From positions 124,001 through 188,000 of the forward strand of contig CALXSJ010000006.1 in NCBI GenBank assembly GCA_944391115.1: a stretch of 64,000 bases of DNA, written 5' to 3'. Shown piece after piece: positions 1-64,000 of the stretch. The translations under genes and the position numbers were made by a program. The DNA is from an uncultured Victivallales bacterium. GTDB lineage: Bacteria; Verrucomicrobiota; Lentisphaeria; Victivallales; UBA1829. The first letter of the stretch is position 1; every line of letters starts with the position of its first letter. The notes beneath the pieces were generated by a model, which saw only the letters and a list, made by a program, of their open reading frames with translations, ran no database searches and had not been told where the DNA came from.

Positions 1-1551
1 GCCGCTGTCCCCCCACTGGATGTAGAAGCTCGCCCCGATGACGAAGACGCCGAAGAAGTTGAACAGCGTGTGCGCGAGCGCGGCCTGTTTCGCGATCCGG
101 TTTGCGGTGAGCGCCGCCAGCTGGGCCGTGACCGTCGTGCCGATGTTGGAGCCGAGCACCAGCGCAATCGCCGTGTAAAGATTGATGAGTCCGCTTGCTC
201 CGAGCGCGAGAATGATGCCGGTCGCCGCCGAACTGCTCTGAATGACCATGGTCACGACCATCCCGATTCCGATTGCTCCGAGGAGTGCTGCGAAGGGCAT
301 GTATCCGCCGGGCGGAGGCGCGCAGTCGAAGGTGCCGAAGAAGGCCGTGAAGGAGGGAAATTCTCCGATGAGCTTGAGTTCCGAGCTCATGATGCCCATG
401 CCGAAGAAGAGCATTCCGAAACCGAGCACCGTTTCGCCCCAGCCGCGCAGGTATTTCCATGTGACGAACATCAGCAGAAGCCCGAGGATGATCGCAGGCA
501 TGATGATGCTGGAGACGTCGAAGGCGATGATCTGCGCCGTGATCGTGGTTCCGATGTTGGCGCCGAAGATGATGCCGATCGACTGCACCAGGTTCAGGAG
601 TCCCGCGTTGACGAAGCCGATCACCATGACCGTCGTCGCGCTGGAGGACTGGATGACCGCGGTGACGAAGGTCCCCGCGACGACCGCCACATAACGGTTG
701 CTGGAGAAGAAGTGGAGAATGCTGCGCATCCGCTCTCCGGCGGCTTTATGAAGTCCGTCGCTCATGAGCTTCATGCCGAAGACGAAGATTGCGAGTCCGC
801 CGAAAACGTTCATGAAGAGTGTGTAGACGTTGACGCCGAGTTCCGTCACGCCGATTCCGCGGACTGTGGCATTGGATTGCGTGGCGCCGACTTCAATGTT
901 GAAATTGTATTTCCCGGTTTTCTTTCCGAGCTTGACTTCCGTGCGCGCCACTCCGCCTGCATCCGTCAGGACTGTTTTCTGCGAGAGGTTCGCGCCCGCG
1001 CCGGCGGAGGTTGGCATCGGAGTGAAGTAGACCGCCGCGCCTTCCACCGGTTTCCCTTCGGAGGAGACGACTGTGACGGTCAGCGGCTTCGGCAGCGTCT
1101 TCCCCGCACGCCCTTCCTGATCGGTTCCCGCGATTTTGATTCCAGTGATGAAGCGCACGGTGATCGCCTTGTCCGGTGCGTCAGCGGGAATGACCCGGAG
1201 ATACTGGTCGCCTGTTTTTCTTCCCGCCATGACTTCGATTTTGGCGAGTCCTCCCTCGTCGGAGACGGCCTCCTTCGCGGAGAGACGCAGATCGGAGCCG
1301 TCGACGGTTTCGAAAAGCACCTTCCGTCCGGACGCCGGCGGAGGATTGCCCGGATCGCTGAAAAGTCCGTTTCCGGGAACGGCGGTCAGAAGAATGTAAA
1401 GGGGTTTTGCAAATTTTTCGCCCGGCAGGGCGCATTGTCCACCGCCCAGAAAGACGGAAGCCTTGTCGGCTTTGACGTTGCGCGCATCATTGCAGCCGGG
1501 GAATACGCAGAGCGCAGCGGCCAGTGTCAGCAGAAGTCCGATTGTTTTCAC
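1..1551 (-). CDS. Na/Pi cotransporter family lipoprotein with Ig-like N-terminus (3' end cut by window)
   Basis: Sodium-dependent phosphate (or other anion) carrier of the NptA/PhoU-associated family. The reading begins at a GTG (1551-1549) with GGAG eight bases upstream and stays open to base 1, so 517 codons are visible and the C-terminus lies outside. The start gives a lipoprotein signal (VKTIGLLLTLAAAL, lipobox FPGC). Two Ig/invasin-like repeats follow, each with a T/S-D-x-G-G-x-A-x-x-x-V segment (about residues 40-200). The membrane part then carries both family signature repeats, QSSSATT with GANIGTTITAQ and QSSSAAT with GSNIGTTVTAQ. The family and orientation are clear from these motifs. 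Ion specificity is inferred from the family only. An anchored periplasmic Ig-like domain on this carrier is not the usual architecture. A PhoU-like C-terminus may follow beyond the window. Confidence 0.9.
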   Translation of the reverse strand, partial: MKTIGLLLTLAAALCVFPGCNDARNVKADKASVFLGGGQCALPGEKFAKPLYILLTAVPGNGLFSDPGNPPPASGRKVLFETVDGSDLRLSAKEAVSDEGGLAKIEVMAGRKTGDQYLRVIPADAPDKAITVRFITGIKIAGTDQEGRAGKTLPKPLTVTVVSSEGKPVEGAAVYFTPMPTSAGAGANLSQKTVLTDAGGVARTEVKLGKKTGKYNFNIEVGATQSNATVRGIGVTELGVNVYTLFMNVFGGLAIFVFGMKLMSDGLHKAAGERMRSILHFFSSNRYVAVVAGTFVTAVIQSSSATTVMVIGFVNAGLLNLVQSIGIIFGANIGTTITAQIIAFDVSSIIMPAIILGLLLMFVTWKYLRGWGETVLGFGMLFFGMGIMSSELKLIGEFPSFTAFFGTFDCAPPPGGYMPFAALLGAIGIGMVVTMVIQSSSAATGIILALGASGLINLYTAIALVLGSNIGTTVTAQLAALTANRIAKQAALAHTLFNFFGVFVIGASFYIQWGDSG

Positions 1552-1585
1552 AGTGATTTTCTCCGGAAGGTTGTTGTTTCCTGAA

Positions 1586-1613
1586 AATATAATCCTTTTT
1601 TCACGGGACTCAA
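1586..1613 (-). promoter_or_regulatory. Candidate sigma-70 promoter of the Na/Pi cotransporter gene
   Basis: On the minus strand TTGAGT (1613-1608) and TATATT (1591-1586) are separated by 16 bases. The predicted transcript start leaves a leader of about 30 bases before the GTG start. Seen by eye only. Confidence 0.45.
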
Positions 1614-1897
1614 ACACTCCCGCGTTCTTCTAACGGAATTTTAACACTTTCCGGGATTCCGGGAAGGGAAGGGGGGCGGAGGAGATTTTTCCGGAAAAAT
1701 TTTCCCCTTCCGGTCCGGGGATGTCAAGTTGGAAAAAATCGAAAAAAATAATTTTTTTTCCTTAATTTTTCTTGTATTTGGGCTCGTGCGAGTACATAGT
1801 AGCGCCGGATTTGTGTATCAAGTGCATTCCCGCGGGGTGCGCGGAAAAAGTGTGTAATATTTTAAGTTGTTGTATATTAGAGGTTTAGGAGATGCGA
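1614..1897. other. Intergenic region between divergent genes
   Basis: No coding potential was recognised here. The region holds a G-rich/purine-rich stretch (about 1660-1690), a long A/T tract (about 1735-1772) and a possible plus-strand promoter for the export cluster: TCTTGT (1770-1775), 17 bases, TACATA (1793-1798). That promoter would give a leader of about 90 bases. A second TATATT at 1873-1878 lacks a convincing -35 box. The AGGAG at 1887-1891 is the ribosome binding site of the next gene. Confidence 0.35.
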
Positions 1898-3568
1898 ATG
1901 CGGAAGAATAATTCCTTGCTTGTCATGATTCCCGTCCTGTTTGCGCTGATTGCCGTGAGCGGCTGCAAATCCTCCGAGGATTATGCGGCGGAACGCGGGA
2001 AAAAGGCGGTGACTCACCATCTGCTGTCGCAGCAGCGCGAAATTCAGGACGGCAGACCGCTTTCGCTGGATCAGTGCATTGAGATCGCCCTGCGCAACAA
2101 TCTGGACGTGCGCGTGTATGAACTGGAGCAGGAGGTTGCGAAGGAATTCCGCACCGCCGAGGCGCTCGGCATGCTTCCCGAGCTCACTTTGACCAACAAT
2201 TTCACGGCGCGCAGCAATTCCCCCGCCTCCAGCAGCAAGAAGCTTGTCTCGACCGGACAAACCTACGGCGCCAGCGTTTCCGAGGACCGGAACATCAATT
2301 ATCTGAACATCGACCTGATGCTGAGCATGCTGGATTTCGGAATCGCGTATTTCAACACGCAGCAGGCGCAGGACCGCGTATATATCCGGAAGCAGAGAAC
2401 CGAGCGCGCCGTCCAGAATCTCTCCTTCGACGTGGTGCGCGCGTATTTCCGCGTCGCCGCCGCGCAGCGCGCCATCAAGATGACCACGACGCTGCTGGAG
2501 CAGTGCCGTTCCCGGTTCGAGCTCATTGAGCAGGCCCGGAAGAAGAAGCAGATCACGGTGCCTTTCGCCTATCAGCAGGCGACGCGGTTCATTGACATGG
2601 AAAAGCGTCTCACGCAGTTCGTCCGCAGTTACGAGAACGCGTGCGTTGAACTCCGCGCGCTGCTCGGGTATTATCCCAATTCCAATATTTTTGTGGACGA
2701 ATCCGTCCTGGACCGGGTTCCGGACTTCAAGCTGCCTGAAATTTCCACGATGGAGCAGATCGCGCTGATCCGCCGCCCCGAGCTTTACGAAGTGGACATG
2801 CAGCGTCACGTCAACCTGGTCGAATGCTACAAGACGATCGCGATGATGTTTCCGAACGTCAAGCTGTTCGTCGACTGGTCGAACAACAACAACTCCTATC
2901 TGTACAATCAGAGCTGGTGGGAGCTCGGCGTCCGCGCGGCGTACAATCTTCTGAAGCTGCCGCAGAACATCCAGCGCTACCGCTCGCACCGGAAGCAGGT
3001 GGAAACCGAGGAGATGCGCGCCTATGCGCAGGCAGTCGCCGTGATGGCGCAGGTCCGCATCGCATACGGGAACCTTCTCTCCGCCCGGGAGCGTTACGAT
3101 CTCAACCGGAAGGTTTACACCACCTACGACGAGAATCTGCAGGCCGCGCTGAAGAGCCAGGCGGTCGGGCGGACCATGCAGCAGCTGGAGCTGGATCACA
3201 TGCGTCTGGCGACGACCGAGACCAGCATCGAGTCGCTGATGTCGCTTGGCGATTACTACGTGGCATACTACCGTCTCCTCAACGTGATGGGGCTGCGGGA
3301 GCTTGACGCCCGCTCCGCGGACGAACTTGCGGAGGAAATCTCCGATGCGGACAACCGCATGAAGAATGAAATCGCCGCCGCGCGCAAGGCCTTTGACGAA
3401 CAGAGGGCGGCCGCGATGAAGGAGGCTCTGGAAAAGCAGAAGCTTCTGGAGGCGGAAAACGCGGCGGCGGCCGCCGCGGAGAGACGCGCGAAGGTCAATG
3501 CGCAGATTGACAAACGCATTGAGGCGGAAAGCGCGAATTCACTGGTTCAGTCGGAAAAAAAGCAATAA
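1898..3568 (+). CDS. TolC-like outer-membrane efflux lipoprotein, first paralogue
   Basis: Outer-membrane channel component of a tripartite export system. An ATG lies at 1892, directly abutting AGGAG (1887-1891). The ATG at 1898 has a proper six-base spacing and is preferred, giving 556 residues. A signal peptide ends in a lipobox (AVSGC). The body has the OEP pattern: an entry motif SLDQCIEIALRNN near residue 50, a long helical region, a second half with an IALIRRPELYEVD-type helix, and a low-complexity Ala/Glu-rich coiled-coil tail (about 500-550). It is closely similar in plan to the second TolC-like gene at 16642. It lies 24 bases upstream of the giant surface protein gene and is probably co-transcribed with it, so export or display of that protein is the likely job (inference). 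Confidence 0.88.
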   Translation: MRKNNSLLVMIPVLFALIAVSGCKSSEDYAAERGKKAVTHHLLSQQREIQDGRPLSLDQCIEIALRNNLDVRVYELEQEVAKEFRTAEALGMLPELTLTNNFTARSNSPASSSKKLVSTGQTYGASVSEDRNINYLNIDLMLSMLDFGIAYFNTQQAQDRVYIRKQRTERAVQNLSFDVVRAYFRVAAAQRAIKMTTTLLEQCRSRFELIEQARKKKQITVPFAYQQATRFIDMEKRLTQFVRSYENACVELRALLGYYPNSNIFVDESVLDRVPDFKLPEISTMEQIALIRRPELYEVDMQRHVNLVECYKTIAMMFPNVKLFVDWSNNNNSYLYNQSWWELGVRAAYNLLKLPQNIQRYRSHRKQVETEEMRAYAQAVAVMAQVRIAYGNLLSARERYDLNRKVYTTYDENLQAALKSQAVGRTMQQLELDHMRLATTETSIESLMSLGDYYVAYYRLLNVMGLRELDARSADELAEEISDADNRMKNEIAAARKAFDEQRAAAMKEALEKQKLLEAENAAAAAAERRAKVNAQIDKRIEAESANSLVQSEKKQ

Positions 3569-3592
3569 GATAGTCGGGAAGGAAGGACGATC

Positions 3593-6500
3593 ATGAGAAA
3601 GCAGAGAAGACAGAGAAAGATTGAGATCTTCAGACTGGAAGACCGCGTGCTGTTTGAAGCCGCCGGAGCCGCCGAGGCGGTCGAAGCGGTGGAGAATGCG
3701 AGCAATCCCAACCCCGACCAGCAGAATGACATTTCCGAGTCCGAGCGCCAGGAAAAGGAAGCGCAGTCCGTCGCGAAATATGCGGGACCGGACGGCGCGG
3801 CGATTCAGGAACCCGGCGCACCCGTGCAGGATCAGGGTGCGGGACTGACCCGTCCCGACGCGATTCAGCAGGATCCGGCGCAGAAGCTTGTCGAAGGCTC
3901 CGGGGACTTTTCCGACGTTCCCGACGTGACGCAGGAGCACACTTCCGAACTTTCCGACTTCCTGAATGCCGACTTTTCCGTTACAAGCGACTCGACACTT
4001 TCCTTTTCCGACTCCCTTTCCTCCGATTCCGACACGCATGAACTGATCGTGATTGATTCCGACGCGGCGAAAGACCTTGATCTCGACGCTCTTTCCGACA
4101 AGACCGAAGTGCTTGTGCTCGACAACGATTCCGACGCGATGGAGCAGATTAACGCCTATCTGGACTCCCATGACGGGAAATATGATTCCATCCGCTTTGT
4201 CACGGACGGCGACTCCGACGCGGATTCCGCTCCGGACCATCTGGAGCTGAACGGCAGAGAGGTGTCCGCCTCCGATCTGGACGCGGTCCGCGACCATCTC
4301 GCGGACGGCGGGGATCTTTCCGTGCAGACCGCACTGGATGACGCCGCGCCGGTCTACACGCTGACGCCCGACGGCGATTTCGAGCTTGCCCATGCGGATG
4401 ATCTGCACGACGCGGTCATTCATCCGGAGATTGACGAAACGATTACGGTCGACGCTGCCGCGAATGTGCCGGTTTCCGCGCTTTCCAATCCTGTTGAAGA
4501 GGGCAGGGAGGAGCTTGTCATCATCAATTCCAATATTGCGGACAAGGATGTTGTGCTCTCCCAGCTTGGCGGGCGGGACGTTCTGGAGATCGATCCCTCG
4601 CAGGATGCGCTGAGCCAGATTCAGGATTATCTCGACGCCAATCCCGACACGCGGTATGATGCGATTCACATTCTCACTCACGGCAACGACCAGGGATTTT
4701 ACCTCGGCTCCACCCAGGTGACGGATGCAGGGCAGATGACGGTGTTCACCGGTCACATGGCGGAGAATGCCGACTTCATGCTCTACGGCTGCAATCTCGC
4801 GGCCACGGAGCGGGGACAGGCTCTGATTCATGACATTGCCGATGTCACAGGCTGCGATGTCGCCGCGTCCACCGATATGACCGGTGCGGCCGCCGTCGGC
4901 GGAGACTGGGTCCTCGAATACAATGTCGGTGTTGTCGAGACGGCCTCCATTTCCCTGAACGCGGACTGGAATTACCGCCTGGCAACGATTACGGTAAACA
5001 GCGAAGCCGCGGAATCGACGACAAATGCCACGTCGCTGCGGTCCGCCCTGAATGGCTGGCCGAATCCGGATAATCCGGATCAAAGCCGTGCTGCAGCCCG
5101 CGCCGGGGATATTATTAACATTCAATCCCAAACTGATGGCGCCACCATCGGTATTGCAATCACAATCATTGCCAATGCCGAGACCGGGGATATCACTATT
5201 TCAACTACGGGCGTTGTTCTGAATGGAACCGGATATACTAACGTCACCATTAATGTGAACGGCGGCATAGAGAATTCCAATCTGACCGTTACCGAGACAT
5301 TCACCAGCAGCGGTAGCATATCGGGATCCACAGTCAACGTCAATGCGGATCAGGCATTAATTGAGATCACCGGCGGGTCTGTGTCCGGTTCTTCTCTGAA
5401 TGCCAGCGGTGCAGGACGCATTGATGTTTCCGGCGGCGGATTTACTGACACGACAGTGATCAATTCCGGAACTGACGATATTAATATTGGTTCCAACAGT
5501 AAGTTCACAGACTCTTCCGTCACGCATTCCGGAACCGGCAATATTAATATTTCCGGTGGCACGTTCACAGAATCTCCTGTCGCGCATTCCGGAGCCGGCA
5601 GCACGACGATTACCGGCGGAGAGTTTACGGGATCGGAGAAAACCGGAACCGGTATTTCAATTTCCGGGTCCGGAGCGCTTAAGATTTCGGGAGGAACTTT
5701 TTCCGGTTTTGAAAAAGCCGTTGAATTTTCCTCCTCCGGGACCGCCACCATTACCGGCGGTGGTTTCACGAAAAATGTTTACGGTCTGGTCAACAACGGA
5801 ACTATGAGTGTTTCCGGGTCTAATGTCTCCTTTACATCGAATCATAACGGCACCGATGAATCTGCTGCCACCGCGGGCGCAGGCATTCTGAACAATGCCT
5901 CGGGTGAGTTGTCCGTTTCCGATGTGACGATTGGCGCAATGGGGGGCGGCAATTATTACGGTCTGGAGAATCACGGGTCAATTACTGCGCTCAAAGATTC
6001 GACGATTCAGTACAATATGATGTCCGGACTCCGCAATGAGGGAGAGGGATCTATTGACTCAATAAACAATGTCACGCTTAATGAGAACGGGTTCATCCTC
6101 GATGAGGAGGGAAATTCCTATACGGCACTTGGCGGCGGATTGTACAACAGCGGGACAATCAAGAAATTCATCGATATTCAGATTACAAACAATCATGCCG
6201 CGCAGGGCGGCGGAATTTACAACACCGGAGAGATTTCCGCCGATGTCAATGATCGTTCCTTCAATATTTATATTTCAGGAAATGAAGCTACGCAGGGCGG
6301 CGGCATCTATTGGGGCGGCGGTTTCCTTGACACGTCCGCGCTTGTGTACCAGTATGGGGATCCGGACAGCCGCGGTCTCACCGGCAATACGGCGCATCAG
6401 GGCGGCGGAGTGTATATCGCTTCGGGCGATGTTCTTTTCCAGGATTTCCGTTTGTTCGAAAATACGGCCGATCATGTCAATCTGGAGGCATCAACGTATG

Positions 6501-9500
6501 CGGGCGGCGGACTTTACATCGCTTCCGGCGCAAAAGTCATTCTCGACAGCGTTACGGTGGAAAACAATGTCGTGGAGAACTGTTCGAACGGAATCAATCC
6601 AAAGTATTGGCAGTATTATTACAATGATCCGGATCTTGCAATCGGGGATACCGGAAAGACCACGGATCAGGGCGGTCGCGGAGGCGGCATTTACAGCGAA
6701 GGAACCCTGACAGTTCTTCATTCTCAATTTAATAAGAATGTTGTGAAATTCGCCAACAGCAGCCAGCTTCCGGACTATTACGCATTTCTTGACACCCTTT
6801 CCATGGGCGGCGCCATTTATTCCTCCGGAACTCTGACGGTTTATGATTCCTATATTCATAACAATACCGCGAAAAACGGCCTCGGCGGCGGCATTTATCT
6901 CGGCGGCGGAAGCGCCACCATTGCATCCACTGAATATTATACCGGCGAATCGCTCTGGCAGCAGACCGGCTCTTTGAATTCCATGATTATTACCGGAAAT
7001 ACCGCCAACGGCAGCAGCGACGGGACGCAATATGCGGCCGGCGGATTCGGCGGCGGCATTTATTCGGATTCCAGCGTGAACCTGACTCTGGACAGCGTCA
7101 CGCTTTCCGGCAACATTGCGACTCTTACAGTCGCTTCGTCTTCCGGGACGTCTTATGACATCGGGCGCGGCGGCGGACTTTATTTTGGAGAAGCGGACGC
7201 CTACCGGACTTATTCCGCCGTGACATCCGCTCCGCTTCTTGGAAATGGCGTCCTGACGATTGACGGCACCGTCCGCGATCTGACCAACGGGAGTGCGAAT
7301 GTCGCGGAACTGGAAATGAACCGGCGGACGAGTTTGATTTTTGACAACCACGCGGTTTCCGGAAGCGGTCTTTACATCAACAGCGCTTCCACCGTCAGCA
7401 TTGGCAATACGGAAATTTACAACAATGCCACTACTGCATCCCCTTATTTCACAAATACCAATGACGCACAGAATTTCTTCCAGAATTTTGTCGTGTCCTC
7501 CAATCAGAAGGATTCTTCTGTGGATATCAAGGTGGAGGCGCAGGACATTTCCGCCGCCGGTAAATTGTTCACCAGCAGCGGCATTGGACTGTATCTCGGC
7601 GGTTCCGGGGCGACCGCGTCTCTGGACGGCGTCTCCATTTACGGGCACGACGTCAACAATGCCTTCGGCGGCGGCATTTACGTCACGGGGGATATGTACG
7701 GTTCCGGTCTGGTTCATTTGAATCTGGTCAATACCACGCTTTACGACAATACCGCGGCCTATGGCGGAGGTGTGTATATCGGCGAAAACGCGTCGGTCAA
7801 CATTCTGAACACCACCGTTGCCGGAAACACTGCCGCAACGGCCGGCGGCGTGTATATCATCGGCAGCAATTCCGCGGTCAATATCCTGAACTCCATTCTT
7901 GTCGGCAATACAGGCGGCGACCTGGCGGCGGAATCCGACGCCCCTGCGATGAATGACATGTATTCGCTGTTCGGATCGGTTCTCGTGAAAAATTCCCTGA
8001 CGCTTCAATATGAACAGCAGAGCGTGGATCCGACCAGCTGCATTAATGTCGAGGCGAAAAATATTTTCGCAGATCCCACTCTTGCCAATAACTGGCAGAT
8101 TCAGGGAGCCCAGTACAGCAAGGCGTTCACGCCCGCGGGCAAGGTTTATTACTATGATTACGCCTACGGAACTACGCATACTCTGGCGATTTCCGCAGAA
8201 GGCGCTGCCGCCTACAAGGGTGTTTACACGGCGATTGATCTCGCAACGTCGGTCATGTACTTCAACACGCTGAATTCCCAGGCGGTTGCGGCGGGACAGA
8301 CGAGCGGAACCTGGATGAATTTCTCCTCCCGCACGGCTGCAACGGTTTCTTCAGACAAGATTGTGTCCTCCTCTCAGAACGGCCTGAACCGCCAGACCGG
8401 CGCAAACGGATCGGTCAGTTACAACACCTACAATATCGGCGCCTACCAGCTCACGGTAACCGATGTGTTCTACTATGATACTCCCGCGCAGAATCAGCTT
8501 GATCCTTTCGGAGAAACCCGTTATGAAGCATATGTTGGTTTTCAGCCTTCTGACGGAATGACCGCCTCATTCAATAATACGGAATATACTTATAATGCAA
8601 CGACCAGGACATGGAACAATACGAATAATTCCTACACTCCTGTGACCGGAGACACGCTGACTGTGGATGGCGTGGATTATAAGTATGACGGAACGGCTTG
8701 GGTCGCGACTCCTGTAACCGGAGACACGCTGACTGTGGATGGCATGGATTATACGTATGACGAGAAGGCCTGGGTCGCGACTCATACTCCTGCATCTGGA
8801 GATACGTTGACCGTAAGTGGGAAAACGTATCAGTATAATGCGGAGACAGATGAATGGACCAATCAGGATGACCCGTTTGAGACTTACACACCGAAGACCG
8901 GAGACACACTGAGTGTGGATGGCGTGGATTACACGTATAACGGGACAAACTGGACCGTAAGTTACGCTCCTGCTGCCGGGACTACTGTTTCTGTGAATGG
9001 CATGGATTACACGTATGACGGGACAAAGTGGACAACGACTCACACCCCCGCTTCCGGAGATACATTCGGCCATGATGGAACCGATTACATTTATGACGGA
9101 ACGAACTGGGTTGCGACTTACGCCCCCGCCGCCGAAGATACATTCAGTCACGACGATGGAACCGATTACATTTATGACGGAACGAACTGGGTTGCGACTC
9201 ACGCTCCCGCCGCCGGAGATACATTCAGTCGCGATGGAACCGATTACATTTATAACGGAACGAACTGGGTTGCGACTTACGCCCCCGCCGCCGGAGATAC
9301 ACTCAGTCACGATGGGACCTTCTACATTTATGATGGAACGGCCTGGGTCGCGACTCATACTCCTGCATCTGGAGATACGTTGACTGTGGATGGCATGGAT
9401 TATACGTATGACGGGAAGGCCTGGGTCGTGACTTACACTCCTGTCAATAATGATACGCTGACTGTGAATGGAGTGACTTACACGTATGACGGTAATGCAT

Positions 9501-12500
9501 GGAAGGATTCTGCCGACAACGAATATACCCTCCAAATTAGAGATCAAATTGCTGGGACAGATTATGTTTACAATGGCAAGAACTGGGTGGAAACTTATGC
9601 GCATGAAAATGGTGACAGGATCAACGTCGACGGAAAGCTTTATACCTATAGCTCCTTCTACGGCAGCTGGCGCAGCTCTGCCGGTGATGAGTATACCCCT
9701 GAAGCCGGTGATAGAATCGTAGGCACAGCATATGTGTATGATGCCGGTATTTCGGCATGGGTGAACACCCATCTTCCCGCAGATGGCAATATGATTTATT
9801 CCTCGGGAAGCATATTTACTTACAATGCAATGACAGGGACATGGAATAATGTCGCCGCGACTCATACTCCTGTATCTGGAGATACGTTGACTGTGGATCG
9901 TGTGGATTACACGTATGACGGGACGCACTGGATTGATGCCGATAATACTCCAGTTCCTGGTTCGGGAGATATTATTACCACCGCTGACGGAACGACATAC
10001 AAACTTGGCATTGCTGACAAGTTGGTAGAAAATCTTCCCTATCGGTATTATACTGCTTCCGGAGAATATTACGTCCGTCCGATCATCAATACTACGGATG
10101 ATACGATCAACCCCTATGACGGCTCTTTGTCCCTCCGCGAGGCCATTCTGCTTGCGGGAGAGAATCTGACAATCAATTACACGCTGGATCCCGCCATCTA
10201 CGGCGAGAATCCCGATGCGCCGGTCATCAGTGAAAAGTTCCATTTCGGAACAGAGATTGTTTTGAGCGAGAAAATTGCTGCTGGAGGAAGTCTTGAATTC
10301 ATAATCGGAGAATCCAATGTTTACGGAACTGCGGCGGATGGCACTTCTCTCACTTCCTCCTTCTATGATTCGATCGGAATCAACAAGGGTTTGACCGACA
10401 GTTTCGGCAATGACATTTCCTACCGGATCATTGCGGGAACGGTGGATCCCACTTCCTATAATGTGACGCTTCCGGCCTCCTCGCTCCTGCCCTTCGAATA
10501 TGACGCAACAGATGATGCCACCTTCCAAAGCCTGAATCTGACTTTGAAGGTCAGAGACAGAGATCCGGTCAACAATGATCCCGGACGTTTCCGCGTATTC
10601 GACGTGATCAGCGGAGACATTACGCTTTACGGCGAAGGAGCCGGCTCCCTGACCATCCTGGGCGGCAATGTTTCCAATGACAACAATCCGGACCGTCCCG
10701 CATCCGAACGCACGGATGAGAGCATCAGCAATTTCGGCGGAGCGATCCGTCTCTCCGGCGCAGATGCCACGCTGACTTTGAACGGCGTCACAATTAACCG
10801 GGGAATCGCCAACCGGGGCGGCGCAATCTACGTCGCGGACGGAACTCTGAACCTGATCGGCACGACGACAATCAACGGCACGGTGGCGCATGGATTCGCC
10901 TCCGCCGGCGATAATGTCAGCCAGGTGACCTACGGCGACGGTTATGTATATACATCCGGATACGGCGCCGGGATTTACATGGCCGGCGGCAGTCTGGTGA
11001 TCGGCATGGACGCACTGTCCGCGGAAAAGGCGGGCGAGGCGTTTTACGCGTCCAATGTGACGATTTCCGGCGGCACGGCCGCACAATACGGCGGCGGCAT
11101 TTATCTTGCGGGCGACTCTTCCCTGCTCGGAAATCATTCCCTTTATGCTTATGACGCGGAAAACCGCTTATATGCTCCAGTTTCCGAATCGTTTGCCATT
11201 TCCGGCAATTCCGCCGTCAGCGGCGCGGGACTTTACATCGCCACGACAGGGAGCGTTTCCCTGGAGCGGGCAACGATTTCCGGCAACACTCTGCGGCAGG
11301 GGGTTTCCTCCAACTTCAAGGTTCCGACTTCAGGCATTCCCGCATCCTACGGAGGCGGTCTTTATGTCGCAGCCGGCAGTTCCGTCAGTCTGAAGGGCGT
11401 GACTGTCACGGGGAATGTGACGGCAACTTATGTCCGTCCGGGCTCCGGCAGCAATCCTGACGTTCCGAACTATGTCGTTTCCTATGGCGGCGGTATTTAT
11501 GCCGAAGGAACTGTGACAATTTCGGAGTCGAATCTGTTTCTCTCCGGAGGAGATGCTCCGGCGCAGGACATTGCCAACAGTTCGATTTCCTCCAATACGG
11601 CGTTGCGCGGCGGCGGCGTTTATCTTGCCGACGGCGGAACATTCACCATGAGCGGCGCTGATCCCGGAAAAGGGGGCGATGTGGCTTCTGTTTCCGGAAA
11701 TAAAGCAACTGCAGGAAGTTACACTAATGAAACTTCCAATACAACCGGACAGGGCGGCGGCCTGTATGTCTCAGCCGGCGCGACTGCGAATTTGTCCAAT
11801 GTTGTGCTTTCCGGCAATATTGCGAATTCTGTGTCCTCCGGTGCGGCAGCGGATAACAACCTGAGCGGGCGCGGCGGCGCGGTCTACACCGCCGGTGTCT
11901 TTTCTCTGACGAATACAACGCCCTCCTCCGAGACGCTGCGCATTTCCATGAATGACAACAGCGCGGCTTACGGCGGAGCCGTTTATCAGGCGGGAGGAAC
12001 GGTTTCACTCTCCTATCTTTCCATGTATGGAAACAAGGCCAGCGGCGACACGAGCAGTTCCACTTCCACAGGAGGCGCTCTGTATCTGGCGAATGGAACT
12101 GCGAATATCCTGAATGCGACGATCTCCAAGAATATCGGGGATGCCGCCATTTATACCGCTGCCGGCACTCTTACCTTGACCAATACGACGCTTGCACTGA
12201 ATACTGGTTCAAACTGGGGTCTGGTGAATTCCGCGGCGACCGTATTCCTGAGAAACACTCTGGTGATCGGCAACGGCAATTCCGGTTACAGCAATATCAA
12301 TGATGATAGTGAATATACCAATGACGGATATTCTCTTGTCGGAACGGAGGAAAACGGATATTCGGCGGAGCTGATTTTCGGGACGAATGGCTTTGATTCC
12401 GAGACCGGTGTTATTCAGCTTGATCAGACTGCCGAGAATCCCGCACTTGCCGGAGGATATCTGTATCGCGATTCGGTTGGAAACGCTTACGATCAGCTTG

Positions 12501-15500
12501 GCAAGGACCGGACCGAGACGCCCGGCGACGGCGTTTACACCATCGGCGCCGTGATTGCCGGATCCGTTTCGCCGACCAGCGTGCTGGTGAATACGTTTAC
12601 CGATGACACGACTTCCGACAATGAGCTCTATTCTCTCCGCGAAGCAATTCAAGATGCAGCCGGTGGCGATATCACCATCGCATTTGATCTTGAGGCATTG
12701 CGGAACGAGAAGGCGGACGGAGCTGAAGCCTCATTTATTCTGAATAGTCTTCTCTCCTGGACGGCCGGAACTGTGACGATCGACGGCGGCGGTCTGCTGG
12801 CTTCGCTTGGGACAGTTTCCATTACCGCCGGAACCGGCAATACCGCCGGATTGTTTGCCCTTACGGAAACGTCGGGCCTTGTTCTTTCCAACTTCACTGT
12901 TTCCGGAACCGGAGCGTCCTTCGGCAATGCCGGCGCGGCTCTCAGTCTTGCCGGTTCCTCAACGGCGACCTTGACCAATGTGACCGTTCAGAATGTGGTG
13001 ACATCCGGCAACGGCGCGGCTCTCAGTCTTGCCGATTCCTCAACGGCGACCTTGACCAATGTGACCGTTCAGAAAGTGGTGACATCCGGCAACGGTGCGG
13101 TTTCTGTTGCGAACGGTTCGTCACTGACTCTTGCGGGGAATACAGTCTTTGCCTCCAATCAGGCCAAGAACGGCGGCGCTCTCTACAACGCCGGTTCTCT
13201 GACAGTCTCCGGAACGCTCGAATTTACGGAGAATCGGGCGACTGAAAACGGCGGCGCGATCTACAATGCCGCGGGTACACTGACGGTTACCGATGCTGTG
13301 TTCAGCGGCAACACGGCAGCCGGAAACGGCGGTGCGATCTACAATGCCGCGGGTACACTGACGGTTACCGGAGATTTCACCTCCAATCAGGCTGAGAACG
13401 GCGGTGCGATCTACAATGCCGCGGGCACATTGACAGTTTCCGATTCCGCAGTTCTTCAGGGCAACATTGCAACCGGTTCCGGCGGCGCGATCTATAATGC
13501 CGCTGATGGAACTTTGATTGCCATGTCCGCGCAATTCAGTGGAAATCATGCGGATTCAGGTTCCGGCGGTGCGATTTACAATGCCGGTTCTCTGACGGTT
13601 TCCGGAACCGAATTCCTGGCGAATGAATCCAAGGATGGCGGCGCGATTTACAATGAAGGAGTGCTGCAGTTTACCGAAGGGACCAATACGGTCTTTGCCG
13701 GCAATACAGCAACCGGAAACGGCGGCGCTCTCTACAACGCCTCCAGTGATCTTCAGCTTGCCTATGCCTCATTCACTGACAACCAAGCTGAGAATGGCGG
13801 CGCATTCTATAATGCCGGACAGAATGTTTCGGTTACAGGCGTCGTATTCGGCGGCATGTCGGAAGACGGGACAGAAGAAGGAAATACCGCTGCAAACGGC
13901 GGCGCGATTTACAACGCCGCAGGTGCGGTTCTGACATTGGATGCCGCCTCGGCTTTCTCGTATAACGAAGCGACTGCGGACGGCGGCGCTCTTTACAATG
14001 AAGGCGCGTTGACCATGTCCGGCGGCAGTATCACCGGAAATACCGCTGCAAACGGCGGCGCAATCTACCATAAGGGGACCATTCTGACGGTTACCGATGC
14101 TGTGTTCAGCGGCAATGCCGCGACTGCAAACGGCGGCGCACTTTACAATGAAGGCAAAATGACTATGTCCGGTGGCAGTTTCACTGGAAATACCGCTGCA
14201 AACGGCGGCGCGATCTACAATGCCTCGACGGAATCCGTGCAGTTTACAGGGACCTTGTTGACCGACAACATTGCAACCGGAAACGGCGGCGCATTCTATA
14301 ATGCCGGACAGAATGTTTCGGTTACAGGCGTCGTATTCGGCGGCATGTCGGAAGACGGGACAGAAGAAGGAAATACCGCTGCAAACGGTGGCGCGATTTA
14401 CAACGCCGCAGGTGCGGTGCTGACACTGGATGCCAGCTCGGCTTTCTCGTATAATAAAGCGACAGGTTCCGGCGGTGCGATCAGCAACAGCGGCACCCTG
14501 AGTGTCAGTGCGTCCTTCAGCGACAACCGGGCTGAACAGAATGGCGGTGCGATCAGCAACAGTGGCACGCTGAATGTCAGGAATGCGTCCTTCAGCGACA
14601 ACCGGGCTGAGCAGAATGGTGGTGCGATTTATACGGATACTTCGGTCACCGTGAATAACTCCGTGTTCGAGAACAACCTGACGTCCGGCGACGGCGGCGC
14701 AATTTCCGGTTCCAACGTGACCGTGAATGGCGGTACCTTTACAGGGAACCACGCGGATAACGGCAGCGGCGGTGCGATCAGCGGCAGCAGTCTGAGTGTC
14801 AGCAACGCGGCCTTCGCCGACAATACTGCAACACACGGCGGCGCAATTTCCGGTTCCGACGTGACCGTAAATGGCGGTACCTTTACAGGGAACCACGCGG
14901 ATAACGGCAGCGGCGGTGCGATCAGCGGCAGCAGTCTGAGTGTCAGCAACGCGGCCTTCACCGGCAATACTGCAACACACGGCGGCGCAATTTCCGGTTC
15001 CGACGTGACCGTGAAGGGCGGCACCTTCGACCGGAATACGGCTTTCGGAAACGGCGGCGCAATTCTGGCGACCGGCTCGCTCTCCGTCAATTCGAACTTC
15101 ACGGACAATGAAGCCAGCTCCAACGGCGGCGCGATCGCGGCTTTCGGAGCTGAGGCGACCATCTCCGGCACTTTCACCGGCAACGCCGCCTATAATGAAA
15201 ACGGCGGCGCGGTGTATCTCGATCAGGGCGGAACTCTTGCAAATATCACTTTGACGGGCAATACCGCGCAGGACGGCGCGGCGGTTTACAGTGCGGGTGG
15301 TGCATTGACGATGAATTCCGCCACCGTGACAGACAGCAATGCAAAGGACGGTTCGGTTGTAACCAGTCGAGGCGACAAGACGGTTATCCGGAACAGCAGT
15401 CTGAACAACAATACTGCGAGTGTCAATATTGTCAATGCGCCGGAGGCGGGTGAACTCTTCCTGATTTCGACGACGGTTGCGGAAAACAGCGTCACTGAGG

Positions 15501-16594
15501 CGGATGTTTCCGGCGTGGATGTCTCGATCGTGAACTCCACAATCGCCGAAGCCAGGAAGAATGATGTGCTGGTTCAGGCGAGCGGCGACGTCCAGATCGC
15601 AAACAGCATTGTCGTCGGCGCAGAAGCCGGAACCACAGTCATCAATGCCGTCGGCGATATCGACGGAGCCTATTCAATTCTTGGACAGGTCGCTTCTTCT
15701 GGCGGCACATTCAATAATGAATACGGAACTGTAAGGCTGAATCAGGCTTATTCCGCTGTTTTCGGAAATAATACTGTGAACGGCAACGGCCTGATCTCCC
15801 TTCCGTCCGGATCTCCGGCAATGGCGGGTGTCTGGACCGCGGTGGATACCGATTCGACTTCCGATGCTTATGGCAGCGTGTATTACACGACCCGTCCGGA
15901 TGGCATGTGGACGCAGGACTATAACCCGAACCGTATGAACTGGAATCTGCTCGGCGTCGGGTCCATTGGCGGACGCGGGAACGTTTCTCCCGGCGCGACG
16001 GTTTCCGCCGGAAACGCCGGAGGAATCTATCCGTGCATCGGTGCCAGCTGGAATCTTGCATGGACTCCGGATCCCGGGCACGGTCTGAACAGCGATTTCA
16101 TCAAGCCTTCTGAAAACGGTGTCGCGCACAGCATTTATGATATTTACAATGCCGTTTCGGACAGGCTGTATGCGAATCCGGGTTATCTGCTGAACTTCCG
16201 CAATGAAGTGTCCGGCGCCTCCCGTCTGGGCTATGACTTCATGCACGAGTTTGACGACCGCTATCGGACCATGGGCGAGTTCTCCGTGACGATCGGACGT
16301 TTCGACCTCGGATTCGTTCCGAGCGGCGAAAATCATATCACAGTCAATGTGAAAGGCGATGTCTCCGACGACTTTACGAGATATACGACGACGCCGTATC
16401 TCTCGGACGGCACCCCGCTGATTCCGGAGGAACTCAAGCCGATGAATTCCGAGACCGAGACCCCGGCTGCCGAGGGGACGGCCGCACTGCCGGAGGGGCT
16501 GGAGGAGAAAGTCATGGCCTATCTGGGGCGTGCTGAAATCTTCAAGGATGATTTCGACAAGGCTCTGGACCGCCTGCTGGCCCTGAACGTCTGA
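3593..16594 (+). CDS. Giant LEPR/DUF4347/parallel-beta-helix surface protein (4,333 aa)
   Basis: Predicted secreted or surface-displayed adhesin-like protein. The start has AGGAAGG upstream. In order: a basic N-terminus with a LEPR-XLL-like motif (FRLEDRVLFEAAG, residues 13-25) and no classical signal peptide; an Asp/Ser-rich linker; two DUF4347-like units (about 149-245, degenerate, and 306-450, with THG and YGCN motifs); beta-helix module 1 (about 480-1550); about 17 copies of a 24-34 residue GDTLTVDG-x-DYTYDG repeat (1655-2138); module 2 beginning at a SLREAI motif (about 2180); module 3 beginning at another SLREAI (about 3015); and a unique C-terminal domain (about 4050-4333). Module 3 has 27 GGAI/GGAL/GGAF/GGAV units with interspersed FxxN, the motif pair known from chlamydial Pmp proteins. 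No C-terminal autotransporter barrel or T9SS tail was recognised. Adhesion is inferred; no ligand can be read from the sequence. Confidence 0.85.
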   Translation: MRKQRRQRKIEIFRLEDRVLFEAAGAAEAVEAVENASNPNPDQQNDISESERQEKEAQSVAKYAGPDGAAIQEPGAPVQDQGAGLTRPDAIQQDPAQKLVEGSGDFSDVPDVTQEHTSELSDFLNADFSVTSDSTLSFSDSLSSDSDTHELIVIDSDAAKDLDLDALSDKTEVLVLDNDSDAMEQINAYLDSHDGKYDSIRFVTDGDSDADSAPDHLELNGREVSASDLDAVRDHLADGGDLSVQTALDDAAPVYTLTPDGDFELAHADDLHDAVIHPEIDETITVDAAANVPVSALSNPVEEGREELVIINSNIADKDVVLSQLGGRDVLEIDPSQDALSQIQDYLDANPDTRYDAIHILTHGNDQGFYLGSTQVTDAGQMTVFTGHMAENADFMLYGCNLAATERGQALIHDIADVTGCDVAASTDMTGAAAVGGDWVLEYNVGVVETASISLNADWNYRLATITVNSEAAESTTNATSLRSALNGWPNPDNPDQSRAAARAGDIINIQSQTDGATIGIAITIIANAETGDITISTTGVVLNGTGYTNVTINVNGGIENSNLTVTETFTSSGSISGSTVNVNADQALIEITGGSVSGSSLNASGAGRIDVSGGGFTDTTVINSGTDDINIGSNSKFTDSSVTHSGTGNINISGGTFTESPVAHSGAGSTTITGGEFTGSEKTGTGISISGSGALKISGGTFSGFEKAVEFSSSGTATITGGGFTKNVYGLVNNGTMSVSGSNVSFTSNHNGTDESAATAGAGILNNASGELSVSDVTIGAMGGGNYYGLENHGSITALKDSTIQYNMMSGLRNEGEGSIDSINNVTLNENGFILDEEGNSYTALGGGLYNSGTIKKFIDIQITNNHAAQGGGIYNTGEISADVNDRSFNIYISGNEATQGGGIYWGGGFLDTSALVYQYGDPDSRGLTGNTAHQGGGVYIASGDVLFQDFRLFENTADHVNLEASTYAGGGLYIASGAKVILDSVTVENNVVENCSNGINPKYWQYYYNDPDLAIGDTGKTTDQGGRGGGIYSEGTLTVLHSQFNKNVVKFANSSQLPDYYAFLDTLSMGGAIYSSGTLTVYDSYIHNNTAKNGLGGGIYLGGGSATIASTEYYTGESLWQQTGSLNSMIITGNTANGSSDGTQYAAGGFGGGIYSDSSVNLTLDSVTLSGNIATLTVASSSGTSYDIGRGGGLYFGEADAYRTYSAVTSAPLLGNGVLTIDGTVRDLTNGSANVAELEMNRRTSLIFDNHAVSGSGLYINSASTVSIGNTEIYNNATTASPYFTNTNDAQNFFQNFVVSSNQKDSSVDIKVEAQDISAAGKLFTSSGIGLYLGGSGATASLDGVSIYGHDVNNAFGGGIYVTGDMYGSGLVHLNLVNTTLYDNTAAYGGGVYIGENASVNILNTTVAGNTAATAGGVYIIGSNSAVNILNSILVGNTGGDLAAESDAPAMNDMYSLFGSVLVKNSLTLQYEQQSVDPTSCINVEAKNIFADPTLANNWQIQGAQYSKAFTPAGKVYYYDYAYGTTHTLAISAEGAAAYKGVYTAIDLATSVMYFNTLNSQAVAAGQTSGTWMNFSSRTAATVSSDKIVSSSQNGLNRQTGANGSVSYNTYNIGAYQLTVTDVFYYDTPAQNQLDPFGETRYEAYVGFQPSDGMTASFNNTEYTYNATTRTWNNTNNSYTPVTGDTLTVDGVDYKYDGTAWVATPVTGDTLTVDGMDYTYDEKAWVATHTPASGDTLTVSGKTYQYNAETDEWTNQDDPFETYTPKTGDTLSVDGVDYTYNGTNWTVSYAPAAGTTVSVNGMDYTYDGTKWTTTHTPASGDTFGHDGTDYIYDGTNWVATYAPAAEDTFSHDDGTDYIYDGTNWVATHAPAAGDTFSRDGTDYIYNGTNWVATYAPAAGDTLSHDGTFYIYDGTAWVATHTPASGDTLTVDGMDYTYDGKAWVVTYTPVNNDTLTVNGVTYTYDGNAWKDSADNEYTLQIRDQIAGTDYVYNGKNWVETYAHENGDRINVDGKLYTYSSFYGSWRSSAGDEYTPEAGDRIVGTAYVYDAGISAWVNTHLPADGNMIYSSGSIFTYNAMTGTWNNVAATHTPVSGDTLTVDRVDYTYDGTHWIDADNTPVPGSGDIITTADGTTYKLGIADKLVENLPYRYYTASGEYYVRPIINTTDDTINPYDGSLSLREAILLAGENLTINYTLDPAIYGENPDAPVISEKFHFGTEIVLSEKIAAGGSLEFIIGESNVYGTAADGTSLTSSFYDSIGINKGLTDSFGNDISYRIIAGTVDPTSYNVTLPASSLLPFEYDATDDATFQSLNLTLKVRDRDPVNNDPGRFRVFDVISGDITLYGEGAGSLTILGGNVSNDNNPDRPASERTDESISNFGGAIRLSGADATLTLNGVTINRGIANRGGAIYVADGTLNLIGTTTINGTVAHGFASAGDNVSQVTYGDGYVYTSGYGAGIYMAGGSLVIGMDALSAEKAGEAFYASNVTISGGTAAQYGGGIYLAGDSSLLGNHSLYAYDAENRLYAPVSESFAISGNSAVSGAGLYIATTGSVSLERATISGNTLRQGVSSNFKVPTSGIPASYGGGLYVAAGSSVSLKGVTVTGNVTATYVRPGSGSNPDVPNYVVSYGGGIYAEGTVTISESNLFLSGGDAPAQDIANSSISSNTALRGGGVYLADGGTFTMSGADPGKGGDVASVSGNKATAGSYTNETSNTTGQGGGLYVSAGATANLSNVVLSGNIANSVSSGAAADNNLSGRGGAVYTAGVFSLTNTTPSSETLRISMNDNSAAYGGAVYQAGGTVSLSYLSMYGNKASGDTSSSTSTGGALYLANGTANILNATISKNIGDAAIYTAAGTLTLTNTTLALNTGSNWGLVNSAATVFLRNTLVIGNGNSGYSNINDDSEYTNDGYSLVGTEENGYSAELIFGTNGFDSETGVIQLDQTAENPALAGGYLYRDSVGNAYDQLGKDRTETPGDGVYTIGAVIAGSVSPTSVLVNTFTDDTTSDNELYSLREAIQDAAGGDITIAFDLEALRNEKADGAEASFILNSLLSWTAGTVTIDGGGLLASLGTVSITAGTGNTAGLFALTETSGLVLSNFTVSGTGASFGNAGAALSLAGSSTATLTNVTVQNVVTSGNGAALSLADSSTATLTNVTVQKVVTSGNGAVSVANGSSLTLAGNTVFASNQAKNGGALYNAGSLTVSGTLEFTENRATENGGAIYNAAGTLTVTDAVFSGNTAAGNGGAIYNAAGTLTVTGDFTSNQAENGGAIYNAAGTLTVSDSAVLQGNIATGSGGAIYNAADGTLIAMSAQFSGNHADSGSGGAIYNAGSLTVSGTEFLANESKDGGAIYNEGVLQFTEGTNTVFAGNTATGNGGALYNASSDLQLAYASFTDNQAENGGAFYNAGQNVSVTGVVFGGMSEDGTEEGNTAANGGAIYNAAGAVLTLDAASAFSYNEATADGGALYNEGALTMSGGSITGNTAANGGAIYHKGTILTVTDAVFSGNAATANGGALYNEGKMTMSGGSFTGNTAANGGAIYNASTESVQFTGTLLTDNIATGNGGAFYNAGQNVSVTGVVFGGMSEDGTEEGNTAANGGAIYNAAGAVLTLDASSAFSYNKATGSGGAISNSGTLSVSASFSDNRAEQNGGAISNSGTLNVRNASFSDNRAEQNGGAIYTDTSVTVNNSVFENNLTSGDGGAISGSNVTVNGGTFTGNHADNGSGGAISGSSLSVSNAAFADNTATHGGAISGSDVTVNGGTFTGNHADNGSGGAISGSSLSVSNAAFTGNTATHGGAISGSDVTVKGGTFDRNTAFGNGGAILATGSLSVNSNFTDNEASSNGGAIAAFGAEATISGTFTGNAAYNENGGAVYLDQGGTLANITLTGNTAQDGAAVYSAGGALTMNSATVTDSNAKDGSVVTSRGDKTVIRNSSLNNNTASVNIVNAPEAGELFLISTTVAENSVTEADVSGVDVSIVNSTIAEARKNDVLVQASGDVQIANSIVVGAEAGTTVINAVGDIDGAYSILGQVASSGGTFNNEYGTVRLNQAYSAVFGNNTVNGNGLISLPSGSPAMAGVWTAVDTDSTSDAYGSVYYTTRPDGMWTQDYNPNRMNWNLLGVGSIGGRGNVSPGATVSAGNAGGIYPCIGASWNLAWTPDPGHGLNSDFIKPSENGVAHSIYDIYNAVSDRLYANPGYLLNFRNEVSGASRLGYDFMHEFDDRYRTMGEFSVTIGRFDLGFVPSGENHITVNVKGDVSDDFTRYTTTPYLSDGTPLIPEELKPMNSETETPAAEGTAALPEGLEEKVMAYLGRAEIFKDDFDKALDRLLALNV
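8555..10005 (+). repeat. In-frame degenerate tandem repeat region of the giant protein
   Basis: About 17 consecutive units of 24-34 codons read roughly as G-D-T-L-x-V-D-G-x-D-Y-x-Y-D-G-x-x-W-V-A-T-x-x-P-A. Units around 9079, 9160 and 9237 are nearly identical at the DNA level, including the stretch encoding GTDYIYDGTNWVAT, which suggests recent expansion by unequal recombination. Units from about 9480 to 9830 are diverged. The unit is unlike the beta-helix repeats on either side and may form a stalk or spacer. Confidence 0.85.
12931..13092 (+). repeat. 81-bp tandem duplication inside the giant gene
   Basis: Two adjacent 81-base copies (12931-13011 and 13012-13092) encode 27 residues around LTNVTVQ(N/K)VVTSGNGA and differ at only a few bases. 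The period is a multiple of three, so the reading frame is kept. Confidence 0.8.
13796..14460 (+). repeat. Dispersed near-identical duplication of about 170 bp
   Basis: The segment 13796-13965 recurs at about 14285-14454, an offset of 489 bases (163 codons), with very few differences. It encodes FYNAGQNVSVTGVVFGGMSE and the following GGAIYNAAG unit. Such near-identity within a diverged repeat array points to a recent duplication or gene conversion. Confidence 0.8.
14701..15010 (+). repeat. 144-bp tandem repeats inside the giant gene
   Basis: Copies start at 14701, 14845 and 14989 (the third is partial), an exact 144-base period (48 codons). Each encodes paired GGAISGS units with a VTVNGGTFTGNHADNGS segment. 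Divergence between copies is very low. Confidence 0.85.
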
Positions 16595-16641
16595 CAAGGA
16601 AGATGAAAACGATGAAAGCATACGGAACAAAGGAGGAGAAA

Positions 16642-18807
16642 ATGCGGCACGGTTCGCATCGGATTGCGCTTGGAGTTGCGGCTGTTCTGGTTTTTGCCGG
16701 AGGCTGTAAAACCGCGGATGATTACCGCAGGGAGCGGGTGAAAAACGCGGTGGAGCAGTTCAATCAGGCAAAGAAAACAGAACTTGCCAAAGAAAAGGGC
16801 GTGCTGACGCTTCAGGACTGCATGGGGCTTGCCGTCAAGCATAATCTGGACCTGAAGGTTCAGAATCTGGAAAAGGATGCCGCCAGAAACATCATGATGG
16901 CGGAACTCCTCGGCATGCTTCCGGATCTGACGATTTCCGACAGTTTCACAGGCCGCTCCAATCAGCCCGGCTCCAGCAGCAAGGCTGTGGCGAGCGACGG
17001 CGACACCTACGGCTACAGCACGAGCACGGACCGCAACGTCAACAACCTGAGCGTGGATCTCGCTTTCAGCCTTCTGGATTTCGGACTCGCGTTTTTCAAT
17101 TCGCAGCAGAGCCACGACCGCATGCTGGTCAAGGAAAAGCAGATCGAACGCGCCGCGCAGAATCTTTCGCTTGAAGTGGTGCGCGTCTATTTCAAGGTCG
17201 CCGCCGCCCAGCGCGCGATCAAGGTGACGACCAAGCTGCTGGAAGACTGCAAGAGCCGTTACGAGCTGATTAAAAAACTGGCTGCGGAAAACAAGATCAC
17301 GCCGTTCCGCGCAACGGATGAAACGACCCGTTTCCTCGCGATGGAAAAACGCCTGACCAATTATACGCGCGGTTATGAAAGCGCATGCGTCGAGCTGCGC
17401 TCCCTGCTCGGCGTGTATCCGTCCTCCCGGATCGTGGTGGACGAGAGTCCGCTGGACACGGTTCCGGAATTCGATTTCCCCGATATCGAACTCCTGGAGC
17501 AGATGGCGATCCTGAAGCGTCCGGAGCTGTATGAGATCGACATTCAGAAGCACATCAACATTCTGGAATGCCGCAAAACCCTCCTGATGATGCTGCCGAA
17601 CGTGAGAATGTATGTGGACTTCATCAACAACAACAATTCCTTCCTTTATCATCAGAGCTGGTGGGAACTTGCCGTGAAGGCCGCCTACAACGCATTGAAG
17701 ACCCCGCAGTACATCTCCCGCTACATGGCTTACAGCGATCAGGCGGATCTGGAGGAAATGCGCAGCTTCGCCCAGGCGATCGCGGTCATGTCGCAGGTCC
17801 GGATCGCGAAGGCGGACATTGTTTCCAGTCGCGAACGCTTCGAGATCAATCGCAAGGAACATGAGGAATACAGCAAATACCTCAAGGCCGCGCTGGCCAC
17901 CAAGAGTGTTGACGGTTCGGTCACACAGCTGGATATCGATCATCAGCGTCTGCGGACGGCGGAAACCGAGATCGAGCGTCTGATGTCTCTCGGCGCATAC
18001 TACATTGCGCATTACCGTCTGCTGAACGCGATCGGCGTGAAGAATCTTGACGCAAAAACCCAGAGCGAACTCAAGGCGGAACTTGCGGCGGCGCGGGAAA
18101 GCGCCGCGGAAGAGCTGGAAAAGGCACGTGCCGAGTATGCCTCCAGGCAGTCCGCCGCTGAAGATGCCCGCATTGCGCGGATCCTATTCGATGACGGTTT
18201 GAAGCTTTACCGCGAAAACAATGCGCAGGATGCCGCCGTCTATTTTGAGCGTTCCGCCGCCAAGGGCAACGCTTCCGCAATGTTCTGCCTCGGCAAGATG
18301 TACTGGTCCGGGAAAGGCGTGGAAAAGAATCAGCGGAAAGCCGCGGAGCTTTTTGTGCAGGCAGCCGACAAAGGCAATCTGGAAGCGATGGTTCTGACCG
18401 CCTGGCTGTATTACAAGGGCAATGTCCTGCCGGAGAATCATGATCTGGCGTTCAAGTATTACCGGATGGCCGCGGACAACGGCGATGAAAAGAGTCTCTA
18501 CTGGCTCGGCGCTCTGGCCTATGAGCGCGGCGATTATGAAGAAGCCATGGATTATTTCAAGAAGTCCGCGCGCGGCGGGGAAGTCGCCTCCATGGTCTGG
18601 GTCGGCAGTCTCTACCGCAATGGAAAAGGCTGTGAGAAGGACTATGCGAAGGCGATGCTCTGGTACAAGCGCGCCGCGGACAAGGGCAATCCCGAGGCGA
18701 TGAACAACATCTCGATGATGTATGCCGCCGGTGACGGCGTCCCGCGAAACCAGCAGGAAGCCGACAAGTGGTTCAAGATGGCGGAGGCCGCGTTCGCAAA
18801 ACGCTGA
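16642..18807 (+). CDS. TolC-like outer-membrane lipoprotein fused to C-terminal Sel1 repeats
   Basis: Second TolC-like channel protein of the cluster, 721 residues. In-frame ATGs lie upstream at 16603 and 16612, but AGGAGG at 16631-16636 fits the ATG at 16642, which also gives a clean lipoprotein signal (lipobox FAGGC). The OEP part (about residues 40-480) parallels the gene at 1898, sharing LGMLPDLTIS-, SSK- and SWWEL-type segments. After a charged coiled coil (about 480-510) come five or six Sel1-like repeats (about 515-715) with A-x-x-G-(N/D)-x-x-A-M and LG-x-(M/L)-Y signatures. Sel1 repeats usually mediate protein contacts; fusion to a TolC-like channel is unusual. It begins 47 bases after the giant gene and ends at a terminator, so it looks like the last gene of a three-gene operon. 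Confidence 0.88.
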   Translation: MRHGSHRIALGVAAVLVFAGGCKTADDYRRERVKNAVEQFNQAKKTELAKEKGVLTLQDCMGLAVKHNLDLKVQNLEKDAARNIMMAELLGMLPDLTISDSFTGRSNQPGSSSKAVASDGDTYGYSTSTDRNVNNLSVDLAFSLLDFGLAFFNSQQSHDRMLVKEKQIERAAQNLSLEVVRVYFKVAAAQRAIKVTTKLLEDCKSRYELIKKLAAENKITPFRATDETTRFLAMEKRLTNYTRGYESACVELRSLLGVYPSSRIVVDESPLDTVPEFDFPDIELLEQMAILKRPELYEIDIQKHINILECRKTLLMMLPNVRMYVDFINNNNSFLYHQSWWELAVKAAYNALKTPQYISRYMAYSDQADLEEMRSFAQAIAVMSQVRIAKADIVSSRERFEINRKEHEEYSKYLKAALATKSVDGSVTQLDIDHQRLRTAETEIERLMSLGAYYIAHYRLLNAIGVKNLDAKTQSELKAELAAARESAAEELEKARAEYASRQSAAEDARIARILFDDGLKLYRENNAQDAAVYFERSAAKGNASAMFCLGKMYWSGKGVEKNQRKAAELFVQAADKGNLEAMVLTAWLYYKGNVLPENHDLAFKYYRMAADNGDEKSLYWLGALAYERGDYEEAMDYFKKSARGGEVASMVWVGSLYRNGKGCEKDYAKAMLWYKRAADKGNPEAMNNISMMYAAGDGVPRNQQEADKWFKMAEAAFAKR

Positions 18808-18828
18808 TCCGCGGTTCCGGCTTTTTTC

Positions 18829-18862
18829 AATCCCGCCCGTGCATGCGAGCGGGATTTTTTTT
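18829..18862 (+). terminator. Rho-independent terminator after the TolC-Sel1 gene
   Basis: AATCCCGC (18829-18836) pairs perfectly with GCGGGATT (18849-18856) across a 12-base loop and is followed by a T-run. It separates the outer-membrane/surface operon from the adaptor operon. Confidence 0.85.
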
Positions 18863-18872
18863 GTTTTCCCCT

Positions 18873-18900
18873 TTGCTTTTTCCGCTTCATGCAGTATAGT
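18873..18900 (+). promoter_or_regulatory. Candidate sigma-70 promoter of the adaptor operon
   Basis: TTGCTT (18873-18878), 16 bases, TATAGT (18895-18900), just after the terminator and about 30 bases before the start of the first adaptor gene. The same -35/-10 pair and spacing recur at 40678-40705. Confidence 0.55.
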
Positions 18901-18930
18901 CATACGGACAAATGTAAGGAAAAAACACGC

Positions 18931-19722
18931 ATGAAGAAGTTATCGTCCATCCTGCTGCTGTTGTCGGTTTTCCGCGTTGCGCTTTCCGGTGCGGAAATGA
19001 GTTATGACTCCCTCCCGGTCAAAGTGGTGCTGTTCCCGTATCGCGAGGCTGTTCTTTCCACGCAGATCGACGGGGTTGTTGAAAAATATAATTTCCGGCC
19101 GGGCGCGCCTTTCAGGAAGGATGCTGTTCTCCTGAAACTGAACGATACGAAATACAACAATGACCTGCTCCGGATGCGTTCGCTGATGAAAGAGGCGGAA
19201 TTGAATGCCGCCTACGCAAAACAGAAATGGGAGGATAACAAACGCCTTTTCAAAGAGGATCTCCAGAGCGAGATCGAAGTCGTCAAATCCGAGCTGGGTG
19301 CAAGCGTTTCCGCCGAACGGGTCCAGTCCGCCCGGATCAATTATGCCGACGCCATGCTTCAGCTGGCGTTCTGCACGATCAAGGCGCCCTTTGACGGAAG
19401 AGTGGAAAAGCATCTGACGCGCGAATTTGAAACGGTCCGCAGCGGCCAGCCCCTGATTTCCATTATTGATGACAATCAGCTCCTCGGCGTCATGAATGTG
19501 CCGACGACCTGGCTTCCGAAGATCAGAATCGGGATTCCCGTTACATTTAAAGTGAATGAAACCGGCAGTGTCGTGACCGGAAGTGTATATGAAATTGCGG
19601 GGCGTGCCGACCATCGAAGCGAAACCGTCGAAATCAAGGTGCTGCTGGACAATGCCGGTCACCGCTTTTCCGCCGGAATGTCCGGCACATTGCTGAAAGT
19701 GGGTGACGGCAATGGGAAATAA
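18931..19722 (+). CDS. HlyD/RND-type periplasmic adaptor (membrane fusion protein)
   Basis: Periplasmic adaptor linking an inner-membrane partner to a TolC-like channel, 263 residues. The ATG at 18931 follows AAGGA and gives a signal peptide (MKKLSSILLLLSVFRVALSGA). The lipoyl/barrel-sandwich halves are visible as DGVVEKYNFRPGAPFRKDAVLLKLN (split) and CTIKAPFDGRVEKHLT, separated by a helical hairpin (about 75-135). A beta-barrel segment with a VYEIAGRADHRSETVEIKV-type strand follows. It overlaps the next gene by 11 bases, which suggests translational coupling. It is short for the family. It is first gene of the adaptor operon that follows the surface-protein operon, so it is likely to serve the TolC-like proteins encoded upstream (inference). 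Confidence 0.85.
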   Translation: MKKLSSILLLLSVFRVALSGAEMSYDSLPVKVVLFPYREAVLSTQIDGVVEKYNFRPGAPFRKDAVLLKLNDTKYNNDLLRMRSLMKEAELNAAYAKQKWEDNKRLFKEDLQSEIEVVKSELGASVSAERVQSARINYADAMLQLAFCTIKAPFDGRVEKHLTREFETVRSGQPLISIIDDNQLLGVMNVPTTWLPKIRIGIPVTFKVNETGSVVTGSVYEIAGRADHRSETVEIKVLLDNAGHRFSAGMSGTLLKVGDGNGK

Positions 19723-21109
19723 TCCGCAGCAGGAAAATGCGGAGCTCAAAGCGCGCCTGCATGCCTTCGCCGCTATCATGCGTCTCGGACGCGATGCGTT
19801 CGAGCAGCCGGATCTGCCTGCCGCGGCCGTGCATATCGTGAACAATTCCCGCACGCTGCTCGCCTATGAATCCTCGTCTCTCGCGGACCTGCGCGGCAAC
19901 CCCTCCCTTCTGGCGGAATACGCGCAGGTGGAAGTGAAGCAGCATACCGAATATGCGGCGGATGTGAAAATCCTCTGCCGCAGTGTCGATCTGAGCGGCG
20001 GGGCAGTGGAACTCAATGAGGGGAACGAAGCGTTCAGAAAACTGCCGGAGAAGGCGCGCGGGGCATTCAGCCGTCTGGCCGGCGAAGGCGGCTCCCTGCT
20101 GCTGGTTCCGCTGCGTTCGGCGCGCTTCCGGAGTTCCGCGAAAGATCCTTTTGTCTGGCTGATGACGTTCAAAGGGGCGGTTCCTCCTCACGTCGGCGCG
20201 ACGATTCCGCTGCTGGCCTCGGACTACGGCAATGCGCTGTGGAGCCACACTCCGCGGGGCGGAGCGCGTCTTCTGCTCAAGTGGCTGAGGAAGATCACGC
20301 TGATCCGTATTCTGCTGCTTCTGCTGGCGGCGTTTGTGGTTGCCATGTTCACGGTGGATGTGGAGCATACCGTTTCCGCGGAGTTCGTAGTCCGGCCGGA
20401 TGCCGAATACAACTCCTACGCGTGGTTTGACTGCGTTGTGAAGAACTGTTTCTTCAATGACGGAGACGCCGTCAAGGCCGGCGACCGGATTCTGGAATAT
20501 GATACGGACCGGATGCGCTTCCAGCTCGCCGCCTCCGAAGCGGCTTTCAAGGAGGCGAACGCCGAATATGAACAGGTGCTGAAGGCCTCTTTCACCGACC
20601 GTGAAAATCTCGGGAGACTGAAAGTTCTCGCATTCAAGCGCGACTCCGCAAAAATTGCGATCGAGGAGGCGAAGTGGTATCTGGCGCACAGCGTGGTGAC
20701 TGCTCCCGTTTCCGGAATTCTCGCCATTGCCGAGGGAAGCGCGGACAAACTTGCCGGCCGCGCTCTCCGGCTCGGAGAAAAACAGTTTGACATTCTTTCC
20801 GACAAAGGGATGATCGCCGAGATCATGGTGAACGAAAAAGACGCTTCCGTCCTGGAAGGCAATCCGCGGATCACGCTCTTCCTGCATACCCGTCCGGAAC
20901 TGCCGATTCCCGTAAAGATTCTTTCCTCGCGCTTTTATCCGGAACTGACCGAGCAGAATATTTACAGTTACAATGTGAAGGCGGAAATGGAAAACAACGT
21001 CCCCGGACTCCGCTTCGGCATGCGCGGGGTGGCCAGGGTGACCGGCGAAAAGGTCAAGCTCGGCTACTATCTCTTCCGGAGCCTGGTTCTCTGGTACCGC
21101 GGCGTGTAA
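19712..21109 (+). CDS. Membrane-anchored adaptor with N-terminal GAF-like domain and C-terminal HlyD-like domain
   Basis: The ATG at 19712 lies inside the end of the preceding gene; a GTG three codons upstream (19703) is an alternative. About 465 residues. The first ~190 residues form a GAF-like cytoplasmic region (helix, then a strand pattern with LLAYESSSLADLRG and SLLLVPLRS). One transmembrane segment (about 197-216, LIRILLLLLAAFVVAMF) follows, then a periplasmic HlyD-like part: DGDAVKAGDRILEYD for the first lipoyl half, a coiled-coil hairpin (about 270-320) and VVTAPVSGILAIAEG for the second half. The GAF assignment rests on fold-like pattern and position, not on a decisive motif. The layout suggests a cytoplasmic sensory or docking domain controlling an export adaptor (inference). 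Confidence 0.78.
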   Translation: MGNNPQQENAELKARLHAFAAIMRLGRDAFEQPDLPAAAVHIVNNSRTLLAYESSSLADLRGNPSLLAEYAQVEVKQHTEYAADVKILCRSVDLSGGAVELNEGNEAFRKLPEKARGAFSRLAGEGGSLLLVPLRSARFRSSAKDPFVWLMTFKGAVPPHVGATIPLLASDYGNALWSHTPRGGARLLLKWLRKITLIRILLLLLAAFVVAMFTVDVEHTVSAEFVVRPDAEYNSYAWFDCVVKNCFFNDGDAVKAGDRILEYDTDRMRFQLAASEAAFKEANAEYEQVLKASFTDRENLGRLKVLAFKRDSAKIAIEEAKWYLAHSVVTAPVSGILAIAEGSADKLAGRALRLGEKQFDILSDKGMIAEIMVNEKDASVLEGNPRITLFLHTRPELPIPVKILSSRFYPELTEQNIYSYNVKAEMENNVPGLRFGMRGVARVTGEKVKLGYYLFRSLVLWYRGV

Positions 21110-21117
21110 CGACGGAC

Positions 21118-23292
21118 ATGGATATGAATATGGATATGGAACGCAATCCGGCATCGCAAACCGGAGAACAGAAGATGACGCCGGAAAATTCCCAGGAAAC
21201 GCCGTCTCGGAAAACCCCGGAGATCCGGACGGGTGTGATCCGCTCGGACATTCAGTTTATTCCGCCCGGGGAACACGGGGATTACGCGATGATTTTCGAT
21301 CCCCTTTCCGAGGCGTATTACAAGCTTTCCGAGCGTTCCTGCCGGATTCTCCAGCTGATGGACCGCAGTTATCCCCTTGACGAGTTTCTGGAACGGGTCA
21401 ATTCCTTCGGCATGGATACGGACATGACGGAGCTGCAGGAGCTGCTTCATTTTCTTCATGCGAACAATCTGATTGCGCCCGAATACGGAATGCAGGACGC
21501 CAAGGTCCGGCGTCACCGCGAGATGAAGGAGAAAAACACCTTTTACCGGATCATGGGCATGTATCTCTTTTTCCGCCTCCCGCCGATTCATCCGGACGGC
21601 TTTTTCACGGCGACCATGCCGCTTGTCCGCTTTGTGTTCAACAAAATCACGCTCTTCTTCATCATTGCCGCCGCCGCGGGCGGTTATCTCCTGCTGCTGC
21701 GCTCCTGGAACGAAGCGTATGCGACGTTCGTCAACTCCCTTTCCTGGGCGGGACTCGTGAAATATTTCTGGGCCCTTCTTGTCACGAAGTCGGTGCACGA
21801 GCTGGCGCACGGTTATACGGCAAAGAGTTTCGGCGCTCGCGTCCGCGCCATGGGACTGAGCTTCATCGTGTTCTATCCCCGTCTTTTTGTGGATCTGACC
21901 GACACCTGGCGGCTTTCCCGCGCAAAACGGACCGCCTGCGACGGCGCCGGCATTGCAAGCGAACTGATTTTCGGCGGGCTTGCGGCGATCATCTGGGTGT
22001 ATGCCTCTCCCGGCCCCTTGAAATCCACGATGTTTTATCTCTTCACCGTCAGCGCGCTGGGAACGATTCTGGTCAACGGGAATCCCTTCATCCGCTACGA
22101 CGGATACTATCTGCTGTGCGATTTCCTGAACATCGAGAACCTGATGCAGCGTTCCAGCGAGTTCATCAAGGCATGGAACCGCCGGTTTTTTCTCGGGATC
22201 GGCTCATATCCGGACAGCGGCGACTGCTCGCCGCTGACGCTGTATTTCTTCGGCATCAGCGCCTTCATCTACCGGCTTTTCCTCTATACGTCGATCATTC
22301 TCATCATCTACTTTAAATTCACAAAACCCGTTGCAATCATCCTGATGGCGATTGAAGTCTACACGATGCTGCTGATGCCGCTGATTTTCGAGCTGAAAGC
22401 GCTGAACGCGCTGCGGCGGAGAATGAACTGGGCAAAAGCGTTGCTGACGCTCATCCTCGCATGCGGGCTTGTCTCGCTTCTTTTCATCCCGCTTCCCTGG
22501 TCGTTCAGTCTGCCGTGCGAGATCGTGCCGGAGTCCCGCCGCATCGTGACGGTCAATGAATCGGCGTTTGCCGCAAAAGAGCTCAAAAACGAGCCTTTTG
22601 CCGTGCGGGAAGGAGATTTGATCCTGCCGTTCCGCAATGTTTTTCTTGATTTCAACATCCGGCGTTATGAGATTGCCGCCGAACAGAACCGCGCGGAGCT
22701 GAATCTTCTGCGTTCGGACACCGGGACGATCGGCGCGAGTCCCGCCGTGTATGAGAAGCTGCGCGCAAATCTTCTGACGCAGAACGAGATGAAACGCCGC
22801 CGCGGCAACATGGCCGTGAAGGCGGATGCATCCGGAATTTTTGTCCCCGCGATCAAAGACGTTTCCGAAGGACGGTGGCTGGAGAAGGGGACGATCCTCG
22901 GAGAAATTGTATCGCAGAAAGTTGCGGTTTACGCATATGCGCTTGACCGGGAAGTCAACAGAATTCAGGAAGGCGACCGCGTGACGGTCCGTCTGCGCGG
23001 TGAATTGAAGGAATATCCCGGCCGGATCGGCGCGCTCAATCCTGTCGCCGTCAAGTTCCGTGATTCCACGCTGGTGCAGGCGCTTGGCGGCATTGTGCCC
23101 TGCTATCCCAACCAGAAAACCCGTGAATTCACTCCGGTGAACGTTCTCTACTGCATCACCGTGATTCCCGACGAACCGATCCTCTGCCGTTCGGGGCGCA
23201 CCGGACAGGCCGAGGTGAAGAAGAGCTATCGCATGTCTGTGGAGCTGCTTCGTTCCCTGATGCACGTCTTTTACCGTGAATTTTCCTTCTGA
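21118..23292 (+). CDS. PqqD-like / M50-family (site-2-protease-like) membrane protein with C-terminal HlyD-like domain
   Basis: Multidomain inner-membrane protein of 724 residues, eight bases after the previous gene. The N-terminus (about 40-140) resembles a PqqD-like winged helix (FDPLSEAYYKLSERSCRILQLMDR). The membrane core carries the zinc motif HELAH (227-231) and the paired NPFIRYDG motif (322-329) expected of M50/site-2-protease-like proteins, amid several transmembrane segments. The last third (about 470-700) has a lipoyl/HlyD-like layout: EGDLILPFRN, a helical hairpin rich in Arg/Glu, then VKADASGIFVPAIKD. Four closely spaced ATGs (21118-21136) leave the exact start uncertain. Proteins of this layout are annotated as M50 or HlyD in other bacteria, without a defined mechanism that I know of. 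Here it takes the position where a type I system would encode its ABC transporter. Confidence 0.83.
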   Translation: MDMNMDMERNPASQTGEQKMTPENSQETPSRKTPEIRTGVIRSDIQFIPPGEHGDYAMIFDPLSEAYYKLSERSCRILQLMDRSYPLDEFLERVNSFGMDTDMTELQELLHFLHANNLIAPEYGMQDAKVRRHREMKEKNTFYRIMGMYLFFRLPPIHPDGFFTATMPLVRFVFNKITLFFIIAAAAGGYLLLLRSWNEAYATFVNSLSWAGLVKYFWALLVTKSVHELAHGYTAKSFGARVRAMGLSFIVFYPRLFVDLTDTWRLSRAKRTACDGAGIASELIFGGLAAIIWVYASPGPLKSTMFYLFTVSALGTILVNGNPFIRYDGYYLLCDFLNIENLMQRSSEFIKAWNRRFFLGIGSYPDSGDCSPLTLYFFGISAFIYRLFLYTSIILIIYFKFTKPVAIILMAIEVYTMLLMPLIFELKALNALRRRMNWAKALLTLILACGLVSLLFIPLPWSFSLPCEIVPESRRIVTVNESAFAAKELKNEPFAVREGDLILPFRNVFLDFNIRRYEIAAEQNRAELNLLRSDTGTIGASPAVYEKLRANLLTQNEMKRRRGNMAVKADASGIFVPAIKDVSEGRWLEKGTILGEIVSQKVAVYAYALDREVNRIQEGDRVTVRLRGELKEYPGRIGALNPVAVKFRDSTLVQALGGIVPCYPNQKTREFTPVNVLYCITVIPDEPILCRSGRTGQAEVKKSYRMSVELLRSLMHVFYREFSF

Positions 23293-23329
23293 GAACGCGC
23301 TGCGCCGTTTGTTCTCCGTTGCAGAAGAG

Positions 23330-23366
23330 AAAAAAAACGGCGGAGACCCCGGATGGGGTCCCCGCC
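23330..23366 (-). terminator. Rho-independent terminator of glnN (minus strand)
   Basis: GGCGGAGACCCC pairs with GGGGTCCCCGCC (one mismatch) around GGAT. On the minus strand the hairpin is followed by a run of T (A-run at 23330-23337 on plus). It lies downstream of the glutamine synthetase gene. Confidence 0.75.
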
Positions 23367-23386
23367 CGTGTGGGGGTGTATCACAC

Positions 23387-23421
23387 GCCGCCGGCTGCGA
23401 GAGAGAGAATCAGCCGGCGGC
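23387..23421. repeat. Perfect 11-bp inverted repeat between convergent genes
   Basis: GCCGCCGGCTG (23387-23397) and CAGCCGGCGGC (23411-23421) flank 13 purine-rich bases (GAGA tract). It lies directly after the glnN stop, ahead of the T-run terminator. It may be part of a double hairpin terminator or an mRNA-stabilising structure. Confidence 0.6.
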
Positions 23422-23439
23422 GGCAGAGAGAAACCGTTT

Positions 23440-25581
23440 TCAGTTGATGAAGAGCATTTCGCGGTATTTCGGAAGCGGCCAGAGATCGTCATCCATCTGT
23501 TTTTCCAGGACGTCGACCAGTTTCCGGAGTTCGGCAAGCGCTTCCACAACGGCCACGCCGTTCTTCTCTTTTGCAAGCGTTTTTTCCAGCTTCGCGGCCG
23601 CGTCTGTGATTTCATCGAGCAGTCCGCCGATTGTTTCGGCAAGCGCCTTCTGGGAGGCGAGGCCGCTCTTCAGACCGCAGCCGTCCATCACCGCAATCGT
23701 CTTGACCAGTTCCGCAAGCTGTCTGCTTCCGGCGGCAAGGATGATCGTCCGCACCATGTTCAACGCAAGTTCTCCTTCGATGCGGATTTTCCGCTCGTAT
23801 TCCTCGGTGAAAATCTCATACCGGGAGTGGAGCTCGACCGCGGAGAAGACCTTGTACTTCTCAAAGAGCGCGATATTGTCCCTGTCAAGCAGCGGCTTGA
23901 GCGCTTCCGGCGTGTTGCGCAGATTCGGGAGTCCGCGTTTTGCGGCTTCCTTTCGCCATGCTTCGCTGTAGTTGTCGCCGTTGAAGATGATGCGCTTGTG
24001 CGCCTTGATGATTTTCTGAAGCACCTTCTGGAGTCCGGTGTTGAAGTTCGCCTTCGGCAGTTTTTCCAGCTGTGAGGCAATGTCGTCGATCGCCTCGGCG
24101 AAGATCGTGTTCAGGATCACGTTGGCGCCGGCGCAGGACTGGCTGGACCCCGGGGCGCGGAACTCGAACTTGTTGTTCGTGAAGGCGAAGGGGCTTGTCC
24201 GGTTGCGGTCGGTCGCGTCCAGCGGCAGCGGAGGGAGCGTGTCCACGCCGATGCGCATCATGTCCATGTGTTTCGAGGATTTGAGATCGCCCTTTTCGAG
24301 CTGGTCGATCACGTCCGCGAGCTGTTCTCCGATGAAGATCGAAATGATCGCCGGAGGAGCTTCGTTGGCGCCGAGCCGGTGGTCGTTGCCCGCCGACGCG
24401 GTCGCGCTCCGGAGCAGGTCGCTGTGCTTGTCCACCGCCATGATGATCGCGCAGAGCGTCGTAAGGAAGATCGCGTTCTGGTGCGGATCGCTTCCCGGGT
24501 TCAGCAGGTTGATGCTGCCGTAGGCGGGGGACCAGTTGTTGTGCTTGCCCGATCCGTTGATGCCCGCGAAGGGTTTTTCATGAAGCAGACAGACGAGTCC
24601 GTGCTTTTCCGCGGTCTGCTTGAGCACTTCCATGATAATCATGTTGTGATCGACGGCAAGGTTGAGCTCCTCGAAGACGGGGGCGATTTCAAACTGCGCC
24701 GGCGCGACCTCGTTGTGGCGGGTTTTTGCCGGGATGCCCAGCTTCCAGAGTTCGGAATCCACATCGGTCATGAACGCGAGGATGCGGGGCTTGATCGCGC
24801 CGAAGTAGTGGTCTTCCAGCTGCTGATGCTTCGGGGGAGGCGCGCCGAACAGCGTGCGTCCGCTCTGCACCAGATCGGGGCGCGCATAGTAGAACTGTTC
24901 GTCGATCAGGAAATATTCCTGTTCCGCGCCGAGCGTGATCCGGACGTTTTTGGTTCCGTCGTCGCCGAAGCACTTCATCATGCGGCGGACGGATTTGGTC
25001 AGCGCCTGCATGGAGCGCAGGAGCGGCGTTTTCTTGTCGAGCGCTTCGCCGGTGTATGCGCAGAAGGCGGTCGGGATGCAGAGCGTCGCCCCGTTGCGTC
25101 CGCGCTTTATGAAGGCGGGGCTGGTCGGGTCCCAGGCGGTGTAGCCGCGCGCTTCAAAAGTCGAACGGATTCCGCCGGAGGGGAAGCTGGATGCGTCCGG
25201 TTCGCTGACGATCAGGTTTTTCCCGGAGAACGAGAGAATCGCGTGGCCGTTCGCCGTCGGATCGAGGAAGGAGTCGTGCTTTTCCGCGGTGGTGCCGGTC
25301 AGCGGCTGGAACCAGTGCGTGTAGTGGGTGGCTCCTTTTTCGAGCGCCCATTCTTTCATCGCATGGGCGACGGCGTCGGCGATGGAGGGATCCAGCGCCT
25401 TGCCTTCCCGCACGGTGTCCATCAGTTTCTGGTAGATCGGTTTCGGGAGACGTTCCTTCATGCGTCCGCAGTGGAACACATCTTCTCCGAAGCTGTCCGT
25501 GGTGAAGGGTTTCAGGGCAATGTTCTCCTCGTCTTCGCGGGCGAGGATGCCTTCAATGGCCATTTTCCTGTCGGCATTCAT
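23440..25581 (-). CDS. glnN: Type III glutamine synthetase
   Basis: ATP-dependent amidation of glutamate to glutamine, the main ammonia-assimilation step, cytoplasmic. 713 residues, the usual size of the GSIII class (700+). Class motifs include [16 protein letters not shown] near the start, [14 protein letters not shown], the glutamate-binding-type segment [13 protein letters not shown] and [19 protein letters not shown]. An in-frame ATG lies upstream at 25653, but it falls in the sigma-54 promoter. The ATG at 25581 with GAGGAG upstream is chosen. The gene is divergent from a NifA-like activator, with a sigma-54 promoter and repeated sites between them, which fits nitrogen-regulated expression (inference). 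Confidence 0.95.
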
Positions 25582-25635
25582 TTTTGTATCACTCCTCGTG
25601 GTTTCCTGTTTTTTCAAATCTGATGCCTGTCTTTT

Positions 25636-25653
25636 AAGCATGTCGCATGCCAA
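25636..25653 (-). promoter_or_regulatory. Sigma-54 (-24/-12) promoter of glnN
   Basis: The minus strand reads TTGGCATGCGACATGCTT. The GG and GC dinucleotides are exactly 10 bases apart, as sigma-54 requires, and the match to the TTGGCACG-N4-TTGCT consensus is close. The predicted start leaves a leader of about 40 bases before the glnN ATG. The gene next door encodes a sigma-54 activator. Confidence 0.75.
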
Positions 25654-25730
25654 CTTTTTTCCAATTCCATATTTGAGTTCGGAAATCTCAGGATGCCGGA
25701 TAAACGGAATAGAACTGACTGGAAAAAGTT

Positions 25731-25771
25731 ACATTTTTGTCGTGACATTTTTTTCATTCCTACATTTTTGT
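25731..25771. promoter_or_regulatory. Candidate upstream activator sites for the glnN promoter
   Basis: Three similar elements, ACATTTTTGT at 25731, ACATTTTTTT at about 25745 and the palindrome CTACATTTTTGTAG at about 25760-25773, lie roughly 80-120 bases upstream of the sigma-54 promoter. This is the usual distance for enhancer binding. The last one abuts the -35 box of the activator gene, which would allow autoregulation. The binding protein is inferred from position. Confidence 0.5.
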
Positions 25772-25774
25772 AGC

Positions 25775-25802
25775 TTGACAAAGCTCTGCGGCGGACTATA
25801 TT
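25775..25802 (+). promoter_or_regulatory. Sigma-70 promoter of the NifA-like activator gene
   Basis: A consensus TTGACA (25775-25780), 16 bases, TATATT (25797-25802). The predicted leader is about 35 bases. Confidence 0.7.
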
Positions 25803-25845
25803 TCTCTTTCGCAGCGTCAACCGGCGAACAGGACAGGAGTTCCGA

Positions 25846-27396
25846 ATGGCGGAAAGAAACGATATTGAAATCGCGGTGCTCAACCAGATCAGCCATGCCA
25901 TCGTGCATGAACTGAACGTTTCGGAGCTTCTCAACAACATTCTCAACATTCTGCGCAAGGAGATGGGACTCATCCGCGGAACGATCACGCTGAAGCACGA
26001 CGACACGCTTGTGATCGAGGCGTCCAACGGCCTGACGGACGAGGAGATCAGCCGCGGCAAATACATGATCGGCGAGGGGATCACGGGAAAGGTCGCGCAG
26101 ACCGGAAAGCCCGCCCTGGTTCCCGACATCTCGCAGGAGCCCGAATTTCTCGGACGGACGCAGGCGCGCGGGAAAAACGAACATGTCGCATTCATCTGCG
26201 TGCCGATCATGCACCTTGACAACATCATCGGAACCCTCAGCATCGACTGTCCCGGAGGAGACCATGAGGAGCTCAAACGCGATCTCCGGCTTCTCGACAC
26301 CGTGGCGAACATCATGGCCGAGGCGGTCGCATCCTGTCTGAAAAAATACGATGAGCGGCGACAGCTCCTTGAGGAAAACATGCGCCTGCGCGAAGAGCTC
26401 GGCACAACGCCCCGCCCCGCGAACCTGATCGGCAACTGCAACGCGATGCGCGCGGTCTACAAGATGATCGGGCAGGTCGCGAACAGCTCCGCGACGGTGC
26501 TGATCCGCGGGGAGTCCGGAACGGGAAAGGAGCTCGTGGCCCGCGCAATTCAGATGTCCAGCGGGCGGCGCGACAAGCCGTTCATCGCGGTCAACTGCGC
26601 CGCGCTGCCGGACAACCTCATCGAAAGCGAACTGTTCGGCTATGAGAAGGGGGCGTTCACCGGAGCCGTCTCCCGCCGCATCGGACGCGCGGAGGCCGCG
26701 GACGGCGGCACGCTGTTTCTGGACGAGATCGGCGATCTGAGCCAGCATGTGCAGGTCAAGCTGTTGCGCTTCATTCAGGAGCGGACCTTTTCGCGGGTCG
26801 GCAGCAACGAGGAGATCAAGGTCGACGTCCGCCTGCTGACCGCGACCAGCCGCGACCTGGAGAAGCTCATGGAGGAGGGCAAATTCCGCGAGGACCTCTA
26901 TTACCGCCTGAATGTGTTCCCGATTCATCTGCCGAGTCTCCACAAGCGTCCGAGCGACATCATCCTTCTCGCGGACCATTTCCTTGAAAAATACAACCGC
27001 CTTCACGGGAAGAACATCGCCCGCATCTCCACGCCCGCCATCAACATGCTGATGGCCTATCACTGGCCCGGCAATGTCCGCGAGCTGGAGAACTGCATCG
27101 AGCGCGCGGTCCTGACCGCCGGAGACACCGTGATTCACGGGTATGACCTGCCGCCGTCGCTTCAGACCGGAGAGGCATCCGGAACGGCCGTGATCCATCC
27201 GAACATCAAGGCGGATTTCCAGACGCTGGTCAATTCCTTTGAACGCGAGCTGATCGTCGAGGCGCTGAAGGCGAATCACGGAAACGCCGCCGCTGCCGCG
27301 CGCCAGCTCGGGCTTTCGGAACGGATCATTCATTACAAGATCAGAAATCTGGGGATTACGCCGGACTGGTACCGGCAGAGAAAAAACCAGAAGTGA
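25846..27396 (+). CDS. NifA-like sigma-54-dependent transcriptional activator (GAF-AAA-Fis)
   Basis: Enhancer-binding protein that remodels sigma-54 RNA polymerase by ATP hydrolysis, 516 residues. An N-terminal GAF domain (about 20-170) is followed by a linker helix, the AAA+ domain with Walker A GESGTGKE (about 222), the sigma-54 contact loop GAFTGA (about 269), Walker [11 protein letters not shown] and [11 protein letters not shown], and a C-terminal Fis-type helix-turn-helix ([20 protein letters not shown]). The ATG follows an AGGAG. The GAF-AAA-HTH order and the GAF signature resemble NifA. No nif genes are present and the divergent neighbour is glnN, so it is more likely a general nitrogen regulator here (inference). 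Confidence 0.92.
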
Positions 27397-27416
27397 GCGG
27401 GAGGCGCGGCGCATTC

Positions 27417-27437
27417 CGGGGAAGGATTTTCCCCGCT
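27417..27437. terminator. Possible hairpin between convergent genes
   Basis: GGGGAA and TTCCCC arms around a short loop lie between the activator gene and the convergent unknown gene. There is no clear T-run on either strand, so its role as a terminator is weakly supported. Confidence 0.25.
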
Positions 27438-27467
27438 CTTCATGGATTGCGGCGCGGAGAGCGCGTT

Positions 27468-28943
27468 TCAGGAGAGACGCTCAATGCGCTTGATTCCGTT
27501 GCGCGCGAGGGTCAGGCGGAAACTTGCGAAGGAGTCCTTCCCGCCATTCATGCGCGACTGGATGATGAGATGAATCCGGTAGATCCGTTTTCCCGGCACC
27601 CGGACAATGCCGGAATCTCCGTCCGGCAGATAAATTTCCTTCACCGGATTGTCCATCTTTTCCAGAAGGCGGCGGACATTGAACCGGACAATGTGCACCA
27701 GACCGTCCACATTGAAGTCCGAATAGATTTCCCCGCAGCTGCGCGAATGAAGCGTCAGCTCTTCACGGGAGAGCATGATGTCCTCTCCGGGGAGCCCGTT
27801 TTCAAGCTCCGAAATATAATCCTTGTTCCGGAGGCGGACAATTTCGGGGGGCAGTCCCTGCTCGCTGACAAAGGAGAAGCTTTCCCGGCAGACGCCGACC
27901 TCTTTTCCCAGAGTGCTCCGGATGGTCGTTCTGTAGTCGAACAGGCGGGATTTGATCTTGGAATATAGATAGGAGCGTCCCAGCTCCTTGATCCTGTCCT
28001 TTCCCATGTAGGCGAGAATGAGGATGGCGCAGAACGTCAGCGAGAATTCCTGGAAAAGCAGGTTCTGCGACAGAAAAGTGACGGCGGTGGCGAACGCCAT
28101 CGCGATTCCGGCCGCAGCGCCGAACACGAGGTTGGTGATGAACACTCCGTCCCGGCGCGTGTCGCTTTTGAGGAATAGAACGCTCGCCATGACTTTTTTC
28201 AGGATGTTTTCCCGGTAGATCAGCTCCTCGTTGTCGCTGTTCCCGGAGGGGACGGTCGGATAGGCGCGCCATCGCCGGTAGTCGATTTCCTTCCGCATGG
28301 CGCGGACGATTTCCCGCTGCAGGATTTCCTTTTCGCCGGAGGAACCGGAAAGCGTTTCCAGAGCCGGATACAGGCGTCCGCGGTATTTGTTGGCGGTGAT
28401 GCTGAGAAATTCATCCACGAGCCGGAATAGATTCCTGCATTTCTTGTCCGTTTCGGAAAATCCGGGGATCCGCTCCAGGCGCCGGTAGCCGTCCAGAAGC
28501 CGGGCGGACTGTTCCAGATAGTCATGGACCGCGGGGGAGGCGGGATTCCGTTTCAGGGCGAGAGCTCCGTCCCGCAGAGCGCTTTTCATGATGGAGCAGA
28601 ACATCTTCAGACGGTTTTCATAAGTGAGGATCTTCTCCGGGGAATCGGGCTGGCGGGTCAGACGGCGCATTGCGTCCTCCAGCTTGCACAGAGGCGAGTC
28701 CGGTCCGTCCGACATGCGCGCAAGGTGGACAACCGGAGTCCGGAGACGGATGTATTTGCGGATGTCGCCGTAGAAATCGTCCGCGGAATAGGTGCGTTTG
28801 TTAAGATGGAGATTGTTCGGAAGAAAGAGATAGGCGTCCACGCGGTATTCGTTCGCCGCCCGTCCGCGGTCCAGCGGATAGGTGAACTTGGCCTCGAACT
28901 GGTATTTGTCATGGATCTTTACGTTTTCATAAACCTCCGGCAT
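27468..28943 (-). CDS. Conserved-looking hypothetical protein with two central membrane segments
   Basis: I do not recognise this gene. 491 residues from an ATG at 28943 with AGGAG seven bases upstream; longer readings further upstream lack a ribosome site. The N-terminal half is hydrophilic and helical, with a segment on partners or substrates such as YRVDAYLFLPNNL. Two adjacent hydrophobic segments lie at about residues 275-330 (LVFGAAAGIAMAFATAVTF and LTFCAILILAYMG). A mostly strand-like C-terminal domain of about 150 residues follows. This suggests a membrane protein with two soluble domains on the same side of the membrane. It lies 107 bases downstream of the GntR-like regulator gene on the same strand and may be transcribed with it. 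No function is proposed. Confidence 0.75.
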   Translation of the reverse strand: MPEVYENVKIHDKYQFEAKFTYPLDRGRAANEYRVDAYLFLPNNLHLNKRTYSADDFYGDIRKYIRLRTPVVHLARMSDGPDSPLCKLEDAMRRLTRQPDSPEKILTYENRLKMFCSIMKSALRDGALALKRNPASPAVHDYLEQSARLLDGYRRLERIPGFSETDKKCRNLFRLVDEFLSITANKYRGRLYPALETLSGSSGEKEILQREIVRAMRKEIDYRRWRAYPTVPSGNSDNEELIYRENILKKVMASVLFLKSDTRRDGVFITNLVFGAAAGIAMAFATAVTFLSQNLLFQEFSLTFCAILILAYMGKDRIKELGRSYLYSKIKSRLFDYRTTIRSTLGKEVGVCRESFSFVSEQGLPPEIVRLRNKDYISELENGLPGEDIMLSREELTLHSRSCGEIYSDFNVDGLVHIVRFNVRRLLEKMDNPVKEIYLPDGDSGIVRVPGKRIYRIHLIIQSRMNGGKDSFASFRLTLARNGIKRIERLS

Positions 28944-29049
28944 CGCGCGCTCCTGTTTTCCGGTATTCCGGGAATGTATCCGCATTTTGCGGATTATCAA
29001 GAGGCGGAAAAAAGTTTTTCGGGAGGAGGCGGAGCGGCAAATCTTCCGT

Positions 29050-30093
29050 TTACCCGCCGGATCCGCGCGGTTTCGCTGTGGTCGCGCCATTGAGAAATTC
29101 CACGTCGAACACTTCGTGAAGGGGTTCGGGAAGGCGTTTCTCGATGAGTCCCGCCAGAAGTTCCGCCGCGCAGAAGCCGATCCGGTGCGGGTGTTCGTCG
29201 ACGGTCGTCAGCTTGATCAGACGCTGAACTTCGGGGAAGCCGCTGAATCCGGTCAGGGAGAGATCCTCCGGCACGCGGAGGCCCAGTTCCCGGAGACTCC
29301 AGTAGAATTCGAAGGCGACGTTGTCTCCGTCGCAGGCAATTGCCGTCGCCTCCGGAAAGCGTTTCAGGAGACGGCGCAGAAACTCCAGCGGCGCAAGGCC
29401 CGAGCGGAAATAGGATTCCTTTGCCAGCGGTTCGACGCCGTGTTTCGCCAGTTCCGCGCGGAATCCGTCGAAGCGCCGGGAGAGAATGTTGGAATACTGC
29501 GTAACATAGAGGATTCTGCGGTGTCCGAGTCCGTACAGATGGGATGCCAGCATGGCCCCGCCGTGAAAATCGTCGTGCATCAGATGGTTGAATTCGCCGC
29601 GGACGACGGGGATCCGGTTCTTGTCGATCCACAGAACGGGGATTTCCAGGTCCGGCACATGGAAGAAGTTTGCGATGAGCGCGCCGGAAACCCCGCCCAT
29701 CCGCAGGAACTGCACCGTTTCGTCCGGATCGTTGTTCACAAGGGAATGGTAGAGAAGCGTATTGTAGCCGTAAGCCTGCGCCCCCTCCTGAATGCCGCAG
29801 AGGAGCGAGGAGTAATAGGAAACCGCCACGCCTCCCATGAAGACGGCGATGGTTCCCTTGAAGCGCGCCGCATGCGGCCGGACGACCGTGCCGCCGCCGC
29901 GTTCCCGGCGTTCCAGATATCCCCGGATGACCAGTTCTTCAACTGCCGCGTTCGCGGTCATTTTGTGCACCTGGAACTGATCCGCCAGATCGTATTCCGA
30001 AGGGATGCGTTTTCCTTCGGGAAGAGCGCCTGCGCGGATTTGCGCAAGGAGGCGGTCGACGATTTTCCGTTTTTTGCTTCCTGTTGTTTCCAT
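29050..30093 (-). CDS. GntR-type winged-helix regulator with LacI-like sugar-binding domain
   Basis: Transcription factor of 347 residues. The N-terminus (about 5-75) is a GntR winged helix (KRKIVDRLLAQIRAGALPEG, IPSEYDLADQFQVHKMTANAAVEELVIRGYLERR in pieces). The remainder is a LacI/periplasmic-binding-protein-like sensor domain (FKGTIAVFMGG, GLGHRRILYVTQ, ITACDGDN-like AIACDGDNVAF, LSLTGFSGFPE). This hybrid is the AraR type. The ATG at 30093 has AGGAAG upstream; an in-frame ATG further upstream would overlap the promoter. It is divergent from the glycoside hydrolase operon. Two matching palindromes in the gap are its likely operators, and a sugar released by the hydrolase is the likely inducer (inference). 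Confidence 0.9.
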   Translation of the reverse strand: METTGSKKRKIVDRLLAQIRAGALPEGKRIPSEYDLADQFQVHKMTANAAVEELVIRGYLERRERGGGTVVRPHAARFKGTIAVFMGGVAVSYYSSLLCGIQEGAQAYGYNTLLYHSLVNNDPDETVQFLRMGGVSGALIANFFHVPDLEIPVLWIDKNRIPVVRGEFNHLMHDDFHGGAMLASHLYGLGHRRILYVTQYSNILSRRFDGFRAELAKHGVEPLAKESYFRSGLAPLEFLRRLLKRFPEATAIACDGDNVAFEFYWSLRELGLRVPEDLSLTGFSGFPEVQRLIKLTTVDEHPHRIGFCAAELLAGLIEKRLPEPLHEVFDVEFLNGATTAKPRGSGG

Positions 30094-30148
30094 TGCGATG
30101 CTTCCTGTCGTTCGGCGGAGCGCGGGATGCGGTCCGTCCTGGAAGGAT

Positions 30149-30176
30149 ACTATACAGCGGAAATCTATTTTTGCAA
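30149..30176 (-). promoter_or_regulatory. Candidate promoter of the GntR/LacI-hybrid regulator gene
   Basis: On the minus strand TTGCAA (30176-30171), 16 bases, TATAGT (30154-30149). Operator 1 ends just upstream of this -35 box. Confidence 0.5.
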
Positions 30177-30190
30177 ATCGATTTTTTAAA

Positions 30191-30203
30191 TTAACCCGGT
30201 CAA
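30191..30203. promoter_or_regulatory. Operator 1 for the GntR/LacI-hybrid regulator
   Basis: TTAACCCGGTCAA, a near-perfect match to the palindrome TTAACC-C-GGTTAA, also present at 30280. It sits between the two divergent promoters. Confidence 0.6.
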
Positions 30204-30232
30204 ATTTCAAATTCTTTTTTTATGATTCCTTA

Positions 30233-30261
30233 TTGACAAAGCGGGAATCGGATGGTATAAT
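30233..30261 (+). promoter_or_regulatory. Consensus sigma-70 promoter of the glycoside hydrolase operon
   Basis: TTGACA (30233-30238), exactly 17 bases, TATAAT (30256-30261), a full consensus match. Such a strong promoter would need repression, consistent with the two flanking operators. Confidence 0.85.
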
Positions 30262-30279
30262 TTAAAAAAGTAAAAAACG

Positions 30280-30292
30280 ATAACCCGGTTAA
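30280..30292. promoter_or_regulatory. Operator 2 for the GntR/LacI-hybrid regulator
   Basis: ATAACCCGGTTAA, a near-perfect palindrome matching operator 1, centre-to-centre distance about 89 bases. It lies just downstream of the predicted transcript start, a typical position for a repressor block. Confidence 0.65.
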
Positions 30293-30337
30293 ATGAAAGG
30301 CCGGATTCACCACCCGGCGTCAAGAAGAAAGGATCCC

Positions 30338-33300
30338 ATGAACCCCGGATTGAAATGGTTTTTCCGCACCGCGCTGCTCTTTGCATTCGCCTGCCAGGCA
30401 AACGAATCGCTGCAGGGGCCGCCCTGGATGAAAATCCAGCCGAACGGAACCTTCGCCGTCGATGACGTGCGCGCGGCAATCGGCGTCAATGACGGCAGGC
30501 GCGGCGCAAGCGAAACCGCCGCCAACAGCAAATTCGAGAAATGCCCGGACACGATCGAACTGGACAGCCGGATCTGGCAGACTTCCTTCCGCCCGTTTTC
30601 GCCCGGGCCGGCCAGCACCCTGCAGAAGAAACTGACCGTTTTTTCCGACGGTTCGGTCAACTGGCGCTACACTTTTCTGGGCGCGGACAAGAGCGGCATC
30701 CGCGGTGTCGGCGTCGATCTGACCTTCCCCGCGCGCGAACGGGAGCTTGCGGTCGACGGAAAGAAGGTCTCCGTCGGCGCGAAATTCTCAAAAGTGATCC
30801 TCTACCGCGGGAAATGCCGCGTCCTGAGCATCCCCGTTTCCGGTTCGACGCTGGAATTTTCCGGTGATTTCGATCTGACCGTGACCGATCTGCGCAAGTG
30901 GGGAACGGGAAACATCATCATCACATTCACCATGAAGGAGCAGATGAAGCCCTGGAAGAAAGCCGGATGCGAATTCGATATCCGCTACCGGGGCGTGCGC
31001 GTGGCGCGCGAGGTGTTCGAGCAGTCCGCGCTGCATTTTACGCCAGTCTCCCTGCATGGCGTCCTCAACAGCACGACGTGGGACGATGCCGCCGATGACG
31101 GCAGATCCGGCTGGACCGACAAGGGGCCGGAGGATGATCTCCGGCTCTTCCGCTGCAAGGGGCGGACGGTTCTCAACGGCATCCCCTTTGAAATCGCCGA
31201 TCCTGCGCAGAACAACGGAAAGAACATCATCGGAGTCTGTCATCCGAAACTGGGTCTGAACCTGCCCGCCTCCGTTACAATTCCCTTGAAGGGGATCAAG
31301 GGCGGAGGCCTCTATTTCCTTCATGCCGCCTCATGGGCGAATGCCTCGCCGGGAAGCTACATTGTCCGTTACGAGGACGGTTCGGAAACCGCGATCCCGC
31401 TGCGCAATTTCGACAACATTTTCAACTGGTGGAGCGTCGGGACAAGTCCGTCCGCCGCAATCGGCTGGATTCCCGACCCGAAAGGCGACAGCCGCAAGGG
31501 ACTTGTGCTCTACCCCTGGAGAAATCCGCACCCGGACAAGCCGATGTCCTCCCTGATTATGAAGATGGCGGACAATGCGCCGCAAAGCATGCTGATGCTC
31601 GCCGGAATCACGGCGGTCGACCGCGATCCGGTCATTCCCGCCGAGGATGAAGGCGCGCCGATCGACGACTCGCACTGGCTGCCCTACACGGGCGTCGACG
31701 AGAAGGCCGTGAAGAACACTGTCCTGGACGTTTCCGAGTTCGTGCCCGCTCCGGCCGGAAAATTCGGATTCGTCCGCGCGGACGGCGCGACTTTCCGCTT
31801 TGAAAACGGGAGGGAGGCGCGCTTCATGGGAATGTGCGTGCTGGGATTCTTCCAGTGCGACAAACCGTATCTGACCGCCGCAATCGCGAAACTGCGCCGC
31901 ATGGGCGTCAATATCGTCCGCGTCGGCGTCGGCGGCGACGAGCCCGGCGGCATTTTCCGGAACGACGGGACCATGGAGTTCGAACCGAAACGTCTGGATC
32001 ACTTTTTCTTTTATCTTGCGGAGCTGAAGAAAAACGGCATCTACATTCAGCTTGATCTGCTTCCCTCAAGAGGCGTCAAGAAGTTTGAAAATCCGGAGCT
32101 CGAAGGCGTCCGCTGGTATCCCGGCGTGTTCGTCATGCCGCAGATCCGCGCGCGCCAGAAGGAGCTGATCTCGCTTCTTCTGAATACGGTCAATCCGTAT
32201 ACGGGGCTGCCGCTGGCGAAAGATCCCATGCTCGCGATGCTGATGGCGCTCAACGAAACCTCGCTGCTGGACCAGCCCGTCCGGGACAAGCTCGCGCATC
32301 CGCTCGTCAAGGCGGAACTCCGGAAGAAGTTCAATGCGTTTCTCCTGAAGCGCTATCCCGGCCGTGCGGCGCTGAAAACCGCCTGGAAGGGATCGCTGGG
32401 CGATGCCGAGGATCCGGTGGCTGGAACGGTTGAGATTCCCGTGGACTACAACCGCCACCGCTATTCGAAAGAGCGTGAAGTCGACTGCCGGAAGTTCATG
32501 GCGGCATTGCAGAGCGAATATTTCCGTGAAATCCGCGACCACGTCCGCTCGCTCGGCTGCGTCGCGCCGATCACCGGAAGCAATCACTGGACAACGGATC
32601 CGCTGGATTTCCTCTCCAACGCCGAAAGCACGGATTTCATCGACCGCCATGCCTACTGGGCGCATCCGGCTGTGGACAACGGCTGGGGCATTGAACAGAT
32701 TCTTTTCAATCCCAACGCTTCGCTCAAAGGGGAGAACGGCGGACTTATGGCCTACATCACGCCGCGCCGCGTTGCCGGAAAGCCCTTCACTCTGACGGAA
32801 TGGAACGTCGCCTCCACGAATGAGTTCCGCGCCGACGCGCAGCTCTATCTTCCCGCTTACGCATTGATGCACGGCTGGAATCTCTTCCAGTTCCTGTTCA
32901 ATCTGAACCGCGCGCTGCAGCCGCCCACGCGGATCGGAAGCGCCTTTGACCTGGAACGCGATGCGCTTCAGCTTGCCATGTGGCCCGCCACGGCGGTGAT
33001 GTTCCATCGCAGAGATGTCCGCAGAAGTTCGAAAGAGTATGTTGAAACCCTTGCGTCCGGAGAAGCCGCCGATCCGCGCGGCAAGCGCTTCGACAGTGCA
33101 CGGATCGCCAGGGCCGGACTCTGCGGACGTGCCGGAATCGCATTTGACTCTGCGCCGGGAGGCGGAACGGCCCCCGCGCCCGGCGCAAAGTCTTTCACAT
33201 CCCCCGAGCGGGAACTGTTCTGGGAGGAACGCGGACTTTTCCGGATCGATACCCCCGGCACGCAGGCGTTTGCCGGATTCGCCCCGAAGGAGACGATCCG

Positions 33301-33691
33301 CTGCCGCGACATTGAATTCAACACGGAAAATGATTTCGCCGTCGTGATTGTGACCAGCCGCGACAATCGTCCGCTTCAGATGTCCGGACGGATTCTGATG
33401 ACGGCTGTCGCACGCTGCTGGAACACGGGCATGAAATATGCGCGTCTCCGGAACCGTGTCGCCAAACAGGGCGTCGCGCCGCAGATCTTCCAGCCCGTGA
33501 AAGGCACCGTGAAGCTGCGGACCGCGAAGAAACTGGATGTTTATGCGCTTGATTTCTCCGGACGGAGAACGGCCCGGATCGACTGCGAATACCGCAACGG
33601 CGTTCTGACCGTCCCGATCGGATCGTCGGTTCATTATGAACTGACGAAGAGCGCTTCCGCCCCCGGAACCGTGCCGGAGGTGAAGAAATGA
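30338..33691 (+). CDS. Secreted multidomain clan GH-A-like glycoside hydrolase
   Basis: Predicted exported polysaccharide-degrading enzyme, 1,117 residues. The ATG at 30338 has AAAGGA upstream and gives a signal peptide ([16 protein letters not shown]). About 430 N-terminal residues look like beta-rich accessory domains. A TIM-barrel region (about 480-880) has the clan GH-A pattern: MALNETS with a likely acid/base Glu at about 640 and FTLTEWN with a likely nucleophile Glu at about 821. Also present are NIVRVG and [12 protein letters not shown] on early barrel strands. A beta-rich C-terminal region follows. The family (GH5-like or a newer one) and the substrate cannot be set from sequence alone. 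It is the first gene of an operon with a pseudopilin and an SGNH hydrolase, under a strong operator-flanked promoter. Confidence 0.8.
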
Positions 33692-33729
33692 GGAAATCGG
33701 ACAAGACAACAATCAACAGGAGTTGTATC

Positions 33730-34398
33730 ATGAAGCAATATTTTTCCCTGATCGAGCTGCTGGTCGTGATCGCGATCATCGCGATTCTGGTCAGTCTGCT
33801 GCTGCCGGCCCTGAACAAGGTGAAGGCCCGTTCGCGGGACACCGTCTGCCTCGGCAACTTCAAGCAGGCCGGAATCGCCATGAGCTCGTATGCTCAGGAT
33901 TACAAGGATTATGCGAATCCGTGGCCTCTTGCAACCTGGTCCGGCGACGCCTGCGTCCGTTATACGGATTCCTGGCGCGGATTCGGACTCTACTGGAGAG
34001 AGAAATATCTCGGCAACCCGAAACAGCTGTTCTGCGGCCAGTTCGGCGAGATCAACAACTCCGCGCGCGGCGATATTGAATACAACGCCATCGACTGGAG
34101 CACGCTGAAATACAAGCCGGGCACACCATCCTCCCTCGGGAGCGCCGGAGCTGAAGCCCAGGTCATCTGGGGATGCTACGTCATGCGCGGCATGCGCAGT
34201 TCGACCAACATGCCGCCGCGGCTTTTCAAGGCCGCCGGAACCGCAATGGCTTCGGAATACGGCTGCAACCGTCTGGACGGAACGCTGAATCCCAGATGGC
34301 AGGCCGCGCACAACCGGAAATGGCCGACGCTTTTCGGCGACTGTCACGCGGTTTTTCTCGCAGAGCGCGAAATCCGCAAAGTCTGGTGGTATGACTGA
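33730..34398 (+). CDS. Type II-style pseudopilin (prepilin N-terminal cleavage/methylation protein)
   Basis: Short-leader pseudopilin of 222 residues. The ATG at 33730 with AGGAG seven bases upstream gives the leader MKQY followed by [24 protein letters not shown], the classic prepilin hydrophobic helix, with the conserved Glu at mature position 5. The remaining ~190 residues include a DUF1559-type ending with [16 protein letters not shown]. An ATG further upstream in frame is rejected because it would bury the leader. It lies 38 bases after the glycoside hydrolase gene and two bases before the SGNH hydrolase gene. Proteins of this kind are expanded in Lentisphaerota and Planctomycetes. Their role next to carbohydrate genes is not established. 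Confidence 0.92.
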
Positions 34399-34400
34399 GC

Positions 34401-35864
34401 ATGAAACGGAAACTCCTTCCTGCCGCTGTGCTTTCCGTCTTCGCTTTCCTGCTTCCCGCCGCGGAGGAAAGCCCGTCCGTTCCCGCGCGGATCTTTTCCG
34501 TCCGTGACGGAATGCCGAATCTCGCCGCAAAACTTGCCGCCGGGAAAAAGGTCACGATCGTTTTTCTCGGAGGATCAATCACACAGATGGGCGGAAGTTC
34601 CGGGGACGGATTTGTCCGCGCCGTCCCGCGCATCCTGCAGACGCGCTACCCGAAGGCGGAAATCACCGTGCATAACGCCGGCGTCGGCGGATCGGATTCT
34701 CTGGAAGGGGCGAAACGCTATGACCGGGATGTGCTCCGCCGGAATCCCGACGCCGTTTTTGTCGAGTTCGCCGTCAATGACCGGAACTTCGACCGGACGA
34801 TTCCCATGGAGCGCATTGTACACAAGACATGGCGAAAGGATCCGCGGATCGACCTTGTGTTTTTCTATACGCTGGACAAGTCTCATCTGGAGAGTTACCG
34901 CGCGGGAAATCTGCCCTTTGCGGCCGCCTGTCATGAGAAGGTCGCGGCGTTCTACGGCATCCCCTCCGTCGGAACGGCATTCCATGCGGCGGAAAAAATC
35001 AATTCCGGAACGATGCGCTGGCAGGACTTCTCCGGTGATACCTGTCACCCGAAAGCCGCCGGATACCGTCTCTTCGCCGAGGCGTTCGCGCTTGCGCTTC
35101 CCGAGTTTCTGCGCAGGGAACAGGAAACGACGCACCGTCTCGGGAAGTCCATTACGGAAAATCTGGAAGTATATCCGCCGCGCCTGAAGCCCCGGACTCC
35201 CGCAGTCCCGGCTGCCTTCCGTCTGCCCGGCGGATCCATGCCGGAAAAGGTTTATCCGCTTCCCGTTCCCGCTGTGCACTGGGTAGGCAGTGCCTCCTGG
35301 AGTCTGCCGTCCGGAAAAGTCCTCTGGAGGATCGATCGCCTGCCTCGGAAGCATGCCGGGACTGCCGAGGGTGCGTCGGGGGTGGACCGGCGTCTCTGGG
35401 AGAACCGCCCCGCGGAATGGTTCGAGGAGGGGAGGGGATTCACCGGTTCGGACGGGAACTGCCTCTTTTCCTCCGACGGAACGGATGCCGTGCAGTTGGG
35501 CTTTTCCACGCCGGATGTCGGCGTGCTGAGCTTCATCGCTCCGGAAAACGGACGCTATGTGTTTCAGGTGCGTTCCAAAGCGTTTGACATGTGGGCGAAT
35601 GATGGTAAAACGGTGGCGCTGAGTGTTCTGAAATTCACCTCCGGGCGGCAGCACGGCGAACTTCTTGCGCTTCACCGCGAACGGAAGAAAGACCGCAAAG
35701 GGGTTTCCCTGGATGCCGAATGCGTCCTTGCCGCCGGCGATGCCGTTGCATTCCTCCCCGATGCGAATGTGCCCGGATATATCCGCGGCGGATGGCGCGG
35801 ACTGCGCATTATTGCTGCAAAACGGGCGGACGGCGGGAGGGCGGAAACCCTGAACGGAAAATAA
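34401..35864 (+). CDS. Secreted SGNH/GDSL-family hydrolase with C-terminal beta-rich extension
   Basis: Predicted exported esterase/deacetylase-like protein, 487 residues, starting two bases after the pseudopilin stop with no clear ribosome site, hence probably translationally coupled. A signal peptide (KRKLLPAAVLSVFAFLLPAA) is followed by the SGNH core: block I FLGGSIT (Ser), an HNAGVGGSDS block with Gly, FVEFAVND for the Asn block, and DTCHPKAAGY with the Asp-His pair (about 215). The C-terminal ~220 residues form an extra domain of unknown role. In this operon it could remove ester groups from the glycan cut by the hydrolase (inference). Block I has Ser in G-G-S rather than GDS, as seen in the broader SGNH group. 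Confidence 0.85.
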   Translation: MKRKLLPAAVLSVFAFLLPAAEESPSVPARIFSVRDGMPNLAAKLAAGKKVTIVFLGGSITQMGGSSGDGFVRAVPRILQTRYPKAEITVHNAGVGGSDSLEGAKRYDRDVLRRNPDAVFVEFAVNDRNFDRTIPMERIVHKTWRKDPRIDLVFFYTLDKSHLESYRAGNLPFAAACHEKVAAFYGIPSVGTAFHAAEKINSGTMRWQDFSGDTCHPKAAGYRLFAEAFALALPEFLRREQETTHRLGKSITENLEVYPPRLKPRTPAVPAAFRLPGGSMPEKVYPLPVPAVHWVGSASWSLPSGKVLWRIDRLPRKHAGTAEGASGVDRRLWENRPAEWFEEGRGFTGSDGNCLFSSDGTDAVQLGFSTPDVGVLSFIAPENGRYVFQVRSKAFDMWANDGKTVALSVLKFTSGRQHGELLALHRERKKDRKGVSLDAECVLAAGDAVAFLPDANVPGYIRGGWRGLRIIAAKRADGGRAETLNGK

Positions 35865-35911
35865 CGCCGGGCGGAAGAACGGCCTGAGCGTGTTCTCGGG
35901 GTGCGGGCCGG

Positions 35912-38773
35912 CTATTTCAGCATTTTTGCCAGATACTGTCCTGTGAAGGATTTTCTGTTTGCGGCAACCTCTTCCGGAGTGCCTTCCGCGATCACGCGGC
36001 CTCCCGCGTCGCCGCCTTCCGGACCCATGTCGATGATGTGGTCCGCCACCTTGATGACGTCGAGATTGTGTTCGATCACCAGCACGGTGTTGCCTTTGTC
36101 CCGAAGGCGGGTCAGAACCTCCAGCAGCTGTTTGATGTCCGCCATGTGAAGCCCGGTGGTCGGCTCGTCCAGAATGTAGAGCGTATGGCCGCGCGGGACG
36201 CGTGCAAGTTCCGTTGCCAGCTTGACGCGCTGGGCTTCTCCGCCGGAAAGCGTCGTGGCGGGCTGGCCGAGCGTGATGTAGCCGAGACCGACGTCCTGCA
36301 GGGTCTTGAGCTTGCGGTGGACGCTCGGGACCGCGCTGAAAAAGTCCACCGCCTCGTCCACGGTCATGTCGAGCACTTCCGCAATGTTTTTCCGCTTGTA
36401 GGCGACCGAAAGCGTCTCCTTGTTGAAGCGTTTCCCCTGGCATGCCGAGCAGGTCACGTAGACGTCCGGCAGGAACTGCATTTCGATTTTCTTGATGCCG
36501 TCTCCCTGGCACTCTTCGCAGCGGCCCCCCTTTACGTTGAAGCTGAACCGCCCCGGTCCGAAGCCGCGGATTTTGGATTCGGGAAGCGTGGAGAAGATTG
36601 TGCGGATCGTGGAAAAGAGTTCCGTATAGGTCGCCGGATTCGAGCGCGGCGTGCGCCCGATCGGACTCTGGTCGATGACAATCGCCTTTCCGATGCGGGA
36701 GAGTCCGCGAATCTCCCGGTATTCCCCGGGTTCCTCTTCCCCGGCAAGCTGGAAGTGTTTTGCAAGCGCGGCGCGCAGAATCCCGTTGACAAGACTGCTT
36801 TTCCCGGAACCGGATACCCCTGTGACGCAGGTGAATGTGCCGAGCGGAATCCTGACGTCGATGTTTTTCAGATTATGATGGCGCGCACCGAGAATTTCAA
36901 TGCACTCTCCCGTGCCCTTGAGCCGTTTCTCCGGGACTTCAATCTTCTGTTCGCCTGTCATGTACTGCGCCGTGAGCGAGCGTTTCTCCCGCATGACCTC
37001 CTGCGGCGTGCCGGACGCGACGAGCTCGCCGCCGTGCACCCCTGCGCGCGGTCCGAGATCGAGCAGATAGTCCGCCGCGAAGATCGTGTCCATGTCGTGT
37101 TCGACCACGATGACGGTGTTGCCGAGATCGCGCAGTTTGCGGAGCGTGGCGAGCAGGCGGTCGTTGTCCCGCTGATGCAGTCCGATGCTGGGCTCGTCGA
37201 GAATGTAAAGCACGCCGACCAGACCGCACCCGAGCTGGGTTGCAAGACGGATCCGCTGCGCTTCGCCGCCGGAGAGGGTGCCGCTTTCCCGGGAAAGCGT
37301 CAGGTAGGAGAGCCCCACATCGGTGAGGAAGCGCAGGCGCGAGGCGATTTCCCGGATCACCTCTCTGGCGATCGCGGTCTTTTCCTCATCGAGCCGCAGG
37401 GTCGTGATGAATTCATAAGCCTTCTCGACGGAGAGCGCATTGTATTCGGCGATGGAGAGCCCTCCGACCGTGACGGCGAGGCTTTCCGGCTTGAGACGTT
37501 TTCCATGACATTCGGGGCAGACGCGGTGCGTCGTATATTCCTTGAGCCGTTCGCGCACCGCCTCGCTTTCCGAATCGGACTGGCGGCGCTGCAGATTGGC
37601 GAGCACGCCTTCGAATGGCGCAAAGGACTTGTAGAGCTTGCCGCGGATGCGGAAACTGAAATCGATGCATTCCGTGCCGCTTCCGTGAAGAATCACATGG
37701 CGGATGTTTTCCGGCAGGTCGCGGAACGGTGTTTCCAGCATGTCCGGCATATGAAAATGCTCAGCCAGACAGCGCAGCATGTGATTGTAGTAGAGGATGA
37801 GGCGGCGCGGCCCCCTGCGCCATCCGGGGATCGCACCCTTGCGGATGGAGAGCGAATCGTCCGGAATCACCAGGCGGGGATCCATTACGAGGAGAGAACC
37901 GATTCCGTTGCAGACCGGGCACGCTCCGTAGGGGCTGTTGAACGAAAAATTGCGCGGTTCAAGCTTGCCGAGACTGATGCCGCACTCCGTGCATGCGAGA
38001 TATTCGCTGATCCGCTCCTCCTTCCACTTCTTTTCGCCGGAGGCGGTGCCGCGTTCCTCGATCATGACGATCAGGGTTCCCCCGCCGAGCCGGAGCGCCG
38101 TTTCCACGGAGTCGTTCAGGCGGGACTGCTCCAGCTTTCCGCAGATCAGGCGGTCGATGACCGCCTCAATGCTGTGACGCCTGGTCTTTGCCAGCGGTTT
38201 CGGATCGGAATCAAGCGGAACGATCTCCCCGTCGATGCGAGCACGGACGAAGCCGTCGCGCCGGATTTTTTCAAGAACATCGCGGTGCTCCCCTTTCTTT
38301 CCGTTGACATAGGGGGCGAGGATCATCATCTGCGGCCCTTCCGGAAGACGCATCAGGTGTTCGCAGATCGCCTGCGCGGACTGTGCGGAAAGCTCTTTGC
38401 CGCATTTCGGGCAGTGGGGAACCCCCGCATGCGCATAAAGCAGGCGCAGATAGTCGTAGATTTCGGTTACGGTGGCAACGGTGGAACGCGGATTCGAGCC
38501 CGCCGAACGCTGCTCGATCGCAATCGCCGGAGAGAGTCCCTCGATGTGTTCCACCCTGGGTTTCTGCATCCGGTCCAGAAACTGCCGCGCGTAAGCCGAG
38601 AGACTTTCGACGTAACGGCGCTGTCCCTCGGCGTACAGCGTGTCGAACGCCAGCGAGGATTTGCCGGATCCGCTGAGCCCCGTGATGACCGTGAGCGTGT
38701 TCCGCGGGATGCGCACATCAATGGATTTGAGATTGTGCTCCTCCGCGCCTTTTATGATGATGTCGTCTTTCAT
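35912..38773 (-). CDS. uvrA: UvrABC excinuclease subunit A
   Basis: Damage-recognition ATPase of nucleotide excision repair, 953 residues, the usual length. Two ABC ATPase halves are visible: Walker A GLSGSGKSSLAFDT near the start and GVSGSGKSSLVNGI in the second half, with signatures LSGGEAQRIRLATQLG and LSGGEAQRVKLATELA. Zinc-binding Cys pairs are present (CPKCGKEL, CPVCNGIG, CEECQGDG ... CSACQGKRF). The ATG at 38773 begins MKDDIIIKGAEEHNL, the expected N-terminus. The gene is monocistronic with its own promoter and convergent with the SGNH hydrolase gene. No SOS-type LexA box was seen upstream. Confidence 0.98.
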   Translation of the reverse strand: MKDDIIIKGAEEHNLKSIDVRIPRNTLTVITGLSGSGKSSLAFDTLYAEGQRRYVESLSAYARQFLDRMQKPRVEHIEGLSPAIAIEQRSAGSNPRSTVATVTEIYDYLRLLYAHAGVPHCPKCGKELSAQSAQAICEHLMRLPEGPQMMILAPYVNGKKGEHRDVLEKIRRDGFVRARIDGEIVPLDSDPKPLAKTRRHSIEAVIDRLICGKLEQSRLNDSVETALRLGGGTLIVMIEERGTASGEKKWKEERISEYLACTECGISLGKLEPRNFSFNSPYGACPVCNGIGSLLVMDPRLVIPDDSLSIRKGAIPGWRRGPRRLILYYNHMLRCLAEHFHMPDMLETPFRDLPENIRHVILHGSGTECIDFSFRIRGKLYKSFAPFEGVLANLQRRQSDSESEAVRERLKEYTTHRVCPECHGKRLKPESLAVTVGGLSIAEYNALSVEKAYEFITTLRLDEEKTAIAREVIREIASRLRFLTDVGLSYLTLSRESGTLSGGEAQRIRLATQLGCGLVGVLYILDEPSIGLHQRDNDRLLATLRKLRDLGNTVIVVEHDMDTIFAADYLLDLGPRAGVHGGELVASGTPQEVMREKRSLTAQYMTGEQKIEVPEKRLKGTGECIEILGARHHNLKNIDVRIPLGTFTCVTGVSGSGKSSLVNGILRAALAKHFQLAGEEEPGEYREIRGLSRIGKAIVIDQSPIGRTPRSNPATYTELFSTIRTIFSTLPESKIRGFGPGRFSFNVKGGRCEECQGDGIKKIEMQFLPDVYVTCSACQGKRFNKETLSVAYKRKNIAEVLDMTVDEAVDFFSAVPSVHRKLKTLQDVGLGYITLGQPATTLSGGEAQRVKLATELARVPRGHTLYILDEPTTGLHMADIKQLLEVLTRLRDKGNTVLVIEHNLDVIKVADHIIDMGPEGGDAGGRVIAEGTPEEVAANRKSFTGQYLAKMLK

Positions 38774-38804
38774 GATCGGAAAAAGCCTTCTGTTTGAACC
38801 GATT

Positions 38805-38833
38805 AATGTACAGCTTCTTCGGGAAAAGTGCAA
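38805..38833 (-). promoter_or_regulatory. Candidate sigma-70 promoter of uvrA
   Basis: On the minus strand TTGCAC (38833-38828), 17 bases, TACATT (38810-38805), with a leader of about 30 bases. Confidence 0.55.
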
Positions 38834-38905
38834 ACCGGTTTTTCATGAAATTGTCTGCGCGTTGAATCCTCTGCCCTCTGGAAGGCCGGATATGCCTTCC
38901 GATGA

Positions 38906-38950
38906 GAAAAAACTGCGCCGATCGGTTTCTGACCGGTGGCTGACGGCGCA
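38906..38950 (-). terminator. Terminator of the Wzz-like gene (minus strand)
   Basis: TGCGCCG (38914-38920) pairs perfectly with CGGCGCA (38944-38950), with an inner CGGT/ACCG stem. On the minus strand a T-run follows (A-run at 38907-38912 on plus). It ends the transcript of the gene at 39098-40636. The rest of 38834-39097 holds a small GGAAGGC/GCCTTCC inverted repeat (38880-38900) and no recognisable gene. Confidence 0.65.
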
Positions 38951-39097
38951 TTCCGGATCCGGAGGGAGGATGCACGGATTTCAAATCCGGATTTTCAGCT
39001 GCTGAAACGGAGCGGACGGCACGGATGCAACTTATCTCCGATCTCTGCTGGAAGGGCGGCGGAGCTGTCCCGGAATGGGGGATATTCCGGGAAGCGT

Positions 39098-40636
39098 TCA
39101 GCTTTCTCTGCGCAGCAGGCCCTTTGTATTCAGAATACAGAAATCAATGACAGCCCAGACGGCATTGACAAAAAGCCACAACGCGAAAATCCCCAGCATG
39201 ATCCGCTTGACTGGCAGACTGAAATCCGATTGATACTGGACATTTCCGACCGGAGTGTAAAACTGGCGGCTGGACAGGTATTCCTTCAGAATCTGATCCC
39301 GGAACTGGACAACTTTGTTCCCCGTTGCAAAAAGCTCGCTGTACATTTCTTTCAGCATGGCGTTGAACTGTTCCGGATTCAATGCGGGAATGCCTTTGCC
39401 TGATTTCGTTTCCGTCACGGATCCGAGTAGATTTTGAAAATATGCCTGATCCGCTTCCAGGGAGGCGCGTTCATCCGCATATTCAATAGTTTTCTTTGCG
39501 TAAAGCGCCCGAAGCTTGTTGTTGATGTCGTTGCGGATCATTTCGGCGAACTGAGTGAAAAATGAGTTGTCAAGCTGGAAAGTGACGGGCGTTTCGGATG
39601 TTTTGCCCGTTCCGTTGTTTTTCGAGGCGTGAGACGGATTCTGCGGCTGCAGCATGTTGAAGGATGCGAGCGCCCCCTCATATTTTTTATTGATCTTTAT
39701 CAGTTCCTGTTCAATGGCTTTCAGCTTGCTGTAGATGAAGATCTTGTCAAATGTACCCTGATAGGCGGGGTTCATCAGGACATACTGGCGGAAAACCGCG
39801 ATCTGATACTGATCGATGTCCCGCAGCTGCTGCTGGATGTCCCCGAGAAACTCTCCCGACGGCAGACTGATGTTTTTCCCCTGCTGCATTTCATTGAGCA
39901 ATGCGCACACGGCAAGCAACTTGTTGCAGTAGACTCTGGTTTTTTCCAGCAGGATCAGGCGTCCGGGCTGCTGGGAGACCTTGACGATTTCCTGCTGCAT
40001 GCCGTTCATGTCAATCTGCGGAAATTCCCTGGCTTCCAGTTTTGAGAAAATCTTGAACCAGGCCTCCGGAATGCTGTTCAGAATCTTAGTGATTTCAATT
40101 CTGCTGAGCGGCATTTTCGGCTTCATGGAAATGGCAATCTGTTCCGATGCCAGGCTCTGAAGTTTCTGTCTGTATTCATGCTCCAGATTCTGCAGGTCAA
40201 TGACGGAGATGTTGCGCTTATTCATTTTCTCCCGGTATTCCGCATCCAGCCGGGCTTTTTCCATATTGCTGTCGGACATGAAAAAAGAAGACATGAAGTC
40301 GGCAAAATCAATTCGCCCTTTCAGATTGTTGGCATTATAAACTTCGCGCAGGACGGAAGGCGTGAGCAGATCGGAGGTGCTGAAGGCCCGTCCGCTGGGA
40401 TAGATAGGGAGATTATCGTTTTGTGGGAGCAGAAGTGTAATATTCCGGCTCCATGTCGCATTCCGCGGAGTGAATGCATACAACAGAAGAAAAGCCAGGA
40501 GCATGAGCACGAAGGAAATTCCTGCACGCAGAAGCAGACGTCTTTTCCGCAATTTGAAAAACGTGATGATCTCCTTTACAGAAAGGTCACTGGCATAATC
40601 GTCTGTTGTTTGAATATTGTCCTGAGCGTCAGCCAT
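39098..40636 (-). CDS. Wzz/PCP-like chain-length determinant family membrane protein
   Basis: Polysaccharide co-polymerase-like inner-membrane protein, 512 residues from the ATG at 40636 (GGGAG eight bases upstream). One transmembrane segment near the N-terminus (about 45-66, LLRAGISFVLMLLAFLLLYAF) and one near the C-terminus (about 480-500, VKRIMLGIFALWLFVNAVWAV) flank a large, mostly helical periplasmic domain, the PCP layout. Segments WSRNITLLLP and SDLLTPSVLREVYNANNL match the family's periplasmic start. No ATPase/tyrosine kinase domain is attached and no other polysaccharide gene is adjacent, so its partner system lies elsewhere. The assignment rests on topology and local similarity. Confidence 0.7.
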   Translation of the reverse strand: MADAQDNIQTTDDYASDLSVKEIITFFKLRKRRLLLRAGISFVLMLLAFLLLYAFTPRNATWSRNITLLLPQNDNLPIYPSGRAFSTSDLLTPSVLREVYNANNLKGRIDFADFMSSFFMSDSNMEKARLDAEYREKMNKRNISVIDLQNLEHEYRQKLQSLASEQIAISMKPKMPLSRIEITKILNSIPEAWFKIFSKLEAREFPQIDMNGMQQEIVKVSQQPGRLILLEKTRVYCNKLLAVCALLNEMQQGKNISLPSGEFLGDIQQQLRDIDQYQIAVFRQYVLMNPAYQGTFDKIFIYSKLKAIEQELIKINKKYEGALASFNMLQPQNPSHASKNNGTGKTSETPVTFQLDNSFFTQFAEMIRNDINNKLRALYAKKTIEYADERASLEADQAYFQNLLGSVTETKSGKGIPALNPEQFNAMLKEMYSELFATGNKVVQFRDQILKEYLSSRQFYTPVGNVQYQSDFSLPVKRIMLGIFALWLFVNAVWAVIDFCILNTKGLLRRES

Positions 40637-40677
40637 TGTTTTTCTCCCTATCAATATTGAAAACAAGAATATCCTAC

Positions 40678-40705
40678 ACTATAGCATGAGGAGCGCGAAA
40701 AGCAA
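40678..40705 (-). promoter_or_regulatory. Candidate promoter of the Wzz-like gene
   Basis: On the minus strand TTGCTT (40705-40700), 16 bases, TATAGT (40683-40678). Its boxes and spacing, plus an internal CATGC, match the adaptor operon promoter at 18873-18900. Confidence 0.55.
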
Positions 40706-40844
40706 GCTTGAATTTGCATAAGAGTCCGTTTGCGTATCTCCTTTTTCCGTCAGATCAATACCCGGAATTCTGTCTTTTCTTTGCCGGGAGGCATGTGTTT
40801 CATGCGGAAAAAGCGTTGTTGCCGGGCTGTTCCGGGAGGAAGCA

Positions 40845-41810
40845 TCACGAGCTGGCGCGGCGGATGAATTTGGTGTCAAAACTCTTCCGGACAATTCTGG
40901 AGCTGTCAGACTGGAGGATGGCGATCACTGCGCGGTTCAACTCTTCGACGGGATGGGCGACCGTGCTCAGCGCTGGATAGATCATGCGTCCGCTGTTGTC
41001 ATCGTCAAATCCCACAACCGCAATCCGCTGCGGGATGGAAATTCCGTGAGCCGCGGCATAGTTCATGAAACCGAGCGCCATCCGGTCCGTATCGAAAAAG
41101 ACGGCATCCGCTCCGGTGTCCATGATACGGGGGCCGAGTTCAAAACCGTCTTTGAAATTGGTATTGCGCCGGATCTGCATGAATTCGGGCCGTCTGGCAA
41201 GATCTGTGGCCTCGAATGCGGCGGCCAGTCCCGAATCACGGGTTTCGATGTCGCCGCAGCGCAGGATTTTTTTCCGCCCGCTCCGGATCAGATGGATGAT
41301 GGCGGAGCGGATTCCCGTGGCGCGGTTGATTGTCAGGGTATGGCAGCCCTCGATTCCCTTCTGGTCGATGAAAATCGCCGTCAGCGGATATTCGCGGAGA
41401 ATCTCCACCGCTTCGTTTGTGATGCCTTCTGTGATGGAAGGCATCACAACCACGTGATCGGTCACCCCCGACCATTCGTCCAGCATGTGGCGGAATTTTC
41501 CCGGATCGCTGTCAATCCGTCCGATCAGGGGATAACAGCCGCAGGTTTCCAGCTGGGTTTCCAGATCATGCAGCTTCTTGATGCTGACCTCGATCATGGT
41601 GTTTGCGCAGATGATTCCGACGATGTTTTTGCGGTTCAGACGGAGGTTGCGCGCAGCCATGTTCGGGATGTAGCGGTGCTCATGCGCCAGTTTGAGAATC
41701 AGATCGCGCTTTTCCGGGACGACATGCGCCTGGCCTTTCAGTACACGGCTTACCGTCCGGATCGAAAGTCCGGAGAGTTCGGAGAGCTGCTTGAGTGTAA
41801 TTCCCGGCAT
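40845..41810 (-). CDS. LacI-family regulator of the uxaBA operon
   Basis: Sugar-responsive transcription factor, 321 residues. The N-terminal helix-turn-helix TLKQLSELSGLSIRTVSRVL and hinge region RYIPNMAARNLR are typical. A periplasmic-binding-like sensor domain follows (VGIICANTMIEVSIKKL, RKKILRCGDIETR, IAVVGFDDDNSGRMIYPALST). It starts nine bases after the uxaA stop, so it is the last gene of the uxaB-uxaA-lacI operon. A LacI-type palindrome with a central CG lies in the uxaB promoter, suggesting autoregulation with a hexuronate-related inducer (inference). Confidence 0.93.
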   Translation of the reverse strand: MPGITLKQLSELSGLSIRTVSRVLKGQAHVVPEKRDLILKLAHEHRYIPNMAARNLRLNRKNIVGIICANTMIEVSIKKLHDLETQLETCGCYPLIGRIDSDPGKFRHMLDEWSGVTDHVVVMPSITEGITNEAVEILREYPLTAIFIDQKGIEGCHTLTINRATGIRSAIIHLIRSGRKKILRCGDIETRDSGLAAAFEATDLARRPEFMQIRRNTNFKDGFELGPRIMDTGADAVFFDTDRMALGFMNYAAAHGISIPQRIAVVGFDDDNSGRMIYPALSTVAHPVEELNRAVIAILQSDSSRIVRKSFDTKFIRRASS

Positions 41811-41819
41811 ATTCGAACC

Positions 41820-43292
41820 TTACAGAGTGACTCCGTCCTTGAAGATTGCAATCTCTTCGCAGGCGTGCTTCTCGTTTTGCGCCGGCTTGCCGGAGGCTGT
41901 GTCCAGGACCAGCCGGTAAAACTCCTCGTCGACGGCTCCCGCATCCGTTCCGGATTCGACCAGGCGTCCCGCGTTAAAATCGATCCAGTGCGTTTTTTTC
42001 TGTGCAAGACTGGTGTTTGAAGCAATTTTCAGGGTTGGCACCACTCCGCCGAAGGGAGTGCCGCGGCCGGTTGTAAAAAGAACCATGTGCGCCCCGGCGG
42101 CGCTCAGGAGCGTTGTTGCGACCATGTCGTTTCCCGGACCGTTGAGGAGATTCAGACCCTTGACTTTCACCGTATCGCCCATTTCAAGCACATCGACCAC
42201 GGTTCCTGCGCCGCCTTTCTGCGTGCAGCCGAGGGATTTGTCTTCCAGCGTGGAGATGCCGCCCGCCTTGTTGCCGGGGGAGGGATTTTCATAGATCGTC
42301 TGCCCGTAGCGGGTGAAATAATTCTTGAAGCCATTGATCATTTTCACGCACTTTTCAAACACTTCCGGAGACGCGCAGCGGTTCATCAGGAGTGTTTCCG
42401 CGCCGAACATTTCCGGCACCTCGCTCAGGAGCGTGGTGCCGCCGGAGGCCGTCAACCGATCGGAAAAACGTCCGACAAGCGCATTCGCGGTAATGCCGGA
42501 CAGTCCGTCCGAACCGCCGCATTTGAGCCCGACGACAAGCTCCGAAACGGGAATTTTCTCCCGGCGGTCGTTTCGCGCGTTGGCAATGAGTTCCTCCAGC
42601 AGGCGCATTCCGGTTTCAAATTCGTCCGTTTCGTCCTGGGCGACCATGAAACGGACGCGTTTTTCATCGTGCGCGCCGACTTCCTTGCGGAATTCCCCGA
42701 TCGTATTGTTTTCGCATCCGAGTCCGATGACAAGGACGCCGCCCGCATTCGGGTGTCTCACAAAATCCGCCAGAATCTTCCGTGTCAGAGCGTGATCGGC
42801 GCCGAGCTGGGAACAGCCGTAGGGATGGGGCAGGGCGACGGCGCGTTCCACATTCCCGTCGGGCAGTTTCCGGTTGATCTCTCCGGCCAGATTCTCCGCA
42901 AGCGCATTGACGCATCCGACGGTCGGTATGATCCAGAGGTTGTTGCGGATGCCGGCGCGTCCGTCCGCGCGGCGGTAGCCGAGGAAGAAATCCTCCCTGC
43001 CGTTATGCGGGGCGGCGGAGAGGTCCGGACGATACTGATATTCCAGAACGCCGTCAAGACGTGTCCGGATGTTGTGCGTGTGCACTTTTTCCCCTGCGGC
43101 AATGCCGCTTTTTGCTGTCCCGATGGGCATGCCGTATTTGATGATGTCCTCTCCCGCGGCGACGGCCCGGAGCGCGAACTTGTGCCCGCGTCCGACGTCT
43201 TCGCGGAGGATGACTCCCGCGTTTTCGCCCGCCTTGAGATCTTCCAGCGCGACTGCGACATTGTCGGAAGGATGGATTTTGATGAACCGCAT
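41820..43292 (-). CDS. uxaA: Altronate dehydratase
   Basis: Converts D-altronate to 2-keto-3-deoxygluconate in galacturonate catabolism, cytoplasmic. 490 residues from the ATG at 43292 with GAGGTG five bases upstream. The N-terminal SAF-like domain (MRFIKIHPSDNVAVAL, VHTHNIRT) and the main domain (GYRRADGRAGIRNNLWIIPTVGCVN in pieces, PHPYGCSQLG, GLGCENN, LKCGGSDGLSG, NPSPGNKAGGI) are characteristic. It starts eight bases after uxaB and is followed closely by the LacI gene. The remaining pathway genes (uxaC, kdgK, kdgA) are not in the window. Confidence 0.95.
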   Translation of the reverse strand: MRFIKIHPSDNVAVALEDLKAGENAGVILREDVGRGHKFALRAVAAGEDIIKYGMPIGTAKSGIAAGEKVHTHNIRTRLDGVLEYQYRPDLSAAPHNGREDFFLGYRRADGRAGIRNNLWIIPTVGCVNALAENLAGEINRKLPDGNVERAVALPHPYGCSQLGADHALTRKILADFVRHPNAGGVLVIGLGCENNTIGEFRKEVGAHDEKRVRFMVAQDETDEFETGMRLLEELIANARNDRREKIPVSELVVGLKCGGSDGLSGITANALVGRFSDRLTASGGTTLLSEVPEMFGAETLLMNRCASPEVFEKCVKMINGFKNYFTRYGQTIYENPSPGNKAGGISTLEDKSLGCTQKGGAGTVVDVLEMGDTVKVKGLNLLNGPGNDMVATTLLSAAGAHMVLFTTGRGTPFGGVVPTLKIASNTSLAQKKTHWIDFNAGRLVESGTDAGAVDEEFYRLVLDTASGKPAQNEKHACEEIAIFKDGVTL

Positions 43293-43300
43293 GGTGCACC

Positions 43301-44767
43301 TCAGAGAACGGTTTTCACTGCGGCGCGGATGCCGTCCCGGTTGATGCACGCGAGTTTTTCCGCGACGAATGCGGAAAGTCCCGGGACTTCGTTGAGGTCC
43401 GTTCCCCAGAATGCGGTATTGCCGAGCACGGATTTGACCAGTGCCGCCGTGTCGCCGTTTTTCCGGAATGCGCTTGTCGCATCCGCGAAGAAGCGCAGCA
43501 CGTCATCGGAATCCGCCACGGGATAACTTCTGCCGTCCACACTGCCAAGCGCCGCGCCGTCTTTCATTTCGATCATGTAGAAGCGGATCAGCGCCGCCAG
43601 GGAGAAGGCGAGCACTTCCGGCAGTTTTCCCTTCAGCGCGACATAGTCCAGCAGGCTGGGCATGACCCGGACTTTCCATTTGGAGACCGAATTCAGGGAG
43701 ATGGAAAGCAGCCTGTGCTGGGCGAACGGGTTTTTGAAGCGTTCGATCACGGAGTCCGCGAAGAAACGTTTCTCCTCCTCCGGCAGCGGAACCGTATGGA
43801 AAATTTCGTCGTTGATCGCTTTGCAGACCATTTTTCCGAAATCGGGATCATTCATCATTTCATCGACGAAGGTCAGTCCGCCGAGGCTTGCCGCGAGAAC
43901 GTCGGCGGTGTGCGCCCCGTTCAGGAAGCGGACTTTTCTCGTGCGGTAAGGCGTCTGATTGTCCGTGATTACCACCTGAAGCCCGGCTTCCGCCAGAGGA
44001 AGCTCTTTCGCGAGCGATTGCGGGCCCTCGATCACGAAGAAGTGGAAAATCTCCCCGCAGTCGATCAGATTGTCCTGGTAGCCGAGTTCCTTTTCGATTT
44101 TTGCGGCTTCCGCGCGCGGATAGCCGGCGACGATGCGGTCGACCAGCGTGTTGACAAAAAGATTGGAACTGCTGATCCATGCCGTAAACGCCTCCGGGAG
44201 CTTCCAGTCCTTTGCGTATTTCAGGATGCAGTCGCGGAGAGTCGCTCCGTTCCTGTCGATCAGTTCGCAGGGAATCAGGATCAGTCCCTTGTCCGGCGCT
44301 CCGTCATACGCCTTGAAGCGCTCGTAAAGAAGACTGGTCAGCTTGGCCGGATAGGTGCCCTGGCATCTGCCCGGCGCATAAGGTTCCGGTTTGTATTCAA
44401 TTCCCGCCTCGGTCGTATTGGAGAAGACAAAGCGCAGGTCCTTCGAGCAGGCGCATGCGACGGTTTCCGCCCACTGGGCATAGGGATTCAGACAGCCTTT
44501 GACACATTGGATGATTTCTCGCTTCTCTTCCACTTTCCCGTTTGCCACGCCGCGCAGAATCAGTGTATACAGCCCGTCCTGCGCGTTGAGCATTTCCCCC
44601 ATCCCCTTTTCCAGCGGCTGAACGATCTGAACCATGCCGTTGAACTTTCCCTGCTTGTTCATCTCATTAATCATCCAGTCGATGAATGCGCGGAGGAAGT
44701 TTCCCTCGCCGAACTGCATGACTTTGACCGGACAGGCCGGTTGTTCCGTACGTTTCAAAAGCGTCAT
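43301..44767 (-). CDS. uxaB: Tagaturonate reductase (altronate oxidoreductase)
   Basis: NAD(H)-dependent reduction of D-tagaturonate to D-altronate, the step before UxaA. 488 residues, normal length for the polyol dehydrogenase/mannitol dehydrogenase-like family. Visible motifs are the N-terminal nucleotide-binding segment VMQFGEGNFLRAFIDWMI, FSNTTEAGI, and KVRFLNGAHT with the following catalytic region. First gene of the uxaB-uxaA-lacI operon; its promoter has the -35 and -10 boxes on either side of a LacI-type operator. Confidence 0.95.
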   Translation of the reverse strand: MTLLKRTEQPACPVKVMQFGEGNFLRAFIDWMINEMNKQGKFNGMVQIVQPLEKGMGEMLNAQDGLYTLILRGVANGKVEEKREIIQCVKGCLNPYAQWAETVACACSKDLRFVFSNTTEAGIEYKPEPYAPGRCQGTYPAKLTSLLYERFKAYDGAPDKGLILIPCELIDRNGATLRDCILKYAKDWKLPEAFTAWISSSNLFVNTLVDRIVAGYPRAEAAKIEKELGYQDNLIDCGEIFHFFVIEGPQSLAKELPLAEAGLQVVITDNQTPYRTRKVRFLNGAHTADVLAASLGGLTFVDEMMNDPDFGKMVCKAINDEIFHTVPLPEEEKRFFADSVIERFKNPFAQHRLLSISLNSVSKWKVRVMPSLLDYVALKGKLPEVLAFSLAALIRFYMIEMKDGAALGSVDGRSYPVADSDDVLRFFADATSAFRKNGDTAALVKSVLGNTAFWGTDLNEVPGLSAFVAEKLACINRDGIRAAVKTVL

Positions 44768-44814
44768 TTTTCAATCTCCCGGAGTTAGGAATCATCGTTT
44801 GCGGATTTTGAATT

Positions 44815-44843
44815 ACTATATTTGCCATCGTTGGCAATTTCAA
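44815..44843 (-). promoter_or_regulatory. uxaBA-lacI promoter with embedded LacI-type operator
   Basis: On the minus strand TTGAAA (44843-44838), 17 bases, TATAGT (44820-44815). The spacer contains TTGCCAACGATGGCAA (44837-44822), a 16-bp near-palindrome with a central CG, as in LacI-family operators. Repressor bound there would cover the spacer and block polymerase. Confidence 0.7.
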
Positions 44844-44975
44844 GCGGGGAAAGCCTTTTTTCTTTGATTTTCCTGCCCGTGCGCAAGCGCCTGCCGTTTC
44901 CGGTGTTCTTCCGGGACTCCGGCTGGCAGGATCCAGTCCGTCTTCGGAGAGGAAAAACTGAAAAAAAACAAATAA
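44844..44975. other. Intergenic region between divergent uxaB and feoA promoters
   Basis: No gene was recognised. The stretch between the uxaB promoter and the first feo operator is C/G-mixed with an A-rich end at about 44953-44978. No clear terminator or structured RNA was seen. Confidence 0.4.
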
Positions 44976-44993
44976 AATTAGTTTTGGCTAATT
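44976..44993. promoter_or_regulatory. feoAB operator 1, TTAG-N6-CTAA
   Basis: AATTAG (44976-44981), TTTTGG, CTAATT (44988-44993): an inverted repeat overlapping the -35 box of the feoAB promoter. The arms resemble those bound by DtxR/MntR-type metal repressors. Confidence 0.55.
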
Positions 44994-45020
44994 GAAATCT
45001 CCTGTTTTCCGGATTATATT
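44992..45020 (+). promoter_or_regulatory. Sigma-70 promoter of feoAB
   Basis: TTGAAA (44992-44997), 17 bases, TATATT (45015-45020). The predicted leader is about 115 bases and contains operator 2. Confidence 0.65.
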
Positions 45021-45096
45021 TCATGAAAAAGCACAGAGGAAAGAAAGTGCACCGCTTCCTGATTCGGATGGTGTGCTTTTTTAAAGAGATTTTTTG

Positions 45097-45110
45097 TTAG
45101 TTTAAACTAA
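45097..45110. promoter_or_regulatory. feoAB operator 2, perfect palindrome TTAGTTTAAACTAA
   Basis: A perfect 14-bp palindrome with the same TTAG-N6-CTAA arms as operator 1, in the leader between promoter and feoA start. Two sites of identical geometry support a metal-responsive repressor. Confidence 0.6.
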
Positions 45111-45144
45111 TTTTATTGTCGGCTCCTAAGGAAAGGAATGAAAC

Positions 45145-45459
45145 ATGGGACGGAAGGATCAGGGGTTCTGCACTTGCGCGCCGTCGCGCAGGAAGGCGCG
45201 GGAAGGGCGGTGCGGTAAAAAGGATATGTCGCTGGCGGAACTCCCGGTGGGAACCACGGCGACTATTCTGAAGGTGCTGCCGCACTGGCGCGGCAGAAAG
45301 AAATTCGCGGATATCGGGATTGTCGCCGGAACCGAACTTGTCATGGAGGCGCACGCACCCTTCGGCGGACTGCTGCGCGTCCGTGTCATGGAGAGCAGCA
45401 TGGCGCTGCATCGGGATGACGCGGCGAATGTGATGATGCGCGGGGAGAGCGTGAAATGA
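45145..45459 (+). CDS. feoA: FeoA-family ferrous iron transport accessory protein
   Basis: Small SH3-like protein that supports FeoB, 104 residues. The FeoA core (MSLAELPVGTTATILKVLP, FADIGIVAGTELVMEAHAPFGG in pieces) starts at about residue 28. The first 27 residues are a basic Cys-containing extension (CTCAP, RCGKK). The ATG at 45145 has AAGGAAAGGAA at the right distance; an internal ATG at 45226 preceded by AAAGGAT is an alternative giving only the core. Its stop overlaps the feoB start by four bases (ATGA). Two palindromes upstream suggest metal control. Confidence 0.9.
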   Translation: MGRKDQGFCTCAPSRRKAREGRCGKKDMSLAELPVGTTATILKVLPHWRGRKKFADIGIVAGTELVMEAHAPFGGLLRVRVMESSMALHRDDAANVMMRGESVK

Positions 45460-47609
45460 AGAAATGTTTTACGATTGCTCTTGCGGGGAATCCCAACTGC
45501 GGCAAGACCTGTATTTTCAATGCGCTGACGGGTGCGCGCCAGCATGTCGGGAATTATCCCGGCGTCACAGTGGAGAGCAAGAGCGGGCGTTTTTCCCTGA
45601 ACGGCATGGAGATTCTTCTGATTGATCTGCCGGGAATTTATTCGCTTTCCTCCAGTTCGCCGGAAGAGGAAGTTGCATTCCGCGAACTGACGAAACGGGG
45701 CGTCGATCTGATCCTGAATGTCGTGGATTCCACCATTCCCCAGCGGAGTCTTTATCTGACGACCCAGCTGGCCGAACTGCATATTCCGATGCTTCTGGCG
45801 TTCAACATGAGCGACGATGCGGAGCGGAAAGGCCTGAAATTCGATCTCCCGAAACTGGAACGCTGCTTCGGGGCCCCGATTGTCCGGACGGTCGGATGCA
45901 GAAGCGGCGGGGTCGAACCGCTGCTGAACGCTCTTGCCGCCGCATTGGAAAAACTGGATTCCCACGGCGTCCCGATGCTTTCCTACGGAATGGATATTGA
46001 CGGCGCACTCGCAAGGATCACGGAGGCGATTGAATCCCTGTCCGCTGAGCGCTGCAGCCATATTCCCGCGCGTTTTTTCGCCGTCAAGCTGCTGGAACAC
46101 GACGCCTGCGTGTGGAATCTGCCGGAATTCCGGAGTGTTCATCCGCTGGTCGGGAACGAGATCCGGCATCTGCTTGAAAAGCATGCCATCGACACGGACA
46201 CTTTCATGGCGGACCGCCGTTACGCCATGCTTGCAGGCGCCTGCCGGAATGCCATCGGAACGACCCGGGAGCGGAGACGTGAAATCTCCGACAAAATTGA
46301 TGCTGTGATGACCAACAGATACATCGGTCTGCCGCTCTTTTTTCTGATTATATATGCAACCTTCTGGTTTACATTCACCTGTGCCGATCCTCTGATGGGA
46401 ATGATCGAAGATGCTTTTGCGTTTCTCTCGGGGGTTGTCAAAACATTCTGGCCGGAGACGATTCTTCCGTATCTGCGTTCGCTCCTGACCGACGGCGTAA
46501 TCGGCGGCGTCGGCGGCGTGCTGGTCTTTCTTCCGAACATTCTCTTCCTCTTTTTTGCCATCGCGATTCTGGAGGATTCCGGATATATGGCGCGCGCTGC
46601 TTTCGTGATGGACGGCGTCATGCGCCGTTTCGGTCTGCAGGGGCGCTCCTTTGTGCCGCTGGTGCTTGGTTTCGGATGCACGGTGCCGGCAATTATGGCG
46701 ACCCGCTGCATTGAATCCGAGCGAGACCGGAATACCACGATCATGGTGCTCCCGCTGATGAGCTGCGGAGCACGACTCCCGATCTACGCTCTCATCATTC
46801 CGGCCTTTTTCGCGGCGAAATATCAGGCGTTTGTCATGTGGCTGATCTATCTGACCGGTGTGGGGATCGCCCTGATTGCCGCGCGGATCATGAAGTCCAC
46901 GCTCTTCAAGGGCGACGGGGAGATCTATCTGATGGAACTGCCGCCCTACCGGATGCCGACGCTCAGGAGCCTGCTGCTGCATATGTGGGATCGCGGGCGG
47001 ATGTATGTGCGGAAGGCCGGCACGATCATCCTGGCGACGAGCGTCATCCTGTTCATCTGCAACACCTGGCCGGAAAAAACGGCGTTTTCCAGAAATTATG
47101 AAAAGGAAATCGGGGAAGTGCGGAACAATGGAGTCTTGAGCACGGAAGCCCGGGAAAATGCCGTGTCCGCGCTGGAAAATGAAAAACAGGCGGAGATGCT
47201 GGAATATACGATTTCCGGACGGGTCGGGCATGCGCTCGAACCCCTGTTCCGGCCAATCGGATTCGACTGGAAGCTGACGACCGCGTCCATCGGCGCGCTT
47301 GCCGCCAAGGAGGTGTTTGTTTCCCAGCTCGGGATTCTTTACGCGGAAGGAGAGGCAGACGAGGAGTCTGTCCCGCTCCGGGAGCAGCTGATCCGGCATT
47401 ACACGCCGCTGCAGGCCTTCTGCATCATGCTCTTCTGCCTGCTTTCCATTCCGTGTCTTGCCACGCTTGCCGTCATGCGCCGGGAGCTCAACTCCTGGAA
47501 GCTTACCGTCGCGGAAGCCGCCGGCATGTTTCTTCTCGCGTATATTGTAACGTTTCTGGTTTACCAGGCCGGATCATTATGCGGGATCGGAACCGCGCTG
47601 GGAGGATGA
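45456..47609 (+). CDS. feoB: Ferrous iron transporter B
   Basis: GTP-dependent inner-membrane Fe2+ importer, 717 residues. The N-terminal G domain has G1 GNPNCGKT, the switch region GNYPGVTVE, G3 DLPG and the NMSDDAE segment in the G4 position (N-x-x-D variant with Ser). A helical GDI-like linker follows, then the membrane part with GFGCTVPAIMATR and MSCGARLPIYALI, the two conserved Cys-bearing gate segments, and a C-terminal FVSQLGILY region. Translationally coupled to feoA. Use of Fe2+ import, with rubrerythrin facing it, fits an anaerobe. Confidence 0.97.
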   Translation: MKKCFTIALAGNPNCGKTCIFNALTGARQHVGNYPGVTVESKSGRFSLNGMEILLIDLPGIYSLSSSSPEEEVAFRELTKRGVDLILNVVDSTIPQRSLYLTTQLAELHIPMLLAFNMSDDAERKGLKFDLPKLERCFGAPIVRTVGCRSGGVEPLLNALAAALEKLDSHGVPMLSYGMDIDGALARITEAIESLSAERCSHIPARFFAVKLLEHDACVWNLPEFRSVHPLVGNEIRHLLEKHAIDTDTFMADRRYAMLAGACRNAIGTTRERRREISDKIDAVMTNRYIGLPLFFLIIYATFWFTFTCADPLMGMIEDAFAFLSGVVKTFWPETILPYLRSLLTDGVIGGVGGVLVFLPNILFLFFAIAILEDSGYMARAAFVMDGVMRRFGLQGRSFVPLVLGFGCTVPAIMATRCIESERDRNTTIMVLPLMSCGARLPIYALIIPAFFAAKYQAFVMWLIYLTGVGIALIAARIMKSTLFKGDGEIYLMELPPYRMPTLRSLLLHMWDRGRMYVRKAGTIILATSVILFICNTWPEKTAFSRNYEKEIGEVRNNGVLSTEARENAVSALENEKQAEMLEYTISGRVGHALEPLFRPIGFDWKLTTASIGALAAKEVFVSQLGILYAEGEADEESVPLREQLIRHYTPLQAFCIMLFCLLSIPCLATLAVMRRELNSWKLTVAEAAGMFLLAYIVTFLVYQAGSLCGIGTALGG

Positions 47610-47727
47610 ATTCCCGGCACGGGCGTGGAAAGGATGGAAGCGCCATGCGCTCCGGCATTCAAGGCTTTTTCTCCTGCATTGCCGGAGGCTGTGACAGGTT
47701 TTTCCCGCCGGTTCAGCAGAATGAGTG

Positions 47728-47763
47728 AAAAAAAACAACGGGAAGAGCTGTCTCTTCCCGTTG
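47728..47763 (-). terminator. Rho-independent terminator of rubrerythrin (minus strand)
   Basis: CAACGGGAAGAG (47736-47747) pairs perfectly with CTCTTCCCGTTG (47752-47763) around a four-base loop. On the minus strand eight T follow. The 47610-47727 stretch between feoB and this hairpin shows no gene. Confidence 0.88.
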
Positions 47764-47781
47764 CCCATGGAGCGGAGGCAA

Positions 47782-48318
47782 TCAATAATTTTCCGCTTCG
47801 ATTTCGAAGAAGGCTTTCGGATGTTTGCAGGTCGGACAGATTTCCGGCGCTTTCTCTCCGATGTAGACATGCCCGCAGTTGCGGCATTCCCAGCGGCGCG
47901 GACCGGTCTTGACCCAGACTTCGTTCTTTTCGACGTTGCTGAGGAGTTTTCTGTAACGTTCCTCATGGCGTTTTTCAATGACCGCGACACGCTCGAAGAG
48001 TCTTGCAATCTCCTCGAAACCTTCGGCTTTCGCCTCTTCCGCGAAATTCTTGTACATTTCGGTCCACTCTTCATGCTCGCCCGCCGCCGCAGCAGCAAGA
48101 TTTTCACTTGTGGTGCCGATGCCGTTCAGAGCCTTGAACCAGAGCTTCGCATGTTCTTTTTCATTGTTCGCGGTCATTTCGAAGATCGCGGCGATCTGTT
48201 CATAGCCTTCCTTGCGGGCGACGCTCGCAAAGTAGGTGTATTTATTTCTGGCCTGGGATTCTCCGGCAAATGCGAACGCGAGATTTGCCGCCGTTTTGCT
48301 TCCTTTCAGTTCCGCCAT
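47782..48318 (-). CDS. rbr: Rubrerythrin
   Basis: Non-haem di-iron peroxidase that reduces hydrogen peroxide in anaerobes, cytoplasmic, 178 residues from the ATG at 48318 (AAGGAGAG upstream). The ferritin-like domain has the Glu/His ligands in [31 protein letters not shown] and EKRHEERY. The C-terminal rubredoxin domain has [10 protein letters not shown] and [11 protein letters not shown] for the Fe(Cys)4 site. Monocistronic, convergent with feoB. Confidence 0.96.
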
Positions 48319-48371
48319 AATGACTCTCCTTGGTTTTAAGGTGGATTCTTTGATTCGGAAATATTCCAATT

Positions 48372-48399
48372 AAACTATTCGCTTTTCCGATAAAATCAA
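48372..48399 (-). promoter_or_regulatory. Possible promoter of rubrerythrin
   Basis: On the minus strand TTGATT (48399-48394), 16 bases, TAGTTT (48377-48372). The -10 box is a poor match. A small palindrome GGAAATATTCC (48357-48367) lies just downstream, of unknown meaning. Confidence 0.3.
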
Positions 48400-48470
48400 G
48401 CCCTCTTTCAAAATAAAAAGCTGTTTTTTAGTAATTTTTACTGTTTTGTTAAGATTTTGGAAATATGAAA

Positions 48471-48498
48471 TTGATTTTTCCGCTTCGGGCTCTATATT
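48471..48498 (+). promoter_or_regulatory. Candidate promoter of the small unknown gene and yfcE
   Basis: TTGATT (48471-48476), 16 bases, TATATT (48493-48498). The predicted start near 48505 is too close to an ATG at 48511 and supports the downstream start at 48538. Confidence 0.5.
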
Positions 48499-48537
48499 TC
48501 CCGGAAAGACATGAACTGTTTGAACAGGGAGGGCATG

Positions 48538-48987
48538 ATGCCTGGCTGGATTACATATGCTCCGGAAAAGGAATCCGTCCGCCGGATGCCGGTGATCTTC
48601 ATCCCCGCGCTTCACAGCAGATGGATGCTGCTTGCGGGCGATCTGCGGGAACACCAGAAGCCGATTCTGGAAAAAAAGGCTTCTCTCGGCTTTTACTGCG
48701 GACTTCTTTCCGGTCAGACCGCCGCCGACTATCCGCCGCTTGCCGCGGACCTTCCGGAATATTGCATGGGAGCTTACGAACCCGTGTATCTGCTGACCCC
48801 GGCGGCATTGGATCTTGCCGTTCAGGTATCCGTGACGGATTCCGGCAATACGGGTGTATACAGCCTCCGGGATCTGTCTCCGGGCGTTCCGGTGAAAGTG
48901 CGCGGCACCCTCCCTGCGTCGCCGGCCGCCACGGTGCATGAATGCCGCTATTTCGGCTTCAGTCCGTACATTCTGAAAGAGAAATGA
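48538..48987 (+). CDS. Small hypothetical protein upstream of yfcE
   Basis: I do not recognise this gene. 149 residues if started at the ATG 48538 (AGGGAGG five bases upstream); ATGs at 48535 and 48511 are alternatives with poorer spacing. It begins MPGWITYAPEKESVRRMPV and has mixed alpha/beta character with no signal peptide, membrane segment or Cys motif. It lies 68 bases upstream of the yfcE homologue on the same strand and probably shares its promoter. An overlapping minus-strand reading (48370-48939) is Arg/His-rich and looks like a shadow. Confidence 0.6.
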   Translation: MPGWITYAPEKESVRRMPVIFIPALHSRWMLLAGDLREHQKPILEKKASLGFYCGLLSGQTAADYPPLAADLPEYCMGAYEPVYLLTPAALDLAVQVSVTDSGNTGVYSLRDLSPGVPVKVRGTLPASPAATVHECRYFGFSPYILKEK

Positions 48988-49055
48988 ACGGTGCGGCCGG
49001 GCTCCGGCGCTGCTGGAATGCGGAAAAGCCGGAAATGGAAATGGAGATGGAAAGA

Positions 49056-49617
49056 ATGAAAGTGCTGTTTTTTTCCGATGTGCACGGTTCTCCCGAGTCT
49101 CTGCGGCTGCTGCTGCGCCGGGCGGAGGAGTGGAAGCCGGATTTGTTTGTTCTGCTTGGGGATGTGCTTTACCACGGGCCGCGCAATCCGCTGCGGCCGG
49201 ACTATGCGCCGCAGGAGGCCGCCGGACTGCTCAATCCTCTCCGGGACCGGATTCTTGCGGTCCGCGGGAACTGCGATGCGGAGGTGGATCAGCTGCTTCT
49301 GGAGTTTCCGGTCATGAGTGACAGTTCCCTGCTTTTTGCCGACGGACGCAAGTTTTTTCTGACGCACGGACATTTGTGGTCGCCGGAGAAACTTCCACCT
49401 GTCGCGGGAGATTCCGTTTTTGCGTTCGGGCACATCCATCAGCCCGTTCTGGAACGTCTTGCATGCGGGGTGACGGTATTCAATCCCGGTTCCATTTCTC
49501 TGCCGAAGGGGGGGGCATCCGGCGTCCTTCGGATGTTTTTCGGAGGATATGCTCCGGATTCTGAATCTGGAAACCGGGGAGGAGATGCTTTCGCTCCGGC
49601 TGTCTGCGGAGGAATAG
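49056..49617 (+). CDS. yfcE: YfcE-type metallophosphodiesterase, frameshifted in a G8 tract
   Basis: Small calcineurin-like phosphodiesterase. The ATG at 49056 is preceded by GGAG. Metal-binding motifs are in order: SDVHGS, LLGDVLYHGPRN, RGNCDAEVD, THGHLWSP and GHIHQPV, then FNPGSISLPKGG. As printed, the frame leaves the family right after PKGG, at eight G (49508-49515), and runs on to 49709 through a terminator hairpin and into the convergent gene. With seven G the frame continues HPASFGCFSEDMLRILNLET and stops at 49617, matching the known YfcE C-terminus and length. The extra G is either a sequencing error or a real homopolymer slip. All catalytic residues lie before the shift. Confidence 0.85.
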
Positions 49618-49651
49618 AAGACGCGCCGGTCAGCCGCCGGACGGCATCAGA

Positions 49652-49680
49652 GGCTTTTTCCCGGAAGCCGGGAAAAAGCC
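49652..49680. terminator. Perfect 13-bp hairpin between convergent yfcE and cstA
   Basis: GGCTTTTTCCCGG and CCGGGAAAAAGCC flank a three-base loop. On the plus strand a T-run lies about 15 bases further on. Its position between convergent genes suggests a shared terminator. Confidence 0.65.
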
Positions 49681-49701
49681 CGCGCATTTCCACTTCTTTT
49701 T

Positions 49702-51165
49702 TTACTTGAGATCTTCCACCCGGACCGACTGCATGGCGGTGCCTCGCCGCATGGTCCATGCCGCCAGCACAAGCGTGATGATTCCCGCAAGCGCATAGGC
49801 GACAGGCAGCTCAAGTCCGAAGCCGTAGGGCAGAATCGGGGAATGCGCCGGCGATGTCCAGAGGATGAACGACGTGACGATGAAGGTCATGAACATTCCG
49901 GGCAGAAGCGTGACCCAGGCCGGTTTTTTCTGCATGACCAGCCAGACCGTCGCGGCAAGAAGCGTGGATGCTCCCAGCACCTGATTGCCCCAGGCGAAGT
50001 AATTCCAGAGATTGTTGAAGGATTTCGCACTGCTGTTCGACCACCAGAGCAGAAGCGCCACAATCACGATCAGCGGAAGGCAGACGCCGAGACGGTTCTT
50101 GAACGGCTTCTGATCGATCCTGAAGATTTCCGCCAGGCTCAGGCGCAGGCTGCGCATCGCGGTGTCTCCGGATGTGATCGCCAGAATGATGACCGCGATC
50201 AGCGTGATGCCCCCCATGCCTTTTCCGAGGAAGGTTTTCGTAATGCACTCCAGCGCGAGATTCGGACTCTGTTTCATGAGTTCGGGGAAGAGGTTGTAGA
50301 TGGCAAGTCCGCCCGCCGCCCAGATCATCGCGATGATTCCTTCGACGATCATCATGCCGTAGAAATTGCGCCGTCCGTAACGCTCGGTTTCCATGGTGCG
50401 GGCGATGATCGGCGACTGTGTCGCATGGAAGCCGGACAGGATGCCGCAGGCGATTGTGACGAAGAGCAGCGGAATGATCGGCTCTTTGAACATGCCCGCC
50501 TTGAACTGCGCCGATTCTTCAAAGAGCTCCGGCTGCGCGAGGCCCTCTTTCGCCAGCACGAAGAAGAGTGCGAGACTGCCGATCATCAGCATGGCACCGA
50601 AGAACGGGTAGATCATTCCGATGATTTTGTCCACGGGAAACATCGTCGCGCAGATGTAGTAGAGGAAGATCACGCCGACCGCGAGCCAGAAGAATTCGTG
50701 TCCCGGCGTGAGAATGTTGAAGATCGTCGCGGGCACGTTGATGAAGACGGCCACGACGAGAAGCAGCAGGAAGCACATGAACACGGAGAAGAAGGCGTAG
50801 TAGGGTTTCCCCAGGGTGATCCGGATCAGCTTCGGCAGATTCGCTCCGCCGTGACGGATCGACATCATGCCGGAGACGAAATCGTGAACCGCCCCGCCGA
50901 TGATGTTGCCGATCGGAATGATGAGAAACACGACCGCTCCGAATTTGATCCCGAGGATCACGCCGATGACCGGTCCGACGCCCGCGATGTTCAGGAGCTG
51001 GATCAGCATGTTCTTCCAGTTCGGGATGACGACGAAGTCCACGCCGTCATGAAATTTTTTCGCCGGGGTCTCCCGGTCGTCCGGTTCAATGATTTTTTCC
51101 ACGAACCGACCGTAGGTGAAATACCCGACGATCAGCAGAACGATGCCGCCCAGAAACCAGAACAT
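49702..51165 (-). CDS. CstA/BtsT-family transporter (carbon starvation protein A)
   Basis: Multi-spanning inner-membrane carrier, 487 residues. Family members move peptides or pyruvate. Motifs are the N-terminal GYFTYGRFVEK, the segment NIAGVGPVIGVILGIKFGAVVF, HDFVSGMMSIRHGG, SGFHATQSPIIARTM and SGDTAMRSLRLSLAE, spread over about 12 or more hydrophobic segments. It is shorter than E. coli CstA and lacks its long C-terminal region. The ATG has AAGGAG upstream. It starts 47 bases after the NSS symporter stop, so the two are probably one operon. The substrate cannot be read from sequence. Confidence 0.93.
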   Translation of the reverse strand: MFWFLGGIVLLIVGYFTYGRFVEKIIEPDDRETPAKKFHDGVDFVVIPNWKNMLIQLLNIAGVGPVIGVILGIKFGAVVFLIIPIGNIIGGAVHDFVSGMMSIRHGGANLPKLIRITLGKPYYAFFSVFMCFLLLLVVAVFINVPATIFNILTPGHEFFWLAVGVIFLYYICATMFPVDKIIGMIYPFFGAMLMIGSLALFFVLAKEGLAQPELFEESAQFKAGMFKEPIIPLLFVTIACGILSGFHATQSPIIARTMETERYGRRNFYGMMIVEGIIAMIWAAGGLAIYNLFPELMKQSPNLALECITKTFLGKGMGGITLIAVIILAITSGDTAMRSLRLSLAEIFRIDQKPFKNRLGVCLPLIVIVALLLWWSNSSAKSFNNLWNYFAWGNQVLGASTLLAATVWLVMQKKPAWVTLLPGMFMTFIVTSFILWTSPAHSPILPYGFGLELPVAYALAGIITLVLAAWTMRRGTAMQSVRVEDLK

Positions 51166-51212
51166 GATTTCTCCTTTTATTTTAATTATTGTTGTGTTTT
51201 ATTGCTGCAATG

Positions 51213-52610
51213 TCAGAATCCGAACAGATGAAACCGTTTGACGATTCCGACAATCCAGATCGCCAGAATAATCAGCGGAAGCCCCCAGCGCATGTAGGGA
51301 ATGAGAAGATGCGGAAGCTTCCAGCCGATTCCGTGATTGAGTTCCCCGTAAAAATTTTCACTGCCCCAGCCGAAGCGGTTGGTGCAGAAGACCGTCAGAT
51401 AGAGCGCCCCCAGCGGCAGGAGATTGTCGCTGACAATGAAATCTTCAAGGTCCAGCACGCTCGAGCCTTTTCCCAGCGGCTGGAACTTCTGCCAGAGATT
51501 GTATCCGAGGATGCAGGGCATGGACAGCGCCGCGAGCGCGATTCCGAAAACGGCGCAGGACTTCCGGCGGCTCCAGCGGAATTCGTCCATGCCGAACGCC
51601 GCGAGGTTTTCAAATACCGCGATCAGCGTGGACACGGCGGCGATGCAGAGGAAGAGAAAAAAGAGAAAGCCCCAGAATGGCCCGCCGCTCATATTGTGGA
51701 AAACGTTCGGAAGCGTGATGAAGATCAGGGATGGACCCGCGTTCGGGGCAATCGAAAACGCCGCGCACGAGGGAAAGATGATGAGACCCGAACAGATGGC
51801 CATCAGCGTGTCCAGCGCGATGATCCAGACTCCCTCCATCGGCAGCGAGCGGTCGCGTCCGATGTAACTGCCGCATATCGCGATGCTTCCGATGCCGAGG
51901 CTCAGCGTGAAAAAGGCCTGCGCCATTGCCGCGTGAACGGTTTCCCAGATTCCGCCGCTCAGGAATTTGTCCACATCTGGATAGAGGAAGAAACGCACGC
52001 CCTTGACCGCGTCGGGAAGGCGGAGAGACTGCACGACCAGGAGCAGAAGCAGCAGGAAAAGCCCGATCATCATGACCTTGATGACCTTTTCGATCATTCG
52101 CCGGACCCCGCCCATGCAGACGAACACCGTCAGGGCCAGCACCAGAAGCATGAAGAGCGTCTGAAGTCCCGGCGAGGCGAGAAACGATTCAAAGAAGATC
52201 TGGCACTGCGCCGCGTCCATCTCCCGGAATTTTCCAGCGGCGAAGTAGCAGGCATATGCGAGAAGCCACCCCGAGATGACCGTGTAGAACATCAGAAGAA
52301 ACAGATTGCCCGTGAAGAGCGCATAGGCCGGAAAATCCCAGCGGAACCCGGCCTTCGGATTCTGGAGTTTCCGGAATGCTCCCGGAAAGGTGCTGCGTCC
52401 CGCGCGGCCCAGCGACAGCTCCATCATCATGACCGGAAAGCCGAGGATCGCCAGGAAAAAGAGATAGAGGAAGACGAAGAGGCCTCCGCCGTACTGTCCC
52501 GTGATGTAGGGAAAACGCCAGACATTCCCGAGTCCGATGGCGCATCCCGCTGTCATCAGGATGAAGCCCAGTCTGGAGGCGAACTGTTCTCTTGCCGTTT
52601 CCGAATTCAA
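51213..52610 (-). CDS. Neurotransmitter:sodium symporter (NSS/SNF) family transporter
   Basis: Sodium-coupled amino acid-type uptake carrier, 465 residues, about 11-12 membrane segments. The TM1 signature ASRLGFILMTAGCAIGLGNVWRFPY (in pieces) is diagnostic, followed by FLAILGFPVMMMELSLGR and a TM6-8 region with FFTLSLGIGSIAICGSY and AVFENLAAFGMDE. No suitable ATG exists near the N-terminus. A TTG at 52610 has GGGAG six bases upstream; another TTG at 52616 abuts that site. The substrate is unknown. Probably co-transcribed with the CstA-like gene downstream. It is divergent from the purine salvage operon, with near-mirror promoters. Confidence 0.93.
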   Translation of the reverse strand: MNSETAREQFASRLGFILMTAGCAIGLGNVWRFPYITGQYGGGLFVFLYLFFLAILGFPVMMMELSLGRAGRSTFPGAFRKLQNPKAGFRWDFPAYALFTGNLFLLMFYTVISGWLLAYACYFAAGKFREMDAAQCQIFFESFLASPGLQTLFMLLVLALTVFVCMGGVRRMIEKVIKVMMIGLFLLLLLLVVQSLRLPDAVKGVRFFLYPDVDKFLSGGIWETVHAAMAQAFFTLSLGIGSIAICGSYIGRDRSLPMEGVWIIALDTLMAICSGLIIFPSCAAFSIAPNAGPSLIFITLPNVFHNMSGGPFWGFLFFLFLCIAAVSTLIAVFENLAAFGMDEFRWSRRKSCAVFGIALAALSMPCILGYNLWQKFQPLGKGSSVLDLEDFIVSDNLLPLGALYLTVFCTNRFGWGSENFYGELNHGIGWKLPHLLIPYMRWGLPLIILAIWIVGIVKRFHLFGF

Positions 52611-52690
52611 AATCAACTCCCGTCTGTTCGCTGCACTTTTGTACGCCGTTTTCCTGTTTTTTCCGGCCGCGCAAATTCATTAAAGATATA

Positions 52691-52719
52691 AAAATACCAT
52701 CTTTCCCTTGAAAATACAA
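52691..52719 (-). promoter_or_regulatory. Candidate promoter of the NSS-cstA operon
   Basis: On the minus strand TTGTAT (52719-52714), 17 bases ending in GATGG, TATTTT (52696-52691). The divergent promoter at 52740 has the same -35, spacing and GATGG-TAT end. Confidence 0.55.
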
Positions 52720-52739
52720 GTTTTGATGGTGGAAAAGAG

Positions 52740-52768
52740 TTGTATTTCCCGGTTTCCGATGGTATCTT
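52740..52768 (+). promoter_or_regulatory. Candidate promoter of the ade-hpt operon
   Basis: TTGTAT (52740-52745), 17 bases ending in GATGG, TATCTT (52763-52768). It mirrors the divergent promoter at 52691-52719. A third GATGGT lies at about 52725. Confidence 0.55.
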
Positions 52769-52817
52769 TCGCTCCCGTTGCAGCAGACGGAAATATTTGC
52801 GAACCGGAGGAGTCCGC

Positions 52818-54530
52818 ATGGAATCTGATTGGAAGGATTTGAAGACGATCATCGATCAGGCGCAGGGAAATGTGAAAGCGTCCCTGGTCATTAAAAACGT
52901 TACGGTGTTTCATCTCGCGGGGGGCGGGATGCAGCGGGGAGACCTCGCCGTCTGCGGCGACCGCATCGCCGGAGTCGGGGAGTCTTATGACGGGGAAACG
53001 GAAATCGACGGGAGCGGATTGTTCGCCGTGCCGGGATTCATCGACGCTCATGTGCATGTGGAATCCTCGATGATTCCGCCGTTTGAATTCGAACGCTGCG
53101 TCCTGCCGCGCGGTGTGACGACTGCGTTCTGCGATCCGCACGAACTTGCGAATGTTGCCGGAACGCGCGCTCTGGATTTCTTTCTGGAGTCCGCGCGAAG
53201 GATGTGCATGGATCTTCGTGTCGCGGTCAGCTCCTGTGTGCCGGCCACGCCGCTGGAGACCTCCGGCGCTTCGCTCACCGTGGATGACATCCGCCGTTAC
53301 GCGGCAGAGCCGCATTGTCCGGGACTTGCCGAACTGATGAACGTGCCCGGCGTGCTTTCGAAAGTTCCGGAGGTGCTTGAAAAAATCGGACTTTTCCGGG
53401 GGCGGATCGACGGTCACTGCCCGATGCTTTCCGGAAAGGCCCTCAACGCCTATCTTGCCGCCGGTGTCCGCAACTGTCACGAGTGCGGTTCCGTCGCCGA
53501 AGCGGAGGAGAAACTCGCCAAGGGGATGCAGATTCTGATCCGGGAGGGGTCCGTGGCGCGCAACCTGGATGCGCTGCTGCCGCTGATTACGGTTGCCAAT
53601 GCGCCGTTTCTCTGCTTCTGCACGGACGACCGCAATCCGCTGGACATCGGTGAACAGGGGCATCTGGATTATATGATCCGCCATGCGATTGCGGAAGGCG
53701 CCGATCCGCTGGCCGTCTACCGTGTCGCCTGCTGGTCGCCCGCGCGTCACTTCGGGCTTTTCGACCGGGGGCTGATTGCGCCGGGATGCCGGGCGGACAT
53801 CGTGCTGTTGTCCGACCTGGAAAAATGCCGCATTGCAATGGTGCTGAAAAACGGCCGGCCGGTGAATGATGCGCTGTTCGCGGCGCGCGGGGAAGCGCCC
53901 GACCCGTCGGAATTTCTGCATTCCGTCCGTCTCGGGAAGGTGTCCGCGGAGTCATTCCGGGTGTTTTCCGACAGGGCGGAAACGCCGGTCGTCGGAATCC
54001 GGGAGCTTTCTCTCATTACCGATCATCTGGAGCTGGCACTGCCGTTTGACGGAACGGAAAAACAATGTGCGCCGGAGCTTGACATCGCCAAGATTGCCGT
54101 GCTGGAGCGCTACGGGAAAAACGGAAACATCGGACTGGGGTTCGTCAAAGGATTCGGGTTGCGCTCGGGAGCGATCGCCTCCAGCGTCGGGCACGACAGC
54201 CATAATCTCTGCGTTGTCGGCGTTTCCGATTCGGATATGGCGCTGGCGGTGAACGCCTTGATCGAATCCGGCGGCGGATTCTCCGTTGCGAACCGCGGCG
54301 AGGTGCTTGATGTGCTCCCGCTGCCCCTAGGCGGATTGCTCTCCCTGCACGATTTCGCTTCCGTGGAACAGGAGCTGCGGCGGATTCACGCTTCGGTGAA
54401 GGCGACCGGATGTCCGCTGGAAACGCCCTTTCTCCAGCTCGCGTTTCTGCCGCTTCCCGTGATTCCGCATCTTCGCCTTACGGACCGGGGAATGGTGGAT
54501 GTCGCAAAGTTTGATTTCATCGGAGTGTGA
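52818..54530 (+). CDS. ade: Adenine deaminase
   Basis: Converts adenine to hypoxanthine and ammonia, cytoplasmic purine salvage. 570 residues, the normal size of the amidohydrolase-type Ade. Metal-binding motifs are GFIDAHVHVESS (His pair), CDPHELANVAG, and GHCPMLSGKALNAY; CTDDRNPLDI follows, and the C-terminal domain has GFVKGFGLRSGAIASSVGHDSHN (in pieces). The ATG at 52818 has GGAGGAG upstream. It is followed after four bases by a hypoxanthine phosphoribosyltransferase gene, so adenine can be turned to hypoxanthine and then IMP within one operon. Confidence 0.96.
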   Translation: MESDWKDLKTIIDQAQGNVKASLVIKNVTVFHLAGGGMQRGDLAVCGDRIAGVGESYDGETEIDGSGLFAVPGFIDAHVHVESSMIPPFEFERCVLPRGVTTAFCDPHELANVAGTRALDFFLESARRMCMDLRVAVSSCVPATPLETSGASLTVDDIRRYAAEPHCPGLAELMNVPGVLSKVPEVLEKIGLFRGRIDGHCPMLSGKALNAYLAAGVRNCHECGSVAEAEEKLAKGMQILIREGSVARNLDALLPLITVANAPFLCFCTDDRNPLDIGEQGHLDYMIRHAIAEGADPLAVYRVACWSPARHFGLFDRGLIAPGCRADIVLLSDLEKCRIAMVLKNGRPVNDALFAARGEAPDPSEFLHSVRLGKVSAESFRVFSDRAETPVVGIRELSLITDHLELALPFDGTEKQCAPELDIAKIAVLERYGKNGNIGLGFVKGFGLRSGAIASSVGHDSHNLCVVGVSDSDMALAVNALIESGGGFSVANRGEVLDVLPLPLGGLLSLHDFASVEQELRRIHASVKATGCPLETPFLQLAFLPLPVIPHLRLTDRGMVDVAKFDFIGV

Positions 54531-54534
54531 AAAA

Positions 54535-55062
54535 ATGAAGATTCTTCTTACGGAAACGGAGATTGCCGAACGTGTCGCGCAGCTGGGGAGGGAGATTACG
54601 GAGGCTTACCGGGGACGGGAGCTTACCGTTGTCACGGTCATGAACGGCGCCGTGGTTTTCGCCGCGGATCTGCTGCGGAAAATCGATCTTCCGCTGCAGC
54701 TTGACAGCTTTGCGGCGTCCAGCTATGAAAATGACCGCAGCTCCGGCAGAATCACGATCCGCTCGGCATTGAAACTGCCCGTCCGCGGACGGCATGTCCT
54801 TCTGGTTGATGACATTCTGGATACGGGGCTTTCCATGAAATACGCCATGGAATATTTCCGCAGTCTGGAAGCGGCAAGCGTCCGGACCTGCGTGCTGATG
54901 GACAAGATGCGGAAGGACAAGATCTGCGCCCATGCCGACTGGGTGGGATTCCGGATCCCGGACCGTTACGTCGTCGGCTACGGACTGGATTCCGGGGAAT
55001 ATTACCGCAACCTGCCTTACGTCGGCATTCTGACGGATGAACTGGAAAAAGAGCGCCCCTGA
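54535..55062 (+). CDS. hpt: Hypoxanthine phosphoribosyltransferase
   Basis: Joins hypoxanthine (or guanine) to PRPP to form IMP (GMP), 175 residues, typical length. The PRPP-binding motif VLLVDDILDTGLS and the segments TVVTVMNGAVVFAADLLRKI and WVGFRIPDRYVVGYGLD (base-binding side, Phe/Val-containing) are present. The ATG at 54535 is preceded by GGAGTG. It continues the adenine deaminase operon. Confidence 0.96.
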   Translation: MKILLTETEIAERVAQLGREITEAYRGRELTVVTVMNGAVVFAADLLRKIDLPLQLDSFAASSYENDRSSGRITIRSALKLPVRGRHVLLVDDILDTGLSMKYAMEYFRSLEAASVRTCVLMDKMRKDKICAHADWVGFRIPDRYVVGYGLDSGEYYRNLPYVGILTDELEKERP

Positions 55063-55087
55063 GCTTGCCGGCATTTCCGCATTTTCC

Positions 55088-55126
55088 ATAAAAAAAAACT
55101 CCGGCGGGACTTTGCGCCCGCCGGAG
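55088..55126 (-). terminator. Rho-independent terminator of the secreted unknown gene (minus strand)
   Basis: CTCCGGCGGG (55099-55108) pairs perfectly with CCCGCCGGAG (55117-55126). On the minus strand a run of nine T follows. It lies between convergent hpt and the gene at 55158 and may also help end the plus-strand operon. Confidence 0.82.
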
Positions 55127-55157
55127 GACAGGAGTCCTGGCGCAGGATGCGTTTCCG

Positions 55158-56102
55158 TCAATAATACTGCTGATTCTGCTGGGGATATCCGCTGTTCGGC
55201 AGCATCCCGTCCTGAGGCTGCTGGCCCGGCGGCATGTTTTTCCGTTCCTCTTCCGCTTTCTGTCTGGCTTCCTCGGCGCGGCGGGCTGCTTCGACTTTTG
55301 CGCGTTCCACTGCGTCGTCCGTCAGCTTTTTCGCAGTATTCCATTTCTTGTCCGCATAGATATAACCGAGTTTTTCATTTGCGGCACGCTGCTCCGCCTG
55401 CAGTTTTCTGAGGAGACTGTTGGAGTATGCGAATTTCTTCGCGGTATAGTTCTCCACTTTTTCGTTGATGAAGTTTTCTCTTGTCTTCTGATTGTAAGCC
55501 TTGTCGAATTTGATTCTCGATTCGGGCAGCAGATCGAACATGGCGATGTGCCGTTCATTGATCTGGATGCTGCCTCCACCGTAGCCGTAGCCGTAAAAAG
55601 TGCCGGAAACGGCGAAGGTCCGGTTTCCGCGCTGATAAAAGATTTTGACCTGATCCTTTGGCTTCTGCATGGCGAATTTCTGTTCTGCCTCTTTCTCCGC
55701 CGCGGCTTTGACCTGTTTTTCGTCCTGCGGGAATTTCTTGTCTACCTGCGGGGCGATTACCTTCTGAAGATCTTCGAAATTCCGGAGATCCGCCGGTTTT
55801 TCGGGAGTCATGACGACGATTTTTCCAACCTGCTCGTAAATGGTGTCCAGCACAGCCTCGTCCGTGAATTTCTCATTGCGGTCCAGAAAACCTTTCACGA
55901 TATCGTTGATCTGTTTCACCCGTTTGTTGGAAAGCGGATAATCCCTGGCGGACACTCTCTCCTTGAATGTCACGGGACGTTTCTGCTCGTCTTTCGCGCG
56001 GTTCGGATTGTTTCTGTCGTAATTCGGATTCCTTCTCGGTGCCTGTGCGCAGAGAAGCGCGGCGCAGGAGAGGAGGGAACAGATCGTCAGCAGTGTCCGC
56101 AT
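55158..56102 (-). CDS. Secreted hypothetical protein, Lys/Glu-rich
   Basis: I do not recognise this gene. 314 residues from the ATG at 56102 (AAGGATAG upstream), with a signal peptide (MRTLLTICSLLSCAALLCAQA). The mature part is strongly charged and helical. It has a central strand-like segment GNRTFAVSGTFYGYGYGGGSIQI, then a long Ala/Glu/Lys/Arg coiled-coil-like region (about 240-285) and a Pro/Gln/Tyr-rich tail (PPGQQPQDG, QQNQQYY). It appears to be an exported, possibly periplasmic protein. Monocistronic with its own terminator. Confidence 0.72.
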   Translation of the reverse strand: MRTLLTICSLLSCAALLCAQAPRRNPNYDRNNPNRAKDEQKRPVTFKERVSARDYPLSNKRVKQINDIVKGFLDRNEKFTDEAVLDTIYEQVGKIVVMTPEKPADLRNFEDLQKVIAPQVDKKFPQDEKQVKAAAEKEAEQKFAMQKPKDQVKIFYQRGNRTFAVSGTFYGYGYGGGSIQINERHIAMFDLLPESRIKFDKAYNQKTRENFINEKVENYTAKKFAYSNSLLRKLQAEQRAANEKLGYIYADKKWNTAKKLTDDAVERAKVEAARRAEEARQKAEEERKNMPPGQQPQDGMLPNSGYPQQNQQYY

Positions 56103-56169
56103 AGTTTGTCTATCCTTAGATTTTTCCTGTAGAAATTTACTGTTTTCCGCCTTTTTTCCTGAAATCATT

Positions 56170-56198
56170 TTGGAAAAACACGCAACCTAATCTATATT
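56170..56198 (+). promoter_or_regulatory. Candidate promoter of rnhC
   Basis: TTGGAA (56170-56175), 17 bases, TATATT (56193-56198), leader of about 35 bases. Confidence 0.5.
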
Positions 56199-56239
56199 GT
56201 CAACTCTGCTTTGTCAAACCCGCAGGAAGGAAAAATCAT

Positions 56240-57259
56240 ATGGAAAAAAGCGTTACGGGCGGAAAACCGGCAAACGGAGGCGCCGCGCAGCCGGGGAAAA
56301 ATTTTGTTTTTGAACTGCTCCGGCCGGAGATGCTTGCGCTGCGGAAGATTTTGCTGGAACGGAACTGGAGCCTTGCCGATGCCCCCTATATGCTTTTCAA
56401 GGCCTCTTCCGGAAAAGTCGCCGTCGCCGCCTATGAGAGCGGAAAGCTGGTGGTGCAGGGCGCGGAGGCGCAGGATTTTGTCGAGTTCATTCTCGAACCG
56501 GAAGTTCTTCGGGAAAAAGCGTTTGCACAGGCGCCGGAGCGGACGGAACCGTCCGCGGCTTCTTTTTCTCCGCATGCCGGTCTGGATGAAAGCGGGAAGG
56601 GGGACTTTTTCGGTCCTCTGGTCATTGCCTGCGTATTTGTCGCGGACGAAACGATCGCGCGCGGACTTGCGGAAATCGGCGTCAAGGATTCCAAAATGAT
56701 TAAGAACGACAGAATGATCGTCCGGATTGCCGCGGAGATCCGGCGCAGGGTGAACGGGAAATTTTCCGTCGTCGCGATCGGTCCGGAGGCATATAACAAT
56801 TTTTATGAGAAAATTCAGAGCCTGAACCGTCTGCTGGCATGGGGGCATGCCCGCGCGCTGGAGAATCTTCTGCAGAAAGCTCCCGAGTGCAAGGCCGCGC
56901 TTGCGGACAAATTCGGAGACGAGAGCCTGATCCGGAACGCCCTGCTGAAGGCGGGCAGATCAATCCGCCTGGATCAGCGGACGAAGGCGGAAAGCGACAT
57001 CGCCGTCGGAGCCGCCTCCATCCTTGCGCGCGCGGAATTTGTCCGCCGGATGACCGAGCTCGGGGAGGCGCACGGGGTGACTCTGCCCAAAGGCGCGGGG
57101 GAACAGGTCGACCAGATTGCCGCCCGTCTTGCATGTGCCGGCGGCGCGGCCCTGCTGCGTCAGGTCGCGAAAATGCATTTCCGCAACTCCTTCAAGGCGC
57201 TCGGGCTTCCCGTTCCGGAGAGGGCTCCCTGGAAAAAAACGCAAGACTTTTCCGGATGA
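56240..57259 (+). CDS. rnhC: Ribonuclease HIII
   Basis: Cleaves RNA in RNA-DNA hybrids, cytoplasmic, 339 residues. An N-terminal TBP-like domain (about 20-100) distinguishes HIII from HII. The catalytic domain begins with GLDESGKGDFFGPLV, whose D-E-S-G motif is the HIII form of the active site, followed by VKDSKMI, the Asp in the GHARALENLL region and the late DESL segment. A short disordered linker lies at about 95-112. Monocistronic, between two weak promoter/terminator candidates. Confidence 0.94.
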   Translation: MEKSVTGGKPANGGAAQPGKNFVFELLRPEMLALRKILLERNWSLADAPYMLFKASSGKVAVAAYESGKLVVQGAEAQDFVEFILEPEVLREKAFAQAPERTEPSAASFSPHAGLDESGKGDFFGPLVIACVFVADETIARGLAEIGVKDSKMIKNDRMIVRIAAEIRRRVNGKFSVVAIGPEAYNNFYEKIQSLNRLLAWGHARALENLLQKAPECKAALADKFGDESLIRNALLKAGRSIRLDQRTKAESDIAVGAASILARAEFVRRMTELGEAHGVTLPKGAGEQVDQIAARLACAGGAALLRQVAKMHFRNSFKALGLPVPERAPWKKTQDFSG

Positions 57260-57274
57260 CTCCGGAAGGCAGCT

Positions 57275-57296
57275 GCCGCCCCGGCGTCTTTTTTTT
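57275..57296 (+). terminator. Weak terminator after rnhC
   Basis: A short GCCG/CGGC stem with a three-base loop followed by eight T (57289-57296). The stem is only four bases, so support is modest. Confidence 0.35.
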
Positions 57297-57316
57297 GAAA
57301 ATCGCGTTTTTCCCGC

Positions 57317-57344
57317 TTCATAAATCGGAAAAAGGGTGTATATT
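57317..57344 (+). promoter_or_regulatory. Possible promoter of the folE operon
   Basis: TTCATA (57317-57322), 16 bases, TATATT (57339-57344), leader of about 25 bases. The -35 box is a weak match. Confidence 0.35.
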
Positions 57345-57373
57345 GACTGCCTTGAAATAATATATGGAGCAAA

Positions 57374-57925
57374 ATGCAGGGTATGGAAGAGGAAATCAGG
57401 AAAATTCTGCTTTCGCTGGGCGAGGATCCGGAGCGCGAAGGCCTGAAAAAAACTCCGGAACGCGTCCGGCGGAGTCTGGAGTATCTGACACGCGGCTATT
57501 CCCAGGATCTGGAAAAAGTCATCAACGGCGCTGTTTTTGAAGTGGAAAGCCAGGATATGGTGATCGTTCGCGACATCGAATTCTACAGCATGTGTGAACA
57601 TCACATGCTTCCGTTTTTCGGGAAATGCGCGATCGGCTACATTCCGCGGGGAAAAATCTTCGGGGTGAGCAAGCTTGCGCGAATCGTCGACATGTATGCG
57701 CGGCGCCTTCAGATTCAGGAGCGCCTTTCGAATCAGGTCGCGCGTGCGATTTACGAAACGATTCATCCGGAAGGGGTTGGCGTCGTGATGGAGGCGCAGC
57801 ATCTCTGCATGCTGATGCGCGGCGTCCAGAAGCAGAATTCGATCATGGTGACGTCCGCCATGCTCGGCAGCTTCCGGAGCCGTCAGACGACCCGGATGGA
57901 ATTTCTGAAACTCATTGAAAAATAA
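57374..57925 (+). CDS. folE: GTP cyclohydrolase I
   Basis: Converts GTP to 7,8-dihydroneopterin triphosphate for folate or queuosine precursors, cytoplasmic, 183 residues. Signature segments are [21 protein letters not shown] (in pieces, zinc Cys and catalytic His), [20 protein letters not shown] (in pieces) and [16 protein letters not shown] with the second zinc Cys. This is the type I (FolE) form. The ATG is preceded by GGAG. First gene of a likely operon with the DUF4886 protein and dtd. Confidence 0.97.
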
Positions 57926-57947
57926 AATCAAAAAGGGAGATTGCGAC

Positions 57948-58868
57948 ATGCGAATTCTGAAAAGCGTTGCACTGGGAGCGGTTCTTGCGGCGGCGACGGT
58001 CTGTTCCGCAAAGGACCTGAAAGTACTGACGATCGGCAACAGTTTTGCCGAGAGCGCCTTCCGCTTCCTGCCGTCGGTTGTGAAATCCGTGCCCGGATGC
58101 AAAATTGAAATGGAACGCGCGAATATCGGCGGCTGCACGCTGGGACGGCACTGGAAGGAACATCTCAAGGCGGAAGAGAATCCGCAGTACAAACCTTACG
58201 GCTGGAGCAAGAAGAAGCGCTCTCTGCGGGAGATTCTCAGCTCGAAAAAATGGGATGTCGTCACGATCCAGCAGGGAAGCCACGAAAGCTGGCGTCCGGA
58301 AACCTATGAACCCTATGCGGAAAATCTGATCAAGCTGGTCCGCGAACTTGCGCCGCAGGCCGAAATCGTCATTCAGGAGACCTGGGCCTACCGTCCCGAC
58401 GACGGGCGTCTGAAATCATGGAAGATCGGGCAGACCGAGATGTACGACCGTCTGACGAAGTGCTACCGCGATCTGGCGAAGAAATATCAGCTCCGTGTCA
58501 TCCCGACCGGAACTGCCGTCCAGCTGACCCGCGCGAAAACGCCCGACAATGAAAAATTCAAACCCTGCGATCCCGCGCAGATGAAAACCTTCAAATGGCC
58601 GGATCTCCCGCGGCAGGCCGGCGACGTCGTCGGTCAGGCTTACTGGGGCAAGAACAGAAAAACCGGAGAAATGCAGATCTGGATCGATCCTTCGCATCTG
58701 AACCGGCGCGGAGACTATCTGCAGGCCTGCCTCTGGTTTGCCGCGCTTTACGGCAGAAAGACCTCGGAGATCAAATTCATTCCAGCGATGATCGGAAAGA
58801 GCGATGCGGCGTTTCTGCAGGCCTGTGCGCAGGAAGCTCTGGACACCTTCCCGCAGGTCAAGAAATAA
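57948..58868 (+). CDS. Secreted DUF4886/SGNH-like protein
   Basis: Predicted exported hydrolase-like protein, 306 residues. The ATG at 57948 has GGGAG upstream and gives a signal peptide ([21 protein letters not shown]). The DUF4886 start [13 protein letters not shown] holds the Ser of SGNH block I (GNSF). [11 protein letters not shown] gives the Gly block, [14 protein letters not shown] replaces the Asn block, and [10 protein letters not shown] carries a His preceded by Asp/Ser at the end. Substrate unknown; carbohydrate esterase-like activity is inferred from the superfamily. It lies 22 bases after folE and five before dtd. Confidence 0.85.
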
Positions 58869-58873
58869 ATTTC

Positions 58874-59332
58874 ATGAAAGCTCTGGTGCAAAGAGTTTCG
58901 GAGGGTTCCGTCTCCATTGACGGCGAAGTTGTCGGAAGCATCGGACGGGGGCTGGTGATCCTGTTCGGGGCGGGACGCGCCGATACGGAAAAAGACGTTT
59001 CCTATCTTGCGGAAAAGTGTGCGAATCTCCGCATTTTCTGCGATGAGAACGGCAAGATGAACCGTTCGCTTCTGGACATCGGCGGAGAGGCTCTGATTGT
59101 TTCGCAGTTCACGCTCTACGGGGATTGCCGCAAAGGCCGCCGCCCCGGGTTCAGCGATGCGGCGGATCCGGCGGATGCCGAAAAATTCTATGAAAGATTT
59201 GTGGAACTCATGCGGAATCAGAAGATTGCCAGGGTGGAGACCGGGCGTTTCGGTGCGGATATGAAGGTGAAAATCTTCAACGACGGTCCGGTGACGTTCC
59301 TGCTGGAGAGCCGGGGGGGCGTCGGCGTATGA
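58874..59332 (+). CDS. dtd: D-aminoacyl-tRNA deacylase
   Basis: Removes D-amino acids from mischarged tRNA, cytoplasmic, 152 residues. The start [17 protein letters not shown] matches the family N-terminus; longer in-frame readings upstream overlap the previous gene. Active-site motifs SQFTLYGD and NDGPVT (the cross-subunit GP motif, with Val for the usual Met) are present. No ribosome site is visible and the start is five bases after the previous stop, suggesting coupled translation. It overlaps dxr by four bases. Confidence 0.95.
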
Positions 59333-60498
59333 AGCGCGTTGTGATTCTCGGTTCCACCGGATCCGTCGGGAAAAACGCCTGCCGCGTCGCCGAAGCGCTG
59401 CGCGACCGGGTTCAGGTGGTCGGGATTGCGGCGAAATCCAATGTCGGCGCTCTTGCGGAACAGGCAGGGAGGCTCGGCTGTTCCCATGCGTGCATCGGCG
59501 ATGCTTCTCTGCGTGATGCGCTTGCGGCGGCTCTGCCTGAGGGGTGCCGGGCTCTTGCCGGGCCGGAAGGACTTCTGGAGCTGGCGCGCCTGGAACAGGC
59601 GGACATGATCCTCTGCGCGATTGTCGGAACCGGGGGGCTGCTTCCCGTAATAGCGGCTCTTGAGGCGCGCAAGGAGATTGCGCTTGCCAGCAAGGAGGTT
59701 CTGGTGATGGCCGGATCCATTGTCATGCCGATGGTGAAACGGTATAATTCCCGGATGATTCCGGTTGACAGCGAACACAGCGCCATTTTTCAGTGTCTAG
59801 GGAGTCGTGCCCCGCACAATGTCGCGCGTCTGATTCTCACTGCGAGCGGCGGACCGTTCCGGAACGCGCCGCGCGCGGAGATGGAGCACGCGACCTGGAA
59901 GCGCGCGCTGGCGCATCCGACGTGGTCGATGGGAGAAAAGGTTTCGCTGGATTCGGCGACATTGATGAACAAGGCGCTGGAGATGGTCGAGGCGTCATTC
60001 CTGTTTGACGTGCCGGAGAGCCGGATTGATGTTGTCGTGCATCCGCAGTCGATCGTGCATTCGATGGTCGAATTCACGGACGGCGTGCTGATCGCACAGA
60101 TGAGCATGCCGGACATGCGTTTCCCGATCCAGTATGCGTTCACATTTCCGGAACGCTGTCCGGGCGGTCTGGAGAGGCTGGATCTGGCGCGGACGGGGAA
60201 ACTGGAGTTTGAAGCGCCCGACACGTCGCGTTTTCCGTCGCTGGATTTTGCGCGGACGGCGCTGCGGGCAGGGGGCACGATGCCGTGCGTCATGAACGCC
60301 GCCAATGAAGTGGCGTTTGCGCGCTTCAAGAAAGGGGAAATCCCTTTCACGGGAATCTGGAGCGTGATCGAAAAAACGATGGAAGCGCACAGAAGTGTTG
60401 CAGGAGCCGGTCTTGCGGACATTCTGGCGGCGGACCGCTGGGCGCGGGAAAAAGCCGCCTCCGTAACCGTGCGGCGGCAGGAATGCAGTCTGGGATGA
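59329..60498 (+). CDS. dxr: 1-deoxy-D-xylulose 5-phosphate reductoisomerase
   Basis: Second step of the non-mevalonate isoprenoid pathway, NADPH-dependent, cytoplasmic, 389 residues. The Rossmann start [13 protein letters not shown], then NKE-type segment [11 protein letters not shown], the metal/substrate segment [50 protein letters not shown] (in pieces) and [12 protein letters not shown] are all family signatures. Start overlaps dtd (ATGA). rseP and ispG follow, the common grouping of isoprenoid and envelope genes. Confidence 0.98.
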
Positions 60499-60520
60499 CA
60501 GGAACGAAAGGAGATCTCCG

Positions 60521-62206
60521 ATGCTGAGTGATATTTTATTGAAGACAGGCGCGATCGCCTTCATGGTGTTCTTTTTCGGCTTTTGCATTTTCATTCATGA
60601 ACTGGGACATTTTCTCGCGGCGAAATGGCGCGGCCTGCACGTCATTGCCTTTTCGATCGGCTTCCGCAAAATCTGGAGCCGGAAGATCGGCGGCGTGGAA
60701 TACCGGATCGGCTGGATTCCGTTCGGCGGCTATGTGGAAATTCCGCAGGTGGATGCCAGCGGCGAGGCGCTGGACGAGAACGGCAAGCCCCTCCCGAAGG
60801 CGAAACCGCTTGACCGCATGATCGCGGTGGTCGCCGGTCCCCTGTTCAACATCCTGTTCGGCTTTGCGCTCGGGACCGTGATCTGGATTTGCGGCGTGCC
60901 GCAGGACACGCCGACGCTGAAGGAGATCGAGGTGGAGAGCATCGAGGAGAAAAGTCCCGAATACAATGCGGGGCTCCGGCAGGGGGACGTGATCTGCAAG
61001 CTCAACGGGGAAACGTTCGACACGACGTGGAACGGTTTCGTCAGCAAAATCCTGTTCACGATCGGCGAAGTGAAGCTTACTGTGCGGCGTGACGGGCGGG
61101 AATTCGAAGTCAGTTATTTCCCTGCGGTCAACCGCAAGATCAGTCCGGCGGAGGGAATCGCCTATCCGTTCTTTTTCCCGAAAATTCCGGTTTACCTTTA
61201 CCCAGAGAAAGGCTCGCAGCTGGCGAAGCTCGGCGTGAAGGACGGCGACCGCCTGATCATGGTGAACGGGAAAAAAATCAATGAAGTCGGGGATCTCTCC
61301 AGCATTCTGCTGTTTGAAACGGACGGCAGGCCGGTGACCTTCACCGTGCAGCGCGGCGGACAGGAACTGACCATTCCCGGAATCGCGCTCACGCCGGTCA
61401 GGGATGCCGACGGTTCCGAAGGGGGCTATTATCTCCGCATGAGCGAAAATCCGCTTCTGCGCGTTCCGGAGAACTCCCCGCTGGAGAAGGCCGGATTGAA
61501 AAAGGGCGACCGCCTTGTTTCGCTGGACGGCGTGAAGATTGCAGATATCGCCGACGTGCGCGCTCTGCTTGACAAAACCGCCGGAAAGACGCTCAAGGCG
61601 GTCTGCGAGCGGGACGGGAAAACCTTTGAAACCGAAATCACGCCGCAGTATGTGCGCTACTATGATCTCACGGGCGTCCGCTTCGCAATGCTGACGCATC
61701 CGACGCCGTGGGCGCAGTTCGAGAACGTTCTCGTCATGACCTGGAAGTCTCTGCGCGGCATCTGCGTGAGCATCGGCAAGAAACTGCATCTGACGGAACA
61801 GTACACCACGATCGAACCCAAGCACATGAGCGGTCCGATCGGCATCGGGCGTTATCTCTACACGTCGGTTTACTACGGCTCTGTGATCCAGGGGCTGACG
61901 CTGGTGGTTCTGATCACCTTCAATCTCGGACTGCTGAATCTGCTTCCCATTCCGGTGCTGGACGGCGGTCACATTCTTCTGGCGCTTCTGGAAATCATCT
62001 TCCGGCGGCCGATGCCGCAGAAGATTCTGGAGCCGGTCACTATCGGATTTGTTGTGCTGCTGATCAGCTTCATGCTGTTTGTCTCCTTCTACGACGTGAA
62101 GAAACTGGCGACGCCGCTGATCAAGTCCATCGAGAAGGACAAGACGCCCGCCGCGGAGAAAGTGGAGGCCGCGAATGACAAGGCGGAACCCGTCCCGGCA
62201 AATTAA
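60521..62206 (+). CDS. rseP: RseP-type site-2 metalloprotease with three PDZ-like domains
   Basis: Intramembrane zinc protease, inner membrane, 561 residues, longer than the two-PDZ E. coli protein. HELGH (about residue 26) and the late LDGGH motif form the active site. Between them lie three PDZ-like domains, at about 135-200 (EKSPEYNAGLRQGDVICKLNG), 225-290 (GSQLAKLGVKDGDRLIMVNG) and 305-370 (NSPLEKAGLKKGDRLVSLDG). The ribosome site AAAGGAG lies just upstream. The final ~30 residues are charged. No anti-sigma partner is in the window, so its substrate is unknown. Its end overlaps ispG by 32 bases. Confidence 0.95.
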   Translation: MLSDILLKTGAIAFMVFFFGFCIFIHELGHFLAAKWRGLHVIAFSIGFRKIWSRKIGGVEYRIGWIPFGGYVEIPQVDASGEALDENGKPLPKAKPLDRMIAVVAGPLFNILFGFALGTVIWICGVPQDTPTLKEIEVESIEEKSPEYNAGLRQGDVICKLNGETFDTTWNGFVSKILFTIGEVKLTVRRDGREFEVSYFPAVNRKISPAEGIAYPFFFPKIPVYLYPEKGSQLAKLGVKDGDRLIMVNGKKINEVGDLSSILLFETDGRPVTFTVQRGGQELTIPGIALTPVRDADGSEGGYYLRMSENPLLRVPENSPLEKAGLKKGDRLVSLDGVKIADIADVRALLDKTAGKTLKAVCERDGKTFETEITPQYVRYYDLTGVRFAMLTHPTPWAQFENVLVMTWKSLRGICVSIGKKLHLTEQYTTIEPKHMSGPIGIGRYLYTSVYYGSVIQGLTLVVLITFNLGLLNLLPIPVLDGGHILLALLEIIFRRPMPQKILEPVTIGFVVLLISFMLFVSFYDVKKLATPLIKSIEKDKTPAAEKVEAANDKAEPVPAN

Positions 62207-63281
62207 GGTCGGATCCGTCGCGATCGGCGGCGGCGCGCCCGTATCCATTCAGTCGATGACGAATACGGACACGCGCGATGCCGCCGCGACTCTTGCGCAG
62301 ATCGGCGGGCTCGCCCGCGCGGGCTGTCAGATTGTCCGTGTCACGGTGCCGGACCGCCGCGCGGCGGAGGCGCTGCATGAAATCCTTGCGGGAACCCCCA
62401 TTCCGGTGATTGCCGACATTCATTTCGATTACCGTCTGGCGATCGCTTCGATTCAGGCGGGCGTGCACGGCGTCCGGATCAATCCCGGCAACATCGGCGG
62501 GCGCGACCGGGCGGAAAAGGTTGCACAGGCGGCGGAGGATACCGGGGTTCCGATCCGTGTCGGAGCGAATTCCGGAAGCCTGCCCAAAGGACTTCTGGAG
62601 TCGAAGCTGCGTGCGGGCATGACGCGCGACGCGGCGATGGCGGAGTCTCTGGTCGAGGCCGCGCTCGGTCAGGTGAAGATCCTGGAGGATTTCGGATTCC
62701 GCCGGATCAAGGTCTCCCTGAAGGCAAGTTCCGTGCCCGTGACGGTGGCGGCCTGCCGCATGTTCGCGGAGCGTTCGGACCTTCCGCTGCATCTCGGCGT
62801 GACCGAGGCGGGAACCGCATTCCGCGGCGCGATCAAGTCCGCGGTCGGGATCGGCGCTCTGCTTCTGGACGGAATCGGCGACACGATCCGGGTGAGCCTG
62901 AGCGCGCCGCCCGTGGAGGAGATCCGTGCGGCGAAGGCGATTCTCGAGGCGGCCGGACTGCGGGATTCCTCTCCGGAAATTGTTTCCTGCCCGACCTGCG
63001 GAAGGACTTCCTACGACTTGATTTCGCTGGTGTCCCGCGTGGAGGATTTCATTGATTCCATCCGGGCGCGCGGCAAAAAAATCCGTCTCCGCAAGGTTGC
63101 CGTCATGGGGTGCGCGGTCAACGGTCCCGGCGAGGCGTCGGACGCGGACATCGGCATCGCGGGCGGTGCGGGCGGAGGGGAGCTTGTCCTGTTCAAATCC
63201 GGCGTCCGGTTTGCGGTATTGCCCGAAGCCGAGGCGGTCCGGCTGCTGGAGGAGGAAATTCTGAAAGCCGTGGAGCAATAG
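62175..63281 (+). CDS. ispG: 4-hydroxy-3-methylbut-2-enyl diphosphate synthase (IspG)
   Basis: Iron-sulfur enzyme of the non-mevalonate pathway, 368 residues, the bacterial (short) form. Signature segments are VSIQSMTNTDTRD, VRVTVPD, HFDYRLA, RINPGNIG, VGANSGSLPK and the 4Fe-4S ligands in SCPTCGRTSYD and MGCAVNGPGEA. The ATG at 62175 lies inside the end of rseP (32-base overlap, different frame), indicating tight coupling. The next pathway genes are outside the window. Confidence 0.97.
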   Translation: MTRRNPSRQIKVGSVAIGGGAPVSIQSMTNTDTRDAAATLAQIGGLARAGCQIVRVTVPDRRAAEALHEILAGTPIPVIADIHFDYRLAIASIQAGVHGVRINPGNIGGRDRAEKVAQAAEDTGVPIRVGANSGSLPKGLLESKLRAGMTRDAAMAESLVEAALGQVKILEDFGFRRIKVSLKASSVPVTVAACRMFAERSDLPLHLGVTEAGTAFRGAIKSAVGIGALLLDGIGDTIRVSLSAPPVEEIRAAKAILEAAGLRDSSPEIVSCPTCGRTSYDLISLVSRVEDFIDSIRARGKKIRLRKVAVMGCAVNGPGEASDADIGIAGGAGGGELVLFKSGVRFAVLPEAEAVRLLEEEILKAVEQ

Positions 63282-63429
63282 GCCGCCGCAGTGTATGAAA
63301 TCCGCCTGCCGAACTCCCGGAAATCATATCCATACAGGGAATATTCCGCCGGATGTTTCCTGCGCTCTTTTCCGCTGTCCTTCCGGCGCATCCCGTGCTC
63401 CGCTTCCTTTGGAGAAGCCTTTCCGGAAT

Positions 63430-63457
63430 TTGCATTTTGCGGAAACGGGATTATCTT
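63430..63457 (+). promoter_or_regulatory. Candidate promoter of the serine hydrolase gene
   Basis: TTGCAT (63430-63435), 16 bases, TATCTT (63452-63457), leader of about 45 bases. The preceding 63282-63429 stretch holds no recognised gene or clear terminator. Confidence 0.45.
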
Positions 63458-63508
63458 ATCGGAGAAGGCGACTTTTTTTTTGAATTACAGCACAGAAAAA
63501 GGAAGAAA

Positions 63509-64000
63509 ATGAAACAGTTTGCAAAATTGGCAATTCTTTTTGCCGCCGCGGTGTTTCTCTCCGGCTGCCAGTCGGTCAAAAACAACTCTGAAAACTCGGG
63601 AACCACCTTTGCGAAAGATGCTCTGATGCCTTTCGTGCAAAGCGGCCAGCTTCCGGGCGCGATCAATATCTTCTACAAGAACGGCATCCAGGAAACCGCC
63701 TGCGTCGGATATGCCGATGTGGCCGCAAGGCGGCCCATCACGATGGACGACGTTTACATGCAGTGCTCCCAGACCAAGGGCTTTTGCGGCGTGACAATCG
63801 CCATGCTTGTCGAGGAAGGGAGAATTTCTCTGGATGATCCGGTTTCCAAGTATCTTCCGGAGTTCAAAAACCTCTGGGTTCTGACATCCGAGAAAGACGG
63901 CGTTCGGACGCTCGTAAAGGCGAAGAACACGCTCACGATCCGCATGGTCATGAATCATACCGGCGGGTTCCCGTTTGAGATTTGCGCGAAGCAGGGGAAC
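63509..64000 (+). CDS. Serine beta-lactamase-like hydrolase lipoprotein (3' end cut by window)
   Basis: N-terminal part (164 codons) of a class C beta-lactamase-like/esterase serine hydrolase. The ATG follows AAGGAAG. A lipoprotein signal (KQFAKLAILFAAAVFLSGC) anchors it in a membrane. The family order is visible: LPGAINIFYKNG, GYADVAARRPI, the S-x-x-K motif as CSQTKGF, AMLVEEGRISLDDPVSKYLPEF (in pieces) and the TIRMVMNHTGG segment. The Tyr motif lies beyond the window. Such lipoproteins are often esterases or peptidases rather than true beta-lactamases; substrate unknown. Confidence 0.88.
   Translation, partial: MKQFAKLAILFAAAVFLSGCQSVKNNSENSGTTFAKDALMPFVQSGQLPGAINIFYKNGIQETACVGYADVAARRPITMDDVYMQCSQTKGFCGVTIAMLVEEGRISLDDPVSKYLPEFKNLWVLTSEKDGVRTLVKAKNTLTIRMVMNHTGGFPFEICAKQGN

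Follow-up and report, generated by a model that had tools for sequence, protein, structure and literature searches.

A PqqD–M50–HlyD fusion protein as the probable hub of a TolC-linked export module for giant LExR-headed proteins

Main finding

We analysed a window of 64,000 nucleotides from an uncultured Victivallales bacterium (contig CALXSJ010000006.1, positions 124,001 to 188,000; coordinates below count from the first base of this stretch). A single unbroken open reading frame at 21118–23292 (+ strand, ATG start) encodes a 724-aa protein that joins a PqqD-like domain, an M50/site-2-protease (S2P) core and an HlyD-like domain. This protein is probably the inner-membrane hub of a TolC-linked system exporting giant proteins headed by an LExR motif, in which it would act as receptor and as maturation protease. 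This view is based on its domain architecture, its conserved active site, its operon, the motif at the start of the cargo, the linkage of these genes across phyla, and the linkage to a SecA-like ATPase in a sister branch. The inner-membrane pump of tripartite TolC systems is described as being of the ABC, RND or MFS type (PMC8277102). The window protein combines known parts (RRE–S2P and MFP) newly in an export module, and new here is also the dedicated SecA-like ATPase encoded after the M50 gene in same-phylum and alphaproteobacterial relatives. The open-access literature searched does not describe the module and contains no paper uniting PqqD/HlyD/M50/TolC, PqqD/SecA/HlyD, or site-2 protease/HlyD/TolC.

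A sequence-only reading had seen in this gene a metalloprotease-like membrane protein fused to an adaptor domain, and had proposed that it binds cargo in the cytoplasm, acts in the membrane and links to the periplasmic channel. Our analysis confirms the observation and partly supports the interpretation: the architecture is borne out, and the proposed function has become plausible.

Domain architecture and predicted topology

The PqqD/RRE-like domain covers residues ~36–118 (21223–21471, +) and is predicted to be cytoplasmic. A single-sequence Pfam scan of the window protein gave no PqqD match. In a profile–profile alignment with hhalign, its N-terminal part aligned with PqqD proteins at Prob 91.8 (E = 7.5e-7), while two other segments of the same protein, used as controls, reached Prob 0.8 and 0.3; in one relative, the full-length PqqD model TIGR03859 was matched at 1e-5. 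We modelled the protein with AlphaFold2 from a 69-sequence alignment from which the rows of the plasmid collection had been left out (mean pLDDT 89.2). The N-terminal domain of the model consists of strands 46–48, 57–61 and 66–70 followed by helices 72–79, 87–96 and 103–115. This beta-beta-beta-alpha-alpha-alpha block at residues 46–115 (pLDDT ~90–94) has what we take to be the PqqD/RRE topology, and it lies within residues 40–140, where the earlier reading had expected such a fold.

The model continues with a helical membrane core, the M50/S2P part of the protein (residues ~125–454; 21490–22479, +), and an MFP-type domain from residue 459. Pfam Peptidase_M50 matched residues 218–359 of the window protein with E = 2.8e-4 and 20.7 bits, below the curated cut-off of 27.2; the same model was found at E<=0.01 in 68 of 69 relatives, one of which scores 34.7 bits. 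The zinc-binding motif HELAH (residues 227–231; 21796–21810, +) and the motif NPFIRYDG (residues 322–329; 22081–22104, +), in which D328 is by motif the third zinc ligand, stand exactly where they had been placed from the sequence. The HlyD/MFP-type adaptor domain, predicted to be periplasmic, occupies residues ~458–724 (22489–23289, +); here, HlyD_3 matched residues 579–644 with 29.5 bits against a cut-off of 22.2, and Foldseek matched the model to MacA (1.3e-11). Profiles and model thus agree with the earlier assignment of all three domains to one chain. The 50 Foldseek matches listed for full-length models were MFP structures, with no PqqD or S2P structure among them, and these two domains were therefore assigned from profiles, motifs and the predicted topology. 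A PDB sequence search gave nothing at E<=1.

Seven predicted helices were read as transmembrane (176–195, 210–237, 268–295, 300–320, 372–400, 403–431 and 438–454), the second of which contains HELAH. In the resulting topology, positive charges lie in the presumed inner loops and none in the short outer loops. From this prediction and the positive-inside loops, we infer an orientation in which the PqqD domain is cytoplasmic, HExxH and D328 lie close to the inner face, and the HlyD domain is on the outer side. The predicted topology fits the proposed role from cytoplasm to periplasm, with cargo binding inside and linkage outside.

Conservation of the active site

Every one of the 73 aligned full-length relatives, which share 23–93% identity with the window protein, has the residues H227, E228, H231 and D328, and so do 34/34 sequences of a smaller alignment. 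The metalloprotease-like site is thus intact as had been suggested, with no loss of a zinc ligand in any of these relatives. All 73 relatives, from Lentisphaeria to Proteobacteria, keep the three-domain layout. HExxH was also found in 13 plasmid relatives and in 15 further, distant same-phylum relatives examined. The relatives come from Lentisphaeria and Proteobacteria, with single records from Planctomycetota, Verrucomicrobiota, Thermodesulfobacteriota and Chlamydiota; none was found among the viral contigs searched.

Alternatively, the M50 core could be non-proteolytic, a structural receptor or membrane conduit whose zinc site is kept for stability. A conduit would help to account for the missing pump (see below), but the catalytic glutamate E228, which goes beyond the metal ligands, is as invariant as these, and HExxH holds even in the 15 distant relatives. 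We consider a non-proteolytic core quite unlikely and prefer a protease.

The operon in the window

The fusion gene is the last of six closely spaced co-directional genes. The first encodes an outer-membrane factor (OMF) of 558 aa (1892–3568, +; PF02321, 1.5e-29) and lies upstream of the gene for the giant cargo of 4333 aa (3593–16594, +), which has chlamydial-PMP-type repeats and a DUF4347 domain (main copy at 4514–4951, +; PF14252, 142.6 bits). They are followed by a second outer-membrane factor, a 734-aa member of the TolC/OEP family that carries Sel1 repeats at its C-terminus (16603–18807, +; PF02321 1.9e-18, Sel1 6.2e-32), a small periplasmic adaptor of 277 aa (18889–19722, +; TIGR01730 RND_mfp, 131 bits with a cut-off of 94.9) and a 468-aa HlyD-type adaptor with a GAF-like domain and one transmembrane helix (19703–21109, +; AlphaFold2 pLDDT 93, Foldseek MacA 2e-15). 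No ABC transporter and no other ATPase is encoded in these six genes.

The cargo gene is thus flanked by two different TolC-family genes in one operon, and Sel1 repeats are an unusual feature in a member of the TolC family. The HlyD match of the 468-aa adaptor itself is below the cut-off; among 56 relatives of this adaptor, HlyD_3 was found in 53 and GAF in 5. Its cytoplasmic GAF-like domain precedes the single transmembrane helix, and versions from the sister branch show a clear GAF match; through this domain, export may be under the control of a small-molecule or partner signal. The reading frame 70–1584 ahead of the operon was set aside: Pfam finds nothing in it, and it resembles an antisense frame. 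Long minus-strand reading frames also lie opposite the repetitive cargo gene, e.g. 8567–11137 (−), and the reverse-strand frames over this gene are probably by-products of composition and not genes.

A conserved module across phyla

We surveyed 80 genome-contig loci around the M50-fusion gene. An HlyD gene coding for 380 aa or more lies directly upstream of it in 65 of the 73 loci with room for one, the median stop-to-start distance being 4 bases, and a second, small HlyD gene also adjoins in 56 of the 63 loci with more room. Genes for an OMF and for a giant cargo usually adjoin this HlyD–HlyD–M50 block, which contains no ABC ATPase. On annotated plasmids of E. coli, Azospirillum and Variovorax, the order is giant protein, TolC, adaptor, HlyD, M50, and the Variovorax cargo gene is 48.7 kb long (~16,000 codons). 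In Magnetospirillum, the same block is preceded by a smaller reading frame. A SecA-less block with an Ig-like giant protein (locus L031) was found in 24 of 5426 complete E. coli genomes, mostly on plasmids, at 99–100% identity; this distribution on E. coli plasmids is recent and mobile.

At the genome level, the M50 protein occurs in 33 of the 39 genomes of the phylum with DUF4347 and in 28 of the 250 without it (289 genomes, uncorrected for relatedness; Fisher p ~1e-20 with the genomes treated as independent of kinship). A profile count, positive in 186 of the 289 genomes, was kept out of this association because most of its extra matches span the HlyD domain only.

The ABC transporter and type I secretion

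Export of a giant repetitive surface protein through a TolC channel with HlyD-family adaptors is reminiscent of type I secretion (HlyB/HlyD/TolC and the LapBCE-type systems of giant adhesins). In contrast to type I systems, the block in the window has no ABC gene and has the protease/RRE protein in the inner-membrane position, its adaptors are RND-type/MacA-like by score and not type I HlyD, and the signal of the cargo appears to be N-terminal. A plain type I system was rejected for the window operon because it contains no ABC gene. In the cargo, neither Pfam nor NCBIfam gave an RTX-type match, and the type I C-terminal signal has no sequence consensus that could be scored.

Nevertheless, we kept type I secretion as an alternative because two loci (L047 and L053) have a linked ABC gene and the window's genome has an unlinked orthologue. 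At these loci, the genes for TolC and an LEDR-headed cargo are directly preceded by those for an HlyB-type ABC protein and a type I HlyD. A 72% identical HlyB-type ABC protein (850 aa) is encoded on contig C4 of the window's genome, in a separate cluster (locus L206, 9367–15285) where a 444-aa protein takes the neighbouring HlyD position and a 119-aa PqqD-family protein is encoded ~2.5 kb from the ABC gene. An ABC transporter could then export the cargo as a type I substrate, and the PqqD–M50–HlyD protein and the two adaptors would only mature or anchor it. However, among the order's 32 genomes with the M50 protein, 10 lack this ABC gene (at E<=1e-120), and both congeners are among these; conversely, the gene is present in 33 genomes of the order that have no strong M50 match. 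Therefore, it is not a fixed partner of the module. Moreover, ABC-like reading frames lie near only 6 of the 80 M50-fusion loci, and the ABC cluster has HlyD-type and PqqD-family genes of its own. We regard such an accessory role as unlikely and favour the fusion protein as the hub of export itself; in some lineages, an HlyB-type ABC transporter may be used. Many genomes of the order have an orthologue of the ABC gene, whether or not they have the M50 module; in the genus g9, these orthologues adjoin the module.

The N-terminus of the cargo

In the window cargo, residues 15–21 (3635–3655, +) read LEDRVLF and form the proposed leader signal; the same class of motif heads cargos from other phyla. 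Cargos from Lentisphaeria and from alpha-, beta- and gammaproteobacteria carry the motif LExRxL[FL] close to their N-terminus. Of nine cargo starts read singly, seven match it, one reads MEPRVLL, and the small Magnetospirillum reading frame has no such motif. Among 1196 control reading frames, only two carry it, one of which turned out to be a cargo. A Sec-like hydrophobic run is absent from all nine starts (the maximal mean hydropathy over 15 residues was 0.4–1.75).

The sequence-only reading had singled out a 'LEPR' N-terminus of the cargo as an attractive ligand of the PqqD-like domain. A conserved LExR motif bears this out in part; the literal LEPR is not what the window cargo carries. The LEPR-XLL model NF012209 (17 bits) did not match the window cargo and gave nothing over the cut-off in its own genome. 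Since LEDRVLF does not reach this model, the term 'LEPR' denotes for this cargo a resemblance and not membership. LEPR-XLL proteins are likewise very large and repetitive with an N-terminal L-E-x-R-x-L, and two cargos of the sister branch are labelled LEPR-XLL in PGAP annotation. In the literature searched, LEPR-XLL is mentioned in two papers, in at least one of them only in passing.

Comparison with RiPP proteases

The top-scoring curated models for the window protein are two RiPP proteases. NF041824 (daptide HExxH protease) aligned with residues 45–420 over model positions 7–367 of 379 (E = 2.5e-44) at 152 bits, half of the equivalog cut-off of 300, and NF058609 (YydH/LiaK), a model without an adaptor domain that shares the M50 core motif region, matched residues 177–345 with 42 bits (cut-off 225). 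The daptide protein MpaP combines an RRE and a site-2 protease in one chain and has been described as leader-removing, and daptide precursors share the sequence ELExMEAP (PMC10036551). MpaP and the PqqD–M50 half of the window protein are thus alike in their RRE–S2P architecture, which makes MpaP a strong precedent, and the daptide precursors and the cargo both have an N-terminal L-E-x. This likeness of the cargo to the daptide leader is suggestive but short, and convergence or chance may explain it. Unlike MpaP, the window protein has an additional C-terminal HlyD-type domain, and its neighbour is a 4333-aa protein instead of short precursors.

On these matches, the block could be one for maturation and export of RiPP-type peptides, with the giant protein as a mere neighbour. 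We consider this very improbable: across phyla, the companion of the block is the gene of a giant protein and not genes of short precursors or modifying enzymes, the cargos share their N-terminal motif, and the M50 protein co-occurs with DUF4347 at the genome level. The operon holds OMF, adaptor and giant-cargo genes and neither daptide modification genes nor short precursors, and membership in the daptide systems was rejected on score and neighbourhood.

A SecA-like ATPase in a sister branch

Using a SecA-like gene beside the M50 gene on a Rhodobacteraceae plasmid as tblastn query, we identified seven more alphaproteobacterial plasmid loci (eight in total), each with an M50-fusion gene just upstream. 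In most of them, the SecA-like gene directly adjoins the M50 gene; one gene lies between them in Pseudosulfitobacter, and ~0.9 kb separates them in an unannotated Ensifer record. The M50 proteins of the SecA-type alphaproteobacterial loci form one clade (SH-aLRT 100). In other families of the window's phylum, a SecA-like reading frame comes right after the M50 gene in 12 of 15 loci, and several of these have an LExRxL-headed reading frame close by. Genes of this kind lie at L032:14081–16039, L157:13797–15713, L158:13929–15890, L159:13773–15797 and L160:11980–13965, and further loci with a SecA-like gene after the M50 gene are L174, L175, L177, L178, L180 and L182–L188; LExR-headed cargos are often encoded in the vicinity. 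The interval from the giant cargo gene to the HlyD gene repeatedly contains a small DUF3467 gene in SecA-type alphaproteobacterial loci (L157:9319–9639, L158:8536–8841, L160:7704–7985, L162:7440–7784).

The SecA-like proteins (~620–680 aa) are annotated publicly as 'prepilin peptidase', 'DEAD/DEAH box helicase' or SecA. They resemble SecA and accessory SecA2 in the DEAD motor, the preprotein cross-linking domain and the nucleotide motifs, and most copies retain undamaged Walker A and DEAD-type motifs. They differ from SecA in that the C-terminal region is missing, as the best SecA profile matches end near position 555–603 of 789, and in being encoded beside the M50/HlyD export block. The position of this gene after the M50 gene suggests the identity of the motor: in the sister branch, the SecA-like ATPase would drive the export module. 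The genome of the window has one SecA only, on another contig, and the branch to which the window belongs has no linked SecA-like gene.

Proposed mechanism

We propose the following for leader binding, cleavage, route and energy source. The cytoplasmic PqqD/RRE domain would recognise the N-terminal LExRxL[FL] of the cargo, and the S2P-type core, with its active site near the cytoplasmic face, would engage and clip the leader. The adaptor to the outer-membrane factor would consist of the periplasmic HlyD-type domain, the small HlyD protein and the GAF-like/HlyD protein. The module itself contains no ABC, RND or MFS pump. In the sister branch, the force would probably come from the SecA-like ATPase encoded directly downstream. 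In the branch of the window, the motor would be encoded outside the operon and would probably be the housekeeping SecA or another unlinked ATPase, which is the weakest step of the mechanism.

More tentatively than for the role of the window protein itself, we consider it possible that the fusion of RRE, site-2 protease and adaptor replaces the ABC pump of type I secretion in a distinct secretion system, widespread in Lentisphaeria, related PVC lineages and Proteobacteria, which reads and cleaves an N-terminal LExR leader and feeds proteins of up to ~16,000 residues to TolC, one branch being driven by a dedicated, C-terminally shortened SecA.

Relatives of the window protein occur in Azospirillum, Marinomonas, Halomonas and E. 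coli plasmids, which makes the module testable in tractable hosts. If the proposal is true, there would be a new route for the largest bacterial proteins across two membranes, in which a leader-binding intramembrane protease takes the place of the inner-membrane pump, with a SecA-type ATPase beside it in one branch. The LExR/LEPR-XLL N-terminus and the DUF4347 proteins would acquire a testable role, and the RRE-plus-S2P logic of RiPP maturation would extend to giant surface proteins.
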